NCBI RefSeq assembly: GCF_004014715.1
Contig: NZ_CP034835.1
Span: 3,968,001 to 4,032,000 of the forward strand
Origin: Pseudoalteromonas sp. R3
Lineage (GTDB): Bacteria; Pseudomonadota; Gammaproteobacteria; Enterobacterales; Alteromonadaceae
Direction: 5' to 3'
DNA: 64,000 nt
Each line of letters begins with the position of its first letter. Position 1 is the stretch's first letter. The notes under the pieces were generated by a model. That model worked only from the letters and a program-made list of their open reading frames with translations. It did not search any database and was not told the origin of the DNA. The position numbers and the translations under genes were made by a program. Shown piece after piece: positions 1-64,000 of this stretch.

Positions 1-375
1 AGAAGTTGACTCTAAAACTACAAGGTTACCTTTTTCAAGTACCGGCGCGATAGACTTAGCTGCTGCTTCAATATACCCAAGATCAGGCTCCGGTATAACT
101 GAGCCACCGGCTTTGAAAGGAGTAGGGACAGCTATCAGAAAAGCGTCTGCAGGTTCAGCTGTGGTTGACGCACGGAAATACCCTTGCGTCACGGATGCAT
201 GAACCAAAATATCTAACTCAGGTTCAACAATATGGATCTCACCACGATTAATGGTATCTACCGCCTTCTGGTTGATATCCACTCCGATTACTTTTTTTCT
301 TTTTGATGCGAACATTGCGGCTGTGGGCAACCCAATATAGCCTAATCCGATGACAGAAACAGTTTCAAACGACAT
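1..375 (-). CDS. wecC: UDP-N-acetyl-D-mannosamine dehydrogenase, partial (window edge)
   Basis: Only the first 125 codons lie in the window; the gene runs off the left edge. It starts at an ATG (rc of 373-375) with AGGAG six bases upstream, 13 bp after wecB. The N-terminus is a Rossmann fold: VIGLGYIGLPTA is the dinucleotide-binding loop and VIGVDIN the end of beta-2. A later AVPTPF segment is typical of UDP-glucose/GDP-mannose dehydrogenases. The family oxidises a UDP-hexose to the uronate with two NAD+. Next to a UDP-GlcNAc 2-epimerase the expected substrate is UDP-ManNAc, giving UDP-ManNAcA for a surface polysaccharide. Substrate assignment rests on that neighbour, because the catalytic cysteine region is outside the window. 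Confidence 0.88.
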   Translation of the reverse strand, partial: MSFETVSVIGLGYIGLPTAAMFASKRKKVIGVDINQKAVDTINRGEIHIVEPELDILVHASVTQGYFRASTTAEPADAFLIAVPTPFKAGGSVIPEPDLGYIEAAAKSIAPVLEKGNLVVLESTS

Positions 376-388
376 ACTGGCTCCTAAC

Positions 389-1522
389 TTAGATCTTCTT
401 TAAAGTTGCTAACACATCACAAATTTGCTTGCTCGCTGTGCCATCACCATAAGGGTTATGTGCTAAGCTCATATCTTTGTATGCGTTAGTATCATTGAGT
501 AACTTCGAAACTGCTCCGGTAATTCTATCAAAATCGGTACCTACCAACTCAACAGTGCCAGCTTCAACAGCTTCAGGTCTCTCAGTCGTATCTCTCATCA
601 CCAGAACTGGTTTACCCAGGCTTGGCGCCTCCTCTTGAATTCCTCCTGAATCCGTTAATATCAAATACGCCTCATTCATTAGGTAAACGAAAGGCAAGTA
701 TTCCTGAGGTTCAATCAAGTAAACATTGTCTAGACCATTTAAAGTTCTATTGACTGGTTCCTGTACACTCGGGTTCAAATGCACCGGATAGACGATTTGA
801 ACATCTGGATACTCAGTCGCGATAGCGGCTAGAGCTCTACAAATACTTTCGAAGCCCGAACCAAAGTTCTCACGCCGATGGCCTGTAACAAGAATCAACT
901 TTTTTGTTTTATCTAAAAATGGGAACTTGCCGCCAAGCTCTTCTTGAAGTGAAAGATCCTTTTCGATTTTTCGCTTTACATCTAACAATGTATCAATAAC
1001 TGTATTTCCAGTTACATAGACACAATCTGCTGGATAGTTTTCATCTAAAAGGTTCTTTTTTGATTTGCTAGTAGGAGCAAAGTGCAAACGAGTAAGACAG
1101 CCAGTAAGACGGCGATTCGCTTCTTCAGGCCATGGCGAATAAATATCACCAGTCCGTAAACCCGCCTCAATATGTGCCACCGGGATTTGCTCATAATATG
1201 CAGCTAAACTAGCCGAAAAAGTCGTTGCCGTATCTCCGTGCACAGCAACAATATCAGGACGAAACTCTTTTAAAACAGGTGTAAGTTCAAGGAGAATTCT
1301 AGATGTCAGTTCTGGCAAGGTTTGGCCTGCCTGCATCAAGTTTAAATCAAAATCAGGGGTAATCTGGAATAAACCCAACACTTGATCAAGCATTTCTCTA
1401 TGCTGTGCAGTGACGCATACTTTAGACTCAAACCGAGGATCCTGCTCTAACGAGCTTACAAGAGGAGCCATTTTTATTGCTTCGGGCCGAGTTCCAAAAA
1501 TAGTTAAAATTTTAATTGCCAT
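389..1522 (-). CDS. wecB: UDP-N-acetylglucosamine 2-epimerase (non-hydrolysing)
   Basis: A 377-residue cytoplasmic enzyme of normal family length that interconverts UDP-GlcNAc and UDP-ManNAc. Visible signatures are GTRPEAIK at residues 10-17, HGD at 95-97, HIEAGLRTG at 117-125, VTGHRREN near 213 and [11 protein letters not shown] near 290, which form the nucleotide-sugar site of the GT-B-like fold. It sits 28 bp after wecA and 13 bp before wecC in one minus-strand unit, so its product is probably passed to WecC for ManNAcA synthesis. The start ATG gives the canonical [15 protein letters not shown]-terminus. Confidence 0.95.
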
Positions 1523-1550
1523 AATACCTTGATAAAAAGTCGGTGTTTAT

Positions 1551-2594
1551 TCACTTACGTCTCAGCCAGCTTAATATGCGCCAAACGTGCGCTAGAGCAT
1601 AATTGTAGACTAAAAACATACCTATGAAAATGGAAAACATTATCCACTCAGGTGTATTCCTAAGCTCTAAAAAACCACCTAAAAATGCAATAAATGCAGC
1701 TGCCAGGGAAATTATAATTAAAGCTCTACGTCTGCTATAACCAGCCCTTTCAAATATATGATGTAAGTGATCTCTATCTGCTTTGAAAGGCGAAGTACCT
1801 TTTTTAATTCTCCGATACATTATTGCTACCATATCCATTAATGGAATAGCGATAATATAAAGCGCTGTTACTGGTCTAAAAGACTTAACATCTTGTTCGA
1901 TACCAATCACTAGCAACCAAATTATTGTAAATCCAATCAGCATGCTACCAGCGTCGCCCATGAAAACTTTTTTCATTGATTTGCTAGGCCAGCGAAGGTT
2001 GAACATTAAAAACGCGGCAATTGAAGCAACAAAAAGAATAGCTAATAAAAACCACTCACTGCCTGAAATCCAAAGCAATGTTCCCAAGGCAAGAAAAGAT
2101 ACAAGGCTCAATGCTCCTGCCAACCCATCTATGCCGTCTACCATATTAAAGGCATTAATTGTCCCAATAACACCCAACACAGTAATTACAACACCAAAAT
2201 ATCCAAGCTTAAATTCGAAAAAGCCAAATATAGAACCAAATGAGCTTAAATGATTTCCTGTTCCAAAGATCATAAAAATAGCAATCGCTAGCTGCACTAT
2301 AATTCTAACCCTTACAGAAAGGTCATATTTATCATCCAACACTCCAAGAAAAAGGATAAATGAGGCCGAAATTATATATACACTAAAGTAGACGCTATAT
2401 TCGAAAAACAGCATCGATGACATTAAAACACCAAAATATATTGCAACACCGCCTATCAACGGAATATGGCCATCATGATGCTTTCTTGAGTTAGGGACAT
2501 CAACAAGCCCAGTTCTAATGGCAACTGGCTTAGCAATATAAATCGCCATGACGCAAAATATAAACGACGATATTAAAGGAGCCAGGTATAACAT
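1551..2594 (-). CDS. wecA: Undecaprenyl-phosphate GlcNAc-1-phosphate transferase (WecA/TagO-type)
   Basis: Polytopic inner-membrane enzyme of 347 residues from the PNPT superfamily. It moves GlcNAc-1-P (or a related sugar-1-P) from UDP-sugar to undecaprenyl phosphate and starts lipid-linked glycan synthesis. Family motifs are DDKYD (87-91), NMVDGIDGLAG (150-160), FMGDAGS (211-217) and the WecA-type DRDHLHH (273-279), which separates it from MraY. About eleven hydrophobic segments are visible. It lies between wzz and wecB. It is distinct from the peptidoglycan MraY encoded at 29641-30723. Confidence 0.93.
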   Translation of the reverse strand: MLYLAPLISSFIFCVMAIYIAKPVAIRTGLVDVPNSRKHHDGHIPLIGGVAIYFGVLMSSMLFFEYSVYFSVYIISASFILFLGVLDDKYDLSVRVRIIVQLAIAIFMIFGTGNHLSSFGSIFGFFEFKLGYFGVVITVLGVIGTINAFNMVDGIDGLAGALSLVSFLALGTLLWISGSEWFLLAILFVASIAAFLMFNLRWPSKSMKKVFMGDAGSMLIGFTIIWLLVIGIEQDVKSFRPVTALYIIAIPLMDMVAIMYRRIKKGTSPFKADRDHLHHIFERAGYSRRRALIIISLAAAFIAFLGGFLELRNTPEWIMFSIFIGMFLVYNYALAHVWRILSWLRRK

Positions 2595-2664
2595 TTAACC
2601 TCCATAGCTGACAGCAGAATTGACACAGCTTACTAACCAGACGTCATTAACCAGAGATTGATCA

Positions 2665-3606
2665 CTAGGCAAACTCACTTCTTCCTTTAAAAGCAGAAAC
2701 AGATACAACAGTAAACATTCCTAACAGTAATCCGACAAAAGCCCCTAAAATGCATAACATTGCTCTTTTAGGGCCTTCTTTTTTCTCAGGCATTATCGCA
2801 GGATCGATCGTGGTAAAAACATACTCATCTCGTACCTCGGCAAGCATGATTGTTTTAGTTTCATCTTCCAGTAACTTATATAGGATCGCCCTGAGACTAG
2901 TAATATCATCCGTCTTTAGTTGCTCATTGAGAAAATGAAGGCTTTTCTTTGCTTCATTTACATCTCGCTCTTTCATTGTCATGTTAATTTCAGAAATGAT
3001 TAAATTGACCCATTCCTTTGCTAAGAGCGGCGAGTTGTGTTCAATAGAAATTCGAACCAGTCCAGTTTTCTTAATATACTGAACATCCAACATATCAAGG
3101 AATGCCTCAAATGCCTCTTGCCTGGAAGGCTTAGGAGTGCGCGGTAAGTCAACCTTTCTGACCCACTGTTGATTCTTTACATCGTAAATTTCAGGGTCAT
3201 ATGAAAGCTCTTTCTGGACGGGATCCCATGACTTGGCAGCCATTATGTCGACTAATAAATTATGCTTCTCAATGAACTCACTAATAAACTTGCGAGACTG
3301 TAAAATCTCAATCGCTAGGCTAGTTTTATCTATACCACCACCAGTGCTCAGTTCAATCCCAGCAACAGAAGCTAACCCCCCTAATTGAGAGGCCAGCCCG
3401 CTGTCATCCTGAGAACTCACAGGGGCAAGCAAAGCTTCTGACTTGTATACGTCATGCATTTTAAAAGCTATCACAGCAAATATGCATAAAAACACAAATG
3501 AAAACAGCAAGACGACTACCTTACCTTTCCATATTGAAATACAGATTTCTCTTAAGTCTAACTCTCCAGGCAAATCAGATATTTCAAAGACTTTTTTACT
3601 GGACAC
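2665..3606 (-). CDS. Wzz-type polysaccharide chain-length determinant
   Basis: A 313-residue polysaccharide co-polymerase. An N-terminal Wzz domain (residues about 12-110) begins with a DLREICISIWKGK stretch followed by a transmembrane helix at about 32-50. A long periplasmic alpha-helical region follows, and a second transmembrane helix near 285-305 is preceded by a P-rich segment (DPAIMPEKKEGPKRA) typical of the family. There is no Walker motif, so it is not a Wzc-type tyrosine kinase. It probably sets the modal chain length of the polymer started by WecA and exported via the SLBB protein upstream. Confidence 0.88.
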   Translation of the reverse strand: MSSKKVFEISDLPGELDLREICISIWKGKVVVLLFSFVFLCIFAVIAFKMHDVYKSEALLAPVSSQDDSGLASQLGGLASVAGIELSTGGGIDKTSLAIEILQSRKFISEFIEKHNLLVDIMAAKSWDPVQKELSYDPEIYDVKNQQWVRKVDLPRTPKPSRQEAFEAFLDMLDVQYIKKTGLVRISIEHNSPLLAKEWVNLIISEINMTMKERDVNEAKKSLHFLNEQLKTDDITSLRAILYKLLEDETKTIMLAEVRDEYVFTTIDPAIMPEKKEGPKRAMLCILGAFVGLLLGMFTVVSVSAFKGRSEFA

Positions 3607-3729
3607 TGTTCGTTCTCACTTTAAATACCAATAGTTGTTACCAACCGAATTCGAATTACTCACACTTTTTACAGTTTTAAATTACAAAAATGTTATCTAC
3701 AAAGAGATCTCAAAAGTATGATTATGCCT

Positions 3730-6396
3730 CTATAGTCGAGCTATTGCGGCAACCCCTACACCTAGCTGATAGAATATCTGCGTAGCTGTACTCCAGAGCG
3801 TCAAATTGTCCAAATGCGAAGCATCCATTGGAACAACAATGGTGTCACCTGCCTCAAGCTCTGTGTCATGGTTAACAGCAAACCAAGAGTTTCTGTTGGG
3901 TATAAACACAGCCCCATTAGCTTTAATAACATATATTTTTTCAGCGTCTGCACGATCTCTCAACCCACCACTCAAGGTGATATATTCTTCGATCGATGTG
4001 CCGGACTTGAATAAATGAGAAGAGCTGTAATTCACCTCTCCAATGATTGAAATGGACTCTCGTTTACCTGGGACATAAAGCGCATCACCATCTTGTAAGA
4101 CGAGAGAGTCGACTTGTGAAACGATGTTTGGCAAATCGATGATCAGTCTACCCAGTGCTTTAACATTAGCGAGGTCTTTAAGTAACCGGTTGGCATCACT
4201 GTAGCTAAGTGAAGAGTTAGCTCCAATTGACTTCTGAAAACTCTTAGCTGCAATATCCTTACGCAATTCATCTGAGAGCCTTGCTAATTGCTTACGCTCT
4301 TGTTCCTTTATCGCCTCTCGAGTAAATACTGCGGCTCTGGGTTCTGCATACTCGGTCAATCCGCCAGCACGATTCAGAAGGCTAAACAGTGTCTCTCCCC
4401 GCTTAACAATGTACTCCCCGGGGAATACAACTTCTCCCTTCAGGGTGACGCGATAGCTAACCTGCCAATTTGGCTTCATCAATATATTGAGTACATCGCG
4501 GCTGTGAATTGAGCTCTCTATACCTTCCGAGGTTAAAGGAACTTTGATATGTGCAACTTGCCCATCACCTTGTTCGCGGGAGATTTCTGCAAACTCAGTA
4601 TATGCAGACTCTAGTAAGCCTCCAGCTGCAGAGATTGCGTCGCTCGCACTCATATCGTTTGATATGGGGTATATACCAGGAAAACGAACTTGCCCCAAGA
4701 CTTCGATAATCTGACTCTCTGACGAAGAAGATGACTGATATTCAAGCTGCGCAAGAACAGGCGCGAGTAGAGTCTCCCGACCAAAAACCGTTGGTATATA
4801 GCTTTTTTCTTCGATTTCTTGGTTTTCTGTGTTTTCTTCTTTTTCTGCGTCTTTACTATCTTTGTCTGTCTCTTTTTTGTTATCTGCTGACTTATTCTGG
4901 ATGTCTTGTATATCCTGTTCGAAGGATACCTTGTTCTCAAACTGACGTCGTTTATAAAGATGCCAAAGCTTGACACTCTCCTGCAACTCTTGTTCTTGAG
5001 CTGACATTGCCAGATTTTTCAGTGCGCTTTCTTCTTGTTCCTGTGAGTTGAAACGACTAAAAATGAAAACTTCGTCATTTTTTTGTAATGGAATACTTTT
5101 AGAGTTAAGGGCGTCGGACAGCGAGAACTGTAGCACTTCGATTTTTCCTAACTGCTTACTCTCTCTGACAATGATTGAGTAGCCCAAATCTGCTTGCGGA
5201 AGTAGGTCAGATCTTGGATCTGCTATGTAAGACTTCAACGTAGCACCTTCGAACCATTGGTAGTTGCCTGGTCTGGCAACAGCACCGATCAGAGAGACAG
5301 AATCAACAACTTCATCATTAACAGCCTGAACTTTTATTTCATCGCCTCCTTGCGGAGCATATTGGATCTGGTTTTCACTGAAATTGACTGAGATTACAGA
5401 TTTAACGGCATTATTCAGAACTCTATTGACCTGAACACGCTGTAAGAATGCACCTTCTTTAAAGCCACCAAACATTTGAATTAAAGAACCGGCAGTGTCC
5501 CCTTCTTTTAACTCAAAAATAGCCGGGCGCTTGACCTGGCCCTCAACTTTCACTTGCGGTCCAACAGAAGGGATAAAAACCACATCACCAGATTGTAACG
5601 TTACGTCTCCACTACTATCCCCTTTTAACAGGAGATCGTACAAATCCATAACCGCAATTGTGTTCCCCTGCCTTTTCACCTCGATATTACGTAGAGAGGC
5701 TATTTTGGTAACACCACCACTTGCGAATAGAGCATTAGTCACGCTGGATAAAGGTGAAAGCGTGTAACTGCCTGGGCGATACGCCTCCCCTACGATCAGT
5801 ACTTGGATACTTCTTAACTCTGCCATTGAAACAAATGCACTAAGGCCAATGGCTTCATTTCTAACTTTCTCAGTAATTACTTGCTTTAATTCTGCATAGG
5901 TCAAACCGACTACGCTAACAGGAGTAAACTCAGGTATGCTAAGACGACCTTCACGGTCTACCATAACCATGTGTGTAGCAGATTCTTTTCCGTATAAACT
6001 AATCGTAACCGTATCACCGCTGGCTATAACATAGTCATTGGGCACAAGCTGCAACTCAGTTGGTGCAAAGCTGGTTGGTTCACCAGAGAATAGCTCATAT
6101 CCGAAAGGTTCTAATTCCTCAACTACTGGCTCTAAAGGGTCACGAGGCTCCAGCTCTTCCTCATCAAGCTCTCTTGGAAAAACGCTTGGGCTGCTGGGAT
6201 TTTGCATTTGAGTTGGGTTGGTTGAAGTTCCACCAGAAATGTCAGATAAATTAATTCCGTATTGCTTTGCCAAAGCCTGCTGTTGGCTTTTTGGCAATTT
6301 CTTAAACTGCTCTATCTGTTGCGCGGTAGGTGTAAAAGCGATTGAAACCGCACTAAACACCAGCACAATTGCTGCAAAAATACGTTTAAAAGACAT
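3730..6396 (-). CDS. Polysaccharide export protein with six SLBB domains (Wza-like)
   Basis: A large 888-residue exported protein with a signal peptide (residues 1-25, cleavage after a TPTAQ-like region). A poly-export domain at about 115-195 (DYVIASGDTVTISLYG) is followed by six SLBB-like units, each opening with a [VI]xGEVxxPG-type strand: about 197, 278, 375, 565, 655 and 785. Between units 3 and 4 is a charged low-complexity linker of K, D, E, N and Q. Classical Wza has about 380 residues and fewer SLBB units, and no lipobox cysteine is visible here. The protein therefore belongs to the longer group found in Vibrio and Alteromonadales loci. It is the first gene of the polysaccharide unit in this window and probably forms the periplasmic and outer-membrane export conduit. 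Confidence 0.88.
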   Translation of the reverse strand: MSFKRIFAAIVLVFSAVSIAFTPTAQQIEQFKKLPKSQQQALAKQYGINLSDISGGTSTNPTQMQNPSSPSVFPRELDEEELEPRDPLEPVVEELEPFGYELFSGEPTSFAPTELQLVPNDYVIASGDTVTISLYGKESATHMVMVDREGRLSIPEFTPVSVVGLTYAELKQVITEKVRNEAIGLSAFVSMAELRSIQVLIVGEAYRPGSYTLSPLSSVTNALFASGGVTKIASLRNIEVKRQGNTIAVMDLYDLLLKGDSSGDVTLQSGDVVFIPSVGPQVKVEGQVKRPAIFELKEGDTAGSLIQMFGGFKEGAFLQRVQVNRVLNNAVKSVISVNFSENQIQYAPQGGDEIKVQAVNDEVVDSVSLIGAVARPGNYQWFEGATLKSYIADPRSDLLPQADLGYSIIVRESKQLGKIEVLQFSLSDALNSKSIPLQKNDEVFIFSRFNSQEQEESALKNLAMSAQEQELQESVKLWHLYKRRQFENKVSFEQDIQDIQNKSADNKKETDKDSKDAEKEENTENQEIEEKSYIPTVFGRETLLAPVLAQLEYQSSSSSESQIIEVLGQVRFPGIYPISNDMSASDAISAAGGLLESAYTEFAEISREQGDGQVAHIKVPLTSEGIESSIHSRDVLNILMKPNWQVSYRVTLKGEVVFPGEYIVKRGETLFSLLNRAGGLTEYAEPRAAVFTREAIKEQERKQLARLSDELRKDIAAKSFQKSIGANSSLSYSDANRLLKDLANVKALGRLIIDLPNIVSQVDSLVLQDGDALYVPGKRESISIIGEVNYSSSHLFKSGTSIEEYITLSGGLRDRADAEKIYVIKANGAVFIPNRNSWFAVNHDTELEAGDTIVVPMDASHLDNLTLWSTATQIFYQLGVGVAAIARL

Positions 6397-6462
6397 CCGG
6401 TTTTGTATCCTGTTTCACGATAGACCAAAAAGATTGCGTATTTTACATAAAAGTGCTGCTAT

Positions 6463-6489
6463 AAAAAAAGGGCTGATCGCCCTTTTTTT
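6463..6489 (-). terminator. Rho-independent terminator after the DUF481 gene
   Basis: A GGGC/GCCC stem with a five-base loop is flanked by A7 and T7 tracts, so it can work on both strands. It lies just after the stop codon at 6512 of the minus-strand DUF481 gene and separates that gene from the polysaccharide unit. Confidence 0.75.
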
Positions 6490-6511
6490 GATATATCTTT
6501 AGTTAATTATG

Positions 6512-7312
6512 TTAAAAGCTGTAAACCAAGGTCAAAGAAGTCTCTGTATCCGTGTTTTCTTTACCTTCATCAACTGTTGAGTTATGGGTAATATTGTACG
6601 CCACCTTCATTTGCAAAGAGCCATTGATTTTGGTTAACAATGCGGATTCCGAGGTAGTTTTGGTGTTGGTATCGCCATATTCCACCCCTACAACCTGCGT
6701 GAAGCGCGCATTATCAGATACCTGCCACTCGAAATCGACTTTCGCGACACCAATCACTTCGCTCTCAGTCGTTCCCGCCAATGGGTTACCATTTTTGTCT
6801 AATTCAGTGCTGTCTTCCTGATATTCAAAACGCTTCATACCCGGACCAATTTCAGCATCCAAATACATATTGTCGAGATTCAACAAGCGTAAACCGTAAC
6901 CAACGGATAAAACCGTTTCGCTGCGATATGCACCGAAGTAGTCTGAATCATAAGCACCATAGATAAACAAATGGCTGTGATCTTCATTTAACTTATAATT
7001 CCCCTGCATAGAAACAGAGTATTTTTCGTTGGTACGCTCGCTTACTCGCTCACCATCGTCGTTTTCAATTTCATCTTCTTTGTAAATCCCATCCAGCTTG
7101 TACTCATTGCGCCAGTTTTTAAGGTTATGCTTGGCCTTCAGTGCGCCTTTGAGTGTTGTGGTTTCGGTATTACCACTGGTAACAATGGCCCCAACTTCAC
7201 TGGTGATATCCCAGGTTTTTTGCTCTTTTGGCTTCTTATCAGAAGCTTCTTCTGCAGCTACATTCGAGCTTACAGCTGCCAATACGCACAGAGATAAAAA
7301 TTGTAATTTCAT
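6512..7312 (-). CDS. DUF481 family outer-membrane beta-barrel protein (YdiY-like)
   Basis: A 266-residue protein with a clear signal peptide (residues 1-20, cleaving after SNVAA). The mature part alternates amphipathic strands and ends in an aromatic residue (LTLVYSF), as expected for a BAM-assembled beta-barrel. The opening TSEVGAIVTSGNTETTTLKG matches the DUF481/YdiY pattern. Homologues are described as salt- or acid-induced outer-membrane proteins, with no biochemical role established. It is transcribed alone, with a strong terminator behind it and the mscS gene 23 bp upstream. Confidence 0.85.
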   Translation of the reverse strand: MKLQFLSLCVLAAVSSNVAAEEASDKKPKEQKTWDITSEVGAIVTSGNTETTTLKGALKAKHNLKNWRNEYKLDGIYKEDEIENDDGERVSERTNEKYSVSMQGNYKLNEDHSHLFIYGAYDSDYFGAYRSETVLSVGYGLRLLNLDNMYLDAEIGPGMKRFEYQEDSTELDKNGNPLAGTTESEVIGVAKVDFEWQVSDNARFTQVVGVEYGDTNTKTTSESALLTKINGSLQMKVAYNITHNSTVDEGKENTDTETSLTLVYSF

Positions 7313-7334
7313 TGCCTATAAACCTGTCATTAAT

Positions 7335-8150
7335 TTAGTCTTTGTGAAGGTGAACATCCATCTGCGGGAATGGAATTTCGATATTAGCATCGTCTAATGC
7401 TAATTTTATATTCTCAACAAGGTCAAAGTAAGTGGGCCAGTAGTCTGATGTTGCAACCCAAGGGCGAACAACAAAATTGACACTTGAGTCTGCCATTTCT
7501 AATACAGCAACCGTATATGCTGGCTCTTTCAGGATCCGCGGTTCTTTGTCCAGCACGGATTTTAACACATTTTTTGCCTCACGGAGATCTGCTTCATAGC
7601 TCACACCAATCACTAAATCGATACGGCGTGTTTTTTCACGAGAATAGTTAACGATGGCGCCCGACATAATCGCCGAGTTAGGCATAATAATGACTTTGTT
7701 ATCTGGTGTTCTCAATTCAGTCGAAAAGATTTCGATGCGTTGTACACTGCCCGCTTTTCCTCCGGCCTCGATATAGTCGCCAGACTTAAAGGGACGCAGA
7801 ATAATGATCAGCACCCCTGAGGCGAAATTCGATAAGGAGCCTTGTAAGGCCAGCCCTATTGCCAGACCAGCGGCACCCAGGATAGCCACAAAGGAGGTTG
7901 TTTCTATGCCAACCTGAGACAGTGCCATCAATAGCGTCGCAGCAAACACTATGCTGTAAGCAATATTACCAACAAACGCACCAACCGCCTTATCCACTTT
8001 GCGTTTGCTAAACGCTTTTTCTGTCAGGTTTGCTGCAAGCTTTGCCAGCTTCATACCAATAAAGAATATGACCAGGGCCAGCAGCCCCTGAAAAAGGTGG
8101 TGTATGATAAGAGATGAGTTATCATCGACCCAATGAACAATCGTTTCCAT
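7335..8150 (-). CDS. mscS: Small-conductance mechanosensitive channel (MscS family)
   Basis: The preferred start is the ATG at 8150 (METIVHWVDD), giving 271 residues, close to E. coli MscS. Three N-terminal hydrophobic helices end in the glycine- and alanine-rich pore helix (ILGAAGLAIGLALQGSLSNFASG, about residues 91-113), the family hallmark. The soluble vestibule follows, with PFKSGDYIE and the conserved NSAIMSG motif. The channel opens under membrane tension and releases solutes on hypo-osmotic shock. It precedes the DUF481 gene by 22 bp and may be co-transcribed with it. Confidence 0.93.
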   Translation of the reverse strand: METIVHWVDDNSSLIIHHLFQGLLALVIFFIGMKLAKLAANLTEKAFSKRKVDKAVGAFVGNIAYSIVFAATLLMALSQVGIETTSFVAILGAAGLAIGLALQGSLSNFASGVLIIILRPFKSGDYIEAGGKAGSVQRIEIFSTELRTPDNKVIIMPNSAIMSGAIVNYSREKTRRIDLVIGVSYEADLREAKNVLKSVLDKEPRILKEPAYTVAVLEMADSSVNFVVRPWVATSDYWPTYFDLVENIKLALDDANIEIPFPQMDVHLHKD

Positions 8151-8334
8151 AGTGACTCCTGTAAGCACTTGAGTGAGATAGCGGGGCGATTTTACCCAGC
8201 CAGTATGAATATTAGCTGTACAAGTCGGGGGTTCTCAACGTACTTCTTTAAGATTTTTTAATTTAACCCTTTGCAAAGCCCACGTTTTTATGTATTATGC
8301 GCGCCACACCAGCAAAGGTGTTCTTACCTATTAT

Positions 8335-8411
8335 GGCGGCTGTAGCTCAGTTGGTAGAGCCCCGGATTGTGATTCCGGTTGTCGCGAGTTCAAGCCTCGT
8401 CAGTCGCCCCA
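8335..8411 (+). tRNA. tRNA-His (GTG anticodon)
   Basis: A 77-nt cloverleaf with genomically encoded CCA. It shows the extra G(-1) at 8335 facing discriminator C73, which is diagnostic of tRNA-His. The anticodon stem is CCGGA/TCCGG around TTGTGAT. D and T loops are standard (AGCTCAGTTGGTAGAGC; TTCAAGC). The acceptor has a G4-U69 wobble and the T stem a G49-U65 wobble. It stands alone, with no other tRNA nearby. Confidence 0.97.
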
Positions 8412-8811
8412 CTTTCTCTTATAAACTCAACAATTGTATACCATTAGTTAATTTACTTACATTAATTGTGTTACTTATTCAGAATATGCCGATACAGAGC
8501 TTCTTGGCCAGAGTATTCATACTGATGAAACTACGACCGCAAGATAACGTTTAATACTGTTTTCGGTAAGTACAGCGCCAGCCACTTCAGCAGCCCTTTC
8601 GTATCCAATAGTCAATTTACTAAAATACCCTTAAGCGTTTTTATCTATAAACTTCATAAAGTTACACTTTATCAACTATACCACACTGTACAGCTCACAA
8701 GATGCCGCTTTGGTTACAACCAGGATATTAAGGAGTTTTCTGTATATGTAAGCTGACCTCTAAGTGCGCCTACAACACAAATGAATGGTGTTACTGATAA
8801 AGGAGTGACAT
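8412..8811. other. Gene-free stretch between tRNA-His and nagP
   Basis: AT-rich region of about 400 bases. No reading frame with family features, repeat or RNA fold was recognised apart from the nagP terminator that follows it. Confidence 0.5.
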
Positions 8812-8837
8812 AAAAAATGCCACCTTTCGGTGGCATT
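8812..8837 (-). terminator. Terminator of the nagP-like gene
   Basis: On the minus strand a nine-base-pair stem, AATGCCACC/GGTGGCATT, with a four-base loop is followed by a T run. It sits 44 bases after the stop of the transporter gene. Confidence 0.85.
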
Positions 8838-8880
8838 ACACACGGGATTATTTCTACTTTACAGATAGAAATTCTGTTTG

Positions 8881-10182
8881 CTATTTCCAGCTTCTCATCT
8901 TGTGGCCTTTTAAGGCATAGAAAAGAATAAACAGATAGCTGGGTAGCATTAAACTGTAAGCGCCCTGAGCACCAAGCCCAGCAACGTTTCCAACACCAAT
9001 CAACAGAGGCCCTAGCGCGCCACCTGCAATACCCATGATTAACAGGCCAGATGCTGTGCCCGTTAAACGCCCTAAACCATCGAGCGCCAGAGGCCAAATA
9101 GCAGGCCAAACCATGGCATTAGCAAACCCTAGCAGAGCAATACACAGGAGTGGATCTGGCAACTGAGGACCGCCAAAGGGTACAAGCAAAATATTTGCCA
9201 GGGCTGTCGATTCATTGTCCCCTAAAACTACAGCAAAAACGGTAACAATACCAGCAATTGCAGACATGACGAGTGCATTTTGTTGCGACATAAAACGTGG
9301 AATTAATGCAATACCAATTGCATAACCAATCAGCATACAACCCATTGTGTAAGAAGTCATGACCGAGTAATCGGCAATTCCTAACTGTAAAGCATAAGAA
9401 CCAATGGTATCAGCTGCAATCACTTCTACAGCAACATACAGTGCTATACCAATCACCCCTAATGCCAGGTGAGGATGACTCAAAGCTTCCTTAACTTCAC
9501 CCTTACTGGTTTGCCCTTCTTCTTCAAAGACCAAATCAGGCAATGGAGAAAACTTGGCAAATGCCGCAAACAGGAATATCAAACCCGCAATAGCCAGGTA
9601 AGGTGCGATCAAGCTATTAGCCATCATATCTTTTTGGGCCTGGCTAAGAGATTCTCCTTCATTCACCACTCCACTAACAACCACAGCAGCAAATACAATG
9701 GGGACTATTACGCCAGCAGATTTGTTCAGCAAGCCCATGATACAAACACGGACCGCAGCCGAACGCTCAGACCCCATTTTAACAACGTACGGATTGACAG
9801 CAGTCTGAAGGACAGTCTGTCCAACTCCTATCATTAACTGTGCAAACAAAAAGATTTCAATCATTTGCATTTTAGCAGCCGGGATATACATCAACGCAGA
9901 AAGCGCCATGACAGCACACCCTATCGCCATGCCATTTTTGTATCCAACTCGTTTTATCAGCATGGCTGAGGGGATACCAGCAACCGTTACTGCGATGTAA
10001 AATGAGGAAATAATGAAAGAGGCCTGTAGCGGGCTCAGTTCCAGCATTTGCTGAAGAAACGGCGTGATTGCGCCATTCAACCAGGTGATACAACCCAATA
10101 TAAAGAACATTGAGCCGGCAAGTGTCATCGGTAACCAGACACTTTGCTTTTCGAGGTCATCTTTTTCCACTGTCGCTTCCAT
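8881..10182 (-). CDS. nagP: Sugar MFS transporter, FucP/NagP type (probable GlcNAc permease)
   Basis: A 433-residue permease with twelve hydrophobic segments that fits the FucP branch of the major facilitator superfamily. The N-terminal segment FILGCITWLNGAITPFLQQMLELSP closely resembles the FucP helix-1 pattern, and internal P-x-N-P-Y (AVNPYVVKMG) and NAMVWPAIWPLALDGLG motifs are typical of NagP/FucP proteins. In Alteromonadales NagP imports N-acetylglucosamine by proton symport. The adjacent GH20 hexosaminidase and the shared operator-like palindromes upstream of both genes favour GlcNAc over fucose as substrate. Substrate is inferred from context. Confidence 0.8.
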   Translation of the reverse strand: MEATVEKDDLEKQSVWLPMTLAGSMFFILGCITWLNGAITPFLQQMLELSPLQASFIISSFYIAVTVAGIPSAMLIKRVGYKNGMAIGCAVMALSALMYIPAAKMQMIEIFLFAQLMIGVGQTVLQTAVNPYVVKMGSERSAAVRVCIMGLLNKSAGVIVPIVFAAVVVSGVVNEGESLSQAQKDMMANSLIAPYLAIAGLIFLFAAFAKFSPLPDLVFEEEGQTSKGEVKEALSHPHLALGVIGIALYVAVEVIAADTIGSYALQLGIADYSVMTSYTMGCMLIGYAIGIALIPRFMSQQNALVMSAIAGIVTVFAVVLGDNESTALANILLVPFGGPQLPDPLLCIALLGFANAMVWPAIWPLALDGLGRLTGTASGLLIMGIAGGALGPLLIGVGNVAGLGAQGAYSLMLPSYLFILFYALKGHKMRSWK

Positions 10183-10319
10183 AAAACTCTTCTTGTTGCT
10201 AATTAAGATTAATACAGGTCGGATTAAAACGAATTAAAAGTAATCCGGATTATTATATTCTGTGCTATCTGCCTTTATGAACGCATCCTCAAACCGGTGG
10301 TTCAACTATCTAAAATCAA

Positions 10320-10338
10320 AATGACAGCGCTGACATTT
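10320..10338. promoter_or_regulatory. NagR-type operator upstream of nagP
   Basis: AATGACAGCGCTGACATTT is a near-perfect palindrome centred on GCGC, about 140 bp upstream of the transporter start. A matching site lies at 13095. It resembles the LacI-family NagR operator of GlcNAc regulons in Alteromonadales. No nagR gene is in the window. Confidence 0.7.
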
Positions 10339-10441
10339 AACTTTACGTTAAAATTTGGCCTTTTTCTAGTTAGTTTTGTAATCAAATGTCTTCAATCTGG
10401 GGAAAGCACTTGGCCTTCCCCGAGATGACGTCGCCAGGTGA

Positions 10442-13027
10442 CTAGTCTAACTCAGTGGTGCGGCTAAACTTTTTATCGCCTAAACGGGTACGTAATAATA
10501 TGCTACCGGGCTGGCTAACACTCATCGGAGCTGTGTAAGTTTGCCAGTTATTGCCATTATCAAGGCTCACTTCAATAGTTGAGTACGGGAATGCACTGTT
10601 TGCATAAAGCTGACCATCAATGATTTTAGCGCCCGGCACCGGGAGATTCATATTAACACCGGCCTTGTCCAGCTTAGTCAGTTCTTTTAATGCCAGTGCT
10701 CCGGAAAAACCATACCAGTCCTGAGCGAAGCGTTTCTTATCAAGGCGCTCCCCTTCCCAACCCGCTTTATGCCAGGCACGCTCAGCCATGGCAAGTAAGC
10801 GTGGAAAGACCATCGCCTGCATCTGGTCTTCAGTGCGAATCGTTTCACTCCAGACCTGCCCCTGAATACCGAGAATATTTTCCGGCTTTTCAAGCTCGGG
10901 TAGCGGACGCCCAACCAGGGCTTCTAAGTTTTCAATGACCTCTCCACTGCGGGTAAAATCAGCGTTGGCGTAGACATCATCAGGCATGTAACTGAAAGTC
11001 TTCTTGCTGTCCGTGTAGCGGGCTGCCCAATAGTAACCGCGTTCAGCCGGGTGTGGCTCATAAGGGTGGTCAAAGTACAAGTGCGTACCATGAGACAGCA
11101 CTACCTGGTAGCCATCATTGGCAAGTCGATGCGCCCTGTCAGCGACGCCCCACTCCCAGATATTATCCCAGACATTGGCGGTAAAGACCTCATTGGGAAA
11201 TGCATCGCGGTTAAACGGGTTGACCTTGTCATACATCAGGCCATCTTCCCACGCGCCCGGTGCAATTCCTCGTTTTGCCAGTAAAGTTGCAACTCGCTGG
11301 GTAAAATAGGGTTTGAGGTCGGTCGGACCAGCAATGCCATTGTTAGGATCGGCAAATAATGCCTGACACACGGGCGAGTCTACCCAGGAGCCAGCCCCAA
11401 CTTCGTCACCACCAAAATGCAGATTTGTAAGGCGCGTGCCGGCTTCACGATACATACCTTGCAACTCATAGGTGACCTTTTCAATAAATGCATAAGTCGA
11501 GTCCTGACAGACGTTCATAGAGTTATCGGTATAATTCTGTACTGTGATGTACTTTGAGGTGTCTTGAGGATCGCTGAGCAGATAAGCTTTTGCCTGTTCC
11601 GGTTTGCCCGCTTCCATCAGAGTATGATAGCGCGCTTCCATTGCCTTGATAGATGCACGGGCATGGCCCGGACCTTCGATCTCAGGAATGATCTGAACAT
11701 GACGCGCCTTGGCAAACTTGAGTAGTTCAACAAATTCATCCCGGGTCAGATACCCATTGCCCGATCCCGATTTATGCGGGCCAGTACCAAGCTGAGTCAG
11801 TAAACACTCTCGCTCCTGTAAGTCAAAGCAGCGATAGCCGCCAATATCCGTCAGCTCTGGTAAGCCAGGGATCTCAAGTCGCCAGCCTTCATCTTCAGAA
11901 AAGTGCCAGTGAAACTTGTTCAGTTTGTAACGGCCCATCTGCTCGACCAATTTGAACAGCGCCTCTTTGCCATGATAGTTACGGCCGTTGTCATAGTGCA
12001 TGCCACGCCAGCCAAAACGCGGGGCATCTTTAATCTCTACATTAGGCACCTGTATCTGGCCTTGTTGATCGGCCGGAAATAGCGCGAGCAAACTCTGAAT
12101 ACCGTAAAACACCCCGGCATTGTCATGGCCGGTGATCACAATTTTATCGTCGTCTACTTCCAGCTGATAGCCCTCACTGCCGAGGTCGGTCAGGTCCGCT
12201 ACTTGCAGATAGATTGTTCTGGTTTTGCCGGCACTGATATGATCCGGTTGTGCTTCCAATGTCAGACCATAATCGGCCAAATCTTCCTGAAATACGGCGG
12301 CTTCACTTTTTAATCTGCCCGCATAACGGATCTGCCACTGACTGGACAAGTTTGCATAGCCTCGGTTGAAATCAACATCCATCGGCTTCGGGATAATACG
12401 TTTCAGCGCGTCTTCGCGAGACAGCTTACCGGTCTGCTGGTTTTGCTCATAACGCCATGCCGCGGTCGCGCGAGGAGATAAGTCTTTTGGTTCGGCGTGA
12501 CGATCCAGTTGGTTATCACGCACAATCGGTGCGACAAAGTCCAGCATGTTTTCGCTGTCTGTATTGGCGAACACGGCCGGTTTGGTATTACCACTGACCA
12601 TAAATGCCCGAGGCATAAAATCTGTATAAGCGGCTATCCATGCGGCGGCCTCATAAGGAATGGTCAACGTTTCGCCAGGCTTTAACCCGGCAAAATCCTT
12701 AGTTGGCACCAAACGGTGTAAGTCGCCATTCACATGCTCAAACTTCAATCCACTTGCCTGCTCAGTGGCCACTTTTCGGATTGAATGAAAGTAGATCTGC
12801 CAGTCGCTTTCGCCAGCTGGTAGCGCTATCTTTGAGTTATTTTGTAAGGTGATAGAAGCCAGAAAGCTGCTGCTGCCATTGTGATGATTGCTTTCTACCG
12901 CAAATGTAAAGGTGGTGTTGTCAGTAAAGGTTTGCAGTTGCGAACTATCCCAGGCAGCTTTTGCCATCATCGGGACTAAAAGCGTGGCCGCGATGGCCCG
13001 GGTGAGCAGTTTTTTCTGTATTTTCAT
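10442..13027 (-). CDS. Beta-N-acetylhexosaminidase, GH20
   Basis: An 861-residue exported glycosidase with signal peptide (1-24, ending MAKAA). It has an N-terminal carbohydrate-binding CHB_HEX domain (about 25-180), a GH20b alpha/beta domain, and the catalytic TIM barrel from about 320 (FGWRGMHYDNGRNYHG). The barrel carries the acid/base D-E pair in HFGGDEVG near residue 543 and DNIWEWG. A C-terminal CHB_HEX_C beta domain closes the protein. The enzyme removes terminal GlcNAc from chitin oligosaccharides by substrate-assisted catalysis. It belongs to the same GlcNAc-use module as the transporter 259 bp downstream and has the same type of operator 68 bp upstream of its start. Confidence 0.95.
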   Translation of the reverse strand: MKIQKKLLTRAIAATLLVPMMAKAAWDSSQLQTFTDNTTFTFAVESNHHNGSSSFLASITLQNNSKIALPAGESDWQIYFHSIRKVATEQASGLKFEHVNGDLHRLVPTKDFAGLKPGETLTIPYEAAAWIAAYTDFMPRAFMVSGNTKPAVFANTDSENMLDFVAPIVRDNQLDRHAEPKDLSPRATAAWRYEQNQQTGKLSREDALKRIIPKPMDVDFNRGYANLSSQWQIRYAGRLKSEAAVFQEDLADYGLTLEAQPDHISAGKTRTIYLQVADLTDLGSEGYQLEVDDDKIVITGHDNAGVFYGIQSLLALFPADQQGQIQVPNVEIKDAPRFGWRGMHYDNGRNYHGKEALFKLVEQMGRYKLNKFHWHFSEDEGWRLEIPGLPELTDIGGYRCFDLQERECLLTQLGTGPHKSGSGNGYLTRDEFVELLKFAKARHVQIIPEIEGPGHARASIKAMEARYHTLMEAGKPEQAKAYLLSDPQDTSKYITVQNYTDNSMNVCQDSTYAFIEKVTYELQGMYREAGTRLTNLHFGGDEVGAGSWVDSPVCQALFADPNNGIAGPTDLKPYFTQRVATLLAKRGIAPGAWEDGLMYDKVNPFNRDAFPNEVFTANVWDNIWEWGVADRAHRLANDGYQVVLSHGTHLYFDHPYEPHPAERGYYWAARYTDSKKTFSYMPDDVYANADFTRSGEVIENLEALVGRPLPELEKPENILGIQGQVWSETIRTEDQMQAMVFPRLLAMAERAWHKAGWEGERLDKKRFAQDWYGFSGALALKELTKLDKAGVNMNLPVPGAKIIDGQLYANSAFPYSTIEVSLDNGNNWQTYTAPMSVSQPGSILLRTRLGDKKFSRTTELD

Positions 13028-13094
13028 TCCGGCTCCTTAACCTGCGCTGAGCGCAAACTTCAAATTGTTGTAAATACCATCATATAGAAGAAAA

Positions 13095-13113
13095 AATGAC
13101 AGCGCTATCAATT
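13095..13113. promoter_or_regulatory. NagR-type operator upstream of the hexosaminidase
   Basis: AATGACAGCGCTATCAATT shares the core ATGACAGCGCT with the site at 10320 and is palindromic around GCGC. It lies 68-86 bp upstream of the hexosaminidase ATG, consistent with repression at the promoter. Confidence 0.7.
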
Positions 13114-13159
13114 TTTCCTTACAAGATCTCTATCGTCTTTTTTATCAGATAGTTAATAC

Positions 13160-13184
13160 AAAAAAGCCGCCAGTGACTGGCGGC
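13160..13184 (-). terminator. Terminator of the M13 peptidase gene
   Basis: The minus strand reads GCCGCCAG-TCA-CTGGCGGC followed by a run of T, an eight-base-pair GC-rich stem. It lies 19 bases beyond the stop codon at 13203. Confidence 0.88.
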
Positions 13185-13202
13185 CATGATAGCAGTAAAC
13201 AC

Positions 13203-15272
13203 TTACCAGATTTTGACCCGCTCTTGCGGTTTAAGATACATTTTGTCGCCTTCTTTGACATCAAACGCATCGTAAAACGCTGGCATATTGGGCAGTACAC
13301 CAATAACACGATAGTGACTCGGTGAGTGCGAATCTGTCATCAAACGATTACGCAGCTCTTCATCACGGTAGTTTCGGCGCCAGATCTGCGCCCATCCCAT
13401 GAAGAAGCGTTGCTCACCAGTATAACCATCGATTACCGGGGCCGGTTTGCCTTGCAGAGACAGCTGATACGCCTTAAGCGCCACACTTAAACCGCCAAGG
13501 TCACCAATGTTTTCGCCTAATGTTAGCTCACCGTTTACATTGGCATCTTCAAAAGGCTGATACTGGTTATATTGCTCAACCAGCTTTTGGCTGCGCGCCT
13601 GAAACTGAGCCAGATCTTGCTCACTCCACCAGTTGCGTAAGTTGCCATCGCCATCATACTTAGCACCCTGATCGTCAAATCCATGGCCCAGTTCATGACC
13701 TATGACGGCACCAATAGCACCATAGTTAACGGCATCATCGGCTTCCAGGTTAAAGAAAGGCGGCTGGAGGATAGCTGCAGGGAAAACAATTTCGTTATTG
13801 ACTGGGTTGTAGTAAGCATTGACTGTCTGTGGCGTCATAAACCATTCGCTGCGGTCAACTGGCTTGTCAACTTTGCCGACCATGTCCTGATAGGCCCACT
13901 CATTGTAGCGAACATAGTTGCCAACCAGATCATCGGCACTGATCTCTAACCCTGAATAGTCTCGCCACTTGTCCGGATAACCAATCTTAGGTGTGAACTT
14001 GCTGAGTTTAACCTTAGCAGCCTGCTTGGTTTCTGCGCTCATCCACTCCAATTCATTGATTGACTGCTCAAACCCTTTGATCAAGTTATCTACCAGCTCA
14101 CCCATGCGAGCTTTGGCTTCTGGCGGAAAATACTCTTTAACATAGATCTTACCCAACAGCTCGCCCAGCACATCATTACTGGCGTTCACGGCCTTTTTCC
14201 ATACCGGTGCCTGCTCTTCCAGCCCGCGCAATGTCTTGCCGTAGAAGTTAAACTTCAGATCTACCGCCGTTTTGTGCAGCAGCTGTGCATAATCACTGGC
14301 AAAGTGAAAGGTCAGATAATCGCGCCAGGCAGCCACATCTGTTTTACCAATTAGGTCTGATAACCCTTGCAGGTAGCTAGGCTGAGTCACGACTAGCTCA
14401 TTCGTAGTCAGGCCAAACGCTTTCAGATAAGCCGCCATGTCGAAATGTGGCAACTGTGCATTGAGCGTATCAACCTGAAATTTATTGTAGGTTTTATCCG
14501 CATCGCGACTTTCAACCCGTGACCACTGTATTTCAGCCATCGCAGTTTCAAGTGCCATGATATGCTTCGCCGCCTGCTCTGCACGAGGTTGATCATAGCC
14601 CATCACCTGCATCAGACGCTCAATATATTGACTATATTCAGCACGAATTCGTGTGAACTTTTCCGTATCCTGAAGGTAAAAATCCCGGTCCGGCAGCCCT
14701 AAACCCGATTGCCATAAATAAAGCGTATTCATGGTGGAGTTTTTGGCATCATTATTCGCATACCAGCTCAATGGGGTTGTACCGCCCTGGAATAAGGCAC
14801 GAGCAAATAACGCAGGCAGCTCAGATTTACTTTGTAATGCCTGAAAAGGGGCGAGGTAAGATTGCAGTGGTGTAGTGCCTAATTCTTCACGTGCCAATTC
14901 ATCGGTGTAGCTGCGATAGAAATCACCCAGTTTGGCCTCGTCTGAACCAGGCTTGGCTTGATCGTTACTGGCTGCCTGCTCCAGGGTTTTACGCAACGCT
15001 TTTTGTGATGCGTCGTACAGCTCAGTAAACGAACCATAATTTGACTTGTCCGCCGGTATTTCAGTGCGTGCTAACCACTTACCGTTCACATGGTAATAGA
15101 AATCATCCTGTGCCCGTACGGCACTATCGATATTGTCCAGTGCTACCCCAGAGTTCAGAGTACTCTTTGCTTGCATCACTTCGGCTTGCGAGTCTGTATT
15201 CACCTGGTCGCTGCACCCTGTCAGACCCAGCGCAACCGCAACCGCTGCGGCAATGACTGCTATTTTTTTCAT
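13203..15272 (-). CDS. M13 family zinc metalloendopeptidase lipoprotein (PepO/neprilysin type)
   Basis: A 689-residue protein with a lipoprotein signal ending in the lipobox LTGC (cysteine 20), so it is anchored in an envelope membrane and faces the periplasm or outside. The C-terminal catalytic half carries the substrate-binding NAYYNP segment, the zinc motif HELGH near 522-526 within VIGHELGHGFDDQGA, and the third ligand and Asp of GENIGDLGG. The tail MYLKPQERVKIW matches the M13 end. Family members cut peptides of less than about 40 residues. It is monocistronic, flanked by its own terminator and the mutT gene. Confidence 0.94.
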   Translation of the reverse strand: MKKIAVIAAAVAVALGLTGCSDQVNTDSQAEVMQAKSTLNSGVALDNIDSAVRAQDDFYYHVNGKWLARTEIPADKSNYGSFTELYDASQKALRKTLEQAASNDQAKPGSDEAKLGDFYRSYTDELAREELGTTPLQSYLAPFQALQSKSELPALFARALFQGGTTPLSWYANNDAKNSTMNTLYLWQSGLGLPDRDFYLQDTEKFTRIRAEYSQYIERLMQVMGYDQPRAEQAAKHIMALETAMAEIQWSRVESRDADKTYNKFQVDTLNAQLPHFDMAAYLKAFGLTTNELVVTQPSYLQGLSDLIGKTDVAAWRDYLTFHFASDYAQLLHKTAVDLKFNFYGKTLRGLEEQAPVWKKAVNASNDVLGELLGKIYVKEYFPPEAKARMGELVDNLIKGFEQSINELEWMSAETKQAAKVKLSKFTPKIGYPDKWRDYSGLEISADDLVGNYVRYNEWAYQDMVGKVDKPVDRSEWFMTPQTVNAYYNPVNNEIVFPAAILQPPFFNLEADDAVNYGAIGAVIGHELGHGFDDQGAKYDGDGNLRNWWSEQDLAQFQARSQKLVEQYNQYQPFEDANVNGELTLGENIGDLGGLSVALKAYQLSLQGKPAPVIDGYTGEQRFFMGWAQIWRRNYRDEELRNRLMTDSHSPSHYRVIGVLPNMPAFYDAFDVKEGDKMYLKPQERVKIW

Positions 15273-15312
15273 TTTTATAATCCTTACTAGTAAATTTGCT
15301 CAACGATCGCTG

Positions 15313-15720
15313 TTACTGCTGCACATCATATTGTTGCGCCAGTGCGTCAAGAATAGCCACATTGGCTGCGGGAAAAGCCAGCTGCTTTAATCCACTCCAG
15401 CTAACCCACTGGCTGGGTTGCCCCTCTAACCCTGTTGCTTGTCCCGAAAAATCTTCGACCTTATGCACTTCCAGTTTAACCTGTTTGTCGCCATAGTCAT
15501 GTTCAATTGTCAGTAAATGTTCAGAACCATGGACATCAATACCAATTTCTTCTTTCAACTCTCTGGCCAATGCCTGAGTCACGCTTTCCTGCGCTTCAAT
15601 TTTGCCACCGGGAAACTCCCATAAGCCGCCCTGATGTTGCTCCTTAGCCCGCTTACATACAAAAAACTGTGCATCCCGAATAATGACACCCACAGCTACA
15701 TTCACCACTTTTTTCGTCAT
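15313..15720 (-). CDS. mutT: 8-oxo-dGTP diphosphatase MutT
   Basis: A Nudix hydrolase of 135 residues. The chosen ATG at 15720 (MTKKVVNVAVGVI) is preferred over an upstream start at 15765, because that start would place codons inside the secA terminator hairpin. The Nudix box GGKIEAQESVTQALARELKE, continuing EIG, matches GX5EX7REUXEEXGU. The enzyme hydrolyses 8-oxo-dGTP to the monophosphate and so removes a mutagenic precursor. Its position directly after secA is the usual gammaproteobacterial order. Confidence 0.93.
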   Translation of the reverse strand: MTKKVVNVAVGVIIRDAQFFVCKRAKEQHQGGLWEFPGGKIEAQESVTQALARELKEEIGIDVHGSEHLLTIEHDYGDKQVKLEVHKVEDFSGQATGLEGQPSQWVSWSGLKQLAFPAANVAILDALAQQYDVQQ

Positions 15721-15751
15721 ATCTAACTCAAATAATCTGTTTTTCTGAGAT

Positions 15752-15778
15752 AAAAAAAGCGACACAAGGTCGCTTTTT
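15752..15778 (-). terminator. Terminator between secA and mutT
   Basis: GCGAC/GTCGC stem with a five-base loop, flanked by A7 and T5 tracts, lies 17 bases after the secA stop. On the minus strand it reads as a classical intrinsic terminator, so mutT transcription depends on readthrough or its own promoter. Confidence 0.85.
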
Positions 15779-15794
15779 CTTCATGTTGCTCAAC

Positions 15795-18503
15795 TTAGGA
15801 TAGTTTACCGCAACACTGCTTATATTTTTTGCCTGACTTACACGGGCATGGCTCATTACGGCCAACTTTAGGCTCAGTGCGCGCCGCTACCGCAGCACCT
15901 TGAGGCGCTTCTCCACCAACCGGTGCAGATTCTTCATGCTGATACTGGCGCGGAGCCTGCTCGCTGCGACGATGTTGCTCTTCTACTTTTTCAACATCTT
16001 CTTCAGCACGTACCTGCACTTTACTCAGTACACCAACCACGTCCACTTTAAGGTTTTCAAGCATTTCCGAGAACAGCTCAAACGACTCTCGCTTGTATTC
16101 CTGTTTCGGGTTTTTCTGTGCATAACCACGCAGGTGAATCCCCTGGCGTAAGTGGTCCATTGCAGCAAGGTGATCTTTCCAATGCTGATCCAGACTTTGC
16201 AGCATAACCGCCTTTTCGAACTGACGCAGTACCTGAGCACCCACCATCTCTTCTTTTTGCTTGTAAGCCGTCTCAATCTCCTCGCCGATACGCTCACGCA
16301 AACGCTCTTCGTATAGTTTATTATCTTCCTCAAGCCATTTGGCAATCGGTAATTCAACCATAAAGTCGTTCTTCAGACGTTCTTCGAGGCCAGGGATATC
16401 CCACATTTCTGCCAGACTCTGCGGTGGAATGTATTGATCAATGGCAGCATTGATCACATCGCCACGGATAGCAGAAATAGTTTCTGAAATGTCGCCCTCT
16501 TCCAATAGCTCGTTACGCTGCTCATACACGACGCGGCGCTGGTCGTTAGCCACATCATCGTATTCAAGTAACTGCTTACGAATATCAAAGTTACGTGCTT
16601 CTACTTTACGCTGCGCATTTTCAATGGCACGGTTAACCCAAGGGTGCTCAATCGCTTCGCCGCGTTGCATACCGAGTTTACGCATCATATTGGTCATGCG
16701 TTCACCAGCGAAAATACGCATTAGCGCATCGTCCATTGACAAGTAGAAACGGCTTGAACCCGCATCCCCCTGACGACCTGAACGACCGCGTAGCTGATTA
16801 TCGATACGACGAGATTCATGACGTTCAGTACCGATAATATGCAGACCACCCGCTTCTAGTACATCATCATGGCGTTTCTGCCACTGCGCTTTAATTTCAT
16901 CAATCTGCGCATCGCTTGGGTTGTCCAGCTTAGACACGTCATTCTGCCAGTTACCACCCAGCATAATGTCCGTACCACGACCTGCCATGTTAGTGGCAAT
17001 CGTCACTTTACCCGGTAAGCCTGCATCTGCAATGATATCCGCTTCCTGAGCGTGGAATTTCGCATTCAGTACATTGTGCTCAATTTTTTCTTTGCGCAGG
17101 AAGTGTGACAAATACTCTGAGCTTTCGATTGAAATGGTACCCACCAGTACTGGCTGACCGCGTTTTTGACAGTCGCGGATATCGGCCAGAATGGCTTCAA
17201 ATTTTTCGTCCTGGGTCAGATAAACCAGATCGGCACGATCATCACGGATCATCGGTTTGTTGGTCGGAATAACCACGGTATCCAGTCCGTAGATTGACTG
17301 AAATTCAAACGCCTCGGTATCGGCAGTACCTGTCATCCCCGCCAGTTTGTCGTACAAACGGAAATAGTTCTGGAAGGTGATGGAGGCCAGCGTCTGGTTT
17401 TCATTCTGAATGCGGACATTTTCTTTGGCTTCCACCGCCTGGTGCAGGCCTTCTGACCAGCGACGCCCTTCCATCGTACGACCCGTGTGCTCATCAACAA
17501 TGATGACTTCATTGTCTTTGACAACATAGTCGACATCTTTCTGATATAGCTTGTGTGCACGCAGTGCTGCATAAACGTGGCTCAGCAGGGTAATGTTACC
17601 CGCTGAATAAAGTGAATCGCCTTCTTCAATCAGGCCATTTTTAACTAACAACTCTTCAACTTTAACCTGACCACGCTCGGTCAGGTGCACTTGCTTGCTC
17701 TTTTCGTCGAGCGTGAAGTCGCCATCGCCTTCAACCCCTTCTTCGTCTTCTTTCTCCTGCAGGATCAGCTCAGGTACTATAGTATTGATCTTAGTGTATA
17801 GCTCGGAGCTGTCTTCTGCCGGACCAGAAATAATAAGAGGTGTACGGGCTTCATCAATCAGAATGGAGTCGACTTCATCCACGACAGCATAATGCAATGG
17901 ACGCTGAACACGTTCTTCAATACTGAACGCCATATTGTCGCGCAAATAGTCAAATCCGAATTCGTTGTTGGTACCATAAGTGATATCGGCTGCGTAAGCT
18001 TCTTTTTTCTGAGCAGGCATCATGCCCGGCACGTTACAACCAACGGTGAGGCCCAAAAACTCAAACAGTGGGCGGTTATTTTCGGCATCACGCTTCGCAA
18101 GGTAGTCGTTCACGGTGATCACGTGCACACCTTTGCCTGTCAAACCATTTAAGTAAGCCGGAAGTGTCGCGGTCAGAGTTTTACCTTCACCGGTACGCAT
18201 TTCAGAAATACGGCCCTGATGCAGGACAATACCACCGATCATTTGTACGTCAAAGTGACGCATTCCAAACACCCGTGTCGATGCTTCACGCACTGTGGCA
18301 AAAGCTTCCGGCAGCATGTCATCCAGGCTGGTACCTTGCTCAAATCTTTGTCTGAATTCCGCGGTTTTAGCTTGCAGTTCTTCGTCTGATAGCGCCTTAT
18401 ATTGTTCTTCTAGGGCATTGATCAGGGCGACCGATTTTCTCAGATTTTTAATCATTCGGTCGTTGCGGCTACCAAAAATCTTGGTAAAAATTTTCGTTAT
18501 CAT
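15795..18503 (-). CDS. secA: Preprotein translocase ATPase SecA
   Basis: A 902-residue motor that drives unfolded preproteins through SecYEG. It shows Walker A in [13 protein letters not shown] (about residues 102-114), [19 protein letters not shown], helicase motif [10 protein letters not shown], and [14 protein letters not shown] with the [11 protein letters not shown] motif VI. The C-terminal zinc finger [20 protein letters not shown], which binds SecB and ribosomes, is intact. Length matches E. coli SecA (901). No SecM-like arrest peptide gene precedes it; dciA stands upstream in the opposite direction. Confidence 0.98.
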
Positions 18504-18921
18504 GTTTAAACCATTTCACTCATCTATTTGCGAGCACCTATATGGGTAACGCGGTTGTCACGCTCGCTCGTCCTGTTGGCGACAAAGTCGGACCTTGCTG
18601 TGTGCCGGGTTAAATTTGTGCCCTATCATACCAGACTATGCGCGTCTGCAAACCATCAAAAAGTAATCTGTTCCTATTTAATCATACAAGGCAGGGAAAC
18701 ACACCCGAACCACTTAATGGCAGCTGGTGATATCGACTTCCAAATACAGAAAGTAGGTAAGGTTTTTGACGTACTGCTCCTATATATTGAGGCAATAGAT
18801 GCGTATTTCAAGCATAATCTGTTTCGTGTACACGTGTCTACTATCTGTCACGGTATGCACACGTTATACTTGTACATGAAAGAGCGAAACACCAGTAAGG
18901 TAGGCGTTGTGGGTGGGTATT
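18504..18921. other. Divergent intergenic region between secA and dciA
   Basis: About 420 bases that must hold the promoters of both genes. A short inverted repeat GCGAGC/GCTCGC (about 18530-18570) lies in the secA leader and could form a weak hairpin. No SecM-type reading frame with an arrest motif was seen. I could not assign -10/-35 elements with confidence. Confidence 0.4.
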
Positions 18922-19407
18922 ATGAGTAAAAATCGGTTTGACCCCAAGCCGCTTGGCGAGCTGGCCGGTGGCTGGTCAGATAAACTAAGTGGCTACATGC
19001 AAAAAGCGCAGGGGATCACTGAGCTGCAGCAGCCTCTGCAAAACGCATTGGGCCCTGTTCTTAGTAAAAAGTGTCGTGTTGCCAACTATCAGGAAGGGAC
19101 TTTATATGTTGAGGCCGCTTCGGCGACATTAGCAACTCGGTTAAATTACCTGAAAATGGAAATCCTCAGTAGCTTCCGCGCGGCAGGCTACCATGACTGT
19201 TGCCAGGTTAAAATTGGTACTAACCCCGAAGCACAACAGCGGCTCACCAAACCTCAGAATCAGATTAAGACACCAAATTCGAGCTATTCAGGGCGTCAAA
19301 TGAGCGAACAAACTGCAGGTGATTTAATGGCACTCGCAGAACATGCTCCAGCCGGGCTCAAAGAAAAACTACTGCGACTGGCAAAACATGGCAGGCAAAA
19401 AAAATGA
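18922..19407 (+). CDS. dciA: DUF721 protein, DciA-type helicase loader
   Basis: A 161-residue protein starting MSKNRFDPKPLGELAGG at the ATG 18922. The N-terminal 100 residues form the DUF721 fold (KH-like), with the typical VLSKKCRVANYQEGTLYVEAASATLATRLNYLKMEIL stretch. The C-terminal part is basic and probably flexible. DciA loads the replicative helicase DnaB in bacteria that lack DnaC. Its place between lpxC and secA, on the opposite strand, is common in Vibrio and Alteromonadales. The role follows from the family; no direct motif proves it. Confidence 0.82.
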   Translation: MSKNRFDPKPLGELAGGWSDKLSGYMQKAQGITELQQPLQNALGPVLSKKCRVANYQEGTLYVEAASATLATRLNYLKMEILSSFRAAGYHDCCQVKIGTNPEAQQRLTKPQNQIKTPNSSYSGRQMSEQTAGDLMALAEHAPAGLKEKLLRLAKHGRQKK

Positions 19408-19426
19408 CGCACTCAGCGTCATTTTT
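19401..19426. terminator. Bidirectional terminator between convergent dciA and lpxC
   Basis: AAATGACGC-ACTCA-GCGTCATTT with A tract before and T tract after. The dciA stop codon (19405-19407) lies inside the left arm, so the same hairpin serves both genes. Confidence 0.85.
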
Positions 19427-19442
19427 CATCTAATACTTTTAT

Positions 19443-20366
19443 TCAGGCAGTGACTAAAGACGTATCTACGTCCATGCCTGGTGCTGGCATAGTCACTGGC
19501 TCATCGAATGTTGCCCATTCCCAAGCAGATTCTGACGCCATGATCTCACGCAGTAGCTTATTGTTAAGGCCATGACCTGATTTGAAACACGTGATCTTAC
19601 CCAGAATATTGTGCCCTGCCATAAACATGTCACCCACACAATCCAGGATCTTATGCTTCACAAACTCATCTTTATAGCGCAACCCGTTCGGGTTCAAAAC
19701 CTTGAACTCGTCCAAAACAACAGCATTATCCATACTGCCACCCAGAGCAAGATTGTTTGCATGCATATACTCGATGTCTTTCATGAAACCGAATGTACGC
19801 GCGCGGCTGATCTCTTCTGTAAAGCTCTGTGCGGTAATGTCCAGGCCAATACGCTGACGACTGGCGTTAATTGCCGGATGGTTGAACGCAATCTCAAAGT
19901 CGATGTGGAAACCGTCATAAGGCTCAATTTCAGCCCATTTGTCGCCGTCTTCCACACGCACTTTTTCTTTGATGCGAATAAAGCGCTTTGCCTGATTCTG
20001 CTCTGCAATACCGCCTTTTTGCAGCAAGTAGATGAAAGGTAATGCACTACCGTCCATAATCGGTACTTCTGCACTATCCAGCTCAACGATTAGGTTATCA
20101 ATACCCAGTGCCGCAACGGCCGCAATTAAATGCTCCGTTGTTGACAGACGAACACCATCTTTATTGGTCAAACAAGTACACAATTGCGTGTCGCCCACAG
20201 CTTCGGGGGTTGTTTCAAAATCGACAACCGGGTCGAGATCTACGCGACGAAATACGATCCCCGTATTTACGCTCGCAGGTCGGAGAGTGATCGTGACCTT
20301 TTCACCTTTGTGTAATCCTACACCTGTGGCTTTAACGACTTCAGCAATCGTTCGTTGTTTTATCAT
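19443..20366 (-). CDS. lpxC: UDP-3-O-acyl-N-acetylglucosamine deacetylase LpxC
   Basis: A 307-residue zinc amidase catalysing the committed step of lipid A synthesis. Conserved features include the TTEHLIAA motif near 75-82 (first zinc histidine), the [16 protein letters not shown] insert, [15 protein letters not shown] (about 237-251) with the second histidine and the aspartate ligand, and the general base in [12 protein letters not shown]. It follows ftsZ by 95 bp, the standard end of the dcw region, and ends at the shared terminator with dciA. Confidence 0.97.
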
Positions 20367-20461
20367 AGGTTCGTCCGCTTCTGACTGGTTAATGACTAAT
20401 TAGACCGCGAATTCTACCATAGATAGAAGGCGCTGCCAATCGTTTGTTTTTTAACCTGACG

Positions 20462-21682
20462 TTAATCAGATTGTTTGCGCAAAAACGCAGGGATATCAAA
20501 GTAATCCCCTTTTTCCTTACCACTTGAGCTATTCGACGACGCAGGTGTACTCGCCGGCTTAGGCTCTGACGTTGTGACGCTGTTTTGCTCAGGTTCACTA
20601 CTTTCACCTGTGGTTTGCGTAAAGCTAGGGACAAACATATTCTGCCCTTTACCACCTTCGCTGTCAGAACCGACCGCCCTTTTGAGGCCATTGTCAACAA
20701 TGCCAAATTGAGGTCTACGCTCGCCACCAAGGCCAGTTGCGACCACAGTCACACGCAGCTCTTCACTCATCTCTGGGTCGATAACAGCACCAACCACCAC
20801 AGTTGCATTTTCAGACGCCAATGCTTTCACATGGTTCCCCACAATCTCAAACTCTTCAATTGTGATGTCCATGCCAGCCGTAATGTTAACCAAAATACCT
20901 TTAGCACCAGTTAAATCAACATCTTCAAGCAATGGGCTGGAAATCGCAGCTTCTGCCGCTTCCTGTGCCCGATCTGGACCACTGGCCGCCGCTGTGCCCA
21001 TCATTGCCGTACCCATCGCCGACATAACAGTGCGCACATCCGCAAAGTCTACATTGATCAAACCAGAACGCGTGATCAATTCGGCAATACCCTGTACCGC
21101 GCCGTACAATACGTCGTTTGCTTTAGCGAAGGCATCTAATAATGTAGTACCTTTACCTAAAACTTTAAGTAACTTGTTGTTAGGAATTGTGATAAGAGAA
21201 TCTACAATTTCTGACAACTCGCCAATTCCCTGATCGGCTGCTGCCATACGCTTTTTGCCTTCCAAATCGAAAGGACGCGTCACCACTGCTACAGTCAGGA
21301 TGCCTAACTCTTTGGCTACACGCGCAACAACTGGCGCCGCACCTGTGCCTGTTCCACCACCCATACCGGCAGCGATAAACACCATGTCTGCCCCTTCAAG
21401 GCTAGCTTTGATGGCATCGACATCTTCTTCTGCTGCGCTACGACCAACTTCCGGGTTTGCACCGGCGCCTAACCCTTGAGTGATCTGCGTACCCAGCTGT
21501 ACAGTGACATCGGCTGAGGACTTGCGCAATGCCTGCGCATCGGTGTTCGCTACGATGAAGCGAACGCCTTCAATTTCCTGCTTTACCATATGCTCTACAG
21601 CGTTACCACCGCCGCCACCGACGCCGATGACTTTAATAACGGCTTCTTCACCGTGTTGTTCCATAATATCAAACATCTTCAC
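20462..21682 (-). CDS. ftsZ: Cell division protein FtsZ
   Basis: A 406-residue tubulin-like GTPase that forms the Z ring. The tubulin signature GGGTGTG is at 108-114, and the T7 synergy and Rossmann elements ([17 protein letters not shown]) are intact. A 60-residue Ser/Thr/Pro/Glu-rich linker leads to the C-terminal peptide [12 protein letters not shown], which binds FtsA and ZipA. The start could be at 21682 or at the next Met two codons later (MFDIME), the usual beginning. It lies 14 bp after ftsA. Confidence 0.98.
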
Positions 21683-21696
21683 TCTCCGACTTGAGC

Positions 21697-22932
21697 TTAA
21701 AACTCACCTTGGAACCATTTAGTGATCCGGTTCCACCAACCATCTTCGGCATCCGCTTTCGTCCTGTGTGCATTTTTGACTTGCAGCGTTCGGCCGTATT
21801 GTAACAAACCTACCGCTGTTGCGTATGCCGGATCATCAACATAATCGGTTAACCCTGTTATCCCTACAGGCTTACCAACACGAACGGGCATCTGAAAAAT
21901 GTCTTCCGCCACTTCCAGTGCACCTTTCATTTTCGCACTGCCGCCGGTAAGTACAATCCCCGCGGCAATTTGATCTTCAAATCCAGACCGACGTATCTCT
22001 TCAAGTACGAGCTCAAACAGTTCTCTAAATCTGGGCTCAACAACCTCAGATAAGGTGTGTCGAGACATAATCCGCGCAGGTCTTCCTCCTACGCTGGGTA
22101 CTTCAATCGTTTCTTCGTTGCTGGCCATCTGGCTGCTCGCATAGGCATATTGTACCTTTAGCGATTCAGCGTGAGAAATAGGGGTGCGGAAAATTTTTGC
22201 AATATCCCCAGTTACCTGATTGCCAGCAACCGGAATAACGGCGGTATGGCGCAATGCACCATTGACGTAGATGGCAATGTCCATGGTACCACCACCAATA
22301 TCAACAACCGCCACGCCCAGCTCTTTTTCGTCTTCAGTCAACACTGAATAACAAGAGGCCAGAGCCGTAAAGGTCAACTGATCGACCTGTAACCCACAAC
22401 GCTCAACACACTTTTCGATGTTTTTCGCCATGTCGTTTGAACAGGTAATGATATGCGCCTTGGCTTCCATTCGCACACCGCTCATTCCCAGTGGATTCTT
22501 AATGCCTTCTTGCATATCCACGCTATATTCCTGGGGCAGCGAATGCAGCATTTTACGCTCTGCTGACATTGGTACCGAGCGTGCGATATGGATCACATTG
22601 GCAATGTCATCATCTGTGATCTCTGCATTATTATTAATCGCAACAACGCCGCTTTCATTCTGACACTGAATGTGCTTACCAGAAATACCGAGATACACGG
22701 AGCTGATCCGGCAATCCGCCATCAGCTCAGCTTCGTCAACAGCACGCTTGATAGAATCAGACACCAGATTGAGGTCGTTGACACCTCCTTTATCCATACC
22801 ATGGGCAACCTGATTTCCGACCCCCACGATGCTCAGCTGGTTGTCTGCGGTGATCTCCCCAACCGTTGCAACCACTTTAGAAGTGCCCACATCCAGTCCA
22901 ATCACTAAGTTTCTCTCTGCTGACTTGGTCAT
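21697..22932 (-). CDS. ftsA: Cell division protein FtsA
   Basis: A 411-residue actin-like ATPase that tethers FtsZ to the membrane. It starts with the phosphate-1 loop [13 protein letters not shown], carries the phosphate-2 motif [14 protein letters not shown] (about 207-220) and the adenosine motif [13 protein letters not shown]. The C-terminal amphipathic membrane helix is [13 protein letters not shown]. It overlaps ftsQ by four bases (ATGA), as in most dcw clusters. Confidence 0.98.
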
Positions 22933-23708
22933 GCTTTACTCTTATCTTTATTGTCTTCGTTCTGGCTGAACTTCCAGCTAACCGCCAGTCCCGTATCATA
23001 CCTCAGGTCAATCGCATCTACCTGAGCGCCCTCAGGCTTTTCCAGCCTTGGGTAAACATCTATAAACCTCTGAACACGCTGTGCTTTATCTTCACGGCCC
23101 AGATTAAGTCGAATGCCGTTGTCCAGCCATAACTGCCAGGCAAATCGCTCTGAAAGTGCCAGACTGACCAGATTAAACCGATTTACAGCCAGCATTTCTT
23201 TTAATTGTACAAACGTCTGCCAGGCTTCTACTTCACTGCCTTCGGGGCCGTATAGCTCTGGTAGCGTCTCTGGCAGTCGAGTGCTGTTGGCCTGAAACAC
23301 ACCGCCAGCACTATTTAACAACAGGTCACTATTCCAATAAGCAACCGGTTTATGTTCAACCACATATACCTGCAAGGCATCTGGCCATTGCTTCCTGACC
23401 GAGACGGTCGCCACCCAAGGCAAAGCTTGTACCTGATCGTGTACTGCCTTTACATCGAGTTCAAAGAAACTCGATAGATCCGCTTTTCGGATCGCTGCCA
23501 CAATGTCTCTTTCCGCCGTGTAATAGGGCTGCCCAAGTACCGTCAGGGTCTTGATTTGGGTATCTCTGTGTTGAGTCAACCAGTCACGAGCCCACAAGCC
23601 AGTTTGCACCAGACCAATTAGCACAATCAGGAAAAAACCCACACCAAAAACCAATGACCAGTTGACACTGTGTTTTAGAGCAGCGATTTTTCCCAAAAGA
23701 GCACGCAT
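22929..23708 (-). CDS. ftsQ: Cell division protein FtsQ
   Basis: A 259-residue bitopic membrane protein: short cytoplasmic N-terminus, one transmembrane helix at about 18-38 (LVFGVGFFLIVLIGLVQTGLW), POTRA domain (IKTLTVLGQPYYTAERDI..., about 50-120) and beta domain with DLRYDTGLAVSW near the end. FtsQ joins the FtsB-FtsL pair to the divisome. It lies one base after ddl and overlaps ftsA. Confidence 0.95.
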   Translation of the reverse strand: MRALLGKIAALKHSVNWSLVFGVGFFLIVLIGLVQTGLWARDWLTQHRDTQIKTLTVLGQPYYTAERDIVAAIRKADLSSFFELDVKAVHDQVQALPWVATVSVRKQWPDALQVYVVEHKPVAYWNSDLLLNSAGGVFQANSTRLPETLPELYGPEGSEVEAWQTFVQLKEMLAVNRFNLVSLALSERFAWQLWLDNGIRLNLGREDKAQRVQRFIDVYPRLEKPEGAQVDAIDLRYDTGLAVSWKFSQNEDNKDKSKA

Positions 23709-23709
23709 A

Positions 23710-24618
23710 TTAAAGGGTTTGCTCCAAAATGCGAATAACTAATTGCTTAAATGACAACCCATTTTGCTTTGCAGCCATAGGGACCAAAGATTTTTCCGTC
23801 ATTCCCGGTACCGTATTCACTTCCAGCAGATAAAACTGACCATTGCCATCTTGCATGGCATCTACCCGACCCCAGCCTGTTGCGCCAACCAGCTCAAATG
23901 CATGTTTGGCCATCACCTGCAACTGCTCGGTATGCGCCGCACTGATATCTGCCGGACAATAGTATTCTGTGCTATTGGCCTGATACTTTGCCTGATAATC
24001 ATAAAATCCCCGAGGTGTGCGCATTTCAATTACAGGGAGTGCCTCTTCTGCAAGCATAGCAACGGTAAACTCTCTGCCTTCAATCCACTGCTCAACAAGC
24101 ACTTCATCATCATATTTAAATGCTTCATTAAGTGCATCCTGCAGCTCCTGCGCCGACGTCGCCTGAGTCATACCAATACTGGAGCCCTCGTGACTTGGCT
24201 TAACCATAACTTTGCCAAATTCAGCCATGAGTACGCAGGTATCGATATCCTGAGATGCTTTGACCACACAGTAGCGCGCCGTACTCAACTTGGCAGATTC
24301 AAACAATTGTTTGCAACGGATCTTATCCATCGCCAGGGCACTACCAAGCACACCACTACCAGTGTAAGGTAACCCCATAAATTCAAGTGCACCTTGCACT
24401 GTACCATCTTCACCACCTCGGCCATGCAAAGCGATAAATACCCTGTCAACCTTGAGACTTTTCAACTCCCACAGGTTGCGCTCAGCAGGGTCAAATGGCA
24501 CGACTTCTACCCCAGCCTCTTCAAGCGCATTGATAATTGCCTGACCAGACTTCAGCGATACTTCGCGCTCGGCTGAGTGCCCCCCCAGCAGTACAGCAAC
24601 TTTGCCAAACTCACTCAT
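23710..24618 (-). CDS. ddlB: D-alanine--D-alanine ligase (DdlB)
   Basis: A 302-residue ATP-grasp enzyme making D-Ala-D-Ala for peptidoglycan. Signatures are [17 protein letters not shown] (residues 9-25), [19 protein letters not shown] (60-78), [15 protein letters not shown], the grasp-loop [11 protein letters not shown] and [17 protein letters not shown] with metal-binding Asn and Glu. It overlaps the end of murC by four bases. Confidence 0.96.
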
Positions 24619-26084
24619 AATGCACCTTGTTTTAATTTTTCGACCGACAACTCTGTCGCTGCCAGTTGCTTGACGATTTGCCCAATGTTGCCGGCTCCCT
24701 GAGTGATCACCAGATCATTGTCACGCAATACATCCGCCAGTACGGCCTGCAAATCCTGACCATCTGCGACATGAATTGGTTCAACACCACGCTGACGCAG
24801 GCTGCGGCAAAGGCTCTTGCTGTCAGCTCCGACGATAGGGTTTTCACCCGCACTATATACATCTAATAACAACAATTGATCGACTTCACTGAGGACTTTC
24901 ACAAAGTCCTCATAGAGATCACGGGTACGGGTATAGCGATGTGGCTGGTAAAGCATAACCAAACGTTTATCAGGCCACCCGGCTCGCGCCGCACGGATAG
25001 TTACAGCCACTTCCGAAGGATGATGGCCATAATCATCAACCAACATGACTTCACCACGCTCATTTTGGAAACAACCATAGTGCTGAAAGCGACGCCCAAT
25101 TCCTGCAAATTTTTCCAGCGCCGCTAAAATAGCGTCGTTACCTATGTCATGGTCTTTCGCCACGGCTATAGCCGCGGTCGCATTGAGTGCGTTGTGCTTG
25201 CCAGGCATGCTGAGTGTTACTTCTAGCTGTTCGCCAGATTTATGCACCACTTTAAATCGGCTCTGGCTCTGCGTTTGTTCAAAATCTACCATGCGGTAAT
25301 CCGCTTCAGGGTTTTCCCCGTACGTGATAGCAGGGCGAGCAAAGCGAGGTATCAGTTCTTTTGCCACATCAGAGTCGGTACACACCACAGCTAAACCATA
25401 GAAAGGCAGGTTATGGATAAACTCAACATAAGTGTCTTTCATCTTTTCAAAGTCGCCGTCATAGGTGTCCATATGATCGGCTTCAATATTTGTTATCACC
25501 GAGACCATCGGCTGCAAATGTAAAAATGAAGCATCACTTTCGTCTGCTTCTGCAATCAGATAATCGCTACTCCCCACCTTGGCATTACTGCCCGCACTGT
25601 TTAGCAAACCACCAATAATAAAAGTTGGGTCTAATCTCGCCTCGGCAAAAATACTGGCGATCAAGCTGGTTGTCGTGGTTTTACCATGAGTTCCGGCCAC
25701 TGCGATACCATGACGAAAACGCATTAGTTCAGCCAACATCTCGGCGCGTCTGACGACAGGTACCCGAGCACGTTTCGCTGCCACAATCTCTGGATTGCTG
25801 GTATCAATGGCACTGGAAACCACGACTACATCGGCATCTTTAATATTATTTTCATCATGGCCAATGAACACCTCAGCCCCTGCGCGGATAAGACGTTCCG
25901 TCATCGCATTCTGAGCAATGTCAGAGCCAGTAATTCGGTACCCTTCAAAAGCCAGCACCTCTGCAATACCGCCCATACCAGCACCACCTATGCCAATGAA
26001 GTGGATGGTATTTATGCGTCTCATGGCTCTGCGTCTATTTATTTCTTTCACTGTTTTCTCTTTTAATTCGTTACTTCTTCGCAT
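24615..26084 (-). CDS. murC: UDP-N-acetylmuramate--L-alanine ligase
   Basis: A 489-residue Mur ligase adding L-Ala to UDP-MurNAc. It shows [19 protein letters not shown] at the UDP-binding domain, the P-loop [10 protein letters not shown] (about 130-139), [35 protein letters not shown] and [10 protein letters not shown]. The first 20 residues are basic and E. coli MurC has a comparable leader. An alternative start is the Met at 26024 (MRRINTIHF). With the first start it overlaps murG by 22 bp. Confidence 0.96.
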
Positions 26085-27127
26085 ATGACTGCCACTGACT
26101 GAGTTGCTGACAGCTGCGCACAGGCTTTAGCTTTATTTGCTTTGTCCCAGATTAATGCCTGATCGCGACAGTACGGGAGTAAAGTGTCACACAAATGCTG
26201 CGCAGATAAGTCCGACTGGGGAACCAACAGCGCCGCCGACTCATCCACTAAAAATCGCGCATTAGCAGTCTGATGGTCGTCTACCGCATGAGGTAAAGGC
26301 ACAAAGATGGCCATCTTACCTGCCGCGGCAATCTCACTTACAGTCAGCGCCCCTGCACGACAAATCACCACATCAGCCCAGTCGTAGGCCTTATCCATAT
26401 CATCGATAAATTCCGCCACATTGGCCTGTAAATCGTAGCGCTGATAGTCTGCCTCAAGGCCGACATGGTTACCTTTACCACTTTGATGCCAAATCCGGAT
26501 ATCACCGGAAGTCGCCTTGCGCAGGAGTGCCATGGCTTCAGGCACAGTGTCATTGAGCACTTTCGCCCCCAGCGAACCACCAACAACCAGCACATTGATC
26601 GAGGTACCCGGCTGTTTCGGCTTGAGCTGTGCCACACTTGCACGCACCGGGTTACCGACAACATCATGGTCACACTCGGCAAAAGCCTGCGGGAATGCCG
26701 CTAATACTCTGTTAGCAATCCGAGCAAGTAGTTTATTACTCAATCCAGCCACGGCATTTTGTTCATGAATTACCAGCGGCACTCCAGCTAATTTTGCTGC
26801 CAGCCCTACCGGACCTGTAACATATCCTCCCATGGCGAGGACCACATCCGGGCGTCGGTTACGAATGATAGCTTTGGCAGCAAAGATGGCTTTTATCACC
26901 ATCCAGGGTGCCGCCAGCAATCGCTTAAATCCATTGCCACGCACCCCTTTTACTTCTATAAAATCGATTTCAATGTCATGCGCAGGCACAACTTGCGCTT
27001 CCATTCTGTCAGCAGTGCCCACCCATGATATCAGCCAACCCTGAGCTGCTAACGCTTTAGCCACTGCAATACCCGGAAAGATATGACCGCCCGTTCCACC
27101 GGCGACGACAAGTAACCGTTTGGTCAT
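26063..27127 (-). CDS. murG: UDP-GlcNAc:lipid I GlcNAc-transferase MurG
   Basis: A 354-residue GT-B glycosyltransferase on the inner face of the cytoplasmic membrane that converts lipid I to lipid II. Glycine-rich loops [19 protein letters not shown] (residues 7-25) and GGYVTGP (about 100) are present, as are [15 protein letters not shown] and the donor-site [26 protein letters not shown]. It overlaps ftsW by four bases, implying translational coupling. Confidence 0.97.
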
Positions 27128-28299
27128 TTTTTACCTCCACGGGAAGTGGCCTGTCGCGTCGACAGTTTGGTTTCAAAATCAATGCGCTGCAATAAACCTG
27201 CGGCGATCGTCATAATCAATAAGCTAGAACCGCCATAGGATATGAAAGGTAACGTTAATCCTTTGGTGGGTAGCATTCCTGCACTCGCCCCAACATTCAC
27301 TACAGTTTGAAAGGCAAACCAGATACCTATGCCCAGCGCCAGATAACCTTCGTATTCTTTGCCCGCTTTCAACGCTTTTTGTCCGATAAGCAACGCTCTG
27401 AACACCAATGTTGCAAGCGTCATCAATACACAAATCACACCAATAAAACCAAGTTCTTCAGCTACAACCGCGAAGATAAAGTCATTATGGGCCTCAGGTA
27501 AATACTGTAACTTTTGTACACTATTACCCAGTCCCTGGCCGAGCCAGCCCCCCTGACCATATGCCATCAGCGACTGGACCAACTGATATCCTTTACCGAA
27601 AGGATCTTCCCAGGGCTCCAGAAAACCAACTACCCGAGCCATTCGATAAGGCTCAAAAATAATCAACATCACAACCAGCAAAACCCCGGTCAGCATCAGA
27701 GCAAAAAACTGCCAGAGTTTTGCTCCTGCCAAAAATAGCAAACCGACCGTTGTAACAAACATCACCACCACGGTACCTAGGTCCGGCTGCATCAGAATTA
27801 AAAATGCGTAGACCGCAAATACAATAATAGGTTTTGCAAACCCTTTAAGGTTTTCCTGCACTTCGTCGCGCTTGCGCACCAGATAACCGGCAATGTAGCT
27901 AAAGAAGAAGAGTTTCGCAGCTTCAGCCACCTGGAAACCTATCGGCCCAACGGGCAACCAGCGTTTTGAACCATTTACTTCACGCCCGACAACCAGTACA
28001 ACAGCCAGTAACACCAGCCCCAGCAACAGCAGGTAGGGATTGAAGCGCTTCCACCAGGTCATCGGCACTGTGGTACTGAGCCAGAACAACACCAATGCCA
28101 TTACCAGGAACATGCCATGGCGCGTCACTATGTGATACGGGTTATCGTACAAGCGTTCTGCTACAGGCATAGAAGCACTGGTCACCATCACAAAGCCAAT
28201 TCCGACCAGACATAACATGGCATACAGCAGCGGAACGTCGAACAACGAATCCGAAGGGGTCGGGGTAAAAGAGCGCCGCAGAGCGGTCATACTCAGCAT
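27124..28299 (-). CDS. ftsW: Peptidoglycan glycosyltransferase FtsW
   Basis: A 391-residue SEDS protein with about ten transmembrane helices, the septal glycan polymerase that works with FtsI. Conserved segments are GREVNGSKRWLPVGPIGFQVAEAAK, the QPDLGTVVV stretch, EAHNDFIFAVVAEELGFIG and the C-terminal LPTKGLTLPFISYGGSSLL. It overlaps murD by seven bases. Confidence 0.97.
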   Translation of the reverse strand: MLSMTALRRSFTPTPSDSLFDVPLLYAMLCLVGIGFVMVTSASMPVAERLYDNPYHIVTRHGMFLVMALVLFWLSTTVPMTWWKRFNPYLLLLGLVLLAVVLVVGREVNGSKRWLPVGPIGFQVAEAAKLFFFSYIAGYLVRKRDEVQENLKGFAKPIIVFAVYAFLILMQPDLGTVVVMFVTTVGLLFLAGAKLWQFFALMLTGVLLVVMLIIFEPYRMARVVGFLEPWEDPFGKGYQLVQSLMAYGQGGWLGQGLGNSVQKLQYLPEAHNDFIFAVVAEELGFIGVICVLMTLATLVFRALLIGQKALKAGKEYEGYLALGIGIWFAFQTVVNVGASAGMLPTKGLTLPFISYGGSSLLIMTIAAGLLQRIDFETKLSTRQATSRGGKK

Positions 28300-29618
28300 G
28301 CTTGCCCCTCAACCAGTCGGCAGAATTCTTCGCCTCGGGCCATATAATTGGCATACATGTCAATGCTCGCACACGCAGGCGCCAGTAACACCAGGTCCCC
28401 AGGCGTGGCCTGTTGAGCTGCCAGCGCTACCGCTTCACTCAGATTGTTGACCATCTGACTTTTAGGATGCAAAGGCATGAAATCCGCGCCATCTTTACCA
28501 AAGCAAAAGATGGTTTTGCAGTAGTGTTGTAAAGGCAGCTTGAGTGGAGACAGGTCTGCGCCTTTGGCATCACCACCAACGATCAACAGGATCTGCCCCT
28601 GCTCACCGGCCAGACTTTCCAACGCTGCTACTGTCGCACCAACATTGGTTGCCTTGGAGTCATTAAAATAACGAACCCCTTTTACATCGGCAACCAACTG
28701 ACAGCGATGCGGTAACCCTTTGAATGCTCTAAATGCCCTGATGAAAGCACTCTCTGGCAAAGACAAAGGAGACAAGAGCGCCATCACAGCCAGGGCATTA
28801 AACTGATTATGTTTACCAGGCATGGCAAGCTCATCAACCGAGCACAGTTTTTTGCCATTAAGCGAAAAATAGCTCAGTCCATCCTCTTCTATTAAACAGC
28901 ATGCAGCCCCCTCAAGCGCCACACTTAATGCATTGTCGTGGGGCAGATAGGTGCGTGCATCTTCGGCGTTGTATACAAGACAGTCGACTTGCTGATAAAT
29001 GCGTAATTTTGCTTCGCAGTAGGCGGCAAAATCCGGATATCTGTCCATGTGATCTTCAGTGATGTTAAGGATCATCGCACTCATACAATGCAAACTGTGG
29101 GTGGTTTCGAGCTGAAAACTCGACAGCTCCAGCACAAATACATCAAAGTCTTGCTCCAGAAGATCCAACACAGAGGTACCAATGTTCCCTCCTAAACCAA
29201 CCTTAAGACCTGCTTGCTGACATACCTCAGCAGCCAGGCTTACAACAGTTGATTTACCGTTCGAGCCTGTCACAGCAACCACTGGCTTTTCATTCAGACG
29301 TGCAAATAACTCCACGTCACCAATAACTTCAACGCCGGCAGCGATGGCCTGAGCAACACAGGTCTCATATAAAGGTACACCCGGGCTTATCACGACCAGA
29401 TCAGTGGCACTCAGTGCCGCCTCTGCTAGGGGGCCAAACACAGCTTCGCACTCTGGCAAATTATGATTCATCCAGTCGGCCCCGGGAGGCACAGGTCGTG
29501 AGTCAACTACCTTAGGGGTAATCCCATGGCGTACTAAAAAACGAACTATGCCCAGACCAGTAACACCCAGTCCGAGCACAGTAATATGTTTATTTTTTAA
29601 GGTGTCTAAATAACCCAT
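28293..29618 (-). CDS. murD: UDP-N-acetylmuramoyl-L-alanine--D-glutamate ligase
   Basis: A 441-residue Mur ligase adding D-Glu. It has the N-terminal Rossmann VLGLGVTGLGIVRFLV, the P-loop VTGSNGKSTVVSL (about 115-127), the ELSSFQLE motif, NITEDHMDRYPDF, PGKHNQFNALA and NDSKATNVGATVAALESL. It is 22 bp from mraY and overlaps ftsW. Confidence 0.97.
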   Translation of the reverse strand: MGYLDTLKNKHITVLGLGVTGLGIVRFLVRHGITPKVVDSRPVPPGADWMNHNLPECEAVFGPLAEAALSATDLVVISPGVPLYETCVAQAIAAGVEVIGDVELFARLNEKPVVAVTGSNGKSTVVSLAAEVCQQAGLKVGLGGNIGTSVLDLLEQDFDVFVLELSSFQLETTHSLHCMSAMILNITEDHMDRYPDFAAYCEAKLRIYQQVDCLVYNAEDARTYLPHDNALSVALEGAACCLIEEDGLSYFSLNGKKLCSVDELAMPGKHNQFNALAVMALLSPLSLPESAFIRAFRAFKGLPHRCQLVADVKGVRYFNDSKATNVGATVAALESLAGEQGQILLIVGGDAKGADLSPLKLPLQHYCKTIFCFGKDGADFMPLHPKSQMVNNLSEAVALAAQQATPGDLVLLAPACASIDMYANYMARGEEFCRLVEGQAC

Positions 29619-29640
29619 ATCATGACCTTAGTGTACGGCT

Positions 29641-30723
29641 TTAGCGGATCTTTAAAGTTGCCAGTCCCGCCAGCACTAATATGATGGAAATAATCCAGAA
29701 TCGCACAATTACCCTGGGCTCCGGCCAACCTTTTAACTCATAGTGATGATGAATGGGTGCCATACGGAAAATCCGCTGACCACGCAGCTTATACGAGCCA
29801 ACCTGTAAGATCACAGATAAAGCTTCCATGACAAATACCCCACCCATAATTAGCAATACCAGCTCCTGACGCACTAAAATGGCAATGATCCCGAGCGCCC
29901 CACCGAGCGCAAGCGAACCAACATCACCCATGAAAACTTGAGCCGGATAAGTGTTAAACCACAAAAAGCCAAGGCCGGCGCCAACAATTGCCGTGCAAAC
30001 CACCACTAACTCACTCGCAGAGGCTATATGAGGAATATGGAGGTAATTTGCAAATACGGCATTTCCTGTTACGTAAGCGATAATTGCCAGTGCCGACGCC
30101 ACTAAAATGGTCGGTACTATGGCCAGGCCATCCAGTCCATCCGTCAGGTTCACGGCATTCGACGTGCCTACCAGCACAAAATAGCTCATCACCAGATAAA
30201 ACAAGCCCAGTTGAGGCAATACGTCTTTGAAAAATGGCACGACGAGCACAGTTTCCGACGGATCAGAAGAAGTGAAGTAAATAAAGGCCGCGACCGAAAT
30301 AGCAATCACTGACTGCCAAAAATATTTCCATCTGGCTATCAAGCCTTTGCTGTCTTTGCGTATTACTTTACGGTAGTCATCGACAAAACCGACAACGCCC
30401 AGCGATCCAATCACAAACAAAGTAATCCAGACATACTTATTGCCAAGATCACCCCAGAGTAAGGTGCTGGCAAAAATAGCGCCCAAGATCAACAACCCAC
30501 CCATGGTTGGGGTGCCTGACTTAGATAAGTGTGACTCAGGACCATCATCCCGAACTGTCTGGCCAATCTGCATCCGCTGTAACGCGCGGATAAGCTTTGG
30601 CCCGAAATATAAAGAGATCATTAACGCGGTCAGGATCCCCAGGATCGCACGCAGCGTCAAATAGGAGAAAACGTTAAAGCCACTGTAATATTGCGTAAGA
30701 TATTCCGCTAACCAGGCTAACAT
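29641..30723 (-). CDS. mraY: Phospho-MurNAc-pentapeptide-transferase MraY
   Basis: A 360-residue, ten-helix membrane enzyme that makes lipid I from UDP-MurNAc-pentapeptide and undecaprenyl phosphate. Family signatures: [23 protein letters not shown] (catalytic Asp pair), [32 protein letters not shown] and the MraY-specific [17 protein letters not shown]. It overlaps murF by seven bases. Confidence 0.98.
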
Positions 30724-32120
30724 GGGCGCCCCTCTTCACTGTCAGAGCTATTATTGGATGCTTGCTCGACTGCAACCAGATCTGCAACCAGTAGCTCCAT
30801 ACGGGCACTGCGTGACCCTTTTACGACCACGGTACAAACCTCATCGCGTTGTGCCAGTAATTGTACAATTGCCTGCAGCATATGCTCTCTTTGTGAGAAA
30901 TGCCGATTGGCAGTTTCAAATACATCGCTGGCATAACGGCTCAGCACACCTAATGAAAACAGCGCATCAATGCCTTTTTCTTTGGCATATTCACCCACTT
31001 CTTCGTGATACCGACGCGCCTCTTCTCCCAGCTCGCCCATATCACCTAACGCAAATACACGATAACCCGGCATGCTGGCTAACAAATCAATAGCCGCTTT
31101 GACTGAACGAACATTCGCGTTATAGCTATCATCAATGACCCGCAGCGTATCTGATACCTCGATCAGATTAACACGCCCCTTTACCTCTGCCATGGCTTCC
31201 AGCGCCAGTTTGACATCTTCCAACGTCGCACCCAGCTGCACGGTACAAGAGGCTGCTATCAGGGCATTCATAACGTTGTGCTCACCAGGTAAAGGGAGTG
31301 TGATGGTGACGCGTTGTGTACCCTGACACAGTGTAAAAGTGGCACGGCCCAGTGTATCCAGAGTGATATCTTCTACCCACAGATCAAGTTGTTGTGTCAT
31401 GGAGAATCGGCTGGTACGTTGTGTTGTCAGGCTTTGCTCCCACATCGGTGCAAAGCGACAGTCACAGTTCAACACAGCAACGCCGTTTTCTTTCAGACCG
31501 GAGAATATTTCCCCTTTGGCCTGCCCAACCCCTTCAATCGAGCCAAAACCCTCAATGTGTGCTGGTGCCACATTACAAACGACCGCAACATCTGGATTTA
31601 CCAGAGCACTGGTATAAGCAATTTCACCGATATGATTTGCGCCCAGCTCTATCACGGCGAACTCGTCGTCTTCGCTGAGGCGTAATAACGTCAGCGGTAC
31701 ACCAATGTCGTTATTGAAGTTACCAGCGGTGGCTAACACTTTGCCCAACTGCGACAAAATGGCCGCAGACATTTCTTTCACAGTGGTCTTGCCGACACTC
31801 CCTGTAATGGCTAATGTTTTTGGCGCGACCTGCCGAATCACAGCCTGACCGAGTTGCCCCAATGCCTGCCGTGTATCTTTCACCACAAACTGCACAATAT
31901 CAACGTCTACCGGATGGTCAACAATGGCGGCAATCGCGCCTTTTTGCTGCGCCTGGGCAACAAATTTGTGGCCGTCAAAATTCGGCCCTTTTAATGCCAG
32001 AAACACTTCGTTTTCGCTAATTGTGCGTGTATCTGTATTTATATTTAAAACACTGCGGTTTTGCCCGTCAAAAGGGGCCTTCAGTACATCCGCAAGCCAA
32101 GAGAGATCCATCTTGATCAT
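30717..32120 (-). CDS. murF: UDP-N-acetylmuramoyl-tripeptide--D-alanyl-D-alanine ligase
   Basis: A 467-residue Mur ligase adding D-Ala-D-Ala. It shows [22 protein letters not shown] at the UDP site, the P-loop [13 protein letters not shown] (about 104-116), [29 protein letters not shown] and [16 protein letters not shown]. The start may be the first Met or the one three codons later (MDLSWL). It overlaps murE by four bases. The last about 15 residues are an unusual Ser/Asn/Glu-rich tail. Confidence 0.96.
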
Positions 32121-33595
32121 GCACTTTCCCCTGATAATATTTTCTGAGCCCAGCCAATATCACTAAAAGCCAGACGTTGGTTACCTATAATCTGATAGTC
32201 CTCATGCCCTTTACCGGCGATCAGAATCACACTGTGTTGATCGGCGCTCCGAATTGCGTCACGTATGGCACTCGCCCTATCAGGCTGACAAAGAGCATAC
32301 TCGGGCTTACTGAGCCCAGCCTTAATGTCTTCAATTATTGCTAATGGATCCTCACCACGCGGATTGTCACTGGTGATCACCACGGTATCTGCATATTGTT
32401 CAGCCGCCTGCGCCATTAACGCACGCTTGCCTTTGTCGCGCTCACCACCACAGCCAAATACACAAGTTACTTTGCCTGGTACATGCTGCTGCAGCGCCTG
32501 AAGCGCCAGCGCCAGCGCATCGGGTGTATGGGCATAGTCGACCACACAAGTTGGCTGCCCGACCACTTCAATTGCCTGCATTCGGCCGGTTACGGGTTGT
32601 AATTGCGCAGCCCCTTTAACCAGCTGAGTCAGTGGTATACCCTGAACCAACAATACAGCAAACGCTGCACTCAGGTTGTACAGGTTAAACTCTCCGAACA
32701 AAGGCGTGCTAACCTCGGCATCGCCCCAGCTGGTGTGCAATCTGACATGTATGCCCTGACTGTCAAACCGTGCATCACTAAAATAAACAAACTGCTGCAC
32801 AGTCTCGCTCAGCGTGACATCAGCAGGCTTGCGACCAAAGCCTATTGGATGAGCAATTTTACCTGCGCTTAGCCAATCTTGTGCCCAGGGATCGTCAATA
32901 TTCACTACCCCGTAGTTTGGCTGGCAGTCAGTAAATAGCTGTAGCTTAGCCTCGGCATAGCTTTCCATTGTGCCATGATAATCAAGATGGTCGCGGCTCA
33001 GATTGGTAAATACCGCCACATCAAACTGACACTGTGCAACCCGCCCTTGTACCAACCCATGAGACGATACTTCCATGGCAGCCAGTTGGTAGCTGTGACG
33101 CAGCTCGTTCAAAATGCGTTGCAAATCAACATGAGACGGAGTGGTATTGTTCAATGGCGTCAGCGCATCTGGAGCACCATAACCCAGCGTGCCAATCACC
33201 GCACCAGGTAAGCCACACGCACTAGCCAGGTGTGCAATCATTGCTGTCGTGGTTGACTTACCATTAGTCCCAGTAACACCTACGAGCTTCAGGATACGAC
33301 TGGGCTCACCATAAAATGTCGCCGCTAGCAGAGCTACTTTGTCTGCCAGTGCATTAATCCGTAATACTCGTTCATCTTCTACGTCGAGGGCACAGCTTGT
33401 ATCGGCCAATACCACAGCTGCGCCACGCTTTAGCGCTGCACCGACATATCGGCCACCATCTTGCTGATGACCCCTAAGTGCAATAAAGCAATCGCCCGGA
33501 CACACATCTCGGCTGTCCAGGCGTAAATTGTTAACTGATATAGCAGGGGATGACACCCCAATATTAGCCAGTGCAAGGCTCAAGTCATGTATCAT
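32117..33595 (-). CDS. murE: UDP-MurNAc-L-Ala-D-Glu:meso-diaminopimelate ligase
   Basis: About 492 residues from the preferred ATG at 33595 (MIHDLSLALANIG); a longer frame to 33643 would extend 59 bases into ftsI. P-loop GVTGTNGKSTTTAM, HVDLQRILNEL, AMEVSSHGLVQGRV and NLSRDHLDYHGTME are intact. The specificity segment reads SDNPRGEDPLAII: the DNPR motif binds meso-diaminopimelate rather than lysine, as in Gram-negative wall. It overlaps ftsI by 11 bp at the preferred start. Confidence 0.96.
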   Translation of the reverse strand: MIHDLSLALANIGVSSPAISVNNLRLDSRDVCPGDCFIALRGHQQDGGRYVGAALKRGAAVVLADTSCALDVEDERVLRINALADKVALLAATFYGEPSRILKLVGVTGTNGKSTTTAMIAHLASACGLPGAVIGTLGYGAPDALTPLNNTTPSHVDLQRILNELRHSYQLAAMEVSSHGLVQGRVAQCQFDVAVFTNLSRDHLDYHGTMESYAEAKLQLFTDCQPNYGVVNIDDPWAQDWLSAGKIAHPIGFGRKPADVTLSETVQQFVYFSDARFDSQGIHVRLHTSWGDAEVSTPLFGEFNLYNLSAAFAVLLVQGIPLTQLVKGAAQLQPVTGRMQAIEVVGQPTCVVDYAHTPDALALALQALQQHVPGKVTCVFGCGGERDKGKRALMAQAAEQYADTVVITSDNPRGEDPLAIIEDIKAGLSKPEYALCQPDRASAIRDAIRSADQHSVILIAGKGHEDYQIIGNQRLAFSDIGWAQKILSGESA

Positions 33596-35399
33596 TATCA
33601 GGCCTCGACAGATAAGCGACACGGTCTTTGTCCGGTGCCACATTTAAAATTCTCAATGCATTGGAAACGATTTCGGCAAATACCGGCCCCGCCGTATGAC
33701 CCCCATAATACACATCACCGCCGGGTTCATTGATCATCACAACCACCGCAAGACGGGGATTACTGACAGGCGCAACACCAGCAAAATAACCGACATATTC
33801 GTCGCCATACCCGCCAGCAATAGCCTTTTCCGAAGTACCGGTTTTAGCAGCAGCCCGATATCCATCGACTATGACATTCGAGGCCGTCCCGCCTTTTTCA
33901 AACACCGACTCCATCATCTCGACCACAGCCAGTGCATCTTCTTCACGGAACAGGCGCTCCCCGGGTACAGGTCCATCCTGCTTCATTATGGTCAGTGGTC
34001 GGGAAATCCCGCCGGCACCAAAGGTGGCGTACAGTCTGGCGACCTGTGCAGTACTGACTGAGACTGCATAGCCATAAGACAAAGTCGCAATTTCGAAGTC
34101 AGACCAGCGACGGTTAGGGTAAAACAGGCCCGAACTTTCACCAATCATCATAGTACCCGTATCTTCGCCAAACCCAACCTGCTGATACAGGCCAACAAAA
34201 TATTCTTTAGGCAGCATCTGGCTGATTTTAGCCACCCCCATATTGCTGGAAATCTTAAGGATTTCGCGCAGTGTCATTTCCCCATGATTACGCTCGTCTT
34301 TGACCAGACCGCCATTAAGACGCATCCAGCCCGGATAGGTATCTATGGTGTCATCCGCCTGGATCACGCCATGGTCTAACCCGGCCAATACAGCCAGTGG
34401 CTTAAGCGTTGAACCCGGCTCAAACAGATCGGTTATGGCGCGGTTGCGGCGTTTATACGGCGCCGCATCACTCATATCATTGGGGTTGAAGCTTGGACTA
34501 TTAACCATGGCCAAAATTTCGCCGGTGTGTACATCGACTACCATCGCCGAGCCAGACGTTGCCTGATAAGTCAGTACTGCCGACTTCAGGGCCTGATAAG
34601 CAATAGCCTGGATCCGTAAGTCAATACTCAGGTGTACATCTTCTGGCTCTACGCGTTCCTCTTCGGCCAAAACCTGAACCTCGCGCCCCTGTGCATCCTT
34701 ACGTATAGTGCGACGGCCTTCAGTACCAGTCATAGCCTTATCGTAAAGCTTTTCAATGCCTTCGATGCCAATGCCATCAATATTAGTGACGCCCAATACA
34801 TGGGCTGTGACTTCCCCATTGGGGTAATAACGTTTCGACTCGTCGAGTAAGTGGATCCCGGGAAGGCGCATCTGACGAATATAGTTGGCCACCGCAGGCG
34901 TGACCTGACGCTTTAAATACACAAAGCGACGCTTAGGATTGTCGCGCAGGCGTTTATCTATCTTTTCTTGTTTGATTTGCAGTACATCTGCCAGTTCCCG
35001 CCAACGCACTTCGTCCCGATAAAAAGCGTGTTTACGAGCACTCAACTCTGCTGCGTTGTCGGCTAGTGCCTGAGTATCTTCACCATTACGGCGGGCTTTT
35101 CTCAGCACCTTTTTCGATAATGCCTTATCCAGCGCCTTAGGATCTGCATAAACACTGACCACAGGCACACTGACCGCCAGTTCCTTGCCATTGCGATCGA
35201 AGATCATCCCACGTTGTACCCGCACAGTCTCAACCCGTACGGTGCGCTTGGCATTTTCAGAACGTGCTTTATCAGGCTCAATCACCTGCAAATAGGCGGC
35301 ACGCGCGATCAGTGCGGCAAATACCAACACCAGCATCACGCTAACCAACGCAAAACGCCAGCTGATTAAATTGACTGTGGTCTTTTTCGCCGGGCTCAT
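33585..35399 (-). CDS. ftsI: Peptidoglycan D,D-transpeptidase FtsI (PBP3)
   Basis: A 604-residue class B penicillin-binding protein. One N-terminal membrane anchor (about 15-38) is followed by the pedestal domain (VQRGMIFDRNGKELA) and the transpeptidase domain with the SxxK serine in EPGSTLKP (about residue 331), the SxN motif (SSNMG) and KTG in AAKTGTSEKA (about 522). It crosslinks septal peptidoglycan made by FtsW. It overlaps ftsL by four bases. Confidence 0.97.
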   Translation of the reverse strand: MSPAKKTTVNLISWRFALVSVMLVLVFAALIARAAYLQVIEPDKARSENAKRTVRVETVRVQRGMIFDRNGKELAVSVPVVSVYADPKALDKALSKKVLRKARRNGEDTQALADNAAELSARKHAFYRDEVRWRELADVLQIKQEKIDKRLRDNPKRRFVYLKRQVTPAVANYIRQMRLPGIHLLDESKRYYPNGEVTAHVLGVTNIDGIGIEGIEKLYDKAMTGTEGRRTIRKDAQGREVQVLAEEERVEPEDVHLSIDLRIQAIAYQALKSAVLTYQATSGSAMVVDVHTGEILAMVNSPSFNPNDMSDAAPYKRRNRAITDLFEPGSTLKPLAVLAGLDHGVIQADDTIDTYPGWMRLNGGLVKDERNHGEMTLREILKISSNMGVAKISQMLPKEYFVGLYQQVGFGEDTGTMMIGESSGLFYPNRRWSDFEIATLSYGYAVSVSTAQVARLYATFGAGGISRPLTIMKQDGPVPGERLFREEDALAVVEMMESVFEKGGTASNVIVDGYRAAAKTGTSEKAIAGGYGDEYVGYFAGVAPVSNPRLAVVVMINEPGGDVYYGGHTAGPVFAEIVSNALRILNVAPDKDRVAYLSRPDNDT

Positions 35400-35716
35400 G
35401 GTAGTACGATCACCTGTTCTTCTTTACTGGTTGGTCGCTTCATCTGCAACTGGGTTCTGGCCACTTCTTCAATTCGTGCATGTTGCGAGTAAAACTCCTC
35501 TTCAACTAACAAGTAGCGCCATTCCAGATCCAGTTCATCTCGTTTTTGTAATAATTTATCCTGTTCAATCAGTTGCTGGCGGGTTAGGTGGGTCACCTGC
35601 ACCACCGCAAGTGCCGATCCTAAGGTCAATGCCAGCAACAAAAACGTCAGCTTGTTGGCCAGTAACAACTGGCACATTTCTAAAAATAATTTGGGCTGAC
35701 GCTGATGCTTTTTCAT
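35396..35716 (-). CDS. ftsL: Cell division protein FtsL
   Basis: A 106-residue bitopic protein: basic cytoplasmic N-terminus (MKKHQRQPK), one transmembrane helix (about 18-40), then a periplasmic leucine-rich coiled coil (VTHLTRQQLIEQDKLLQKRDELDLEWRYLLVEE) and conserved RIEEVARTQLQMKRP. It pairs with FtsB and FtsQ to activate FtsWI. Sequence is poorly conserved in this family; position between rsmH and ftsI plus topology give the call. The stop of rsmH and its ATG share one base. Confidence 0.93.
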   Translation of the reverse strand: MKKHQRQPKLFLEMCQLLLANKLTFLLLALTLGSALAVVQVTHLTRQQLIEQDKLLQKRDELDLEWRYLLVEEEFYSQHARIEEVARTQLQMKRPTSKEEQVIVLP

Positions 35717-36651
35717 TACAGTTTCTCAGCAATTCTCAGCACTGAGCTACGCGCTCGTGGATTTGCATCAATTTCTGCCTGACTCGGCTTGATGGCTTTG
35801 CCTACAGCCTTCAACGTCAGATTTTGTTTAAGCTGTGCATCAGTGAGGGGTAAACCGCGTGGCACAGCCTCACCTTTACTTTGTTTTTTAATAAATTGCT
35901 TAACGATGCGATCTTCCAGCGAATGAAACGAGATCACCACCAGGCGCCCACCCGGTTTTAATACCGTCAATGCAGCCTGCAATGCTGTCTGGATCTCTTC
36001 CAGCTCACTGTTTATATAAATACGAATCGCCTGAAAGGTGCGGGTAGCAGGGTGCTTATGCTTGTCTTTTACCGGCACAGCTTCATCAATCAGATCCGCC
36101 AGTTGCTTGGTTGACGTGATCTCAGTGTGGGCTCGGGTTTCTATGATTTTGGTGGCAATACGACGGGCAAATTTTTCCTCGCCATATTTTTTGATCACAA
36201 ACACCATGTCTTCCAGCTCGGCTTCCGCTAACCACTGTGCGGCGCTGCGCCCTGCTGTGGGGTTCATGCGCATATCCAGCGGACCATCTTTCATAAAGCT
36301 AAAGCCACGCTCGGCATCATCAAGCTGCGGTGAAGAAACGCCGATATCCAGCAAAATGCCATCAACCTGCCCCAGCAGACCGGCATCACGGGCAACGCTC
36401 TCAATGTGAGAGAAGCGATTGTGGGCAATACTAAAACGCGGATCATCAGCAAATTTCTGCGCTGCGGCAATCGCATGCGGGTCCTGATCAATGGCCTGCA
36501 ATTTGCCTTGTGCGCTCAGTCGCTTGAGTATTTCACCCGAGTGACCACCGCGGCCGAATGTGCCATCGATATAAGTGCCATCAGGTTGGATATTCAATGC
36601 ATCCAGCGTTTCAGCCATCAGCACTGAAATATGTTGCCATTCTGTCGCCAT
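35716..36651 (-). CDS. rsmH: 16S rRNA (cytosine(1402)-N4)-methyltransferase RsmH
   Basis: A 311-residue SAM-dependent methyltransferase of the MraW family. It begins [17 protein letters not shown], with the SAM loop [14 protein letters not shown] (about 29-42), [18 protein letters not shown] (about 101-118), [13 protein letters not shown] and the catalytic-region [16 protein letters not shown]. It makes m4C1402 in the ribosomal P site. It is 21 bp downstream of mraZ. Confidence 0.97.
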
Positions 36652-36672
36652 AAAATTTGGTTTTCACCCCAG

Positions 36673-37131
36673 TTATAAAGAAAAGTCGTCAAGCTCAGGG
36701 CACGCTTCCACGTCACCACTGCGCTCAATCTCAGTATCGGCCTGCATTTGTTCATACCAGCGCGCTTCGTCCCAAATCTCAAACTTATTGAGCAGTCCGA
36801 CCAGCATTAGCTTTTTGCCAAGGCCAGCATGAGCACGAAGCGTGGGCGCCAGTAAAATGCGACCATTTTTGTCCAGCTGGTATTCTTCCGCATGCCCTAA
36901 AAGCATGCGCTGCCAGCGTCGGACTCTGGGGTTGGTGTTGGATAGCCGTTGTAATCTGGATTCAATTTCGCGCCACTCAGAAAGTGGATACAGCCACAGG
37001 CATGGTTCGTTGATCGCAATAGTGCAAATCACAGCGCCCTGTTCTTCAGACAGCAGTGGCTGGCGATACCGAGTTGGTATCGAAAAGCGCCCTTTGTCAT
37101 CGAGGCTCAATGAGCTTGCGCCGCGGAACAT
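36673..37131 (-). CDS. mraZ: Transcriptional regulator MraZ
   Basis: A 152-residue protein with two tandem SpoVT-AbrB-like swapped-hairpin domains. Each has the DxxGR core: LDDKGRFSIPTRYR (residues 10-23) and LDKNGRILLAPTLRAHAGL (about 86-104). MraZ forms a ring-shaped oligomer that binds repeated GTGGG boxes and represses the mra promoter in enterobacteria. Four such boxes lie in its own leader. First gene of the dcw cluster. Confidence 0.96.
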   Translation of the reverse strand: MFRGASSLSLDDKGRFSIPTRYRQPLLSEEQGAVICTIAINEPCLWLYPLSEWREIESRLQRLSNTNPRVRRWQRMLLGHAEEYQLDKNGRILLAPTLRAHAGLGKKLMLVGLLNKFEIWDEARWYEQMQADTEIERSGDVEACPELDDFSL

Positions 37132-37165
37132 ACTTACCCGCTTGGCCTGCTACGATAAACGAATC

Positions 37166-37205
37166 TTTGATCCAATTTGATCCACTCTAACCCACATTTT
37201 CCCAC
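37166..37205 (-). promoter_or_regulatory. MraZ operator: four 10-bp tandem boxes
   Basis: On the minus strand the region divides into four 10-mers: GTGGGAAAAT, GTGGGTTAGA, GTGGATCAAA, TTGGATCAAA. The spacing is exactly one helical turn, matching the direct TGGG-type repeats bound by MraZ. They lie between the predicted mra promoter and the mraZ ATG. Confidence 0.78.
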
Positions 37206-37214
37206 AGGATGACA

Positions 37215-37243
37215 GTCTAGGGCTTGACAAGCCTTTTTGTCAA
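37215..37243 (-). promoter_or_regulatory. Predicted mra (dcw) promoter
   Basis: Minus-strand TTGACA (37243-37238), an 18-base spacer and TAGACT as -10. The -35 is part of a perfect inverted repeat CTTGACAA...TTGTCAAG (37223-37244). Transcription would start just upstream of the MraZ boxes. Confidence 0.55.
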
Positions 37244-37313
37244 GTTGGATCACTCACCTTGACTGGCCTACAGGCCAGAAAAATCGCGGGTTTTACGGAA
37301 CTCCATGAAATCG

Positions 37314-37333
37314 GTGGGAAAATGTGGGCAGAC
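37314..37333 (+). promoter_or_regulatory. Second, inverted MraZ-type box pair
   Basis: The plus strand reads GTGGGAAAATGTGGGCAGAC. Its first 15 bases equal the minus-strand operator core at 37191-37205. It faces the GGDEF-EAL gene rather than mraZ. Confidence 0.5.
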
Positions 37334-37572
37334 TAATAATTCGAGATCTTTTGACCAAAAAACGTACCTAATTTGACTACTGTAGAATATTTCATTCATG
37401 AGATTTTTACGCCAGATGGTGTTACCAAAAGGCCGAAAATTTAATAACTCTCGACTAGTATTTAGGTTAAACGGGTTGGTTAAAGCGCGCTGCGCTTGTA
37501 TCATGCCGCCACCTCATAACCAGGCGAGTTTGTATTATTAAAGAAATATCAATAAAACAGCGATTTTACCGA

Positions 37573-40569
37573 TTGATGCTAGTGCTCAGTCTGCCTGGGT
37601 TTTTATTGATCCTGGCTCTGCTATTTGCACAGCGAAGCAATATGCTACAGATGCAGGAACAACAAGCGTTAATGTATGCCAACCAAGTTGCCACACTGCA
37701 ACATGCTGAAATTGCCTCAACACAACGATTGCTGCAGCAATTAGCCTATCAGCCAAGAGAGTTGCAACACCAGCCAGGCGTATGTCCACAGCTGCTATCG
37801 AGTGCACAGCATCTGTCACCCAGCTTTGCTAATTTTGGCCTGGCTACGCCGGATGGTAATGTCACCTGCTCGCTATCTCGAATATCAGGTCCGATTTCGA
37901 TTGCCGATCGCCCCTACTTTCAGCAAGCGATCGATGAAGGCACATTCAGCATTGGTGAGTACCAGCATGACAGAAGTATTAACAGTGCAACACTCAATTT
38001 TGCTCACCCCGTCTATCAGGACGGACAGCTTGCCATGGTGATCATTGCCGTCAAACGCCTGTCGCACTGGAGCCGCTCGCTATCCAGGCTGACGCTGCCG
38101 CAGGGTACACGTGTGATGGTGGCCGATCATACCCGCGCGATTGTCGCAGAATACCCTTACAGCAACGCGCCTTTAGGCAGAGCCGTTAGCGAAGACTGGC
38201 CCGAAGACCTGAATGAACAGGCGGTGCTGCTCAATGATGCTAACGGTCATCACCATGTTTACATTCGTCTGCCTTTGCTTGCAGCACGAGGTGAGCTGGC
38301 TATTTATTTCGCTTTCCCCTTTGAAGATGCCTGGCAACAAACACAGCGCCACTTCGCCTTGGTTTTAAGTAGCTTTTTTATCTTGTTGTGCCTGCTTATC
38401 TGGCTGGCCCGCTACCGCCTGCACAAAACTCTGTTACAACCACTGACACAGTTCCGACAGGCCATTGCCGCGCTCGCGCAGGGGCGCACACTGGATCTCA
38501 CCAGCCATACTATGCCTCAGGAGCTGGCCGTACTGGGCGAGCATTTTGAAAACATGGCCAACGTACGCCTGCAAACCGAGCAGCAATTAACGCATAAACA
38601 TACTGAACTACAAACCTTGCTGTCGGCACTACCCGATAGTTACTTACGCGTTGATGCTCAGGGCCAGGTGCTTGCCAAGCATGGCGTACTAGTGCAGCAG
38701 GGCAATACACTGAGTGAGCTATTTCCCCATCATATTCATAAACGGATCCGTGTTGCACTGACACTACTCAAAGAGCAGTCCCACCTGTTACTTGAATACA
38801 CACAGGGCGAAAACCAGCAGGGCTATGAAGTCAGAGTTCAGGGCATGAGCCATGCTGAAGAGGCCGTCATTGTTATCCGAGATATCAGCCATCGCAAGCA
38901 ACAGGAAGAAGCACTGAATCTGGCAGCACTGGTTTATAACAACTCAAGTGAAGGCATGGTGATCACGGATGCCCATGGTTATATCCTCGATGTGAATCGC
39001 GCCTTTACTGAGGTAACAGGGTTCTCTGCACACGAGGCAATAGGCAAAACCACCGCAATCCTGAATTCAGGCAAACACGATCGTGCCTTTTACCGCCAAA
39101 TGTGGCACGCATTAAGTGATACCGGACGCTGGCAGGGCGAAATTATTAACCAGAGAAAAAATGGAGAACTGTATACTGAATGGCTGACTATAGATACCGT
39201 CTATGATGAACAACAGGAAGCCTATCGCAGAGTCGCGATTTTCACCGATATAACCGACAATAAACTCAAAGATGAGCAACTTTGGCGACAAAGTCACTAT
39301 GACTCATTAACCGATCTGCCCAACCGGACCAGTCTTAAAAAGCACCTCAATAATCTGCTGGCTGAGCCAGGAAAGCAACTAGCCATACTGTTAATGGACA
39401 TTGACCATTTTAAGGATATCAACGACACCCTGGGGCACTACTACGGCGATCAACTACTCACCCTGGTAGCCAGAGCATTGCAATCACTTGAGCAAACCGG
39501 CGTCACTCTTTCGCGGATCGGCGGTGATGAATTTGTCATCATTTGTGAGCACTGCAATAGTGAGGCAAAAGCCATCGCCCTGGCAGAGCGGGTTCAGCAA
39601 GTATTTAAACAGGACTTTGTTTTGGATGGAGAGTCCTGCCATGTGGGTGCCAGCATTGGCATTGCACTGAGCCCCCGTGATGGTGACAGTAGTGAGTCAT
39701 TGCTAAAAGCAGCCGATCAGGCCATGTATAGAGCCAAAGATCAGGGCCGTAACGGATACGCGTGTTTCGACTCGACTTTACGTCAGCAGAGCGAGCAGCG
39801 CCTGTTGATGCTCAGAGATATGCGCCAGGCGCTATCTGACGAACAGTTTGTGATGTACTACCAGCCCATTGTAACCATGCAAGATCAACAGATCCATAAA
39901 GCCGAAGCCCTGATCCGCTGGCAGCATCCCGATAAAGGCATGATCAGCCCCGGCCACTTTATCCCACTCGCGGAAGAAACTCAGCTGATCCATCAACTGG
40001 GAGAGTTTGCCTTCCAACAAACTCTGCAAACACTCAGCCGCCTGCAACAACGTCATGGTGCGTTCCAGATCAGTCTGAACGTATCGCCGGTGCAGTTCAA
40101 CGCCAAGCACACCAGCCTGCTGAAGTGGCAAGAACAGCTCCACAACGCCAATTTGCAACCCGAAGACGTGGTCATTGAAATCACTGAAGGCCTGATGATG
40201 CAAGGAGAAGGCCGCAGTCAGGCACGGCTTGGTCAGCTTATCCAGCAAGGCTTTTCGGTCGCGCTGGATGACTTTGGCACCGGCTATTCATCGCTGGCGT
40301 ATCTTAAGCAAATGGACACCGACTTTATCAAAATAGACAAACGCTTTGTTGACGGCATAGAACACAACGAAGACGACCTGGTGCTGTGTGAAACCATGAT
40401 CATGATGGCGCATCAGCTAGGTCTTAAGGTCATTGCCGAAGGCATAGAAACCGCCACGCAACATGAACTACTCAAGCAAGCAGGCTGTGACTATGGCCAG
40501 GGATACTTTTACGCCAAGCCTATGAGCCAGGCAGATTTGGAGGCTTTGTTGTTAGATAAATCACAGTAG
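37573..40569 (+). CDS. Membrane sensor with CACHE-like, HAMP, PAS, GGDEF and EAL domains
   Basis: A 998-residue c-di-GMP signalling protein. Order: transmembrane helix (about 3-20), periplasmic CACHE-like sensor with a PxxADRPYFQ-type segment (SIADRPYFQQAIDEG), second helix (about 260-282), HAMP, a weak PAS, a clear PAS/PAC (about 450-570), then GGDEF with intact RIGGDEF (about 647-653) and EAL with intact AEALIRW (about 777-783), plus DDFGTGYSSLAYLK. Both catalytic halves look competent. The start is uncertain: TTG 37573 or ATG 37576. The frame is open back to 37471 and encodes basic residues (KQRFYR) just before helix 1 without a canonical start. Confidence 0.9.
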   Translation: MMLVLSLPGFLLILALLFAQRSNMLQMQEQQALMYANQVATLQHAEIASTQRLLQQLAYQPRELQHQPGVCPQLLSSAQHLSPSFANFGLATPDGNVTCSLSRISGPISIADRPYFQQAIDEGTFSIGEYQHDRSINSATLNFAHPVYQDGQLAMVIIAVKRLSHWSRSLSRLTLPQGTRVMVADHTRAIVAEYPYSNAPLGRAVSEDWPEDLNEQAVLLNDANGHHHVYIRLPLLAARGELAIYFAFPFEDAWQQTQRHFALVLSSFFILLCLLIWLARYRLHKTLLQPLTQFRQAIAALAQGRTLDLTSHTMPQELAVLGEHFENMANVRLQTEQQLTHKHTELQTLLSALPDSYLRVDAQGQVLAKHGVLVQQGNTLSELFPHHIHKRIRVALTLLKEQSHLLLEYTQGENQQGYEVRVQGMSHAEEAVIVIRDISHRKQQEEALNLAALVYNNSSEGMVITDAHGYILDVNRAFTEVTGFSAHEAIGKTTAILNSGKHDRAFYRQMWHALSDTGRWQGEIINQRKNGELYTEWLTIDTVYDEQQEAYRRVAIFTDITDNKLKDEQLWRQSHYDSLTDLPNRTSLKKHLNNLLAEPGKQLAILLMDIDHFKDINDTLGHYYGDQLLTLVARALQSLEQTGVTLSRIGGDEFVIICEHCNSEAKAIALAERVQQVFKQDFVLDGESCHVGASIGIALSPRDGDSSESLLKAADQAMYRAKDQGRNGYACFDSTLRQQSEQRLLMLRDMRQALSDEQFVMYYQPIVTMQDQQIHKAEALIRWQHPDKGMISPGHFIPLAEETQLIHQLGEFAFQQTLQTLSRLQQRHGAFQISLNVSPVQFNAKHTSLLKWQEQLHNANLQPEDVVIEITEGLMMQGEGRSQARLGQLIQQGFSVALDDFGTGYSSLAYLKQMDTDFIKIDKRFVDGIEHNEDDLVLCETMIMMAHQLGLKVIAEGIETATQHELLKQAGCDYGQGYFYAKPMSQADLEALLLDKSQ

Positions 40570-40632
40570 CTGAAATAAGTTGCGCTACTGTAACCCATTT
40601 TAAAGCGCATCCGAGAGGGCCTTGTTTTCGGT

Positions 40633-40665
40633 AAAACAAAAAAGGCCACTGCACTGCAGTGGCCT
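40633..40665 (-). terminator. Terminator of the alkaline phosphatase gene
   Basis: Minus strand: AGGCCACTG, five-base loop, CAGTGGCCT, then a T6 run. It lies 59 bases after the stop at 40724 and just after the convergent GGDEF-EAL gene. Confidence 0.85.
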
Positions 40666-40723
40666 AACAAGATCTCCAGATCTTACATGTTTGTTATTAT
40701 GGATTATCCTTAAAAGTTAGTAC

Positions 40724-42439
40724 TTACTCTGCGTCTTGTAAACCCAGCGCTTTGATCATCTTAGTACCGATGTCGACATGGTGTTGCAGCGTAGAGAACT
40801 GCTCAGTCACGCCCGCCGGACCAAAGGCATAGACAGGTACTGGAGCCGCAGTGTGCGTACCTGTGCCCCAAACTACGTTTTGTTGCTTCGCCACTACACG
40901 ACCGATTTTTGCAGTAAAGTCTTCTGTGTCATATACATAGAAATCGGAGAAATCTTCAAATTTAGGCAATGGGTAGTTGCTGCTATTCAGAGCGTCTGAG
41001 GCATTCACTTTTGCAGCTTCTTCTAATGTCACTGTGTATGGCGTGTATTTCTCAATAGCCTCTTTCCATTGCTGATCTGTCGCATCGGTGTAGTTGTAAT
41101 CACCATTCACTTCACCCAGCACGTCGTAGAAGGTGCCCACTTGTCCATATAAGGTATCCAAAATGCCCAGCCCACCAAAGTTAAACTTAGGCTTATACTC
41201 GGCGCCATTCATACCATCACCTGGTAACAATACGCCTTCTGGCTTGTTGTGGCTTGAGTAACTAAAACCAAAGCTGCCGGTTTCATGGTCAGCGGTGACC
41301 AATACCAACGTATCTGTACGCGCTTTAGCCCACTCATGAACGGCTTCAACAGCTTCATCAAACTTCAGCAGTTCGTTCAACATCCAGCCGGCATCATTCG
41401 CATGGCCTGCCCAGTCAATCTGACCGCCTTCGATCATCAGGAAGAAACCGTCTTCATCTTTAGACAGGATATCCAGTGCCTTAACCGTCATCTCTTTTAG
41501 AGACGGCTGCGTACAGCTGTCATCTGCTTTACAGTCTCTGTAAGCAATGCCATCTGCCATACCCGAGTTGGCAAACAAACCAAGCAGTTTGTCAGTATCC
41601 GTTTTTGCTAACTGCGCCTTATCAAACGCCAATGCATAGCCATGCTTTTCTTTTGCTTCAACAACAACATTACGGTCATCACTGCGCTTAGATTTTTTAT
41701 AGACACTGGCAGGCATACCCAGACCTGCAAGTACCTGTTGGTCAGCAGCATCTTCTTTAATATCAGATGGGATAAATACGCGTGCACCACCAGAGAGCAT
41801 GACATCAACCATGCCACTTTCAACCATTTCAACGGCGATTTCAGGTTCTAAGGAACGATGTGGTTGGTGCGCTGCAAAGGCCGCTGGCGTTGCATGTGTT
41901 AGGCGAGTATCAGAAACCAGACCTGTCGCTTTACCGGCTTTTTTCGCTTTTTCAAGAATCGTTTCAATGATGTAGCCCTGGTCATCCAGGCCAATCATCT
42001 CTGAGCCCGATGCTTTACCAGTCGCCAGCTGAGTTGCTGAACACGCCGAGTCTACAACCAGGCTGCCATTTGCACCATGAGGTGCGTTCAGAGACAGACC
42101 CAAATGACCACCAGCAGCTAGCTTAGACAGCGCAGTTTGGTTGTTTTTAGTATTATATGTTGAGTTAGGTGCACGGCGAGCATACTCTTCCAGTAAACCA
42201 ACCTGCTGGGCACCCATACCGTCGCCAATCATCAGGATTACATTCTTAACCTGAGTCACGGGAGTCGGAGGCACTTCCACCTCTTTTACGACTTCAACTT
42301 TTTTTACTACTTCTTTTTCAACTTCGACTTCTTTTGCAACTTCGACTTCCTTTACGACTTCAACCGTTCTGGTGTCGTCATCGTTACATGCGGTCAATAA
42401 GACGGCAGATACCGCCACTGCTAATAGCTTTTTATTCAT
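40724..42439 (-). CDS. phoA: Alkaline phosphatase, lipoprotein form
   Basis: A 571-residue PhoA-superfamily phosphomonoesterase. The signal ends in lipobox LLTAC (cysteine 18), predicting lipid anchoring. Residues 24-57 are a charged repetitive linker built from VEV, KEV and related units. The catalytic domain starts with KNVILMIGDGMG (metal-binding Asp 73), with nucleophile serine 131 in DSACSATQLATGKASG. Later metal motifs are IEGGQIDWAGHANDAG and VTADHETGSFG, and the histidine of GTHTAAPVPVYAFGP. It releases phosphate from organic esters outside the cytoplasm. E. coli PhoA has no such linker or lipid anchor. Confidence 0.93.
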   Translation of the reverse strand: MNKKLLAVAVSAVLLTACNDDDTRTVEVVKEVEVAKEVEVEKEVVKKVEVVKEVEVPPTPVTQVKNVILMIGDGMGAQQVGLLEEYARRAPNSTYNTKNNQTALSKLAAGGHLGLSLNAPHGANGSLVVDSACSATQLATGKASGSEMIGLDDQGYIIETILEKAKKAGKATGLVSDTRLTHATPAAFAAHQPHRSLEPEIAVEMVESGMVDVMLSGGARVFIPSDIKEDAADQQVLAGLGMPASVYKKSKRSDDRNVVVEAKEKHGYALAFDKAQLAKTDTDKLLGLFANSGMADGIAYRDCKADDSCTQPSLKEMTVKALDILSKDEDGFFLMIEGGQIDWAGHANDAGWMLNELLKFDEAVEAVHEWAKARTDTLVLVTADHETGSFGFSYSSHNKPEGVLLPGDGMNGAEYKPKFNFGGLGILDTLYGQVGTFYDVLGEVNGDYNYTDATDQQWKEAIEKYTPYTVTLEEAAKVNASDALNSSNYPLPKFEDFSDFYVYDTEDFTAKIGRVVAKQQNVVWGTGTHTAAPVPVYAFGPAGVTEQFSTLQHHVDIGTKMIKALGLQDAE

Positions 42440-42537
42440 TGTAGTGTTCCTAAAACGTAATCATCTGAGCCGCGGCACAGTTTAGGGACACTTGATGACT
42501 TTTTTATTTCAGATGGGTGACACTTTGTGTAAATGCA

Positions 42538-43731
42538 CTATTGTTTTTTCATCAAAAAAGAGCCTGCAAGATGGCCACTTACACCAAAGATAAAAATACT
42601 TAGCAGTACCGTCGCAGCGGTAATTTTCGTCAATAATAAACTATACGTTAGGCTGGAACCCAACAGCATCAGACTCAGCACTACAGAGGCAAGCCCCTTG
42701 GGCCCAAACCAGGCCAGCGTCACCTGTGCTCGCCAGTCCAAACGAGTCGGCATTAACAGCAGCATGACAGGAATAAAACGAAACACGACGACAGCCAGCA
42801 AAGCATAAAGCCATACCTGCCATTCAAAAGCAGTAAACAACAACACACTGGCGCTGATCCCAAAAATGACCCACAGGACATAGGCGGCTAACTCTGCTAT
42901 TTGTTCACTTTCCTCTATTAATTTGTCTTTAAAGGCATCACGAAATCCATAGTCAAACAACAAGCCGCTGATAAACACCGCAATAAAGCCGCTCCCCCCC
43001 AATAGCTGAGTAAGCGAAAAGATGGCAATAGCAATGCCGATAAATAAAAACGGGCTGCTTTTAGCGGCAAAAAAGTGATGGTGGTAGGTCAATTTTATCA
43101 GCCATATGGCGACAACAGTTAACACTAATGCAACAGCAAGTGCAATCCCAACCTCCTGCAAAAACAGCATCAAAAGTGAGTCTCCTGAAGGCTTTTGAGT
43201 ATGAAGGCCGCTGCTTAATAAAAACAGAAAAACAGGTACACACAAGCCATCATTCAGACCACTTTCGACATTGATGGCCTCACGAAGGTTCGCTGGTACT
43301 TGTTTATCCTGAATAAAGCTCTGACACAGCGCAGCATCAGTCGGTGTCAACATGATGGCCAAAATCAGTCCCGGTAACCAGGGCAATGAGAGTATCCAAT
43401 GTGCCCCAAGCGCGGCCAGACCCATAGTCAGAGGCAATGCCAGCAGTAATAACAGGGGAAGTTGATAAGAGTGCAACAATACTCTGAGCCGTGTTTTTGC
43501 TGCGTCAGAGAAAAGAAAAATGGCCAGGATCAGCTCCACCAGCGGCAAAAACTCACGCAAGTTCTCCAGACGCAGAGACAGTGATCCCTGGAAGTACCAT
43601 CCCAACGCACAGCCAAACAGCACAAACCACATCGGCCCGGTAAACTCCGCCCGCTTCAGCTGGCGAATAGCAATGGAATACAAGAAAATAGCCAGCCCCA
43701 GCCAGGCCAGCACCAGATAAGCTTTTTCCAT
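42538..43731 (-). CDS. Cation:proton antiporter (CPA family)
   Basis: A 397-residue polytopic protein with about twelve hydrophobic segments, fitting the sodium/hydrogen exchanger family. The ion-site region LTPTDAALCQSFIQD resembles the TDP motif of helix 4, and NVESGLNDGLCVPVFLFLL matches the ND motif of helix 5 in CPA1 exchangers. A membrane role in Na+ or K+ for H+ exchange is likely; ion specificity cannot be read. It is monocistronic. Confidence 0.85.
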   Translation of the reverse strand: MEKAYLVLAWLGLAIFLYSIAIRQLKRAEFTGPMWFVLFGCALGWYFQGSLSLRLENLREFLPLVELILAIFLFSDAAKTRLRVLLHSYQLPLLLLLALPLTMGLAALGAHWILSLPWLPGLILAIMLTPTDAALCQSFIQDKQVPANLREAINVESGLNDGLCVPVFLFLLSSGLHTQKPSGDSLLMLFLQEVGIALAVALVLTVVAIWLIKLTYHHHFFAAKSSPFLFIGIAIAIFSLTQLLGGSGFIAVFISGLLFDYGFRDAFKDKLIEESEQIAELAAYVLWVIFGISASVLLFTAFEWQVWLYALLAVVVFRFIPVMLLLMPTRLDWRAQVTLAWFGPKGLASVVLSLMLLGSSLTYSLLLTKITAATVLLSIFIFGVSGHLAGSFLMKKQ

Positions 43732-44114
43732 TTAACGCCTCCTTGGCACTACCAGAACCAACATATGTATTCAGTAATGTAGCGATGAAACTTAGGATAA
43801 TCAATTATCTGGGTCATGTGTGTTCACCCGAAATGAGTAAACACACAAAGCAGCTTACGCTCATTTAGCGCGGCGGTACCACAGTTCAGCTAACTTACCA
43901 TCCCGTTTAGTTGCACTCAAAACAGGCAAACCAAACTCATCGAAAAGAAAATGCTCTTCAACATTGCCTGCTCCTTTTCTTATCCAAACGCCATTGTCAT
44001 GATGCGTTTCATAAGATGACACGACATGAAAAAGCTGCGATTAGCCCCGCTTATGCTGTTTTCTTGTGGTTAATTTTTGCTAGAATGGCGACAAATTTTT
44101 TTGGAGAACCGTCA
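43732..44114. other. Intergenic region upstream of ppaC
   Basis: About 380 bases between divergent genes. It holds an inverted repeat TGTGTGTT...AACACACA (43817-43847, 15-base loop), possibly an operator. The ppaC frame stays open through part of this region, but codons upstream of 44115 do not fit the family. Confidence 0.4.
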
Positions 44115-45035
44115 ATGGCAATGTATGTAGTGGGACATAAGATCCCTGACTCAGATTCAATTTGTGGTGCAATTGCACTGGCTTACCTGAAGAACCAGAT
44201 CGGTGAAGAAGCAATCCCAACACGTTTGGGCGATATCTCTCCTGAGACTCAGTTTATTCTGGACCGCTTTGGCTTTGAAGCGCCGGAGTTAAAACTAAGC
44301 TATGCGGGTGAAGAAGTCTATATCGTTGACCATACCGAAAAGACTCAAGCACCGGATGACATCGATGAAGCAACCGTTGTAGGTGTAGTAGATCACCATA
44401 AACTGGGCGACCTGACTACCTCAACGCCGCTTGAATGCTGGATCCGTCCGGTTGGCTGTAGTAACACCATCATCAAAATGATGTATGACTTCTACGGCGT
44501 TGAAATCCCACAAGGGATCGCAGGTCTGATGATGTGTGCAATCCTAAGCGATACTGTGATCTTTAAGTCACCGACTTGTACGACAGCAGACATTAAATGT
44601 GTTGAAGCGCTGGCTGAAATTGCAGGCGTAGAAGACTTTAAAGCACTGGGCATGGACATGTTCAAAGTAAAATCAGCGGTTGAAGGTACACCAGCACGCG
44701 ATCTGGTTATGCGTGACTTTAAAGACTTCAACATGAATGGCAACCTGGTTGGTATTGGCCAGCTGGAAGTGATTGACCTGTCTGTATTTGATGACATCAA
44801 AGCCGACCTGGAAGCTGACATTGCTAAGCTGAAAGAAGAAGGCGGCCGTCACTCAGTATTACTGCTGCTGACCGATATCATGAAAGAAGGCTCACAAATG
44901 CTGATCGCATCTGATGACGAAAGCATTGTAGAAAAAGCCTACCAGGTCACCCCTGAAAATAGCCGGGTATGGCTGGATGGCGTACTGAGCCGTAAAAAGC
45001 AGGTCGTTCCGCCACTACAGGATGCGTTTGCATAA
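44115..45035 (+). CDS. ppaC: Manganese-dependent inorganic pyrophosphatase
   Basis: A 306-residue family II (DHH) pyrophosphatase that hydrolyses PPi. The start ATG at 44115 follows GGAG by eight bases and gives MAMYVVGHKIPDSDSICGA, the exact family N-terminus with metal ligands His and Asp. Further motifs are VDHTEK, the DHH motif in VVDHHKLGD, SDTVIFKSPT and the C-terminal DHHA2 domain with GRHSVLLLLTDI and the SRKKQVVPPL segment. The open frame upstream to 43911 is not part of the protein. Confidence 0.97.
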   Translation: MAMYVVGHKIPDSDSICGAIALAYLKNQIGEEAIPTRLGDISPETQFILDRFGFEAPELKLSYAGEEVYIVDHTEKTQAPDDIDEATVVGVVDHHKLGDLTTSTPLECWIRPVGCSNTIIKMMYDFYGVEIPQGIAGLMMCAILSDTVIFKSPTCTTADIKCVEALAEIAGVEDFKALGMDMFKVKSAVEGTPARDLVMRDFKDFNMNGNLVGIGQLEVIDLSVFDDIKADLEADIAKLKEEGGRHSVLLLLTDIMKEGSQMLIASDDESIVEKAYQVTPENSRVWLDGVLSRKKQVVPPLQDAFA

Positions 45036-45063
45036 TCCGCATTACTGTCGGTAACCCTAAATT

Positions 45064-45090
45064 AAGCCCTGATAATATCAGGGCTTTTTT
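45064..45090. terminator. Bidirectional terminator between ppaC and the EamA gene
   Basis: AAGCCCTGAT-AAT-ATCAGGGCTT followed by a T run: ten-base-pair stem just after ppaC and immediately before the stop of the convergent minus-strand gene. Confidence 0.88.
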
Positions 45091-45095
45091 GTGGT

Positions 45096-45998
45096 TTAGC
45101 TGTTATGTACCACTGACGGCGCCTCTTGTGACGCACTGCCGCGTTTGCCCTGATACTGATAAACAAAAATCGCAAACATGATAATCACCAGACTCACCAG
45201 GATCCGAGAGTCAAATGCCTGATCCGTCACCAGATAAGACAGTAATACCCCAACTGTTGGTACCAGGTAATTGCTGAACGAAGCAAATGCAGGTCCTTTA
45301 CTCATGATCAATTGCATAAACAGAATATAGACCACACCACCACAGAACACGCCGAGATAACCGCTGGCAAGCATCGCATCAACACTTATCTGTGTGACAT
45401 TAAGATCCGCAAACAACATCGCTAACGGTAGCAATTGCAATGCGGAGAGCGCGATAACGTCACGGGCAACTACAACCGGATGCAAATGCTCAAGCTTTTT
45501 CACCAGAATTAAGCTCAGCGCAAAACTCAGTGCTGCAATAAAGATGGCCGCGGCACCGACAAACTGGGATGCTGATTGCGCCTGAAGCTGAGGTAAAAAC
45601 AGATAAAGCAAACCGGCAAAGCCTATTAATCCGCACAGGATGCCTTTGACGCTAAAATCGCTGTCCTTGAGTAACAAAGGCGCCAGCAAAATCGTCAGTA
45701 ACGGGTTCATGCCTGTGATGACAGCAGCGTGAGACGCCGCCGTCGTTTGCTGACCCCAGGCAACCAGCAAAAAGGGTAAGGTGGCTTCCAGCAATCCAAT
45801 CACAAACAGTAATCGCCAGTGACCTGGCTCACGCTTCAAGCCCAGAAAGTAACAAGCAACAATCAGCACCAGTGCGCCAATGGTAGAGCGCAATGCTGCG
45901 ATCCACAAAGCAGGCATGCTCTCAAGGGCAATGGCGTTAAAAATATACTGAGACCCCCACAGAAAACCACACGCCACCAACATAACTATATATTTCAT
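45096..45998 (-). CDS. EamA/DMT family transporter
   Basis: A 300-residue ten-helix membrane protein with two EamA repeats. The N-terminal VACGFLWGSQYIFNAIALESM and the second-half GVVYILFMQLIMSKGPAFASFSNYLVPTVGVLLSYL are typical. DMT proteins export amino acids, metabolites or drugs; the substrate here is unknown. It follows the amidase by 14 bp and probably forms one transcript with it. Confidence 0.85.
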   Translation of the reverse strand: MKYIVMLVACGFLWGSQYIFNAIALESMPALWIAALRSTIGALVLIVACYFLGLKREPGHWRLLFVIGLLEATLPFLLVAWGQQTTAASHAAVITGMNPLLTILLAPLLLKDSDFSVKGILCGLIGFAGLLYLFLPQLQAQSASQFVGAAAIFIAALSFALSLILVKKLEHLHPVVVARDVIALSALQLLPLAMLFADLNVTQISVDAMLASGYLGVFCGGVVYILFMQLIMSKGPAFASFSNYLVPTVGVLLSYLVTDQAFDSRILVSLVIIMFAIFVYQYQGKRGSASQEAPSVVHNS

Positions 45999-46012
45999 TA
46001 AACACTCCTTTT

Positions 46013-47407
46013 TTAATTGGCTGCACCTGATTGAGAAAAGGCACGCTCCAGTACCGATGCAACCGCCAGCACCTGATGCTCACACCACAACTGCCCAACC
46101 ACCTGTACTCCAATTGGCAAACCGTTATTATCTTTTCCAATACAAACAGTTGCAACAGGTTGGCCACTTAAGCTGTAAGCCATGGTAAAGGTGTAATTGT
46201 CAATCTGGTTTACTGAGTGTCCGTGGGCTTGCGCCGTTGTGGCACTGACCGGGCACAAAGTGATTGGATAACGCTGGCTAAAGGCCTGCATGGCAAAATT
46301 GTATTGATCCCACTCACGCAGCCGGCCGCGTAATTCAGTGACCGTCAGCTGACAAGACGATGCAGACTCCAAAAAGGCCTCAAACAAGGGAGACAATGCT
46401 TTGCTACCCAATAATTTCGCCCCCTGATACCAGCTTTGCCCGCCATCAGCGCCAAACGCAATCATCTCCAGAGCCAGCGACTTAACTTTATTCAGACATG
46501 CCGGCGCCTCATTGGTCACTGAGCCCACAAACGGAGCCAGTGTATCGACGGCACGTCGCAATGCCTGCGCGATCTCCGGCTGAACTTCGCACCAGCCATT
46601 GTTTTCATACCAGGCCACATCCAGCGTCGAGATATCACAGCGCTGGTAATCCTGTACGGGCACAGGCATGGTGTTCGGATCAATGCCATCTGGCCCGGCA
46701 ATGATCTCCAACAGTAAAGCCACGTCATCAATATAGCGACCCATAGGGCCATAAGATGCTGATCTTACGTGCAGACTGGCCCCTTCCATGGGCACCCGTC
46801 CGGTTTGTGGTAAACGACCTTGTGTGACTTTTAGCCCGGCAATGCCCACCATGCTGGCTGGTACACGAACACTGCCCATAGAATCTGAACCGAGTCCGGC
46901 TGGCGAACATCCCGATGCAATAGCAGCCGCTTCACCCCCACTGCTGCCACCGGGTGATAGTTGCGAGTCAAGTGGATGATTGGTTCGGCCATAGACCAGG
47001 TTATCGGTCTCGAACGCCATCAGTAATTCAGGCACATTGGTAATGCCCAGAATAATGGCTCCTTGCGCTTTGACCCGCGCAACTATAGTGGCATCTTCTT
47101 CGGCCACAAACCCTGTCAGCCCCTCCGTCCCCATGGTGCAGGGGAAACCGGCGACCTTACACATGTCTTTGACTGTCATGGGCACACCATGCAGGCGGCC
47201 CAATGGTGCGCCACTACGTACCTTTTCGTCCGCGGCTTGCGCCTGTGCAATCAGGTCTTCAACCCGGGCCACCTGAACAATGGCATTCACTTCGCCATTA
47301 TGTTTTGAAATCATATCCAGATAATGACGCACCAGCGCTTCACTTGATAGCGCACCAGACGCTATCAAGTCAGCCTGAGTGCGCAATGATAAAGTTGCAA
47401 TATCCAC
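46013..47407 (-). CDS. Amidase signature family hydrolase
   Basis: A 464-residue enzyme with the Ser-cisSer-Lys triad of the amidase signature family: lysine in GVPMTVKDMCKVAG (about residue 80), cis-Ser in LSPGGSSGGEAAAIASG and nucleophile Ser in GSDSMGSVRVPASM, where most relatives have GGS. It resembles GatA and other small-molecule amidases, but no gatB or gatC is near, so a role in Glu-tRNA amidation is unlikely. The neighbours (secreted unknown and EamA exporter, both within 15 bp) suggest turnover and export of an amide. Confidence 0.85.
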   Translation of the reverse strand: MDIATLSLRTQADLIASGALSSEALVRHYLDMISKHNGEVNAIVQVARVEDLIAQAQAADEKVRSGAPLGRLHGVPMTVKDMCKVAGFPCTMGTEGLTGFVAEEDATIVARVKAQGAIILGITNVPELLMAFETDNLVYGRTNHPLDSQLSPGGSSGGEAAAIASGCSPAGLGSDSMGSVRVPASMVGIAGLKVTQGRLPQTGRVPMEGASLHVRSASYGPMGRYIDDVALLLEIIAGPDGIDPNTMPVPVQDYQRCDISTLDVAWYENNGWCEVQPEIAQALRRAVDTLAPFVGSVTNEAPACLNKVKSLALEMIAFGADGGQSWYQGAKLLGSKALSPLFEAFLESASSCQLTVTELRGRLREWDQYNFAMQAFSQRYPITLCPVSATTAQAHGHSVNQIDNYTFTMAYSLSGQPVATVCIGKDNNGLPIGVQVVGQLWCEHQVLAVASVLERAFSQSGAAN

Positions 47408-47420
47408 TCAGACCTCCGGC

Positions 47421-48386
47421 TTACTTGGCAATTAGTGGCTGGTCATACTGGATCTTCTCCAGACCATTAATAGGGAACATGATTTGGTCGTGGATCACAA
47501 TGCCGGGTGGTTGCGTGCTTTCGAACACACTGCCATCTTTGTCAATAACCGTTGCAGGTGCTGCGGTAATGAAGGAAGAGGCACCTGTGATAGACGCATT
47601 CGGGTGATAACTGATGATCAGATACAGCAGTGAGCTACCATCCTCAGTAGGCAGTAGCGGACAGCCGTTAATTTCTTTTTCATAACGCGCATTACCACGC
47701 TTGTCGGTGATAAATACATTCGGCAGCCCACCGAAAGGCTGTACCACTAACTCGCCTGCCCGATCCCAGACCGCCAGCATCGAGTACATTGAGTTGGGGA
47801 ACAAGTGTTTGAACCTGGCTACAGTTTTTGCCGAATTATCGTTATAACACTGGAACTTGTAACGACCACGCGCTTTAGACCATGAGCCTAAGGTGATCTC
47901 TTCTTTCGGCCCGTCAAAAAATGGCACAGGGTTCGAGTGCTCTGGTAAACGACGCTCGATGTAGCCATGATTACCGATCAGGTCGACATAGGTTGGCTTA
48001 TCCATAATGGGGCGATTTTTAAGTCTGGGATCGGCGTCTGGCATATCAAGAAAACTCTGTAACCAGGCTACATTGATAGGATCCGTCGTTGAAGCAAGAA
48101 TGGTATCTGACTCGCAGTTCTCGGCACTCAATGGTTTGGCGTCCAGCGCACCCGGCGTTGGATCGTATTCGCCAACAAACTGAAAAGACAAGTCGTTGAG
48201 GCTATCGTAAGCCGCCGGGAATTCGAATAATTTACGTCCACAGTAGTTATTTACCCCCGTGGTTAAATGACCTTTTACGGTGCGTTTGGCAATAATTTGT
48301 TTATCGTGTTCACTCTGCTGGGCTTGTGTTTGAGGTGCAACATACAATCCGGTGGCACACAGCAGTCCGATGATCAGTTTGTTCAT
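47421..48386 (-). CDS. Secreted protein of unknown function
   Basis: A 321-residue protein with a signal peptide (1-22, ending TQAQ) and four or more cysteines that could form disulfides. Nothing in it was recognised as a characterised family. The C-terminal half has a repeated beta pattern (YSMLAVWDRAGELVVQPFGGLPNVFITDKRGNARYEKE) followed by LLYLIISYHPNASITG. It precedes the amidase by 13 bp and is probably the first gene of a three-gene unit. Function not assigned. Confidence 0.7.
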   Translation of the reverse strand: MNKLIIGLLCATGLYVAPQTQAQQSEHDKQIIAKRTVKGHLTTGVNNYCGRKLFEFPAAYDSLNDLSFQFVGEYDPTPGALDAKPLSAENCESDTILASTTDPINVAWLQSFLDMPDADPRLKNRPIMDKPTYVDLIGNHGYIERRLPEHSNPVPFFDGPKEEITLGSWSKARGRYKFQCYNDNSAKTVARFKHLFPNSMYSMLAVWDRAGELVVQPFGGLPNVFITDKRGNARYEKEINGCPLLPTEDGSSLLYLIISYHPNASITGASSFITAAPATVIDKDGSVFESTQPPGIVIHDQIMFPINGLEKIQYDQPLIAK

Positions 48387-48489
48387 GGTTTTGTTCCTTT
48401 TATCCTATTGGGCTAACAGCGTATCTGCGGCTCCAAAATCTACTGGCGCTTGCCAGGACGAGCGTGAGCCGCAATATTGAACTGAAAAA

Positions 48490-49425
48490 TTAGATGCTAA
48501 TGACAATCTTGCCGCGCACATGCTCGGTTTCTGATAAGGCATGGGCTTCGCCAATGCTTGTAAAAGGCATTTCAACAATTTCCGGAAGCTTGATTTCCCC
48601 GTTATCAATTAATGCCCCAATTTCACTAAGCTGACCGCCGTTTGGCATTACCAATACGCGCTCGTGTGCGAAGTCATATCGGGCTGGTAACTCGTGTGTT
48701 TTAAGTGTTGAAATATATTTGCCAGTTGCTTTTACTGTGTCGTAAATACCCGCAACATCGTTGTCGACAATATCAAAGACCACATCAAACTGACCCAGAT
48801 CTTGCAGATAGTCCGGTGTATTGTAGTCAACCACTTGATCTGCGCCTAAGGTACGCAAGTAATCATGATTCTTTGCTGATGCAACCGCCGTAACGGTGGC
48901 ACCCAGACGCTTTGCAAACTGCACAGCGAAGCTGCCAACACCGCCGCTGGCACCATGAATAAGGATCGATGTCTCAGAATCGATATCAGCCAATTGATTG
49001 ATCGCCTGCCAGGCGGTCAAAGAGGTAAGCGGGACAGATGCTGCTTGTGCAAAATCCAACTTCTGTGGTTTTTTTGCAAGCAAAGCAGCATTCACACTGA
49101 TAAACTGTGCATAAGCACCGTCTTTGGTCAGATCGCCGAATGCATACACCGGCTCGCCAACCTGAAAATCCGTCACGTTCTCGCCGACTTTAGCAATAGT
49201 CCCGGCAACGTCCCAACCCAGAATCAAAGGCAACTGATGAAGCTCTTCTTCTGCCAACCAGCCTTCGCGGACTTTCCAGTCAACCGGATTAACACTGGTA
49301 TATGCCACTTCTATCAGTACGTCGTCCTCAGCAACGTTGGGCAGTGCGACCTGCTCTTCAAGCAGTTTACTCTGCCCACCGTATTCGTGAATTCTGAGGG
49401 CCTTCATAGTCGTGATGTTCGTCAT
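48490..49425 (-). CDS. NADP-dependent quinone-oxidoreductase-like MDR enzyme
   Basis: A 311-residue zinc-independent medium-chain dehydrogenase. N-terminal GroES-like fold (MKALRIHEYGG, YTSVNPVDWKVREG, GWDVAGTIAKVGENV) is followed by the NADP-binding ILIHGASGGVGSFAVQFAKRLGATVTAVASAKN (Rossmann AxxGxxG) and GADQVVDY. Relatives reduce quinones or activated alkenes. A near-perfect lux-box-like palindrome lies 65-84 bp upstream of the start, which suggests control by the LuxR encoded nearby. Confidence 0.88.
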   Translation of the reverse strand: MTNITTMKALRIHEYGGQSKLLEEQVALPNVAEDDVLIEVAYTSVNPVDWKVREGWLAEEELHQLPLILGWDVAGTIAKVGENVTDFQVGEPVYAFGDLTKDGAYAQFISVNAALLAKKPQKLDFAQAASVPLTSLTAWQAINQLADIDSETSILIHGASGGVGSFAVQFAKRLGATVTAVASAKNHDYLRTLGADQVVDYNTPDYLQDLGQFDVVFDIVDNDVAGIYDTVKATGKYISTLKTHELPARYDFAHERVLVMPNGGQLSEIGALIDNGEIKLPEIVEMPFTSIGEAHALSETEHVRGKIVISI

Positions 49426-49489
49426 ATTTGCTCCTGATTAAATGTAATGAATCAACCAGTCATATGCTAATACGACGCTGTTTTTGCGC

Positions 49490-49509
49490 ACCTGTCCAGG
49501 CAGTCAGGT
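49490..49509. promoter_or_regulatory. Lux-box-like element upstream of the MDR gene
   Basis: ACCTGTCCAGGCAGTCAGGT has arms ACCTGT and TCAGGT, five of six complementary, with eight bases between. It fits the 20-bp lux box form. It lies upstream of the minus-strand oxidoreductase. Confidence 0.6.
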
Positions 49510-49550
49510 TTGCTCAGATAGGCCACTTGGTGGCGTTCAGGCTGCACCTT

Positions 49551-50237
49551 TCAGGCAGCCACTTCCAAATGATTCAGCACTTTACCATGCTCATTCAATC
49601 TCAACTCAGCGACCTGGTATTTGCCAAATAATAAAGGCAAGGTACTTTGCAAACTGGCAGCCAGGTCAACTAACAATACTTTGGGATTATGTTCATAGTA
49701 GCGCCCCCAGGTCGATTGCTGCTGTGGTGGTAACATCTCGACGCTGGCCCGCGCTACTTCATGAAAATAAAACCCCAGCCGGCCAATCATTTTTTCAACG
49801 ATGGGGGTAACAGTCACTAAGGTATATTTCTGACCTTTTGACCACATAATATAAGGTAAGGACTCCAGTAGTTTGAGCGCACCACCTCGTCCCTTAAAAG
49901 ACGAGAATGCACCAATCTCACAAATTTCCTGACGAGACAGCTCTATGCCTAATGTATCGAGCACATGGGTTTCAATGTTATCTCCTTCTATATATTGCTC
50001 CGAGAATAAGGCTTTGTTTGCTGCATAGGTAATCCCATAGGCCGCCAAATACTCTTCACAGCCATTGGCGCTCTTTTTCAGTGAGACGAACTCGTCAACC
50101 TTAGGCTCAATAATGGCCTCGTGAACCAGTTCATAGTGACTCGCGACCAGCTGTTTAAGAATAGAAAAACAGGATGAGTCAGGGTTTATGGTATTAATCG
50201 TGGACAGTGTTTTTGTACAGTTTTCAATTGCAGTCAT
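49551..50237 (-). CDS. Thermostable hemolysin family protein (GNAT-like)
   Basis: A 228-residue soluble protein that matches the pattern of the thermostable-hemolysin family (delta-VPH type, PF12261): AAYGITYAANKALFSEQYIEG, a CEIGAFSSFKGRGGALKLLESLPYIMWSKG core like an acyl-CoA binding region, then TVTPIVEKMIGRLGFYFHEVARA and WGRYYEHNPKVLLVDLA. The middle resembles an acyltransferase (GNAT) scaffold, like LuxI itself. Despite the family name, hemolysis is not shown for most members and no signal peptide is present. It is divergent from luxI across 265 bp with lux-box-like elements. A role as acyltransferase is inference. Confidence 0.68.
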   Translation of the reverse strand: MTAIENCTKTLSTINTINPDSSCFSILKQLVASHYELVHEAIIEPKVDEFVSLKKSANGCEEYLAAYGITYAANKALFSEQYIEGDNIETHVLDTLGIELSRQEICEIGAFSSFKGRGGALKLLESLPYIMWSKGQKYTLVTVTPIVEKMIGRLGFYFHEVARASVEMLPPQQQSTWGRYYEHNPKVLLVDLAASLQSTLPLLFGKYQVAELRLNEHGKVLNHLEVAA

Positions 50238-50265
50238 GATATTTCCTTTGTGCTAGTTTTTGATT

Positions 50266-50285
50266 ACCTGTCCACTGTACTGCCC
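50266..50285. promoter_or_regulatory. Degenerate lux-box-like element at the hemolysin-like gene
   Basis: ACCTGTCCACTGTACTGCCC: perfect left half and the shared CTGTCCA, poor right half. It lies 29-48 bp upstream of the minus-strand start at 50237, where it could act at the promoter. Confidence 0.35.
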
Positions 50286-50365
50286 TATCCCCATTACAGA
50301 CACAACGCAATATTTCGTTTCATTTCATACAATTACAATTAACGCTTGTATATTTCAGAGCCTTT

Positions 50366-50385
50366 CACTGTCCAACAGTACAGCT
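50366..50385. promoter_or_regulatory. Lux-box-like element in the luxI promoter region
   Basis: CACTGTCCAACAGTACAGCT fits NNCTGT-N8-ACAGNN. It lies about 118 bp upstream of luxI. A TATAAT (50422-50427) follows without a good -35, as expected for an activator-dependent promoter. Confidence 0.62.
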
Positions 50386-50502
50386 GCCCATTGGATCGGT
50401 TATGCGATTTTCAGCGCTCCCTATAATGGGTCGTATTGAAGCAACACGGCTTAACAAAAAACGTAGTAATGCGAAACGGCTTAATTAAAAAGGAACTGAA
50501 CC

Positions 50503-51150
50503 ATGACTAAGGCAATCTCAATCATCGAAAACAACTGGCAGGTACTGGTAACACGTGCATCAAACAAACTTATCGACTGCTTTAAACTCAGACACAGTGT
50601 TTTCTCTGAAGAACTGCGCTGGGTAAAAACAGAACAAAGTAAAATGGAAATCGATAAGTACGACTTTGCCAGCACTCATGTCATGGCCTATCAGGAAGAT
50701 ACTGTGAAAGGTTACATGCGTATCACTCCTGAGCATTCGCCCTGGCTGCTGAATGATACATTTAGCTTTCTGATTGAAGATAAAAACTATCAGTTTGAGA
50801 AAAACAGTGCAGAAGTAACACGTCTTGCTGTAGACATCATTTCCAGAGATGCCAAGGTAAAAGACACCTTTACAGTGTGTGACCTGCTGATAAAAGGATT
50901 ACTGGCACATGCACAGCAAAATAATATTCAATACTGGTATATCGTTGTTTCAAGACAGATTTTGTCACTACTAAAGCGTAAAGGCCTGCCATGTGAAATA
51001 CTGGGAAAAACGGTGACTATGCCAGATGGAGTGAGAACCGTTGCAGCCAAAATTGATGTACGCCAGTTTATTTCTGCCTGTAACCAATTTTATCTGACAA
51101 ATACCGCACCAGAACCTGCAGAAAATATATCTTATCTGCAAGCTGCATAA
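50503..51150 (+). CDS. luxI: LuxI-family acyl-homoserine-lactone synthase
   Basis: A 215-residue autoinducer synthase using SAM and an acyl carrier. All residues usually invariant in LuxI proteins are visible at proper spacing: Arg30, Phe34, Trp40, Asp51, Asp54, Arg73, Phe87, Glu104 and Arg107 (LRHSVF, ELRW, MEIDKYD, GYMRITP, AEVTRLAVD). The C-terminal half, which sets acyl length, is divergent, so the AHL cannot be predicted. A SD-like AAAGGAAC precedes the ATG. luxR follows on the same strand 141-150 bp later with its own predicted promoter. Confidence 0.93.
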   Translation: MTKAISIIENNWQVLVTRASNKLIDCFKLRHSVFSEELRWVKTEQSKMEIDKYDFASTHVMAYQEDTVKGYMRITPEHSPWLLNDTFSFLIEDKNYQFEKNSAEVTRLAVDIISRDAKVKDTFTVCDLLIKGLLAHAQQNNIQYWYIVVSRQILSLLKRKGLPCEILGKTVTMPDGVRTVAAKIDVRQFISACNQFYLTNTAPEPAENISYLQAA

Positions 51151-51169
51151 AATATATTTAAAAAGCCGG

Positions 51170-51202
51170 AGCTTGGTTACCATCCGTTCCAGTAACCAAG
51201 CT
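51170..51202 (+). other. Hairpin between luxI and luxR
   Basis: AGCTTGGTTAC...GTAACCAAGCT, an 11-bp perfect stem with an 11-base loop, begins 20 bases after the luxI stop. No T tract follows, so intrinsic termination is uncertain; it could stabilise the luxI 3' end or bind a protein. Confidence 0.55.
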
Positions 51203-51234
51203 GTACCCGGGACAAAAACTTCACAAATTAACAC

Positions 51235-51262
51235 TTGACTAACCATGCACTCACCATAGAAT
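51235..51262 (+). promoter_or_regulatory. Predicted luxR promoter
   Basis: TTGACT (51235-51240), 16-base spacer, TAGAAT (51257-51262). Good sigma-70 match about 38 bp upstream of the luxR start, so luxR need not depend on luxI transcription. Confidence 0.55.
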
Positions 51263-51300
51263 AAAAATTCTCATTAAAACGTAACTATGGTGTGCTTAAT

Positions 51301-52035
51301 ATGATTGATAAGGATAAATTGATCCAAACACTGGATTTTGTCGATAGCTGTGTAAAATCGGAAAATGACAGTACTTCAGTAAATAACTTATTTAATAAAC
51401 TAGACAAACTCATTCCCATCAAATCCGCGATTTTGGCCATTGATGTACAAAATCAATTCCAACTTACAAGTCCCTCTCAACTATTTTCCTACAACTTGAG
51501 CAATGAGTGGCAGGATATCTACTTTCAACGTAAGTTCTATCAACAAGATCCTGTTCTTAATGCGCTTTCTCAAAGCAACCAGGTGGTTGACTGGCAAAGT
51601 GCGTTTCAGTTCTCTCCAGCGAAAGAGCAATACTCCAGTGATTTTCAGTTTTTATCTCAGAAATATGTGGGGAGTCACGGCTTATCTATTGTTGTCAACA
51701 ACCACAGTGGCTCTACCTTACTGTCTATTTCGACCGAGGCCATAACCAATAAAGCAGACGCGCATATCTTGTCTTACATCGCGCCGCACTTTCACGAACT
51801 GTTTTCACGCGATGGTGAAAACACACGACGAAAAATTGGCATGCCGCAACTATCCAAGCGTGAACTTGAAGTCTTGCAATGGGCCAAAGAGGGTAAGAAC
51901 AATGGTGATATTGCTATCATCCTCAGTATATCCGAGCGTACAGTCAAGTTTCATTTGTCTAATATATTCACTAAGTTGAACGTGGTGAACCGTTCTCAGG
52001 CGATAGCTAAAGGTATGAGTTTCGGGATTATCTAA
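51301..52035 (+). CDS. luxR: LuxR-family AHL-responsive transcriptional regulator
   Basis: A 244-residue regulator (ATG 51301; a GTG three codons earlier at 51292 is also possible). The autoinducer-binding domain keeps the TraR-type ligand residues at correct spacing: counted from the GTG, Trp73, Tyr77, Asp86, Pro87, Trp101 and Gly130. The C-terminal LuxR helix-turn-helix (about 187-240) reads LSKRELEVLQWAKEGKNNGD and continues with SERTVKFHLSNIFTKL. It should bind AHL made by the adjacent LuxI and recognise the lux-box-like elements around 49490-50385. Confidence 0.93.
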   Translation: MIDKDKLIQTLDFVDSCVKSENDSTSVNNLFNKLDKLIPIKSAILAIDVQNQFQLTSPSQLFSYNLSNEWQDIYFQRKFYQQDPVLNALSQSNQVVDWQSAFQFSPAKEQYSSDFQFLSQKYVGSHGLSIVVNNHSGSTLLSISTEAITNKADAHILSYIAPHFHELFSRDGENTRRKIGMPQLSKRELEVLQWAKEGKNNGDIAIILSISERTVKFHLSNIFTKLNVVNRSQAIAKGMSFGII

Positions 52036-52365
52036 GGCAGTACCTTAAAAAGTAAAAAACATATTCTGTTACAAATAATATATCCACAAAATAAACAAAC
52101 CTATTTAAGTGGATATATTATTTCAAGATGATAGTTAGAATAATACTAGCTTTTATTGAAGATAATAGAAAAATACCATTCACAACAACAATTCGACATT
52201 CAGCAGTTACAACAAAGACGATAAAAATATCATATACCAAATATTGAAATTAATCATGAACCATCATGGTGCATTATTTACACTTGATTCACGAAATAAC
52301 CTATGAGTGGTATTGTTGTATTTATTCACACAGATACAGAAATACAATACCCTGTAGTCGTGCTA
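52036..52365. other. AT-rich region between convergent luxR and the eight-gene operon
   Basis: 330 bases with no gene. It holds the long hairpin at 52073-52123 and otherwise nothing I can assign. Confidence 0.5.
52073..52123. terminator. Long AT-rich hairpin after luxR, possible terminator
   Basis: Perfect 15-bp inverted repeat (AAATAATATATCCAC / GTGGATATATTATTT) with a 21-base loop that itself contains AAATA/TATTT. It lies 38 bases after the luxR stop and could end transcription from either side, though the outer flanks are not strong T tracts. Confidence 0.5.
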
Positions 52366-53670
52366 TTAAGCTGCCATTGCCTGTTCATCAGGTTCAGGTT
52401 CCGCTATTTGCCAATTTTCAATAGCGATTTCACAACTATTCCCTTTGAGGACTTCAACATGGCTAAAATTAATACGCAATGCGCCCTGCCTGTAGGCACA
52501 GGGCTCAAAGACATCCAGACCCAGAGCTTTTGCAGCATCATTTAACTGCTTTTTAGCACGGCACAGTTTGACATTAAACTGAGTTTCATTGTCGCCAATC
52601 ATACGATGCAATAGCTCACGCTCAACCCACCCCGTTAGCAAAGGATCGACTTTTTCACCCGCTTCCCAGGCTTTCATCGCTTGCTCATGATATTCACGCA
52701 CCAATAACAGCAAGATATAGTGATGTACCCGCTCGCCCAGATCCACGCTCTGCGAGTCGCGCTTGAGCAGCAAACGCACATGCCAGTCGTTGTCACTGAC
52801 CTCAAAGCGCAGTGAGACAGGAGCATCGTTTCTTATTGTCGGCGTCACTTGCACTTTCGCAGTTCCAGCTATGGGAGCTGGTGTTACTTGCAGCGCTTCT
52901 TGCTCGACAAATGCTTCATCACCACCAAATAAGCGTAGACAGATATATTTTTCGAGCAACGCTAGGTCAAAAAATCGCTGATAGTCACCATAGCTTTCCA
53001 GCACAGAGCCTACTGCCAGAGCGCATCGCTCTCGATTAAAAAAGTGAGCACTCACCTGCAAGTAGTTGCAACCGTGCTCTATTGCACGCAGAGCATTATC
53101 ATGAGCGTCAATATTTGAAGAATAAAAGATAAATTCCGTACTCAGCTCATAGGCCAACGCCTTGGGTGCGAGCCACAGCATAAAATTCTCAACCCCGGCA
53201 GGGCGAAACCCACCCAGGCAATCTTCAAATGCGATCCGATCGCAGCCAATCAGGTCGCAGACTCGCAATGCCTTTTTGAGCTCCTGGCTGCCAATACGAT
53301 ATGCCTCTTGCAATACCAGCCTGAAGCGAAACACTTTATGTGTCAGTGCCGACTCCAGTGTATCGATCAGATCAGCGACTCGCGCTTTGCTTGCCAGTAA
53401 TTCAGGCTCAACACGCACATAACATAACCGAGGCAAGTCAGCACCGCCTTCCTCTAACATCTGTTGCAGCTGTGCCACTGTCATCGTGCTCCAGACATCG
53501 TCCATACAGGCATCAGCCCCAGACCAGACGATGTCCGCAAAATTTGCCTGTTTACTCAGAGCCAGCAGCTCAGCCGCAACCGGCTGCTCCACACGCTCAA
53601 CAAAGCCCTGAAATGTGGCGGGATACAGCTGTCTGTTCCAATTTTCCACGTGTTTTCGAACGGTTCCCAT
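52366..53670 (-). CDS. Two-domain protein: HMGL-like TIM barrel plus winged-helix-like C-terminus
   Basis: A 434-residue protein, last gene of the operon. SD AAGGAG precedes the ATG. Residues about 1-260 resemble an HMG-CoA-lyase/isopropylmalate-synthase barrel: CDLIGCDRIAFEDCLGGFRPAGV and IDAHDNALRAIEHGCNYLQVS align with the D-x-G-G-x-x-P and AN-x-x-A-x-x-G regions. The usual catalytic RDG start and metal-binding HxH are missing (YSSN instead), so catalysis by the normal route is doubtful. Residues about 290-420 (VHHYILLLLVREYHEQ, GWVERELLHRMIGDNETQFNVKLCRAKKQL) look like the winged-helix domain found at the C-terminus of some regulators. It may be a ligand-sensing regulator or a modified enzyme. 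Both domain calls are tentative. Confidence 0.45.
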   Translation of the reverse strand: MGTVRKHVENWNRQLYPATFQGFVERVEQPVAAELLALSKQANFADIVWSGADACMDDVWSTMTVAQLQQMLEEGGADLPRLCYVRVEPELLASKARVADLIDTLESALTHKVFRFRLVLQEAYRIGSQELKKALRVCDLIGCDRIAFEDCLGGFRPAGVENFMLWLAPKALAYELSTEFIFYSSNIDAHDNALRAIEHGCNYLQVSAHFFNRERCALAVGSVLESYGDYQRFFDLALLEKYICLRLFGGDEAFVEQEALQVTPAPIAGTAKVQVTPTIRNDAPVSLRFEVSDNDWHVRLLLKRDSQSVDLGERVHHYILLLLVREYHEQAMKAWEAGEKVDPLLTGWVERELLHRMIGDNETQFNVKLCRAKKQLNDAAKALGLDVFEPCAYRQGALRINFSHVEVLKGNSCEIAIENWQIAEPEPDEQAMAA

Positions 53671-53735
53671 TTGTTGCTCTCCTTTTAATCCCTCATAATC
53701 TCGACGGTAAACAGAACCACATCGTTAACTGCTGA

Positions 53736-54628
53736 CTAGACGGCGTGCTGTGCCTGCGCACGCTGAGCCAACACAAAGTACACCGCAATACCACCCCAGA
53801 TAAATGCCAGTCCCAGCCACTGACCTGCCATCACGACTTCTTTAAACAGGAGCACCGCAATCAACAACATCAGTGTCGGATTAAGGTACTGAGACAGAGA
53901 CACAAATGCGCTGCTGAGGTGTTTCACAGAAAAGTTATAAAGTAACAAAGGCAATGTGGTTACCACACCCAGAATGCACAGTTTCACTATGTCGCCCTGC
54001 TGCAACTGATGGGATAAACCGCTACCCGACGCAGTATAATGAGACCACGCCAAATACAATAGAGCGGGTAATGCAGCACACACATGCTCCGCCGCCAGAA
54101 CCACTACCGCAGGTTCGCGCAAGTAGCGTCTGAGCACCACATACAGTGCAAACGTTAAGGCGATAACCAGCCCCTGCCAGGGTAGCGCAGCATAAGCTTG
54201 CATCTTGATGTACAACATCACGCCACACAGGCACAAGGTCAGACACACATATTCTTTGAGCTGAAGCCCTTCACGATTAACCAGCTTAAGTAATAGTAAA
54301 GTCAGGACCGGTGCCAGGTAGTATCCCAGACTGGCACTGTTGAGCTGCTCACTGCTAATGCTGCTGATCACCAGCAGCCAGTTGCTGGCAATAAGCATGG
54401 CACTGAGAGCGATTAACTTAAACCGGCCACGCAGCAACGCAAGCAACGCGCTTTGCTGCCCCATCAGCGTTACTAACACCAGACACATCACGGTCGCCAG
54501 GACAATTCTCAGGCTCAGTAAATCAAACAGGGCAATGTGTGTCAGCTGATGAAAAAAATCGCTGCTGACGCCCACAACAGGTAGGCAAGTAAATTACTTG
54601 CCTGCGCGGTTTTAGTGCGCCTCAACAT
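53736..54628 (-). pseudogene. DMT/EamA-family exporter, frameshifted near its start
   Basis: Continuous reading from GTG 54575 gives 279 residues of a ten-helix RarD/EamA-like transporter that lacks its first helix. In another frame, an ATG at 54628 overlapping the upstream stop codon encodes MLRRTKTAQASNLLAYLLW, exactly the missing N-terminus. Joining at the G run (plus-strand CCC, 54571-54573) with one extra G restores YLLWGVSSDFFHQL, a standard helix 1. So the gene is probably 53736-54628 with a one-base deletion or assembly error. It would export the operon product or a precursor. Only if the GTG start works would a shortened protein be made. Confidence 0.72.
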
Positions 54629-56429
54629 GGCTGCGCACTCACTTGCTGAAATAGTACAAAATCCTGGCCACTGGCCACACTCAGCCTGTCACCATTTCCC
54701 ACTCGCAGAGGCCCGACCTGAAGCGTGCCCTCATTACTGAGTATGGCGGCCACCCGAGTAATATCACGACGACAGTCCGCCAGCAGCTCCTGTACTGAAC
54801 AACGCGGCAGCTGCTCCATCAGCAGGTTAATTGGTACCAGACTGTGTAAACTCAAACCTCGCCCATAAAGTGCCCTGGTCGGGAACTCCCGGTGATAATG
54901 GAAGGTGAAGAAATCCCCATCATGGCAGCACAGTGGCAACAGCAGCTGCGGATCAATCACAGGCTCCAGTTCTATCACAGTGGTAAAGGCTCCCTGTAAG
55001 GCATCTTCTTCCAGCTGCACTGTGGTGACAGTCTCAATCCCAGCAACCTGGCTCTGGATAAGCGTCTGCTTTTGCAGTTTATTATCTACTAACAAGCTCA
55101 CCTGATAGCCAGCTTCTAGCAAGGCATCTGCAACCAGGGTGGTCGACAACCGATCGCGGCCCACCAGCAAAACCCGTCCCTGCTGAACATGTTTGAGTTT
55201 TTGCCGTATCAGCCAGGCTTTGCTGTACGGGTAAATAAGGTTACCCAGCAACTTATCATCAAGTTTCTCAGGTGCTTTAATCACATGCTGTTCACTCACC
55301 AGCACAAAGTCCGCCAGCGCGCCCAGCCGCTGGCTTTCTGCCAGCAAACACCCAAACACTCGCTCGCCAATTTTTAGCGAACTCTGACTATCTGCCACAT
55401 GAACCACTTCGCCGATAAACTGACTCAGCGGTACCAGAGCACTTTGCGACAACAGCTGGGGATATTCACCCGCTAAAATGCGCTGGTCCAGCTCCGAGAA
55501 ACCACATCCGGTCACCTTCACCAGCACTTGTCCGGCAGCCACCACAGGACGTGCTACAACCTGCTGATGCAAGGTCTGATCCTCGCTGTTTAACCGGCTT
55601 ATTCGCATGACCTTATCATTCAGGCTTCGCTCCAAAAAAGCGCTCAGTGCACGGTTAAACTGCTGGGCATCCTCAACATGGGGACAATGATGACAACCCG
55701 TAAAAGTGTGGGCCTGAAACTGTGCAATTTGCTGCTCCAGGTCCGTGACATACTCGCAGTGAATGAAAGGATCTGCCTCACCTGTGATGGCCAGTGACGG
55801 GATCTGAGCTTGCTGTAACAACGCAACTTCATCGCATATTGGCCCGCTCTGCAGACCTGCCAGGATCCCTTCGCGCACACCGGGCTGAGTCAGTTCAACA
55901 CTGTGCGACACTTTCAGCCACTGTGCCAAAGAAACTTGCTCTTTATTGACGAACAGACCACACACCTGCTCAACATCCTCATCGCTCAATTCAGAGCGAA
56001 AAATACGCCCCTGAGATGGCTCTTCTTTAAACGCTTGCGCAGCAGTATCGGCTGAAAATGGTGGTGCGCCTACCAGTACGACGCCTTTCACCTGAGGTAA
56101 GTGAGGCAAAGCATCCAGTGCCACGTGTCCCCCAGGCTGTGGCCAATGATGACACATTCATCCAGCTGCAATGCACCGATGAAATCACGTAATTGAGTCA
56201 CACATCCGGCAAAGCTGTAAGCATCACTCTGATGTGCAGCAGACGACTCACCATGGCCAAGAAAATCCACAGCCAGACAATGAAAATGCGCACCGAAGTA
56301 GTTCATCTGGGCGTCAAACGCCGCCGCTTGCGAAGAGTTCCCATGCAAAAATATCAAAGTGGGGCCACGTCCGGTCGACTCCAGATAACTGATGGTGCCC
56401 TGGGAGGTGGTGAGTCTAGCTCGCTTCAT
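54622..56429 (-). pseudogene. Alpha/beta hydrolase fused to an MDR-like reductase domain, frameshifted
   Basis: The N-terminal part (56429 to about 56130) is an alpha/beta hydrolase: FLHGNSS oxyanion region and nucleophile Ser98 in GHSLG, where the frame breaks. The other frame continues directly with GGHVALDALPHLPQVKGVVLVGAPP and the acid and His regions (GEADPF, HCPHVED). From about residue 275 a second domain resembles a medium-chain reductase (VARPVVAAGQVLVKVTGCG, GRVLLVGRDRLSTTLVADAL) with a degraded glycine motif. A single G missing from a G5 run (56129-56133) explains the break and would give about 602 residues. It overlaps the acyltransferase gene by 14 bp and the exporter start by seven. 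An enoyl- or acyl-modifying bifunctional enzyme is plausible; function unknown. Confidence 0.7.
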
Positions 56430-57666
56430 GATAAATCTCCTGATATTGTTCGATAAACGCGCTCACCTGACGACTAAACAGCGCATTAATTTGCTGTGCC
56501 ATCGCCGTTGACATCAGAGGCTCACAGTAAGTGAAGACACAGTTCAACCTGTGCCCTGAGGTTGCCAGGTGACATGCAATCCCAACGTTTCCGGCATTGC
56601 GATTGGCAAAATTGGCATACTCCCGAACAACCACGCCGTGTCGGGCGGTATCAAACTGCACCACACCATGGTTGGTCATGGCAAAATCACAGCCAAAGCG
56701 TGACGGGTTGTCCGCACTCTGGCGTAACCGGAGCAAAGATTGCTCATCCATTGGCGGCACATAGCCAAGCTCAGCATCAATCGTTTGTGCTAACTGCTGA
56801 TCAAATTGACGAGCAAAAGTTGGCCAGTTCGTGCTGCCAGGCATATCCAAAGCACTGACGGCAATCAAACACCCAAGTGCAGAAGAGGCGCTTTTTACTG
56901 AGGTACGCTGCCTGAGTGAGATAGCCATTAACAGGCGTAACTTGCCTGTGCTGTGCACCTGTTTAATGGCCTGAGTCAAAATGTATGTCAGGACCGTATT
57001 GAGCGCACTGTCACTGTGTTTGGCAATGGCTTTCAGTGCAACCAAAGCGTCTTGTTCAATGGTTTGTCGGCAAAACCGGGTGTGTCGCTGGGCCGGTTTT
57101 GCCTGGGTGACAACGGGCCACCCCATGTGGGATGGCAGGGTCGCAGCAGTACCTCGCGCCCGCTCCAGCTGAGATTCAATCGCCGGTGCAAGTTCACTGC
57201 GCTCGCTATGTGTCAGGTTGTGATAACAATGCAGCAACTGGTCAAGCAGGTAGGCCAGACTGTGACCATCTACCAATGCATGGTGACAAGTCAGGGCAAT
57301 GTGGCTTATCGCCGTATCCTGCTGCTGGATAAGCAGAACAGAGCACAATTGCCGCTGCGGCTGTAATGGCGTGTTCAACACCGCCTGGATCAACGACTCC
57401 AGAGCCTTGTCATGTGCAACTTCCGCCAAATCTAGCTCGTGCAGCTGCCCAACTGCAGGCGCCTCTGTAAAAGCATCCTGCTGATTATTCAGTGTCAACA
57501 TCAGTGCCGGATTAAGCTGTAACCAGCGTGTCATCGCTTTAGCCAGCCTTGTCTCGTCGAGCTGTTGTCCAAGTGTCAGTAAAGACGTTGTCTGAGCATT
57601 CCCCTGCACATCGTGCAGAGTTGCCATTTTTCGCTCTAAAGTGCCAAGTGCTCTTATTTCATTCAT
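56416..57666 (-). CDS. Condensation-domain-type acyltransferase
   Basis: A 416-residue stand-alone protein of the chloramphenicol-acetyltransferase/condensation superfamily. The catalytic HHxxxDG motif is HHALVDG (128-134) in a CHHALVDGHSLAYLLDQLL context, and NTVLTYILTQAI and LRLLMAISLRQRT fit the second half. The NRPS DFGWG motif is not evident, as in PapA5-like and wax-ester acyltransferases. It probably joins an acyl thioester to an alcohol or amine made by the operon. It lies two bases after the monooxygenase and overlaps the hydrolase gene. Confidence 0.75.
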   Translation of the reverse strand: MNEIRALGTLERKMATLHDVQGNAQTTSLLTLGQQLDETRLAKAMTRWLQLNPALMLTLNNQQDAFTEAPAVGQLHELDLAEVAHDKALESLIQAVLNTPLQPQRQLCSVLLIQQQDTAISHIALTCHHALVDGHSLAYLLDQLLHCYHNLTHSERSELAPAIESQLERARGTAATLPSHMGWPVVTQAKPAQRHTRFCRQTIEQDALVALKAIAKHSDSALNTVLTYILTQAIKQVHSTGKLRLLMAISLRQRTSVKSASSALGCLIAVSALDMPGSTNWPTFARQFDQQLAQTIDAELGYVPPMDEQSLLRLRQSADNPSRFGCDFAMTNHGVVQFDTARHGVVVREYANFANRNAGNVGIACHLATSGHRLNCVFTYCEPLMSTAMAQQINALFSRQVSAFIEQYQEIYHEAS

Positions 57667-57668
57667 GA

Positions 57669-59132
57669 TCAGGCACTCTCAGCCAGTAACAGTGTGTCAT
57701 TTAAAAAACGGCTGCACTGTATTTCATTGCCACTGAAGGCAATGATCTTATCGGGCCGGACCAGTACACACTCGGCCTCAGGATCAAATTGATGTGCCAC
57801 TGTGTCTCGTTGACATACCTGGATCCGAGCCTGTTCACCTGAATACGCCACTTGTTGAGCCAAACGCTCCGCGCATGCAGCATCACTGGCAAACAAGGTG
57901 TATCCAGTGCCCTGGTGCCGATAACCTTGCAGATCAAGGGGTAAATAAATACGGCCTACACCTTTGACTGACTCAGTTGCAGCATAATCAAGCTGATAAC
58001 CAGCCGCCGCCTGAACAAATTGGCGAATAAAGGGACGATTTTTCTGTTTGGGCGTAAATAGCGCTTCGTCATCTGCCGAGTGCCGGTCAAGACGCGCGAT
58101 CAGCGAGGTATTTTTATCAGTCAGGCGCAGTAACGATTTGGCGTTCTGGCGGCGCTCTGTGTCATAGCTATCTAACAGCACGTCTGGCGCTTCGCCTTTA
58201 GCTACCTGAGCCAACTTCCAGGCCAGATTATACGCATCTCCAATGCCTGTATTCATACCAAAACCACCGATCGGGCTGAACAAGTGACAGGCGTCGCCGC
58301 AGATAAACACATTGCCACGTCTGAACTGGCTGGTTTCACGATTATAAAAGGGGGCTGAGGAAATCCAGCTGGGTTCGAAAATCTCCAGATCAGGATCAAG
58401 GCGCCGTAAATAGGCCTGGATCAGGTCAAAGTCGATGGTCTGCTTAGGGTCAAACGCCCCGGAAACCTTAATAACAATTCGGTGATAGCCCTCGGTCAGT
58501 GGCAGCAAAATAAAGAACCCATCTTCGCTGACCATGTAATAGCTCTGACTGGTGTCACGGTTCCAGCGCACCTTCACATCCGCCAGAACAAAATGCATAT
58601 CATAATCGTACCCACTGAAGGGTAATTTGAGTAACTCCCGGGTACGACTGCGCGCGCCATCACAGCCAACCACATAATCATAGGTATCTTTATATACTTG
58701 GCCATCTCGGGACAGCGTCACCTGTACCTGAGCACCCTGCTGCTGCAAATCGACCAGCGCCGTGCCACGTTCCACCTCACAGCCCATTTCGGCCATACGC
58801 GCCTGCAATGCTGCTTCGGTATCTGGTTGTGGCAGCATCAAAAAGTACGCAAAGCGACTGTTCAGTTGTTTAAAGTCCAGCTTAAACAAACGCTGACCTT
58901 CATAAATTAAGTTTACACTCTGGTTTTGTTTGCCACGTGCAAGCAACTGCTCCGTCACGCCCAAATCATCCAGAATATCTAACGAAGCCGGGTTCACACT
59001 CAGCGCTTTAGAACCGGACCCGGCAGCCACACGTGAATCAATCACGGTTGCATCAACGCCTAAACGTTTGAGTTGTAGCGCCAGCACCATGCCTGTTGGT
59101 CCGGCCCCTACAATTAAGACTTGCTTAACCAT
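57669..59132 (-). CDS. FAD-dependent aromatic-hydroxylase-type monooxygenase
   Basis: A 487-residue group A flavoprotein monooxygenase. The chosen ATG at 59132 gives MVKQVLIVGAGPTGMVLALQL with the GxGxxG loop; a GTG nine codons upstream lacks support. The DG motif is in YVVGCDGARSRTRELL and the second FAD motif is VFICGDACHLFSPIGGFGMNTGIGDAYNLAWKL. A thioredoxin-like C-terminal domain typical of the phenol-hydroxylase/RebC/polyketide-hydroxylase branch is present. Such enzymes hydroxylate electron-rich rings or tailor polyketides using NAD(P)H and O2. It follows the aldo/keto reductase in the operon. Confidence 0.86.
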   Translation of the reverse strand: MVKQVLIVGAGPTGMVLALQLKRLGVDATVIDSRVAAGSGSKALSVNPASLDILDDLGVTEQLLARGKQNQSVNLIYEGQRLFKLDFKQLNSRFAYFLMLPQPDTEAALQARMAEMGCEVERGTALVDLQQQGAQVQVTLSRDGQVYKDTYDYVVGCDGARSRTRELLKLPFSGYDYDMHFVLADVKVRWNRDTSQSYYMVSEDGFFILLPLTEGYHRIVIKVSGAFDPKQTIDFDLIQAYLRRLDPDLEIFEPSWISSAPFYNRETSQFRRGNVFICGDACHLFSPIGGFGMNTGIGDAYNLAWKLAQVAKGEAPDVLLDSYDTERRQNAKSLLRLTDKNTSLIARLDRHSADDEALFTPKQKNRPFIRQFVQAAAGYQLDYAATESVKGVGRIYLPLDLQGYRHQGTGYTLFASDAACAERLAQQVAYSGEQARIQVCQRDTVAHQFDPEAECVLVRPDKIIAFSGNEIQCSRFLNDTLLLAESA

Positions 59133-59185
59133 TACACATACTCTTTTGTTGAGGGGCACCCAAACCTGGGTGCCGGAACTTAGAA

Positions 59186-60184
59186 TTACAGGTTAGTGCC
59201 TGCCAGAATCGCTTCCGGGTAGCGCTCACCCGCAACATTGTCGCGAGAGAACAACTCATCCAGAGACGTAATGATCGAGTCAGACAGGGTGACGTTCTGT
59301 GCCGCGAAATTGTCGCGCAGATATTTCACGCGTTTGGTGCCTGGGATAACATGGACGTTTTCATGACGGCTCAGTAGCCACGCCAGTGCAACCTGGCCTG
59401 TTGAGCAACCCAGCTCGCGACTGATCTCTTCCACTTTATTAACCAGCGCCAGGTTAGTGTCGATATTTTCTTTCTGGAAGCGAGGGAGTTTGGCGCGGAA
59501 ATCTGAAGCCACATCCGCCTGCTCGATTTGTTCTTTACTGATCTGCCCGGTTAAGAAACCACGCCCCAGCGGGCTGTAAGCGATAAACTGCACACCCAAG
59601 TCAATACAGGCAGGCAGGATCTCAGTTTCAATATCACGGCTCCACAGTGAATACTCACTCTGCAGTGCTTCAACCTGGTGTACCTGGTTTGCACGACGCA
59701 GTGTATCGGCAGAGACTTCAGACAGACCAATGGCCTTAATCTTGCCCTCTTTAACCAGCTCAGCCAGTGCTTCCATAGGCTCTTCGATAGGCACATTCGG
59801 GTCACGGCGGTGCATATAATAAATGTCCAGCGCTTCGAGGTTCATACGCTTCAGAGACGCCTCGCACGCTGCTTTGACATATTCTTTGCTGTTATCAATG
59901 ATCAGGTTGTATTTGTCGTTTGGATCGCGGCGAATACCAAATTTTGAGGCAAAGACGATATCATCACGCTTACTACCAATGTCACTGACAAACTGGCCCA
60001 GCAACGATTCGTTGTGACCCTGACCATACATATCCGCAGTATCGAAATGGTTATAACCCATATCCAGCGCAGCGTGCAGCGTTTCCAGAGATTGCGCATC
60101 ATTACGCTCACCGTAGAACTCACTCATTCCCATACAGCCTAAGCCAATTGGAGATACCAGTTTGTTTGCTAGTCGTTTAGACAT
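59186..60184 (-). CDS. Aldo/keto reductase
   Basis: A 332-residue NADPH-dependent AKR barrel. Tetrad visible: Asp and Tyr in FDTADMYGQG (about 47-56), Lys in FASKFG, His in LDIYYMHRRD. The C-terminal VIPGTKRVKYLRDNFAA binds NADPH. It is closest to the AKR13/YakC-like group. In the operon it follows the HAD gene after 136 bases and would reduce a carbonyl, perhaps the keto group of an AfsA-type butenolide product. That role is inference from neighbours. Confidence 0.88.
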   Translation of the reverse strand: MSKRLANKLVSPIGLGCMGMSEFYGERNDAQSLETLHAALDMGYNHFDTADMYGQGHNESLLGQFVSDIGSKRDDIVFASKFGIRRDPNDKYNLIIDNSKEYVKAACEASLKRMNLEALDIYYMHRRDPNVPIEEPMEALAELVKEGKIKAIGLSEVSADTLRRANQVHQVEALQSEYSLWSRDIETEILPACIDLGVQFIAYSPLGRGFLTGQISKEQIEQADVASDFRAKLPRFQKENIDTNLALVNKVEEISRELGCSTGQVALAWLLSRHENVHVIPGTKRVKYLRDNFAAQNVTLSDSIITSLDELFSRDNVAGERYPEAILAGTNL

Positions 60185-60238
60185 AATTCTCTTCCATTTT
60201 AGTTAAGTTAAATTGTGTTCAATTACATTACCTGGATG

Positions 60239-60296
60239 CCAGAAAGCGCCTCCCGCTGTACGGTGCTTCTTTCTGGTTATCCTGCTGTGGTTATCC
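60239..60296 (-). other. Hairpin and direct repeats in the HAD to AKR gap
   Basis: CCAGAAAG (60239-60246) pairs with CTTTCTGG (60269-60276), and GGTTATCC occurs twice, 14 bases apart start to start (60275, 60289). This is the only sizeable gap in an otherwise tight operon. A processing site, attenuator or internal operator is possible. Confidence 0.35.
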
Positions 60297-60320
60297 AGTT
60301 GCGTTTATTGTTGATTAAAA

Positions 60321-61049
60321 TTAGTGGCAGACGTACTGCCTGAACGTACAGTTCTGATCAGAAATCGTGGTGAATACTTCATACCCGACGTCCTGATTTG
60401 CAATCAGAGTTGGCGCCAGCGGATCCACCAAAAACCCTTTATTAACAGCACCTAACATAGGGAAGTCACTGAGGTCATCACCAAAAGCCAGGCAAGCATC
60501 GGCAGAGATCTGGTGCTGACATAAAAACTGCGCGATAAAATGTGCCTTCCCCTGACCTATGCTCGGCAGGTCATCCAGCTCGCCTGTATAGCGTCCATCT
60601 TTTTGCTGTTGAGGCGCACACAACACATCACTGACCTGCCACAATGCCGCAAAAGGTGCCAGCAGGTGATACCCGGATCCGGAGACCAAAATGGTGTTAT
60701 ACCCGGCTTGCTGTAATGCCTTCAGTGCAGCCAGCGGAGCCGGCTTAATGTAGGCATCAGGCTTGGGTAACGTGGTAAACCACAGTTGTGCTGCCTCAGC
60801 AAACGCACTGACTGCAACCCCCTCAAATAAGGTGTAGTAAAAGCGATTGATTTCACTGCGTGGACGCTGTGCTGCAAATAAGCGCTCCAAGCGCTCGCGC
60901 CAGGCTCCGAAACGTTCAGCCGGAACCAAAAGCGCGTTGTCCTGTAAAAAATCGGCGAATGAAAACATACTTTTCAGGTCGATAAGCGTGTTATCGACGT
61001 CAAAGAACGCGCAGGGTCTCTGCGCGATGACGTTAGGCTGCCACATCAC
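60321..61049 (-). CDS. HAD-superfamily (subclass IB) phosphatase
   Basis: A 242-residue phosphoserine-phosphatase-like HAD enzyme with all four motifs: DVDNT (17-21, nucleophile Asp), VSGSG (about 119-123), the lysine of GKAHFI, and FGDDLSDFPML (about 188-198). The helical cap fits subclass IB. The start overlaps the end of the AfsA-like gene by 17 bases, pointing to translational coupling. In A-factor synthesis AfsA forms a phosphorylated butenolide that must be dephosphorylated, so this enzyme is a natural candidate for that step. Confidence 0.82.
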   Translation of the reverse strand: MMWQPNVIAQRPCAFFDVDNTLIDLKSMFSFADFLQDNALLVPAERFGAWRERLERLFAAQRPRSEINRFYYTLFEGVAVSAFAEAAQLWFTTLPKPDAYIKPAPLAALKALQQAGYNTILVSGSGYHLLAPFAALWQVSDVLCAPQQQKDGRYTGELDDLPSIGQGKAHFIAQFLCQHQISADACLAFGDDLSDFPMLGAVNKGFLVDPLAPTLIANQDVGYEVFTTISDQNCTFRQYVCH

Positions 61050-61797
61050 AGACCGCTCCTTGCTCTGCCAATGCCGTTTGCAGGTGCTCCACCGCCTGCT
61101 TGGCCATGCTGCCTTCTTTGCGAGACAGGAATTTCTCCGGGTAGGTACTGAACTTGGTCTTCACACGGGCACAATCCTGGCCGTTCTGCGATAAGGTCAT
61201 CTCTACATCGAAGCACAAAGTGCCGCGTCCTTTGTCGGTGAAGCTCAAAATGCGATATTCCAGCTCCAGAGGCAGTGGAAACGCAAAGCTCAGATACTCA
61301 CTATCCAGCGAGTTAATCACGAAGTAACTTTTTTCAGCATCGGCCAGGAAATAGCGTTCGGTAATAGCCAAAAACGCCTGACGTGCAGACTCTGTCAGCA
61401 CCATGCCCTGAATATGGTGCCCGGTGACATGGTCACCCATTTCATCGCAGGCATCGTCGATATAAATAGGCAGACGGTATAAATTGTCTTCAATTTGTTG
61501 CGGTTCCCCTAACATACCGTTGCGTTTTTGATGCTTATGGGTTTCCTGTTTATTCAGCTTATTAAAGGAAGGAGTTGCAAACGCTGCTGCCATGCCTTTT
61601 TCCTCTGCCAAATTAAGTAGCGCCTGGTAAGCATCCGCACAAATTCCCTGACCTAATACAAACTGGGTGGTCGAGAGTTGCTCATCATTTGTTTCCAGCA
61701 TAGTGCGTGCTTGTTCATAAGTGGTAACGCCCGGGTTTTGTGCAAAGTTAGTGAACTTATTCCCGACCAGTACTTGGGTTTGCTTAACTGTTTTCAT
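61033..61797 (-). CDS. AfsA-like hotdog protein (A-factor/butyrolactone synthase family)
   Basis: A 254-residue protein from the ATG 61797, which has a GGAG site seven bases upstream; a longer frame to 61917 would run through the promoter palindrome. The diagnostic region is GDHVTGHHIQGMVLTESARQ (121-140), close to the DHVPGM-x-L-x-EAARQ hotdog motif of AfsA, preceded by HKHQKRN (87-93), the counterpart of the conserved HKRRxE. The Streptomyces enzyme transfers a beta-ketoacyl chain to dihydroxyacetone phosphate. Here only one strong hotdog repeat is seen. It is first in the eight-gene operon, before the HAD phosphatase. Confidence 0.66.
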   Translation of the reverse strand: MKTVKQTQVLVGNKFTNFAQNPGVTTYEQARTMLETNDEQLSTTQFVLGQGICADAYQALLNLAEEKGMAAAFATPSFNKLNKQETHKHQKRNGMLGEPQQIEDNLYRLPIYIDDACDEMGDHVTGHHIQGMVLTESARQAFLAITERYFLADAEKSYFVINSLDSEYLSFAFPLPLELEYRILSFTDKGRGTLCFDVEMTLSQNGQDCARVKTKFSTYPEKFLSRKEGSMAKQAVEHLQTALAEQGAVCDVAA

Positions 61798-61892
61798 GAT
61801 TATCTCCGTTGATGTTGGTTTATTAAGCCCGCGGCAATATTGTTGTTGCTGTCTGCCGCTTTGGTGTCTCCCATTAAAATCAACAATCGCCA

Positions 61893-61981
61893 TGAAATAT
61901 ATTTCACAACCCAACACGCTGTTTCAGGTACACCGTGAAATGGAGCGATAAGCAAAGAAATACCCTGAAATAGTCTGAAAT
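61893..61981. promoter_or_regulatory. Repeated TGAAAT elements in the afsA-like divergent promoter
   Basis: A perfect 14-bp palindrome TGAAATATATTTCA (61893-61906) is followed by an inverted TTTCA/TGAAA pair (61922-61940) and direct TGAAAT copies at 61936, 61966 and 61976. The last three are 30 and 10 bases apart, three helical turns and one. This looks like a cluster of regulator half-sites. Confidence 0.5.
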
Positions 61982-62070
61982 AAAGTTCCGGGTCAGACTG
62001 GTAAGCAAGTCAACACCACGTTGACAACCAACAATAACGAACTCAACTTCCACACTAAGGAACAAAGACA

Positions 62071-62781
62071 ATGAATAAATTTCTGACTCTGGTAGCAACC
62101 ACCGCACTGACTTTTGGTACAACCAACGCAATGGCGCAGGATGATGACTGGCAGGACCATGAGATGGCTTACCAGCAAGAACAAGATGCGCCGCCATTTA
62201 ACATTAAGCGCATTCTCAGAAATAAAACCTTTTTACGCAGCCTTAATAAACAACATGCATATTTTGAGGGCAGCCAGATAGTACGACGTTTTTTCCTGTG
62301 CATTCCGGAAGCCTCTAACTTTAAGGAGGATTATGTCCGGGTTGATGAAGTCAAAGCCTGCTTTAATGACATTGTCAGCCCGGCGATTGAGCTGGATCTC
62401 AATGGCAGTCTGTCCACCGGGATTGATTCCACCATACAGATCGCAACAGAAGGTCTGGCACAGCTGAGACAAAATGCGTCTTTTTCGCCCACTTCTTTCT
62501 ATATTAGCCATTATGAAGAGGGTAACCGCCCGGGTACTGGCAGAATGGAGTTAAACTTTAATGTGCTGGTTCATCAGGAAATTGTACAGTCCACGGATGT
62601 TGAGTTGCCGTTTGAACCTCTGCTAGGGCCGCAGCTGTTCGTCAGCAATAACACCTTAGGCGTGATTGCCACTAAGCCGGGTGAGTGGAAGATTGATTTA
62701 CTAAAAGTGCGTTCCATTTTCACTGAGCAACGCCCGGATATCAGTTACCAAAATCCATTCCCTAACTATCCGATCAACTAA
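62071..62781 (+). CDS. Secreted protein of unknown function
   Basis: A 236-residue protein with a signal peptide (1-22, ending NAMAQ). The mature part is acidic at first, then mixed alpha/beta, with two cysteines (CIPEASN and KACFND) that could pair. No family was recognised. It is divergent from the AfsA-like gene across the TGAAAT-repeat region and so may be co-regulated with it. A start context AAGGAAC precedes the ATG. Confidence 0.7.
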   Translation: MNKFLTLVATTALTFGTTNAMAQDDDWQDHEMAYQQEQDAPPFNIKRILRNKTFLRSLNKQHAYFEGSQIVRRFFLCIPEASNFKEDYVRVDEVKACFNDIVSPAIELDLNGSLSTGIDSTIQIATEGLAQLRQNASFSPTSFYISHYEEGNRPGTGRMELNFNVLVHQEIVQSTDVELPFEPLLGPQLFVSNNTLGVIATKPGEWKIDLLKVRSIFTEQRPDISYQNPFPNYPIN

Positions 62782-62838
62782 TTGGGTGCGTCCGCGTCAT
62801 CGCGGGTGAACTTCCATCTCCAATGTGGTCCCAAGCCC

Positions 62839-62865
62839 AAAAGACTGGCCTCGCGCCAGTCTTTT
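62839..62865. terminator. Bidirectional terminator between the unknown gene and the aminotransferase
   Basis: AAAAGACTGGC-CTCGC-GCCAGTCTTTT: eleven-base-pair stem with T-rich flank on both strands, between convergent genes. Confidence 0.9.
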
Positions 62866-62875
62866 TATTTTTTGG

Positions 62876-64000
62876 TTACGCCGCTTTGACACCGGTAATT
62901 TTATATAACCACTTTCTGGGCATAGTGAACTGACGTTTGATCAGCGCATTCATCAGCTTCAGGAATAGTTTTGGACGCTTACCTAAGGTCGCAAGCACCC
63001 CTTCCAACGCTGTGATACAACGCGTGATCTCATCATGAGACACTGTCAGTGGCGGATAAAATCGCAGTACCGGATGCGTTGCCTTTTCATTCATGGAGTG
63101 ACCCAGATGAATGTTGTGACGTCCCATCATCATAGTAATCGCCGTTTCAACTGCCGGACTGGCACACTTTAACCCGGTCATCAGGCCAACTCCGGGCACA
63201 TCTAATACCAGCTCTGGATATTTAGCCGCCACCCGGCGCATTTCGCTAAGCAGATACTCACCTTGCTTTTGCGCACGCGCCACCAATTGCTTCTGCTCGA
63301 TAAAATCCAGCGCTGCCAGAGCGGCGCTGCTGCTATAAGGGTGACCCCCGGCAGTCGCGAAGAAAGCCTCATCCACTTGGATGTCATTGCGCAGTCGCTT
63401 GTCCAGGCGCTCGGAGAAAACCGCAACAGCAATCGCCGCATGTCCACCGGTCAGACCTTTAGACAGGATCACGATATCCGGCTCCACCTGATCATAGTCA
63501 ATCCCAAACATTTTGCCGCAACGGCCAAACGCAGTCTGGATCTCATCCGCAACCAGGTAAGTACCATACTCCCGACACAGGCTTTCCACTTGTTTCAGAT
63601 AACCCAGCTGAGGCACCTGCAGGTAAGGCCCGCCAAGTATAGGCTCGATGAAAACGGCTGCGGCCTCTTGTGCAATGGCTTCACGCATTTGTGCAATGTC
63701 ACCAAAATCCACATACACGACGTTATCTGCCAGCTTACCAAATGGCAATCGATGACCACGCTGACCAAGAATATTCAGCGCCCCCAGAGTTTTACCATGG
63801 TAACTGTTACGGGCTACCACGATCCGGTCGCTGCTCGGGTGAGCCGTGATCACCGCACGCATAGACAATTCACTGGCCTCAGCACCTGAATTACAATAAT
63901 AGCTACGATTCAGGTCGCCCGGCAGCATCTCTGCCAGACGCTCTGACAAACGTTGTGTTTGCAGGTCTTCAACCCCAACAGCACCAATTGATACTTGCTC
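62876..64000 (-). CDS. Class III PLP aminotransferase, partial (window edge)
   Basis: The frame stays open to the last base (EQVSIGAVGVEDLQTQRLSER...), so the start lies beyond 64000; an internal TTG at 63949 is not the start. At least 374 residues are present. PLP-fold features are CNSGAEASELSMR, ARNSYHGKTLGAL, the cofactor Asp in LVADEIQTAFGRCG and the Schiff-base Lys in ILSKGLTGGH. It resembles acetylornithine/ornithine and putrescine aminotransferases. The C-terminal tail (KLFLKLMNALIKRQFTMPRKWLYK) is basic and extra. Proximity to the biosynthetic operon suggests it may supply an amine, but it could also be a separate transcript. Confidence 0.85.
   Translation of the reverse strand, partial: EQVSIGAVGVEDLQTQRLSERLAEMLPGDLNRSYYCNSGAEASELSMRAVITAHPSSDRIVVARNSYHGKTLGALNILGQRGHRLPFGKLADNVVYVDFGDIAQMREAIAQEAAAVFIEPILGGPYLQVPQLGYLKQVESLCREYGTYLVADEIQTAFGRCGKMFGIDYDQVEPDIVILSKGLTGGHAAIAVAVFSERLDKRLRNDIQVDEAFFATAGGHPYSSSAALAALDFIEQKQLVARAQKQGEYLLSEMRRVAAKYPELVLDVPGVGLMTGLKCASPAVETAITMMMGRHNIHLGHSMNEKATHPVLRFYPPLTVSHDEITRCITALEGVLATLGKRPKLFLKLMNALIKRQFTMPRKWLYKITGVKAA

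Follow-up and report, generated by a model that had tools for sequence, protein, structure and literature searches.

A putative AfsA-type butenolide gene cluster linked to a LuxI/LuxR pair in Pseudoalteromonas sp. R3

The analyzed stretch, hereafter the window, comprised 64,000 nt of the forward strand of Pseudoalteromonas sp. R3 (GCF_004014715.1, NZ_CP034835.1, positions 3,968,001-4,032,000). A unit of 20 predicted genes extends from position 45096 to approximately 3.9 kb beyond position 64000. The gene positions in the preliminary description were confirmed, and the genes of the operon that it had delimited at 52366-61797 are real, but this operon is only a part of the unit. The genes are listed below in window numbering, with percent identities to the Moritella orthologues.

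45096-45998, minus strand: second EamA-type transporter, leftmost gene of the unit (PF00892, 109 bits against a cut-off of 28; 63%)
46013-47407, minus strand: amidase of the amidase-signature family (PF01425, 297 bits; 63%)
47421-48386, minus strand: distant SPOA0341 homologue (hhalign 97.8%; 76%)
48490-49425, minus strand: medium-chain dehydrogenase/reductase (PF08240/PF13602; 70%)
49551-50237, minus strand: PF12261 protein (family name "thermostable hemolysin"), adjoining luxI (116 bits; 47%)
50503-51150, plus strand: predicted LuxI-type autoinducer synthase (PF00765 over cut-off)
51292-52035, plus strand: predicted LuxR-type AHL receptor/regulator (PF03472 and PF00196 over cut-off)
52366-53670, minus strand: 434-aa putative regulator, degenerate homocitrate-synthase-type barrel with a C-terminal domain, likely a winged helix
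53736-54626, minus strand: EamA/RarD-type transporter (PF00892 over cut-off; listed ORF 53736-54575)
54622-56429, minus strand: alpha/beta hydrolase-medium-chain reductase fusion, split here, one gene in relatives
56416-57666, minus strand: standalone condensation-domain (PapA5-like) acyltransferase (PF00668, 53.5 bits; HHxxxDG present)
57669-59159, minus strand: class A FAD-dependent monooxygenase (FMO; FAD_binding_3, PF01494, 250 bits)
59186-60184, minus strand: aldo/keto reductase (AKR; PF00248, 258 bits; 73%)
60321-61046 (to 61049 from GTG), minus strand: HAD-IB phosphatase (PF12710 and TIGR01490 over cut-off)
61033-61797, minus strand: afsA-type gene, single hotdog, 254 aa, putative phosphorylated-butenolide synthase (PF03756 over cut-off)
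62071-62781, plus strand: 236-aa protein without a known family, divergent from afsA (68%)
62876-64000, minus strand: class-III aminotransferase, frame crossing the window edge (PF00202)
About 64219-67873, outside the window: second aminotransferase, AMP-binding ligase and TauD oxygenase (PF00202, PF00501, PF02668)

A terminator-like hairpin (45064-45086) lies beside the left end of the unit, and the left neighbour (43911-45035) was present in all 13 same-genus genomes of its search, the own genome included. The right neighbour (62876-63949) matched at E 1e-50 or better only its own genome in the empty-site test (one of 21, a sample drawn outside the P. rubra-like congeners), and following this up showed that the unit extends rightward. 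Orthologues of all 20 genes, including LuxI, LuxR and the four right-hand genes (both aminotransferases, the AMP-binding ligase and TauD), were detected in one Moritella region, in a different order with rearranged blocks.

The profile search of 61033-61797 against PF03756 gave a single stretch of match (residues 87-216 of 254) with 40 bits against the curated cut-off of 24 (E 5e-10), which bore out the proposed AfsA family. The Pfam search found no hotdog family other than AfsA in this protein, and a FabZ-like hotdog was rejected as AfsA alone was assigned. The segment DHx(3-5)HxxGx(4)ExxR, defined in this analysis from the alignment of homologues, is present in the protein and was matched by script in 20 of 21 homologues, the exception being G552. 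The identity to the Moritella orthologue is 46%. ScbA/BarX-type gamma-butyrolactone synthases possess two tandem hotdog domains, whereas 61033-61797 has one PF03756 stretch, and its membership in the ScbA/BarX equivalog (NF041195) was rejected at 30.2 bits against a cut-off of 200. An ScbR/ArpA-type receptor over the 150-bit cut-off was found in neither of two genomes (best match 66 bits), and comparable sub-threshold matches occurred in 13 of 14 control genomes. Thus the protein is a true member of the AfsA family, but the earlier term A-factor-like was too narrow.

The HAD-IB phosphatase showed 95.8 bits to PF12710 and the motifs FDVDNT and GDDLSD. The 17-bp overlap with afsA noted earlier is right for the GTG start at 61049; the ATG three nucleotides further on, where the listed Moritella ORF begins, gives an overlap of 14 bp. 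The succession of HAD phosphatase and aldo/keto reductase beside afsA agreed with the preliminary description, both exceeding the Pfam cut-offs, as do the FMO and the condensation domain. The five tailoring, export and putative regulatory genes that follow also lie where they had been placed, except that the hydrolase and reductase turned out to be one split gene and that the start of the RarD gene is broken as well. The hydrolase-reductase is a single gene of 602-610 aa in all three P. rubra-like loci and of 620 aa in Moritella. The EamA/RarD transporter scored 105.7 bits for TIGR00688, below the cut-off of 130. The condensation-type acyltransferase carries the motif CHHALVDG (30% to Moritella).

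The earlier interpretation was supported in part, as a true AfsA-family protein does occur with a phosphatase and a reductase. The aminotransferases, AMP-binding ligase, TauD oxygenase, amidase and second EamA transporter in the unit suggested, however, that a butanolide or butanolide ester is likely too simple a product and that the actual compound, which may be a signal or an antibiotic, probably bears nitrogen.

The location of the operon beside a LuxI/LuxR pair was confirmed by Pfam, and Moritella, a second genus, shows the same linkage. LuxI showed 78.3 bits to PF00765 against a cut-off of 24 and matched LasI with E 7.9e-11. The columns KLR..VF, W, MEID.YD, R and E..R, which we take to be the conserved ones for the comparison with LasI and EsaI, aligned with LasI. 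Among NCBIfam models, LuxI stayed below the cut-offs both for the TraI-type AHL synthase equivalog (52.8 bits against 250) and for its best match, the exosortase-associated acyltransferase TIGR03694 (65.9 bits). LuxR exceeded the cut-offs for PF03472 (40.5 bits) and PF00196 (76.4 bits) and matched CviR with E 2.3e-24. As the best palindromes in 13 intergenic stretches (seven in the window and six in L006) were within the range of simple shuffles, giving no lux box, and sigma-70 sites were at chance level (21 found, 22.8 in shuffles), LuxR control of the cluster is suggested by position only. P. rubra S2471, whether locus-bearing or not, gave neither an AHL-monitor signal nor an HSL synthase call (PMC4359443), which counts against the explanation given below.

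The 434-aa protein has the DRE-TIM metallolyase barrel fold, and the HxH motif of metal ligands was absent at the expected place in all 12 rows inspected by script, alongside an alignment with homocitrate synthase. The C-terminal domain is likely a winged helix, judging from the order of secondary structure and homology to the C-termini of FHA proteins; most VIA rows for the model cover residues 14-268, and the fold search leaves this domain unsupported. This putative regulator combines a metal-less barrel of the homocitrate-synthase type with a likely winged-helix domain.

The product of 47421-48386 aligned with SPOA0341 over 144 columns (hhalign probability 97.8%, E 1.2e-12); its AlphaFold model, from four sequences, had a mean pLDDT of 41 and was set aside. 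The protein at 62071-62781 had no Pfam or NCBIfam match and occupies the same divergent position beside afsA in Moritella; its assignment as SPOA0343 was rejected, as SPOA0343 did not match it. The starts of both proteins appeared signal-peptide-like by eye. These two proteins and the PF12261 protein have no place in the pathway proposed below, which counts against it.

The AfsA, LuxI, 434-aa and 47421 proteins were found with 93-100% identity in the same four of 108 Pseudoalteromonas genomes. As these congeners are close kin, the co-occurrence of AfsA and LuxI, together with Moritella, counts as two lineages and not five. At 15 homologous afsA loci (306,120 bases), relatives of AfsA, HAD, AKR and FMO were found at 15, 12, 9 and 6 loci, respectively, and at none of the 13 stretches used as controls (170,926 bases), several of which were flanks of the same loci and shorter than these, and which were not random genome draws. 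The MDR query matched one of 13 controls and four of 15 loci. The 15 loci were counted apart from PKS-fused AfsA domains (G013, G049), a partial match (G448) and close P. rubra relatives. A LuxI relative was missing at 14 of them and HAD at three, which argues against the explanation given below. Free-standing single-hotdog AfsA clusters were scattered (eight of 394 genomes in the order) with several distinct gene sets. Beside AfsA homologues lie ketosynthase III genes (two loci in Pseudoalteromonas, one in Streptomyces), thiolase genes (G694, G834 and G842) and a third triosephosphate isomerase (TIM) gene (Jeongeupia). These would make both proposed substrates, which fits the condensation of a beta-ketoacyl thioester with dihydroxyacetone phosphate (DHAP). 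The window itself contained no relative of the ketosynthase III or TIM proteins used as queries, which also argues against our explanation.

From the gene families, motifs, conservation and linkage, we infer that the locus is probably the core of a horizontally scattered cluster of approximately 20 genes that makes a diffusible small molecule of the butenolide type and is most likely quorum-controlled through the cluster's own LuxI and LuxR. The AfsA-type hotdog protein would putatively condense DHAP with a beta-ketoacyl thioester, supplied by fatty-acid synthesis or the AMP-binding ligase of the cluster, into a phosphorylated butenolide, from which the HAD-IB enzyme would remove the phosphate. 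Reduction of the ring or side chain would be the task of the aldo/keto reductase and the medium-chain reductases, and its oxidation that of the FAD and TauD oxygenases, while the class-III aminotransferases would bring in nitrogen and the condensation-type acyltransferase would attach an acyl or aminoacyl group. Export may fall to the EamA carriers. Density dependence would come from LuxI/LuxR, and the 434-aa protein, with its barrel and likely winged helix, may be a sensor for an acid or acyl-CoA of the pathway. If Ruegeria is a guide, the product may ultimately serve competition with other bacteria, or be a signal switching such competition on.

The product could instead be a genuine second signal, in effect a Gram-negative hormone of the butenolide kind; LuxI/LuxR would then form the first layer, and either the 434-aa protein or LuxR itself would act as receptor. 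This is possible but doubtful, as the gene content is heavier than that of the three-gene mmfLHP system, no ScbR/ArpA-type receptor exceeded the cut-off, and the receptor idea rests on a fold. It is somewhat less probable that the AfsA operon and LuxI/LuxR are independent neighbours: the homologous loci indicate that AfsA clusters do not need LuxI, and the palindrome search was negative, but the genes co-occur in the same four genomes and again in Moritella in another order.

Another reaction of the single-hotdog protein, such as thioesterase, dehydratase or acyl transfer to another acceptor, with no butenolide formed, seems unlikely. The single domain, the low ScbA/BarX score and sub-threshold matches of the AfsA family profile to FabZ-type dehydratases in the PDB (E 0.19-0.31) are in its favour, whereas the conserved segment, the recurrence of the HAD phosphatase and the TIM, ketosynthase III and thiolase genes beside homologues speak against it. 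We regard decay and inactivity of the cluster in this strain as more improbable still, although the hydrolase-reductase, RarD, AMP-ligase and second aminotransferase genes each have a broken frame, which also counts against our main explanation. Three of these four breaks fall within or next to homopolymers of 5 to 8, including those in the hydrolase-reductase (near 56130) and the N-terminal part of RarD (near 54558), which is a pattern of sequencing errors. The hydrolase-reductase and RarD (297 aa) are intact in all three close relatives and the AMP-ligase in the one compared, while the second aminotransferase is one ORF in Moritella. The housekeeping coaBC, one ORF in a relative, is also split in this assembly; the pseudogene reading was rejected as coaBC is broken too, and the four breaks look like assembly errors.

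AfsA-type butenolides are the textbook hormones of Streptomyces. A bolder and unlikely reading is a two-tier lactone circuit, in which AHL quorum sensing would turn on the AfsA pathway and the butenolide, probably amine-bearing, would be sensed by a new class of dead-barrel/winged-helix receptor. If true, one locus would hold Gram-negative and Streptomyces-type signalling chemistry in series. A conserved Gram-negative AfsA cluster coupled to LuxI/LuxR would make it possible to ask, in a tractable marine bacterium, if compounds of this kind serve beyond the actinomycetes as signals or as weapons, which the Ruegeria study did not settle (PMC7426152). The locus also indicates that free-standing AfsA clusters with a single hotdog form a family with several distinct gene sets.

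In Ruegeria pomeroyi DSS-3, the AfsA homologue SPOA0342 in the killing cluster around SPOA0339-0344 is required for diffusible killing of competitors (Sharpe et al. 2020, PMC7426152). The two clusters share AfsA (33% to SPOA0342), HAD-IB (38%), AKR (50%) and the distant SPOA0341 homologue. In contrast, SPOA0343 and the tautomerase, CMD, MFS and LysR genes of Ruegeria have no relatives in the window, and the FMO, condensation domain, hydrolase-reductase, aminotransferases, AMP-ligase, TauD, LuxI/LuxR and 434-aa regulator distinguish the present unit. The low identity to any genetically tested protein (33% to SPOA0342, whose own reaction is unproved) counts against our explanation. The class II loci G102 and G123 of two other Pseudoalteromonas also hold AfsA (31-32%), HAD, AKR and FMO within 20 kb, but ketosynthase III, GST, MMPL exporter and LysR-like genes replace LuxI/LuxR, the condensation domain and the aminotransferases.

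The Gram-negative gladiostatin/gladiofungin PKS contains a phosphorylated-butenolide-synthase domain (PMC7756379, PMC7756420), an AfsA-like PKS domain uses DHAP in vitro (PMC7756379), and a separate phosphatase was proposed. There the PF03756 domain is fused to a trans-AT PKS, whereas here the protein is free and none of the 20 genes encodes a PKS. In G049, another Pseudoalteromonas, AfsA is the last domain of a PKS (ketosynthase, ACP, AfsA) as in gladiostatin, followed by relatives of FMO (31%) and MMPL. The methylenomycin furan genes mmfL-mmfH-mmfP and ahfaLHP likewise combine a butenolide synthase, a phosphatase and a flavin-dependent enzyme (PMC5625687, PMC7037778), a likeness by description; their repressors are of the TetR type, whereas LuxR is present here. 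P. rubra S4059 carries "BGC 7, hserlactone", an antiSMASH-called homoserine-lactone cluster of the same species likened here by class name only, and no butyrolactone cluster is named in the available part of that report (PMC7917724). The preliminary description had not recognised the gene order as a described cluster; indeed, the locus was not found described in open-licence literature among the matches listed, but Gram-negative AfsA clusters are in print (PMC7426152, PMC7756379, PMC7756420). Gram-negative AfsA chemistry is thus already known from the Ruegeria killing cluster and the gladiostatin PKS, and what is new here is the linkage to LuxI/LuxR, the gene set, and the putative regulator with its barrel and likely winged helix.

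The R3 genome consists of two contigs (5.82 Mb), and its AfsA protein was 99-100% identical to those of loci titled Pseudoalteromonas rubra (n = 2) and Pseudoalteromonas sp. XMcav2-N (n = 1). All genes named in the preliminary description were found at the locus, and the core chemistry proposed there stands as a prediction from the sequence: the Pfam AfsA profile (PF03756) matched 61033-61797 over a single stretch at 40 bits versus a cut-off of 24, and a HAD-IB phosphatase and an aldo/keto reductase (AKR) were present. The label 'A-factor-like' had to be abandoned, as the protein contains one AfsA stretch and did not reach the ScbA/BarX equivalog (30 bits versus 200 required). The overlap of the afsA and HAD-IB genes is 17 bp counted from GTG and 14 bp from ATG, and the Moritella HAD-IB ORF begins at the ATG corresponding to the latter. 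LuxI and LuxR both scored above the Pfam cut-offs, with LuxI aligning with LasI/EsaI and LuxR with CviR. The genes discussed below include the following.

61033-61797 (-), AfsA-type protein
after the HAD-IB gene, AKR, FAD_binding_3 monooxygenase (FMO), condensation-type acyltransferase and RarD/EamA genes (Pfam)
52366-53670 (-), 434-aa protein, putative regulator
47421-48386 (-), distant homologue of Ruegeria SPOA0341 (47421 protein)
62876 onward, aminotransferase, 62% identical to Moritella
right of the window, second aminotransferase, two pieces, 57% and 42% to Moritella
right of the window, AMP-binding ligase, two pieces, 52% and 60% to Moritella
right of the window, TauD oxygenase, 62% to Moritella

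The comparison with Moritella (the Moritella sp. PE36 locus L006, and L048 and L069 from genome G576) detected an orthologue, at 30-76% identity, for each of the 16 genes between 45096 and 62781, and also for the four genes further rightward, giving 20/20. The identity was highest for the 47421 protein (76%) and AKR (73%), and lowest for the 434-aa protein (34%) and the acyltransferase (30%). The Moritella set has one additional gene, encoding a glyoxalase-fold protein. The gene blocks differ in order and orientation between P. rubra and Moritella, luxI-luxR being downstream of the afsA operon in the former and upstream in the latter. As the gene set was kept together despite the shuffled order, which is hard to explain otherwise, a shared function is indicated. 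Terminator-like hairpins were located at 45064-45086 and 62839-62865. A GC-rich inverted repeat without a T tail, GGCACCCA...TGGGTGCC, was noticed by eye at 59135-59185 between the AKR and FMO genes, and may divide the operon there. The PF12261 ('thermostable hemolysin') protein at 49551-50237 is encoded next to luxI, as is its Moritella counterpart (47%); little can be concluded from the family name about what it does in this cluster.

Several genes were frame-broken in the R3 assembly. The ORFs 56088-56429 and 54622-56157 correspond to one hydrolase-reductase gene, encoding 602-610 aa in three of three close relatives and 620 aa in Moritella. The RarD N-terminus, out of frame in the window, was unbroken in 3/3 close relatives. 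The AMP-ligase and the second aminotransferase, each divided into two ORFs in R3, were single ORFs in Moritella, and a close relative encodes the ligase in a single ORF of 510 aa. Homopolymer runs were present at or beside the breaks of the hydrolase-reductase, RarD and AMP-ligase genes. These breaks are most simply read as probable assembly errors. The housekeeping gene coaBC was also split (G000:C2, about 4037488-4038701; L068:6489-7702), while it is one 404-aa ORF with DFP and Flavoprotein domains in a close relative, the net difference being one base; this suggests homopolymer errors at further places of the assembly.

We compared 15 homologous afsA loci with 13 control stretches. Relatives of the HAD phosphatase (12/15), AKR (9/15) and FMO (6/15) were detected at afsA loci and in none of the controls, as were matches to the 47421 (7/15) and SPOA0341 (8/15) queries, while the medium-chain dehydrogenase/reductase query matched four loci versus one control. 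LuxR, the amidase and the second EamA each occurred at two of the 15 loci; the condensation-type acyltransferase, the 434-aa protein, RarD and LuxI each occurred at one, that of Moritella. The loci showed three layouts.

Class I, AfsA, SPOA0341, SPOA0343, HAD and AKR without a fixed order: Ruegeria, genomes G643, G694, G834 and G842, Streptomyces YIM 121038, and G420 (without SPOA0343 and AKR matches)
Class II, AfsA-FMO-MMPL with HAD: genomes G102, G123, G552, and G584 (short contig without HAD)
Class III, the layout of the window cluster

Enzymes making both proposed substrates recur at afsA loci: ketosynthase III beside afsA homologues, a thiolase in all three look-alike loci, and at the Jeongeupia locus a triosephosphate isomerase, the lowest-scoring of three in that genome. 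No AKR match was obtained at the Jeongeupia locus, and neither HAD nor AKR was matched at the S. clavuligerus (L010) and G416 loci. The fit with DHAP and a beta-ketoacyl thioester as substrates was thus good, although not universal. The afsA cluster of two other Pseudoalteromonas genomes, G102 and G123 (L018, L019), is a different one and comprises genes for ketosynthase III, an MMPL exporter, an FAD monooxygenase, an SDR and a dienelactone hydrolase. In the congener G049 (L029:31-9968), a polyketide synthase (PKS), whose last protein ends with ACP and AfsA domains, is followed by FMO and MMPL exporter relatives, which ties the FMO to phosphorylated-butenolide synthase chemistry. This is the same arrangement as in gladiostatin, with the PKS terminating in ACP and AfsA, and a butenolide-releasing polyketide pathway is possible in G049.

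AfsA relatives were found in seven of 108 genomes of the genus, R3 included: four at 99-100% identity, two at 32% in the different cluster, and G049 with its PKS end domain. The 47421 protein, LuxI (98-100%) and the full-length 434-aa protein (93-100%) were present in those same four. Since these four are close kin forming one lineage, the co-occurrence represents two lineages, Moritella included. Six further genomes of the genus had LuxI-type proteins at 22-28% identity. By itself, the C-terminal region of the 434-aa protein was widespread, with some match in 66/108. The AfsA family was present in 4/369 genomes of the class sample and 8/394 of the order sample. In a 21-protein tree, the window, Moritella and P0003 sequences grouped together (support 96/97), with deeper forks around the group weak or open. 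Thalassomonas sp. RHCl1 (P0023) has a homologue of the 47421 protein at 72% identity, and the homologue search named no AfsA for this strain. On the Agarilytica plasmid pSU2 (L034:15016-16487), a 30% homologue of the 47421 protein has a FeeM/GNAT-type N-acyl synthase as its neighbour, and the 30.8-kb stretch gave no AfsA match, hinting at an association of this protein family with acyl-amino-acid chemistry.

The novelty that the preliminary description implied for a Gram-negative AfsA cluster does not hold, as earlier reports already describe such systems. In Ruegeria pomeroyi DSS-3, transposon insertions in SPOA0341, SPOA0342 (afsA) and SPOA0344 eliminated a diffusible activity that killed diverse bacteria in a density-dependent way, most of the killing cluster required afsA for its transcription, and homologues of the SPOA0341-0343 trio were reported mostly from gammaproteobacteria and actinobacteria (PMC7426152). 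AfsA, HAD and AKR are common to that cluster and the window, where SPOA0341 also has a distant homologue (hhalign 97.8%) but SPOA0343 has no counterpart. Gladiostatin/gladiofungin involves a Gram-negative AfsA-type domain using DHAP or a glycerol-derived C3 unit (PMC7756379, PMC7756420), and in the systems for methylenomycin-type furans a butenolide synthase is accompanied by a phosphatase and a flavin-dependent enzyme (PMC5625687, PMC7037778). The accessible text on P. rubra S4059 lists a 'hserlactone' cluster and does not name a butyrolactone cluster (PMC7917724), and that on P. rubra S2471 gives negative results with AHL monitors (PMC4359443). A term search of the main text of the 2026 genus pangenome paper (PMC13385065) found neither 'butyrolactone' nor 'butenolide'. 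Relative to these systems, the new elements are the linkage of a Gram-negative AfsA cluster, larger than the preliminary description showed, to LuxI/LuxR in two genera, and the unusual putative regulator within it.
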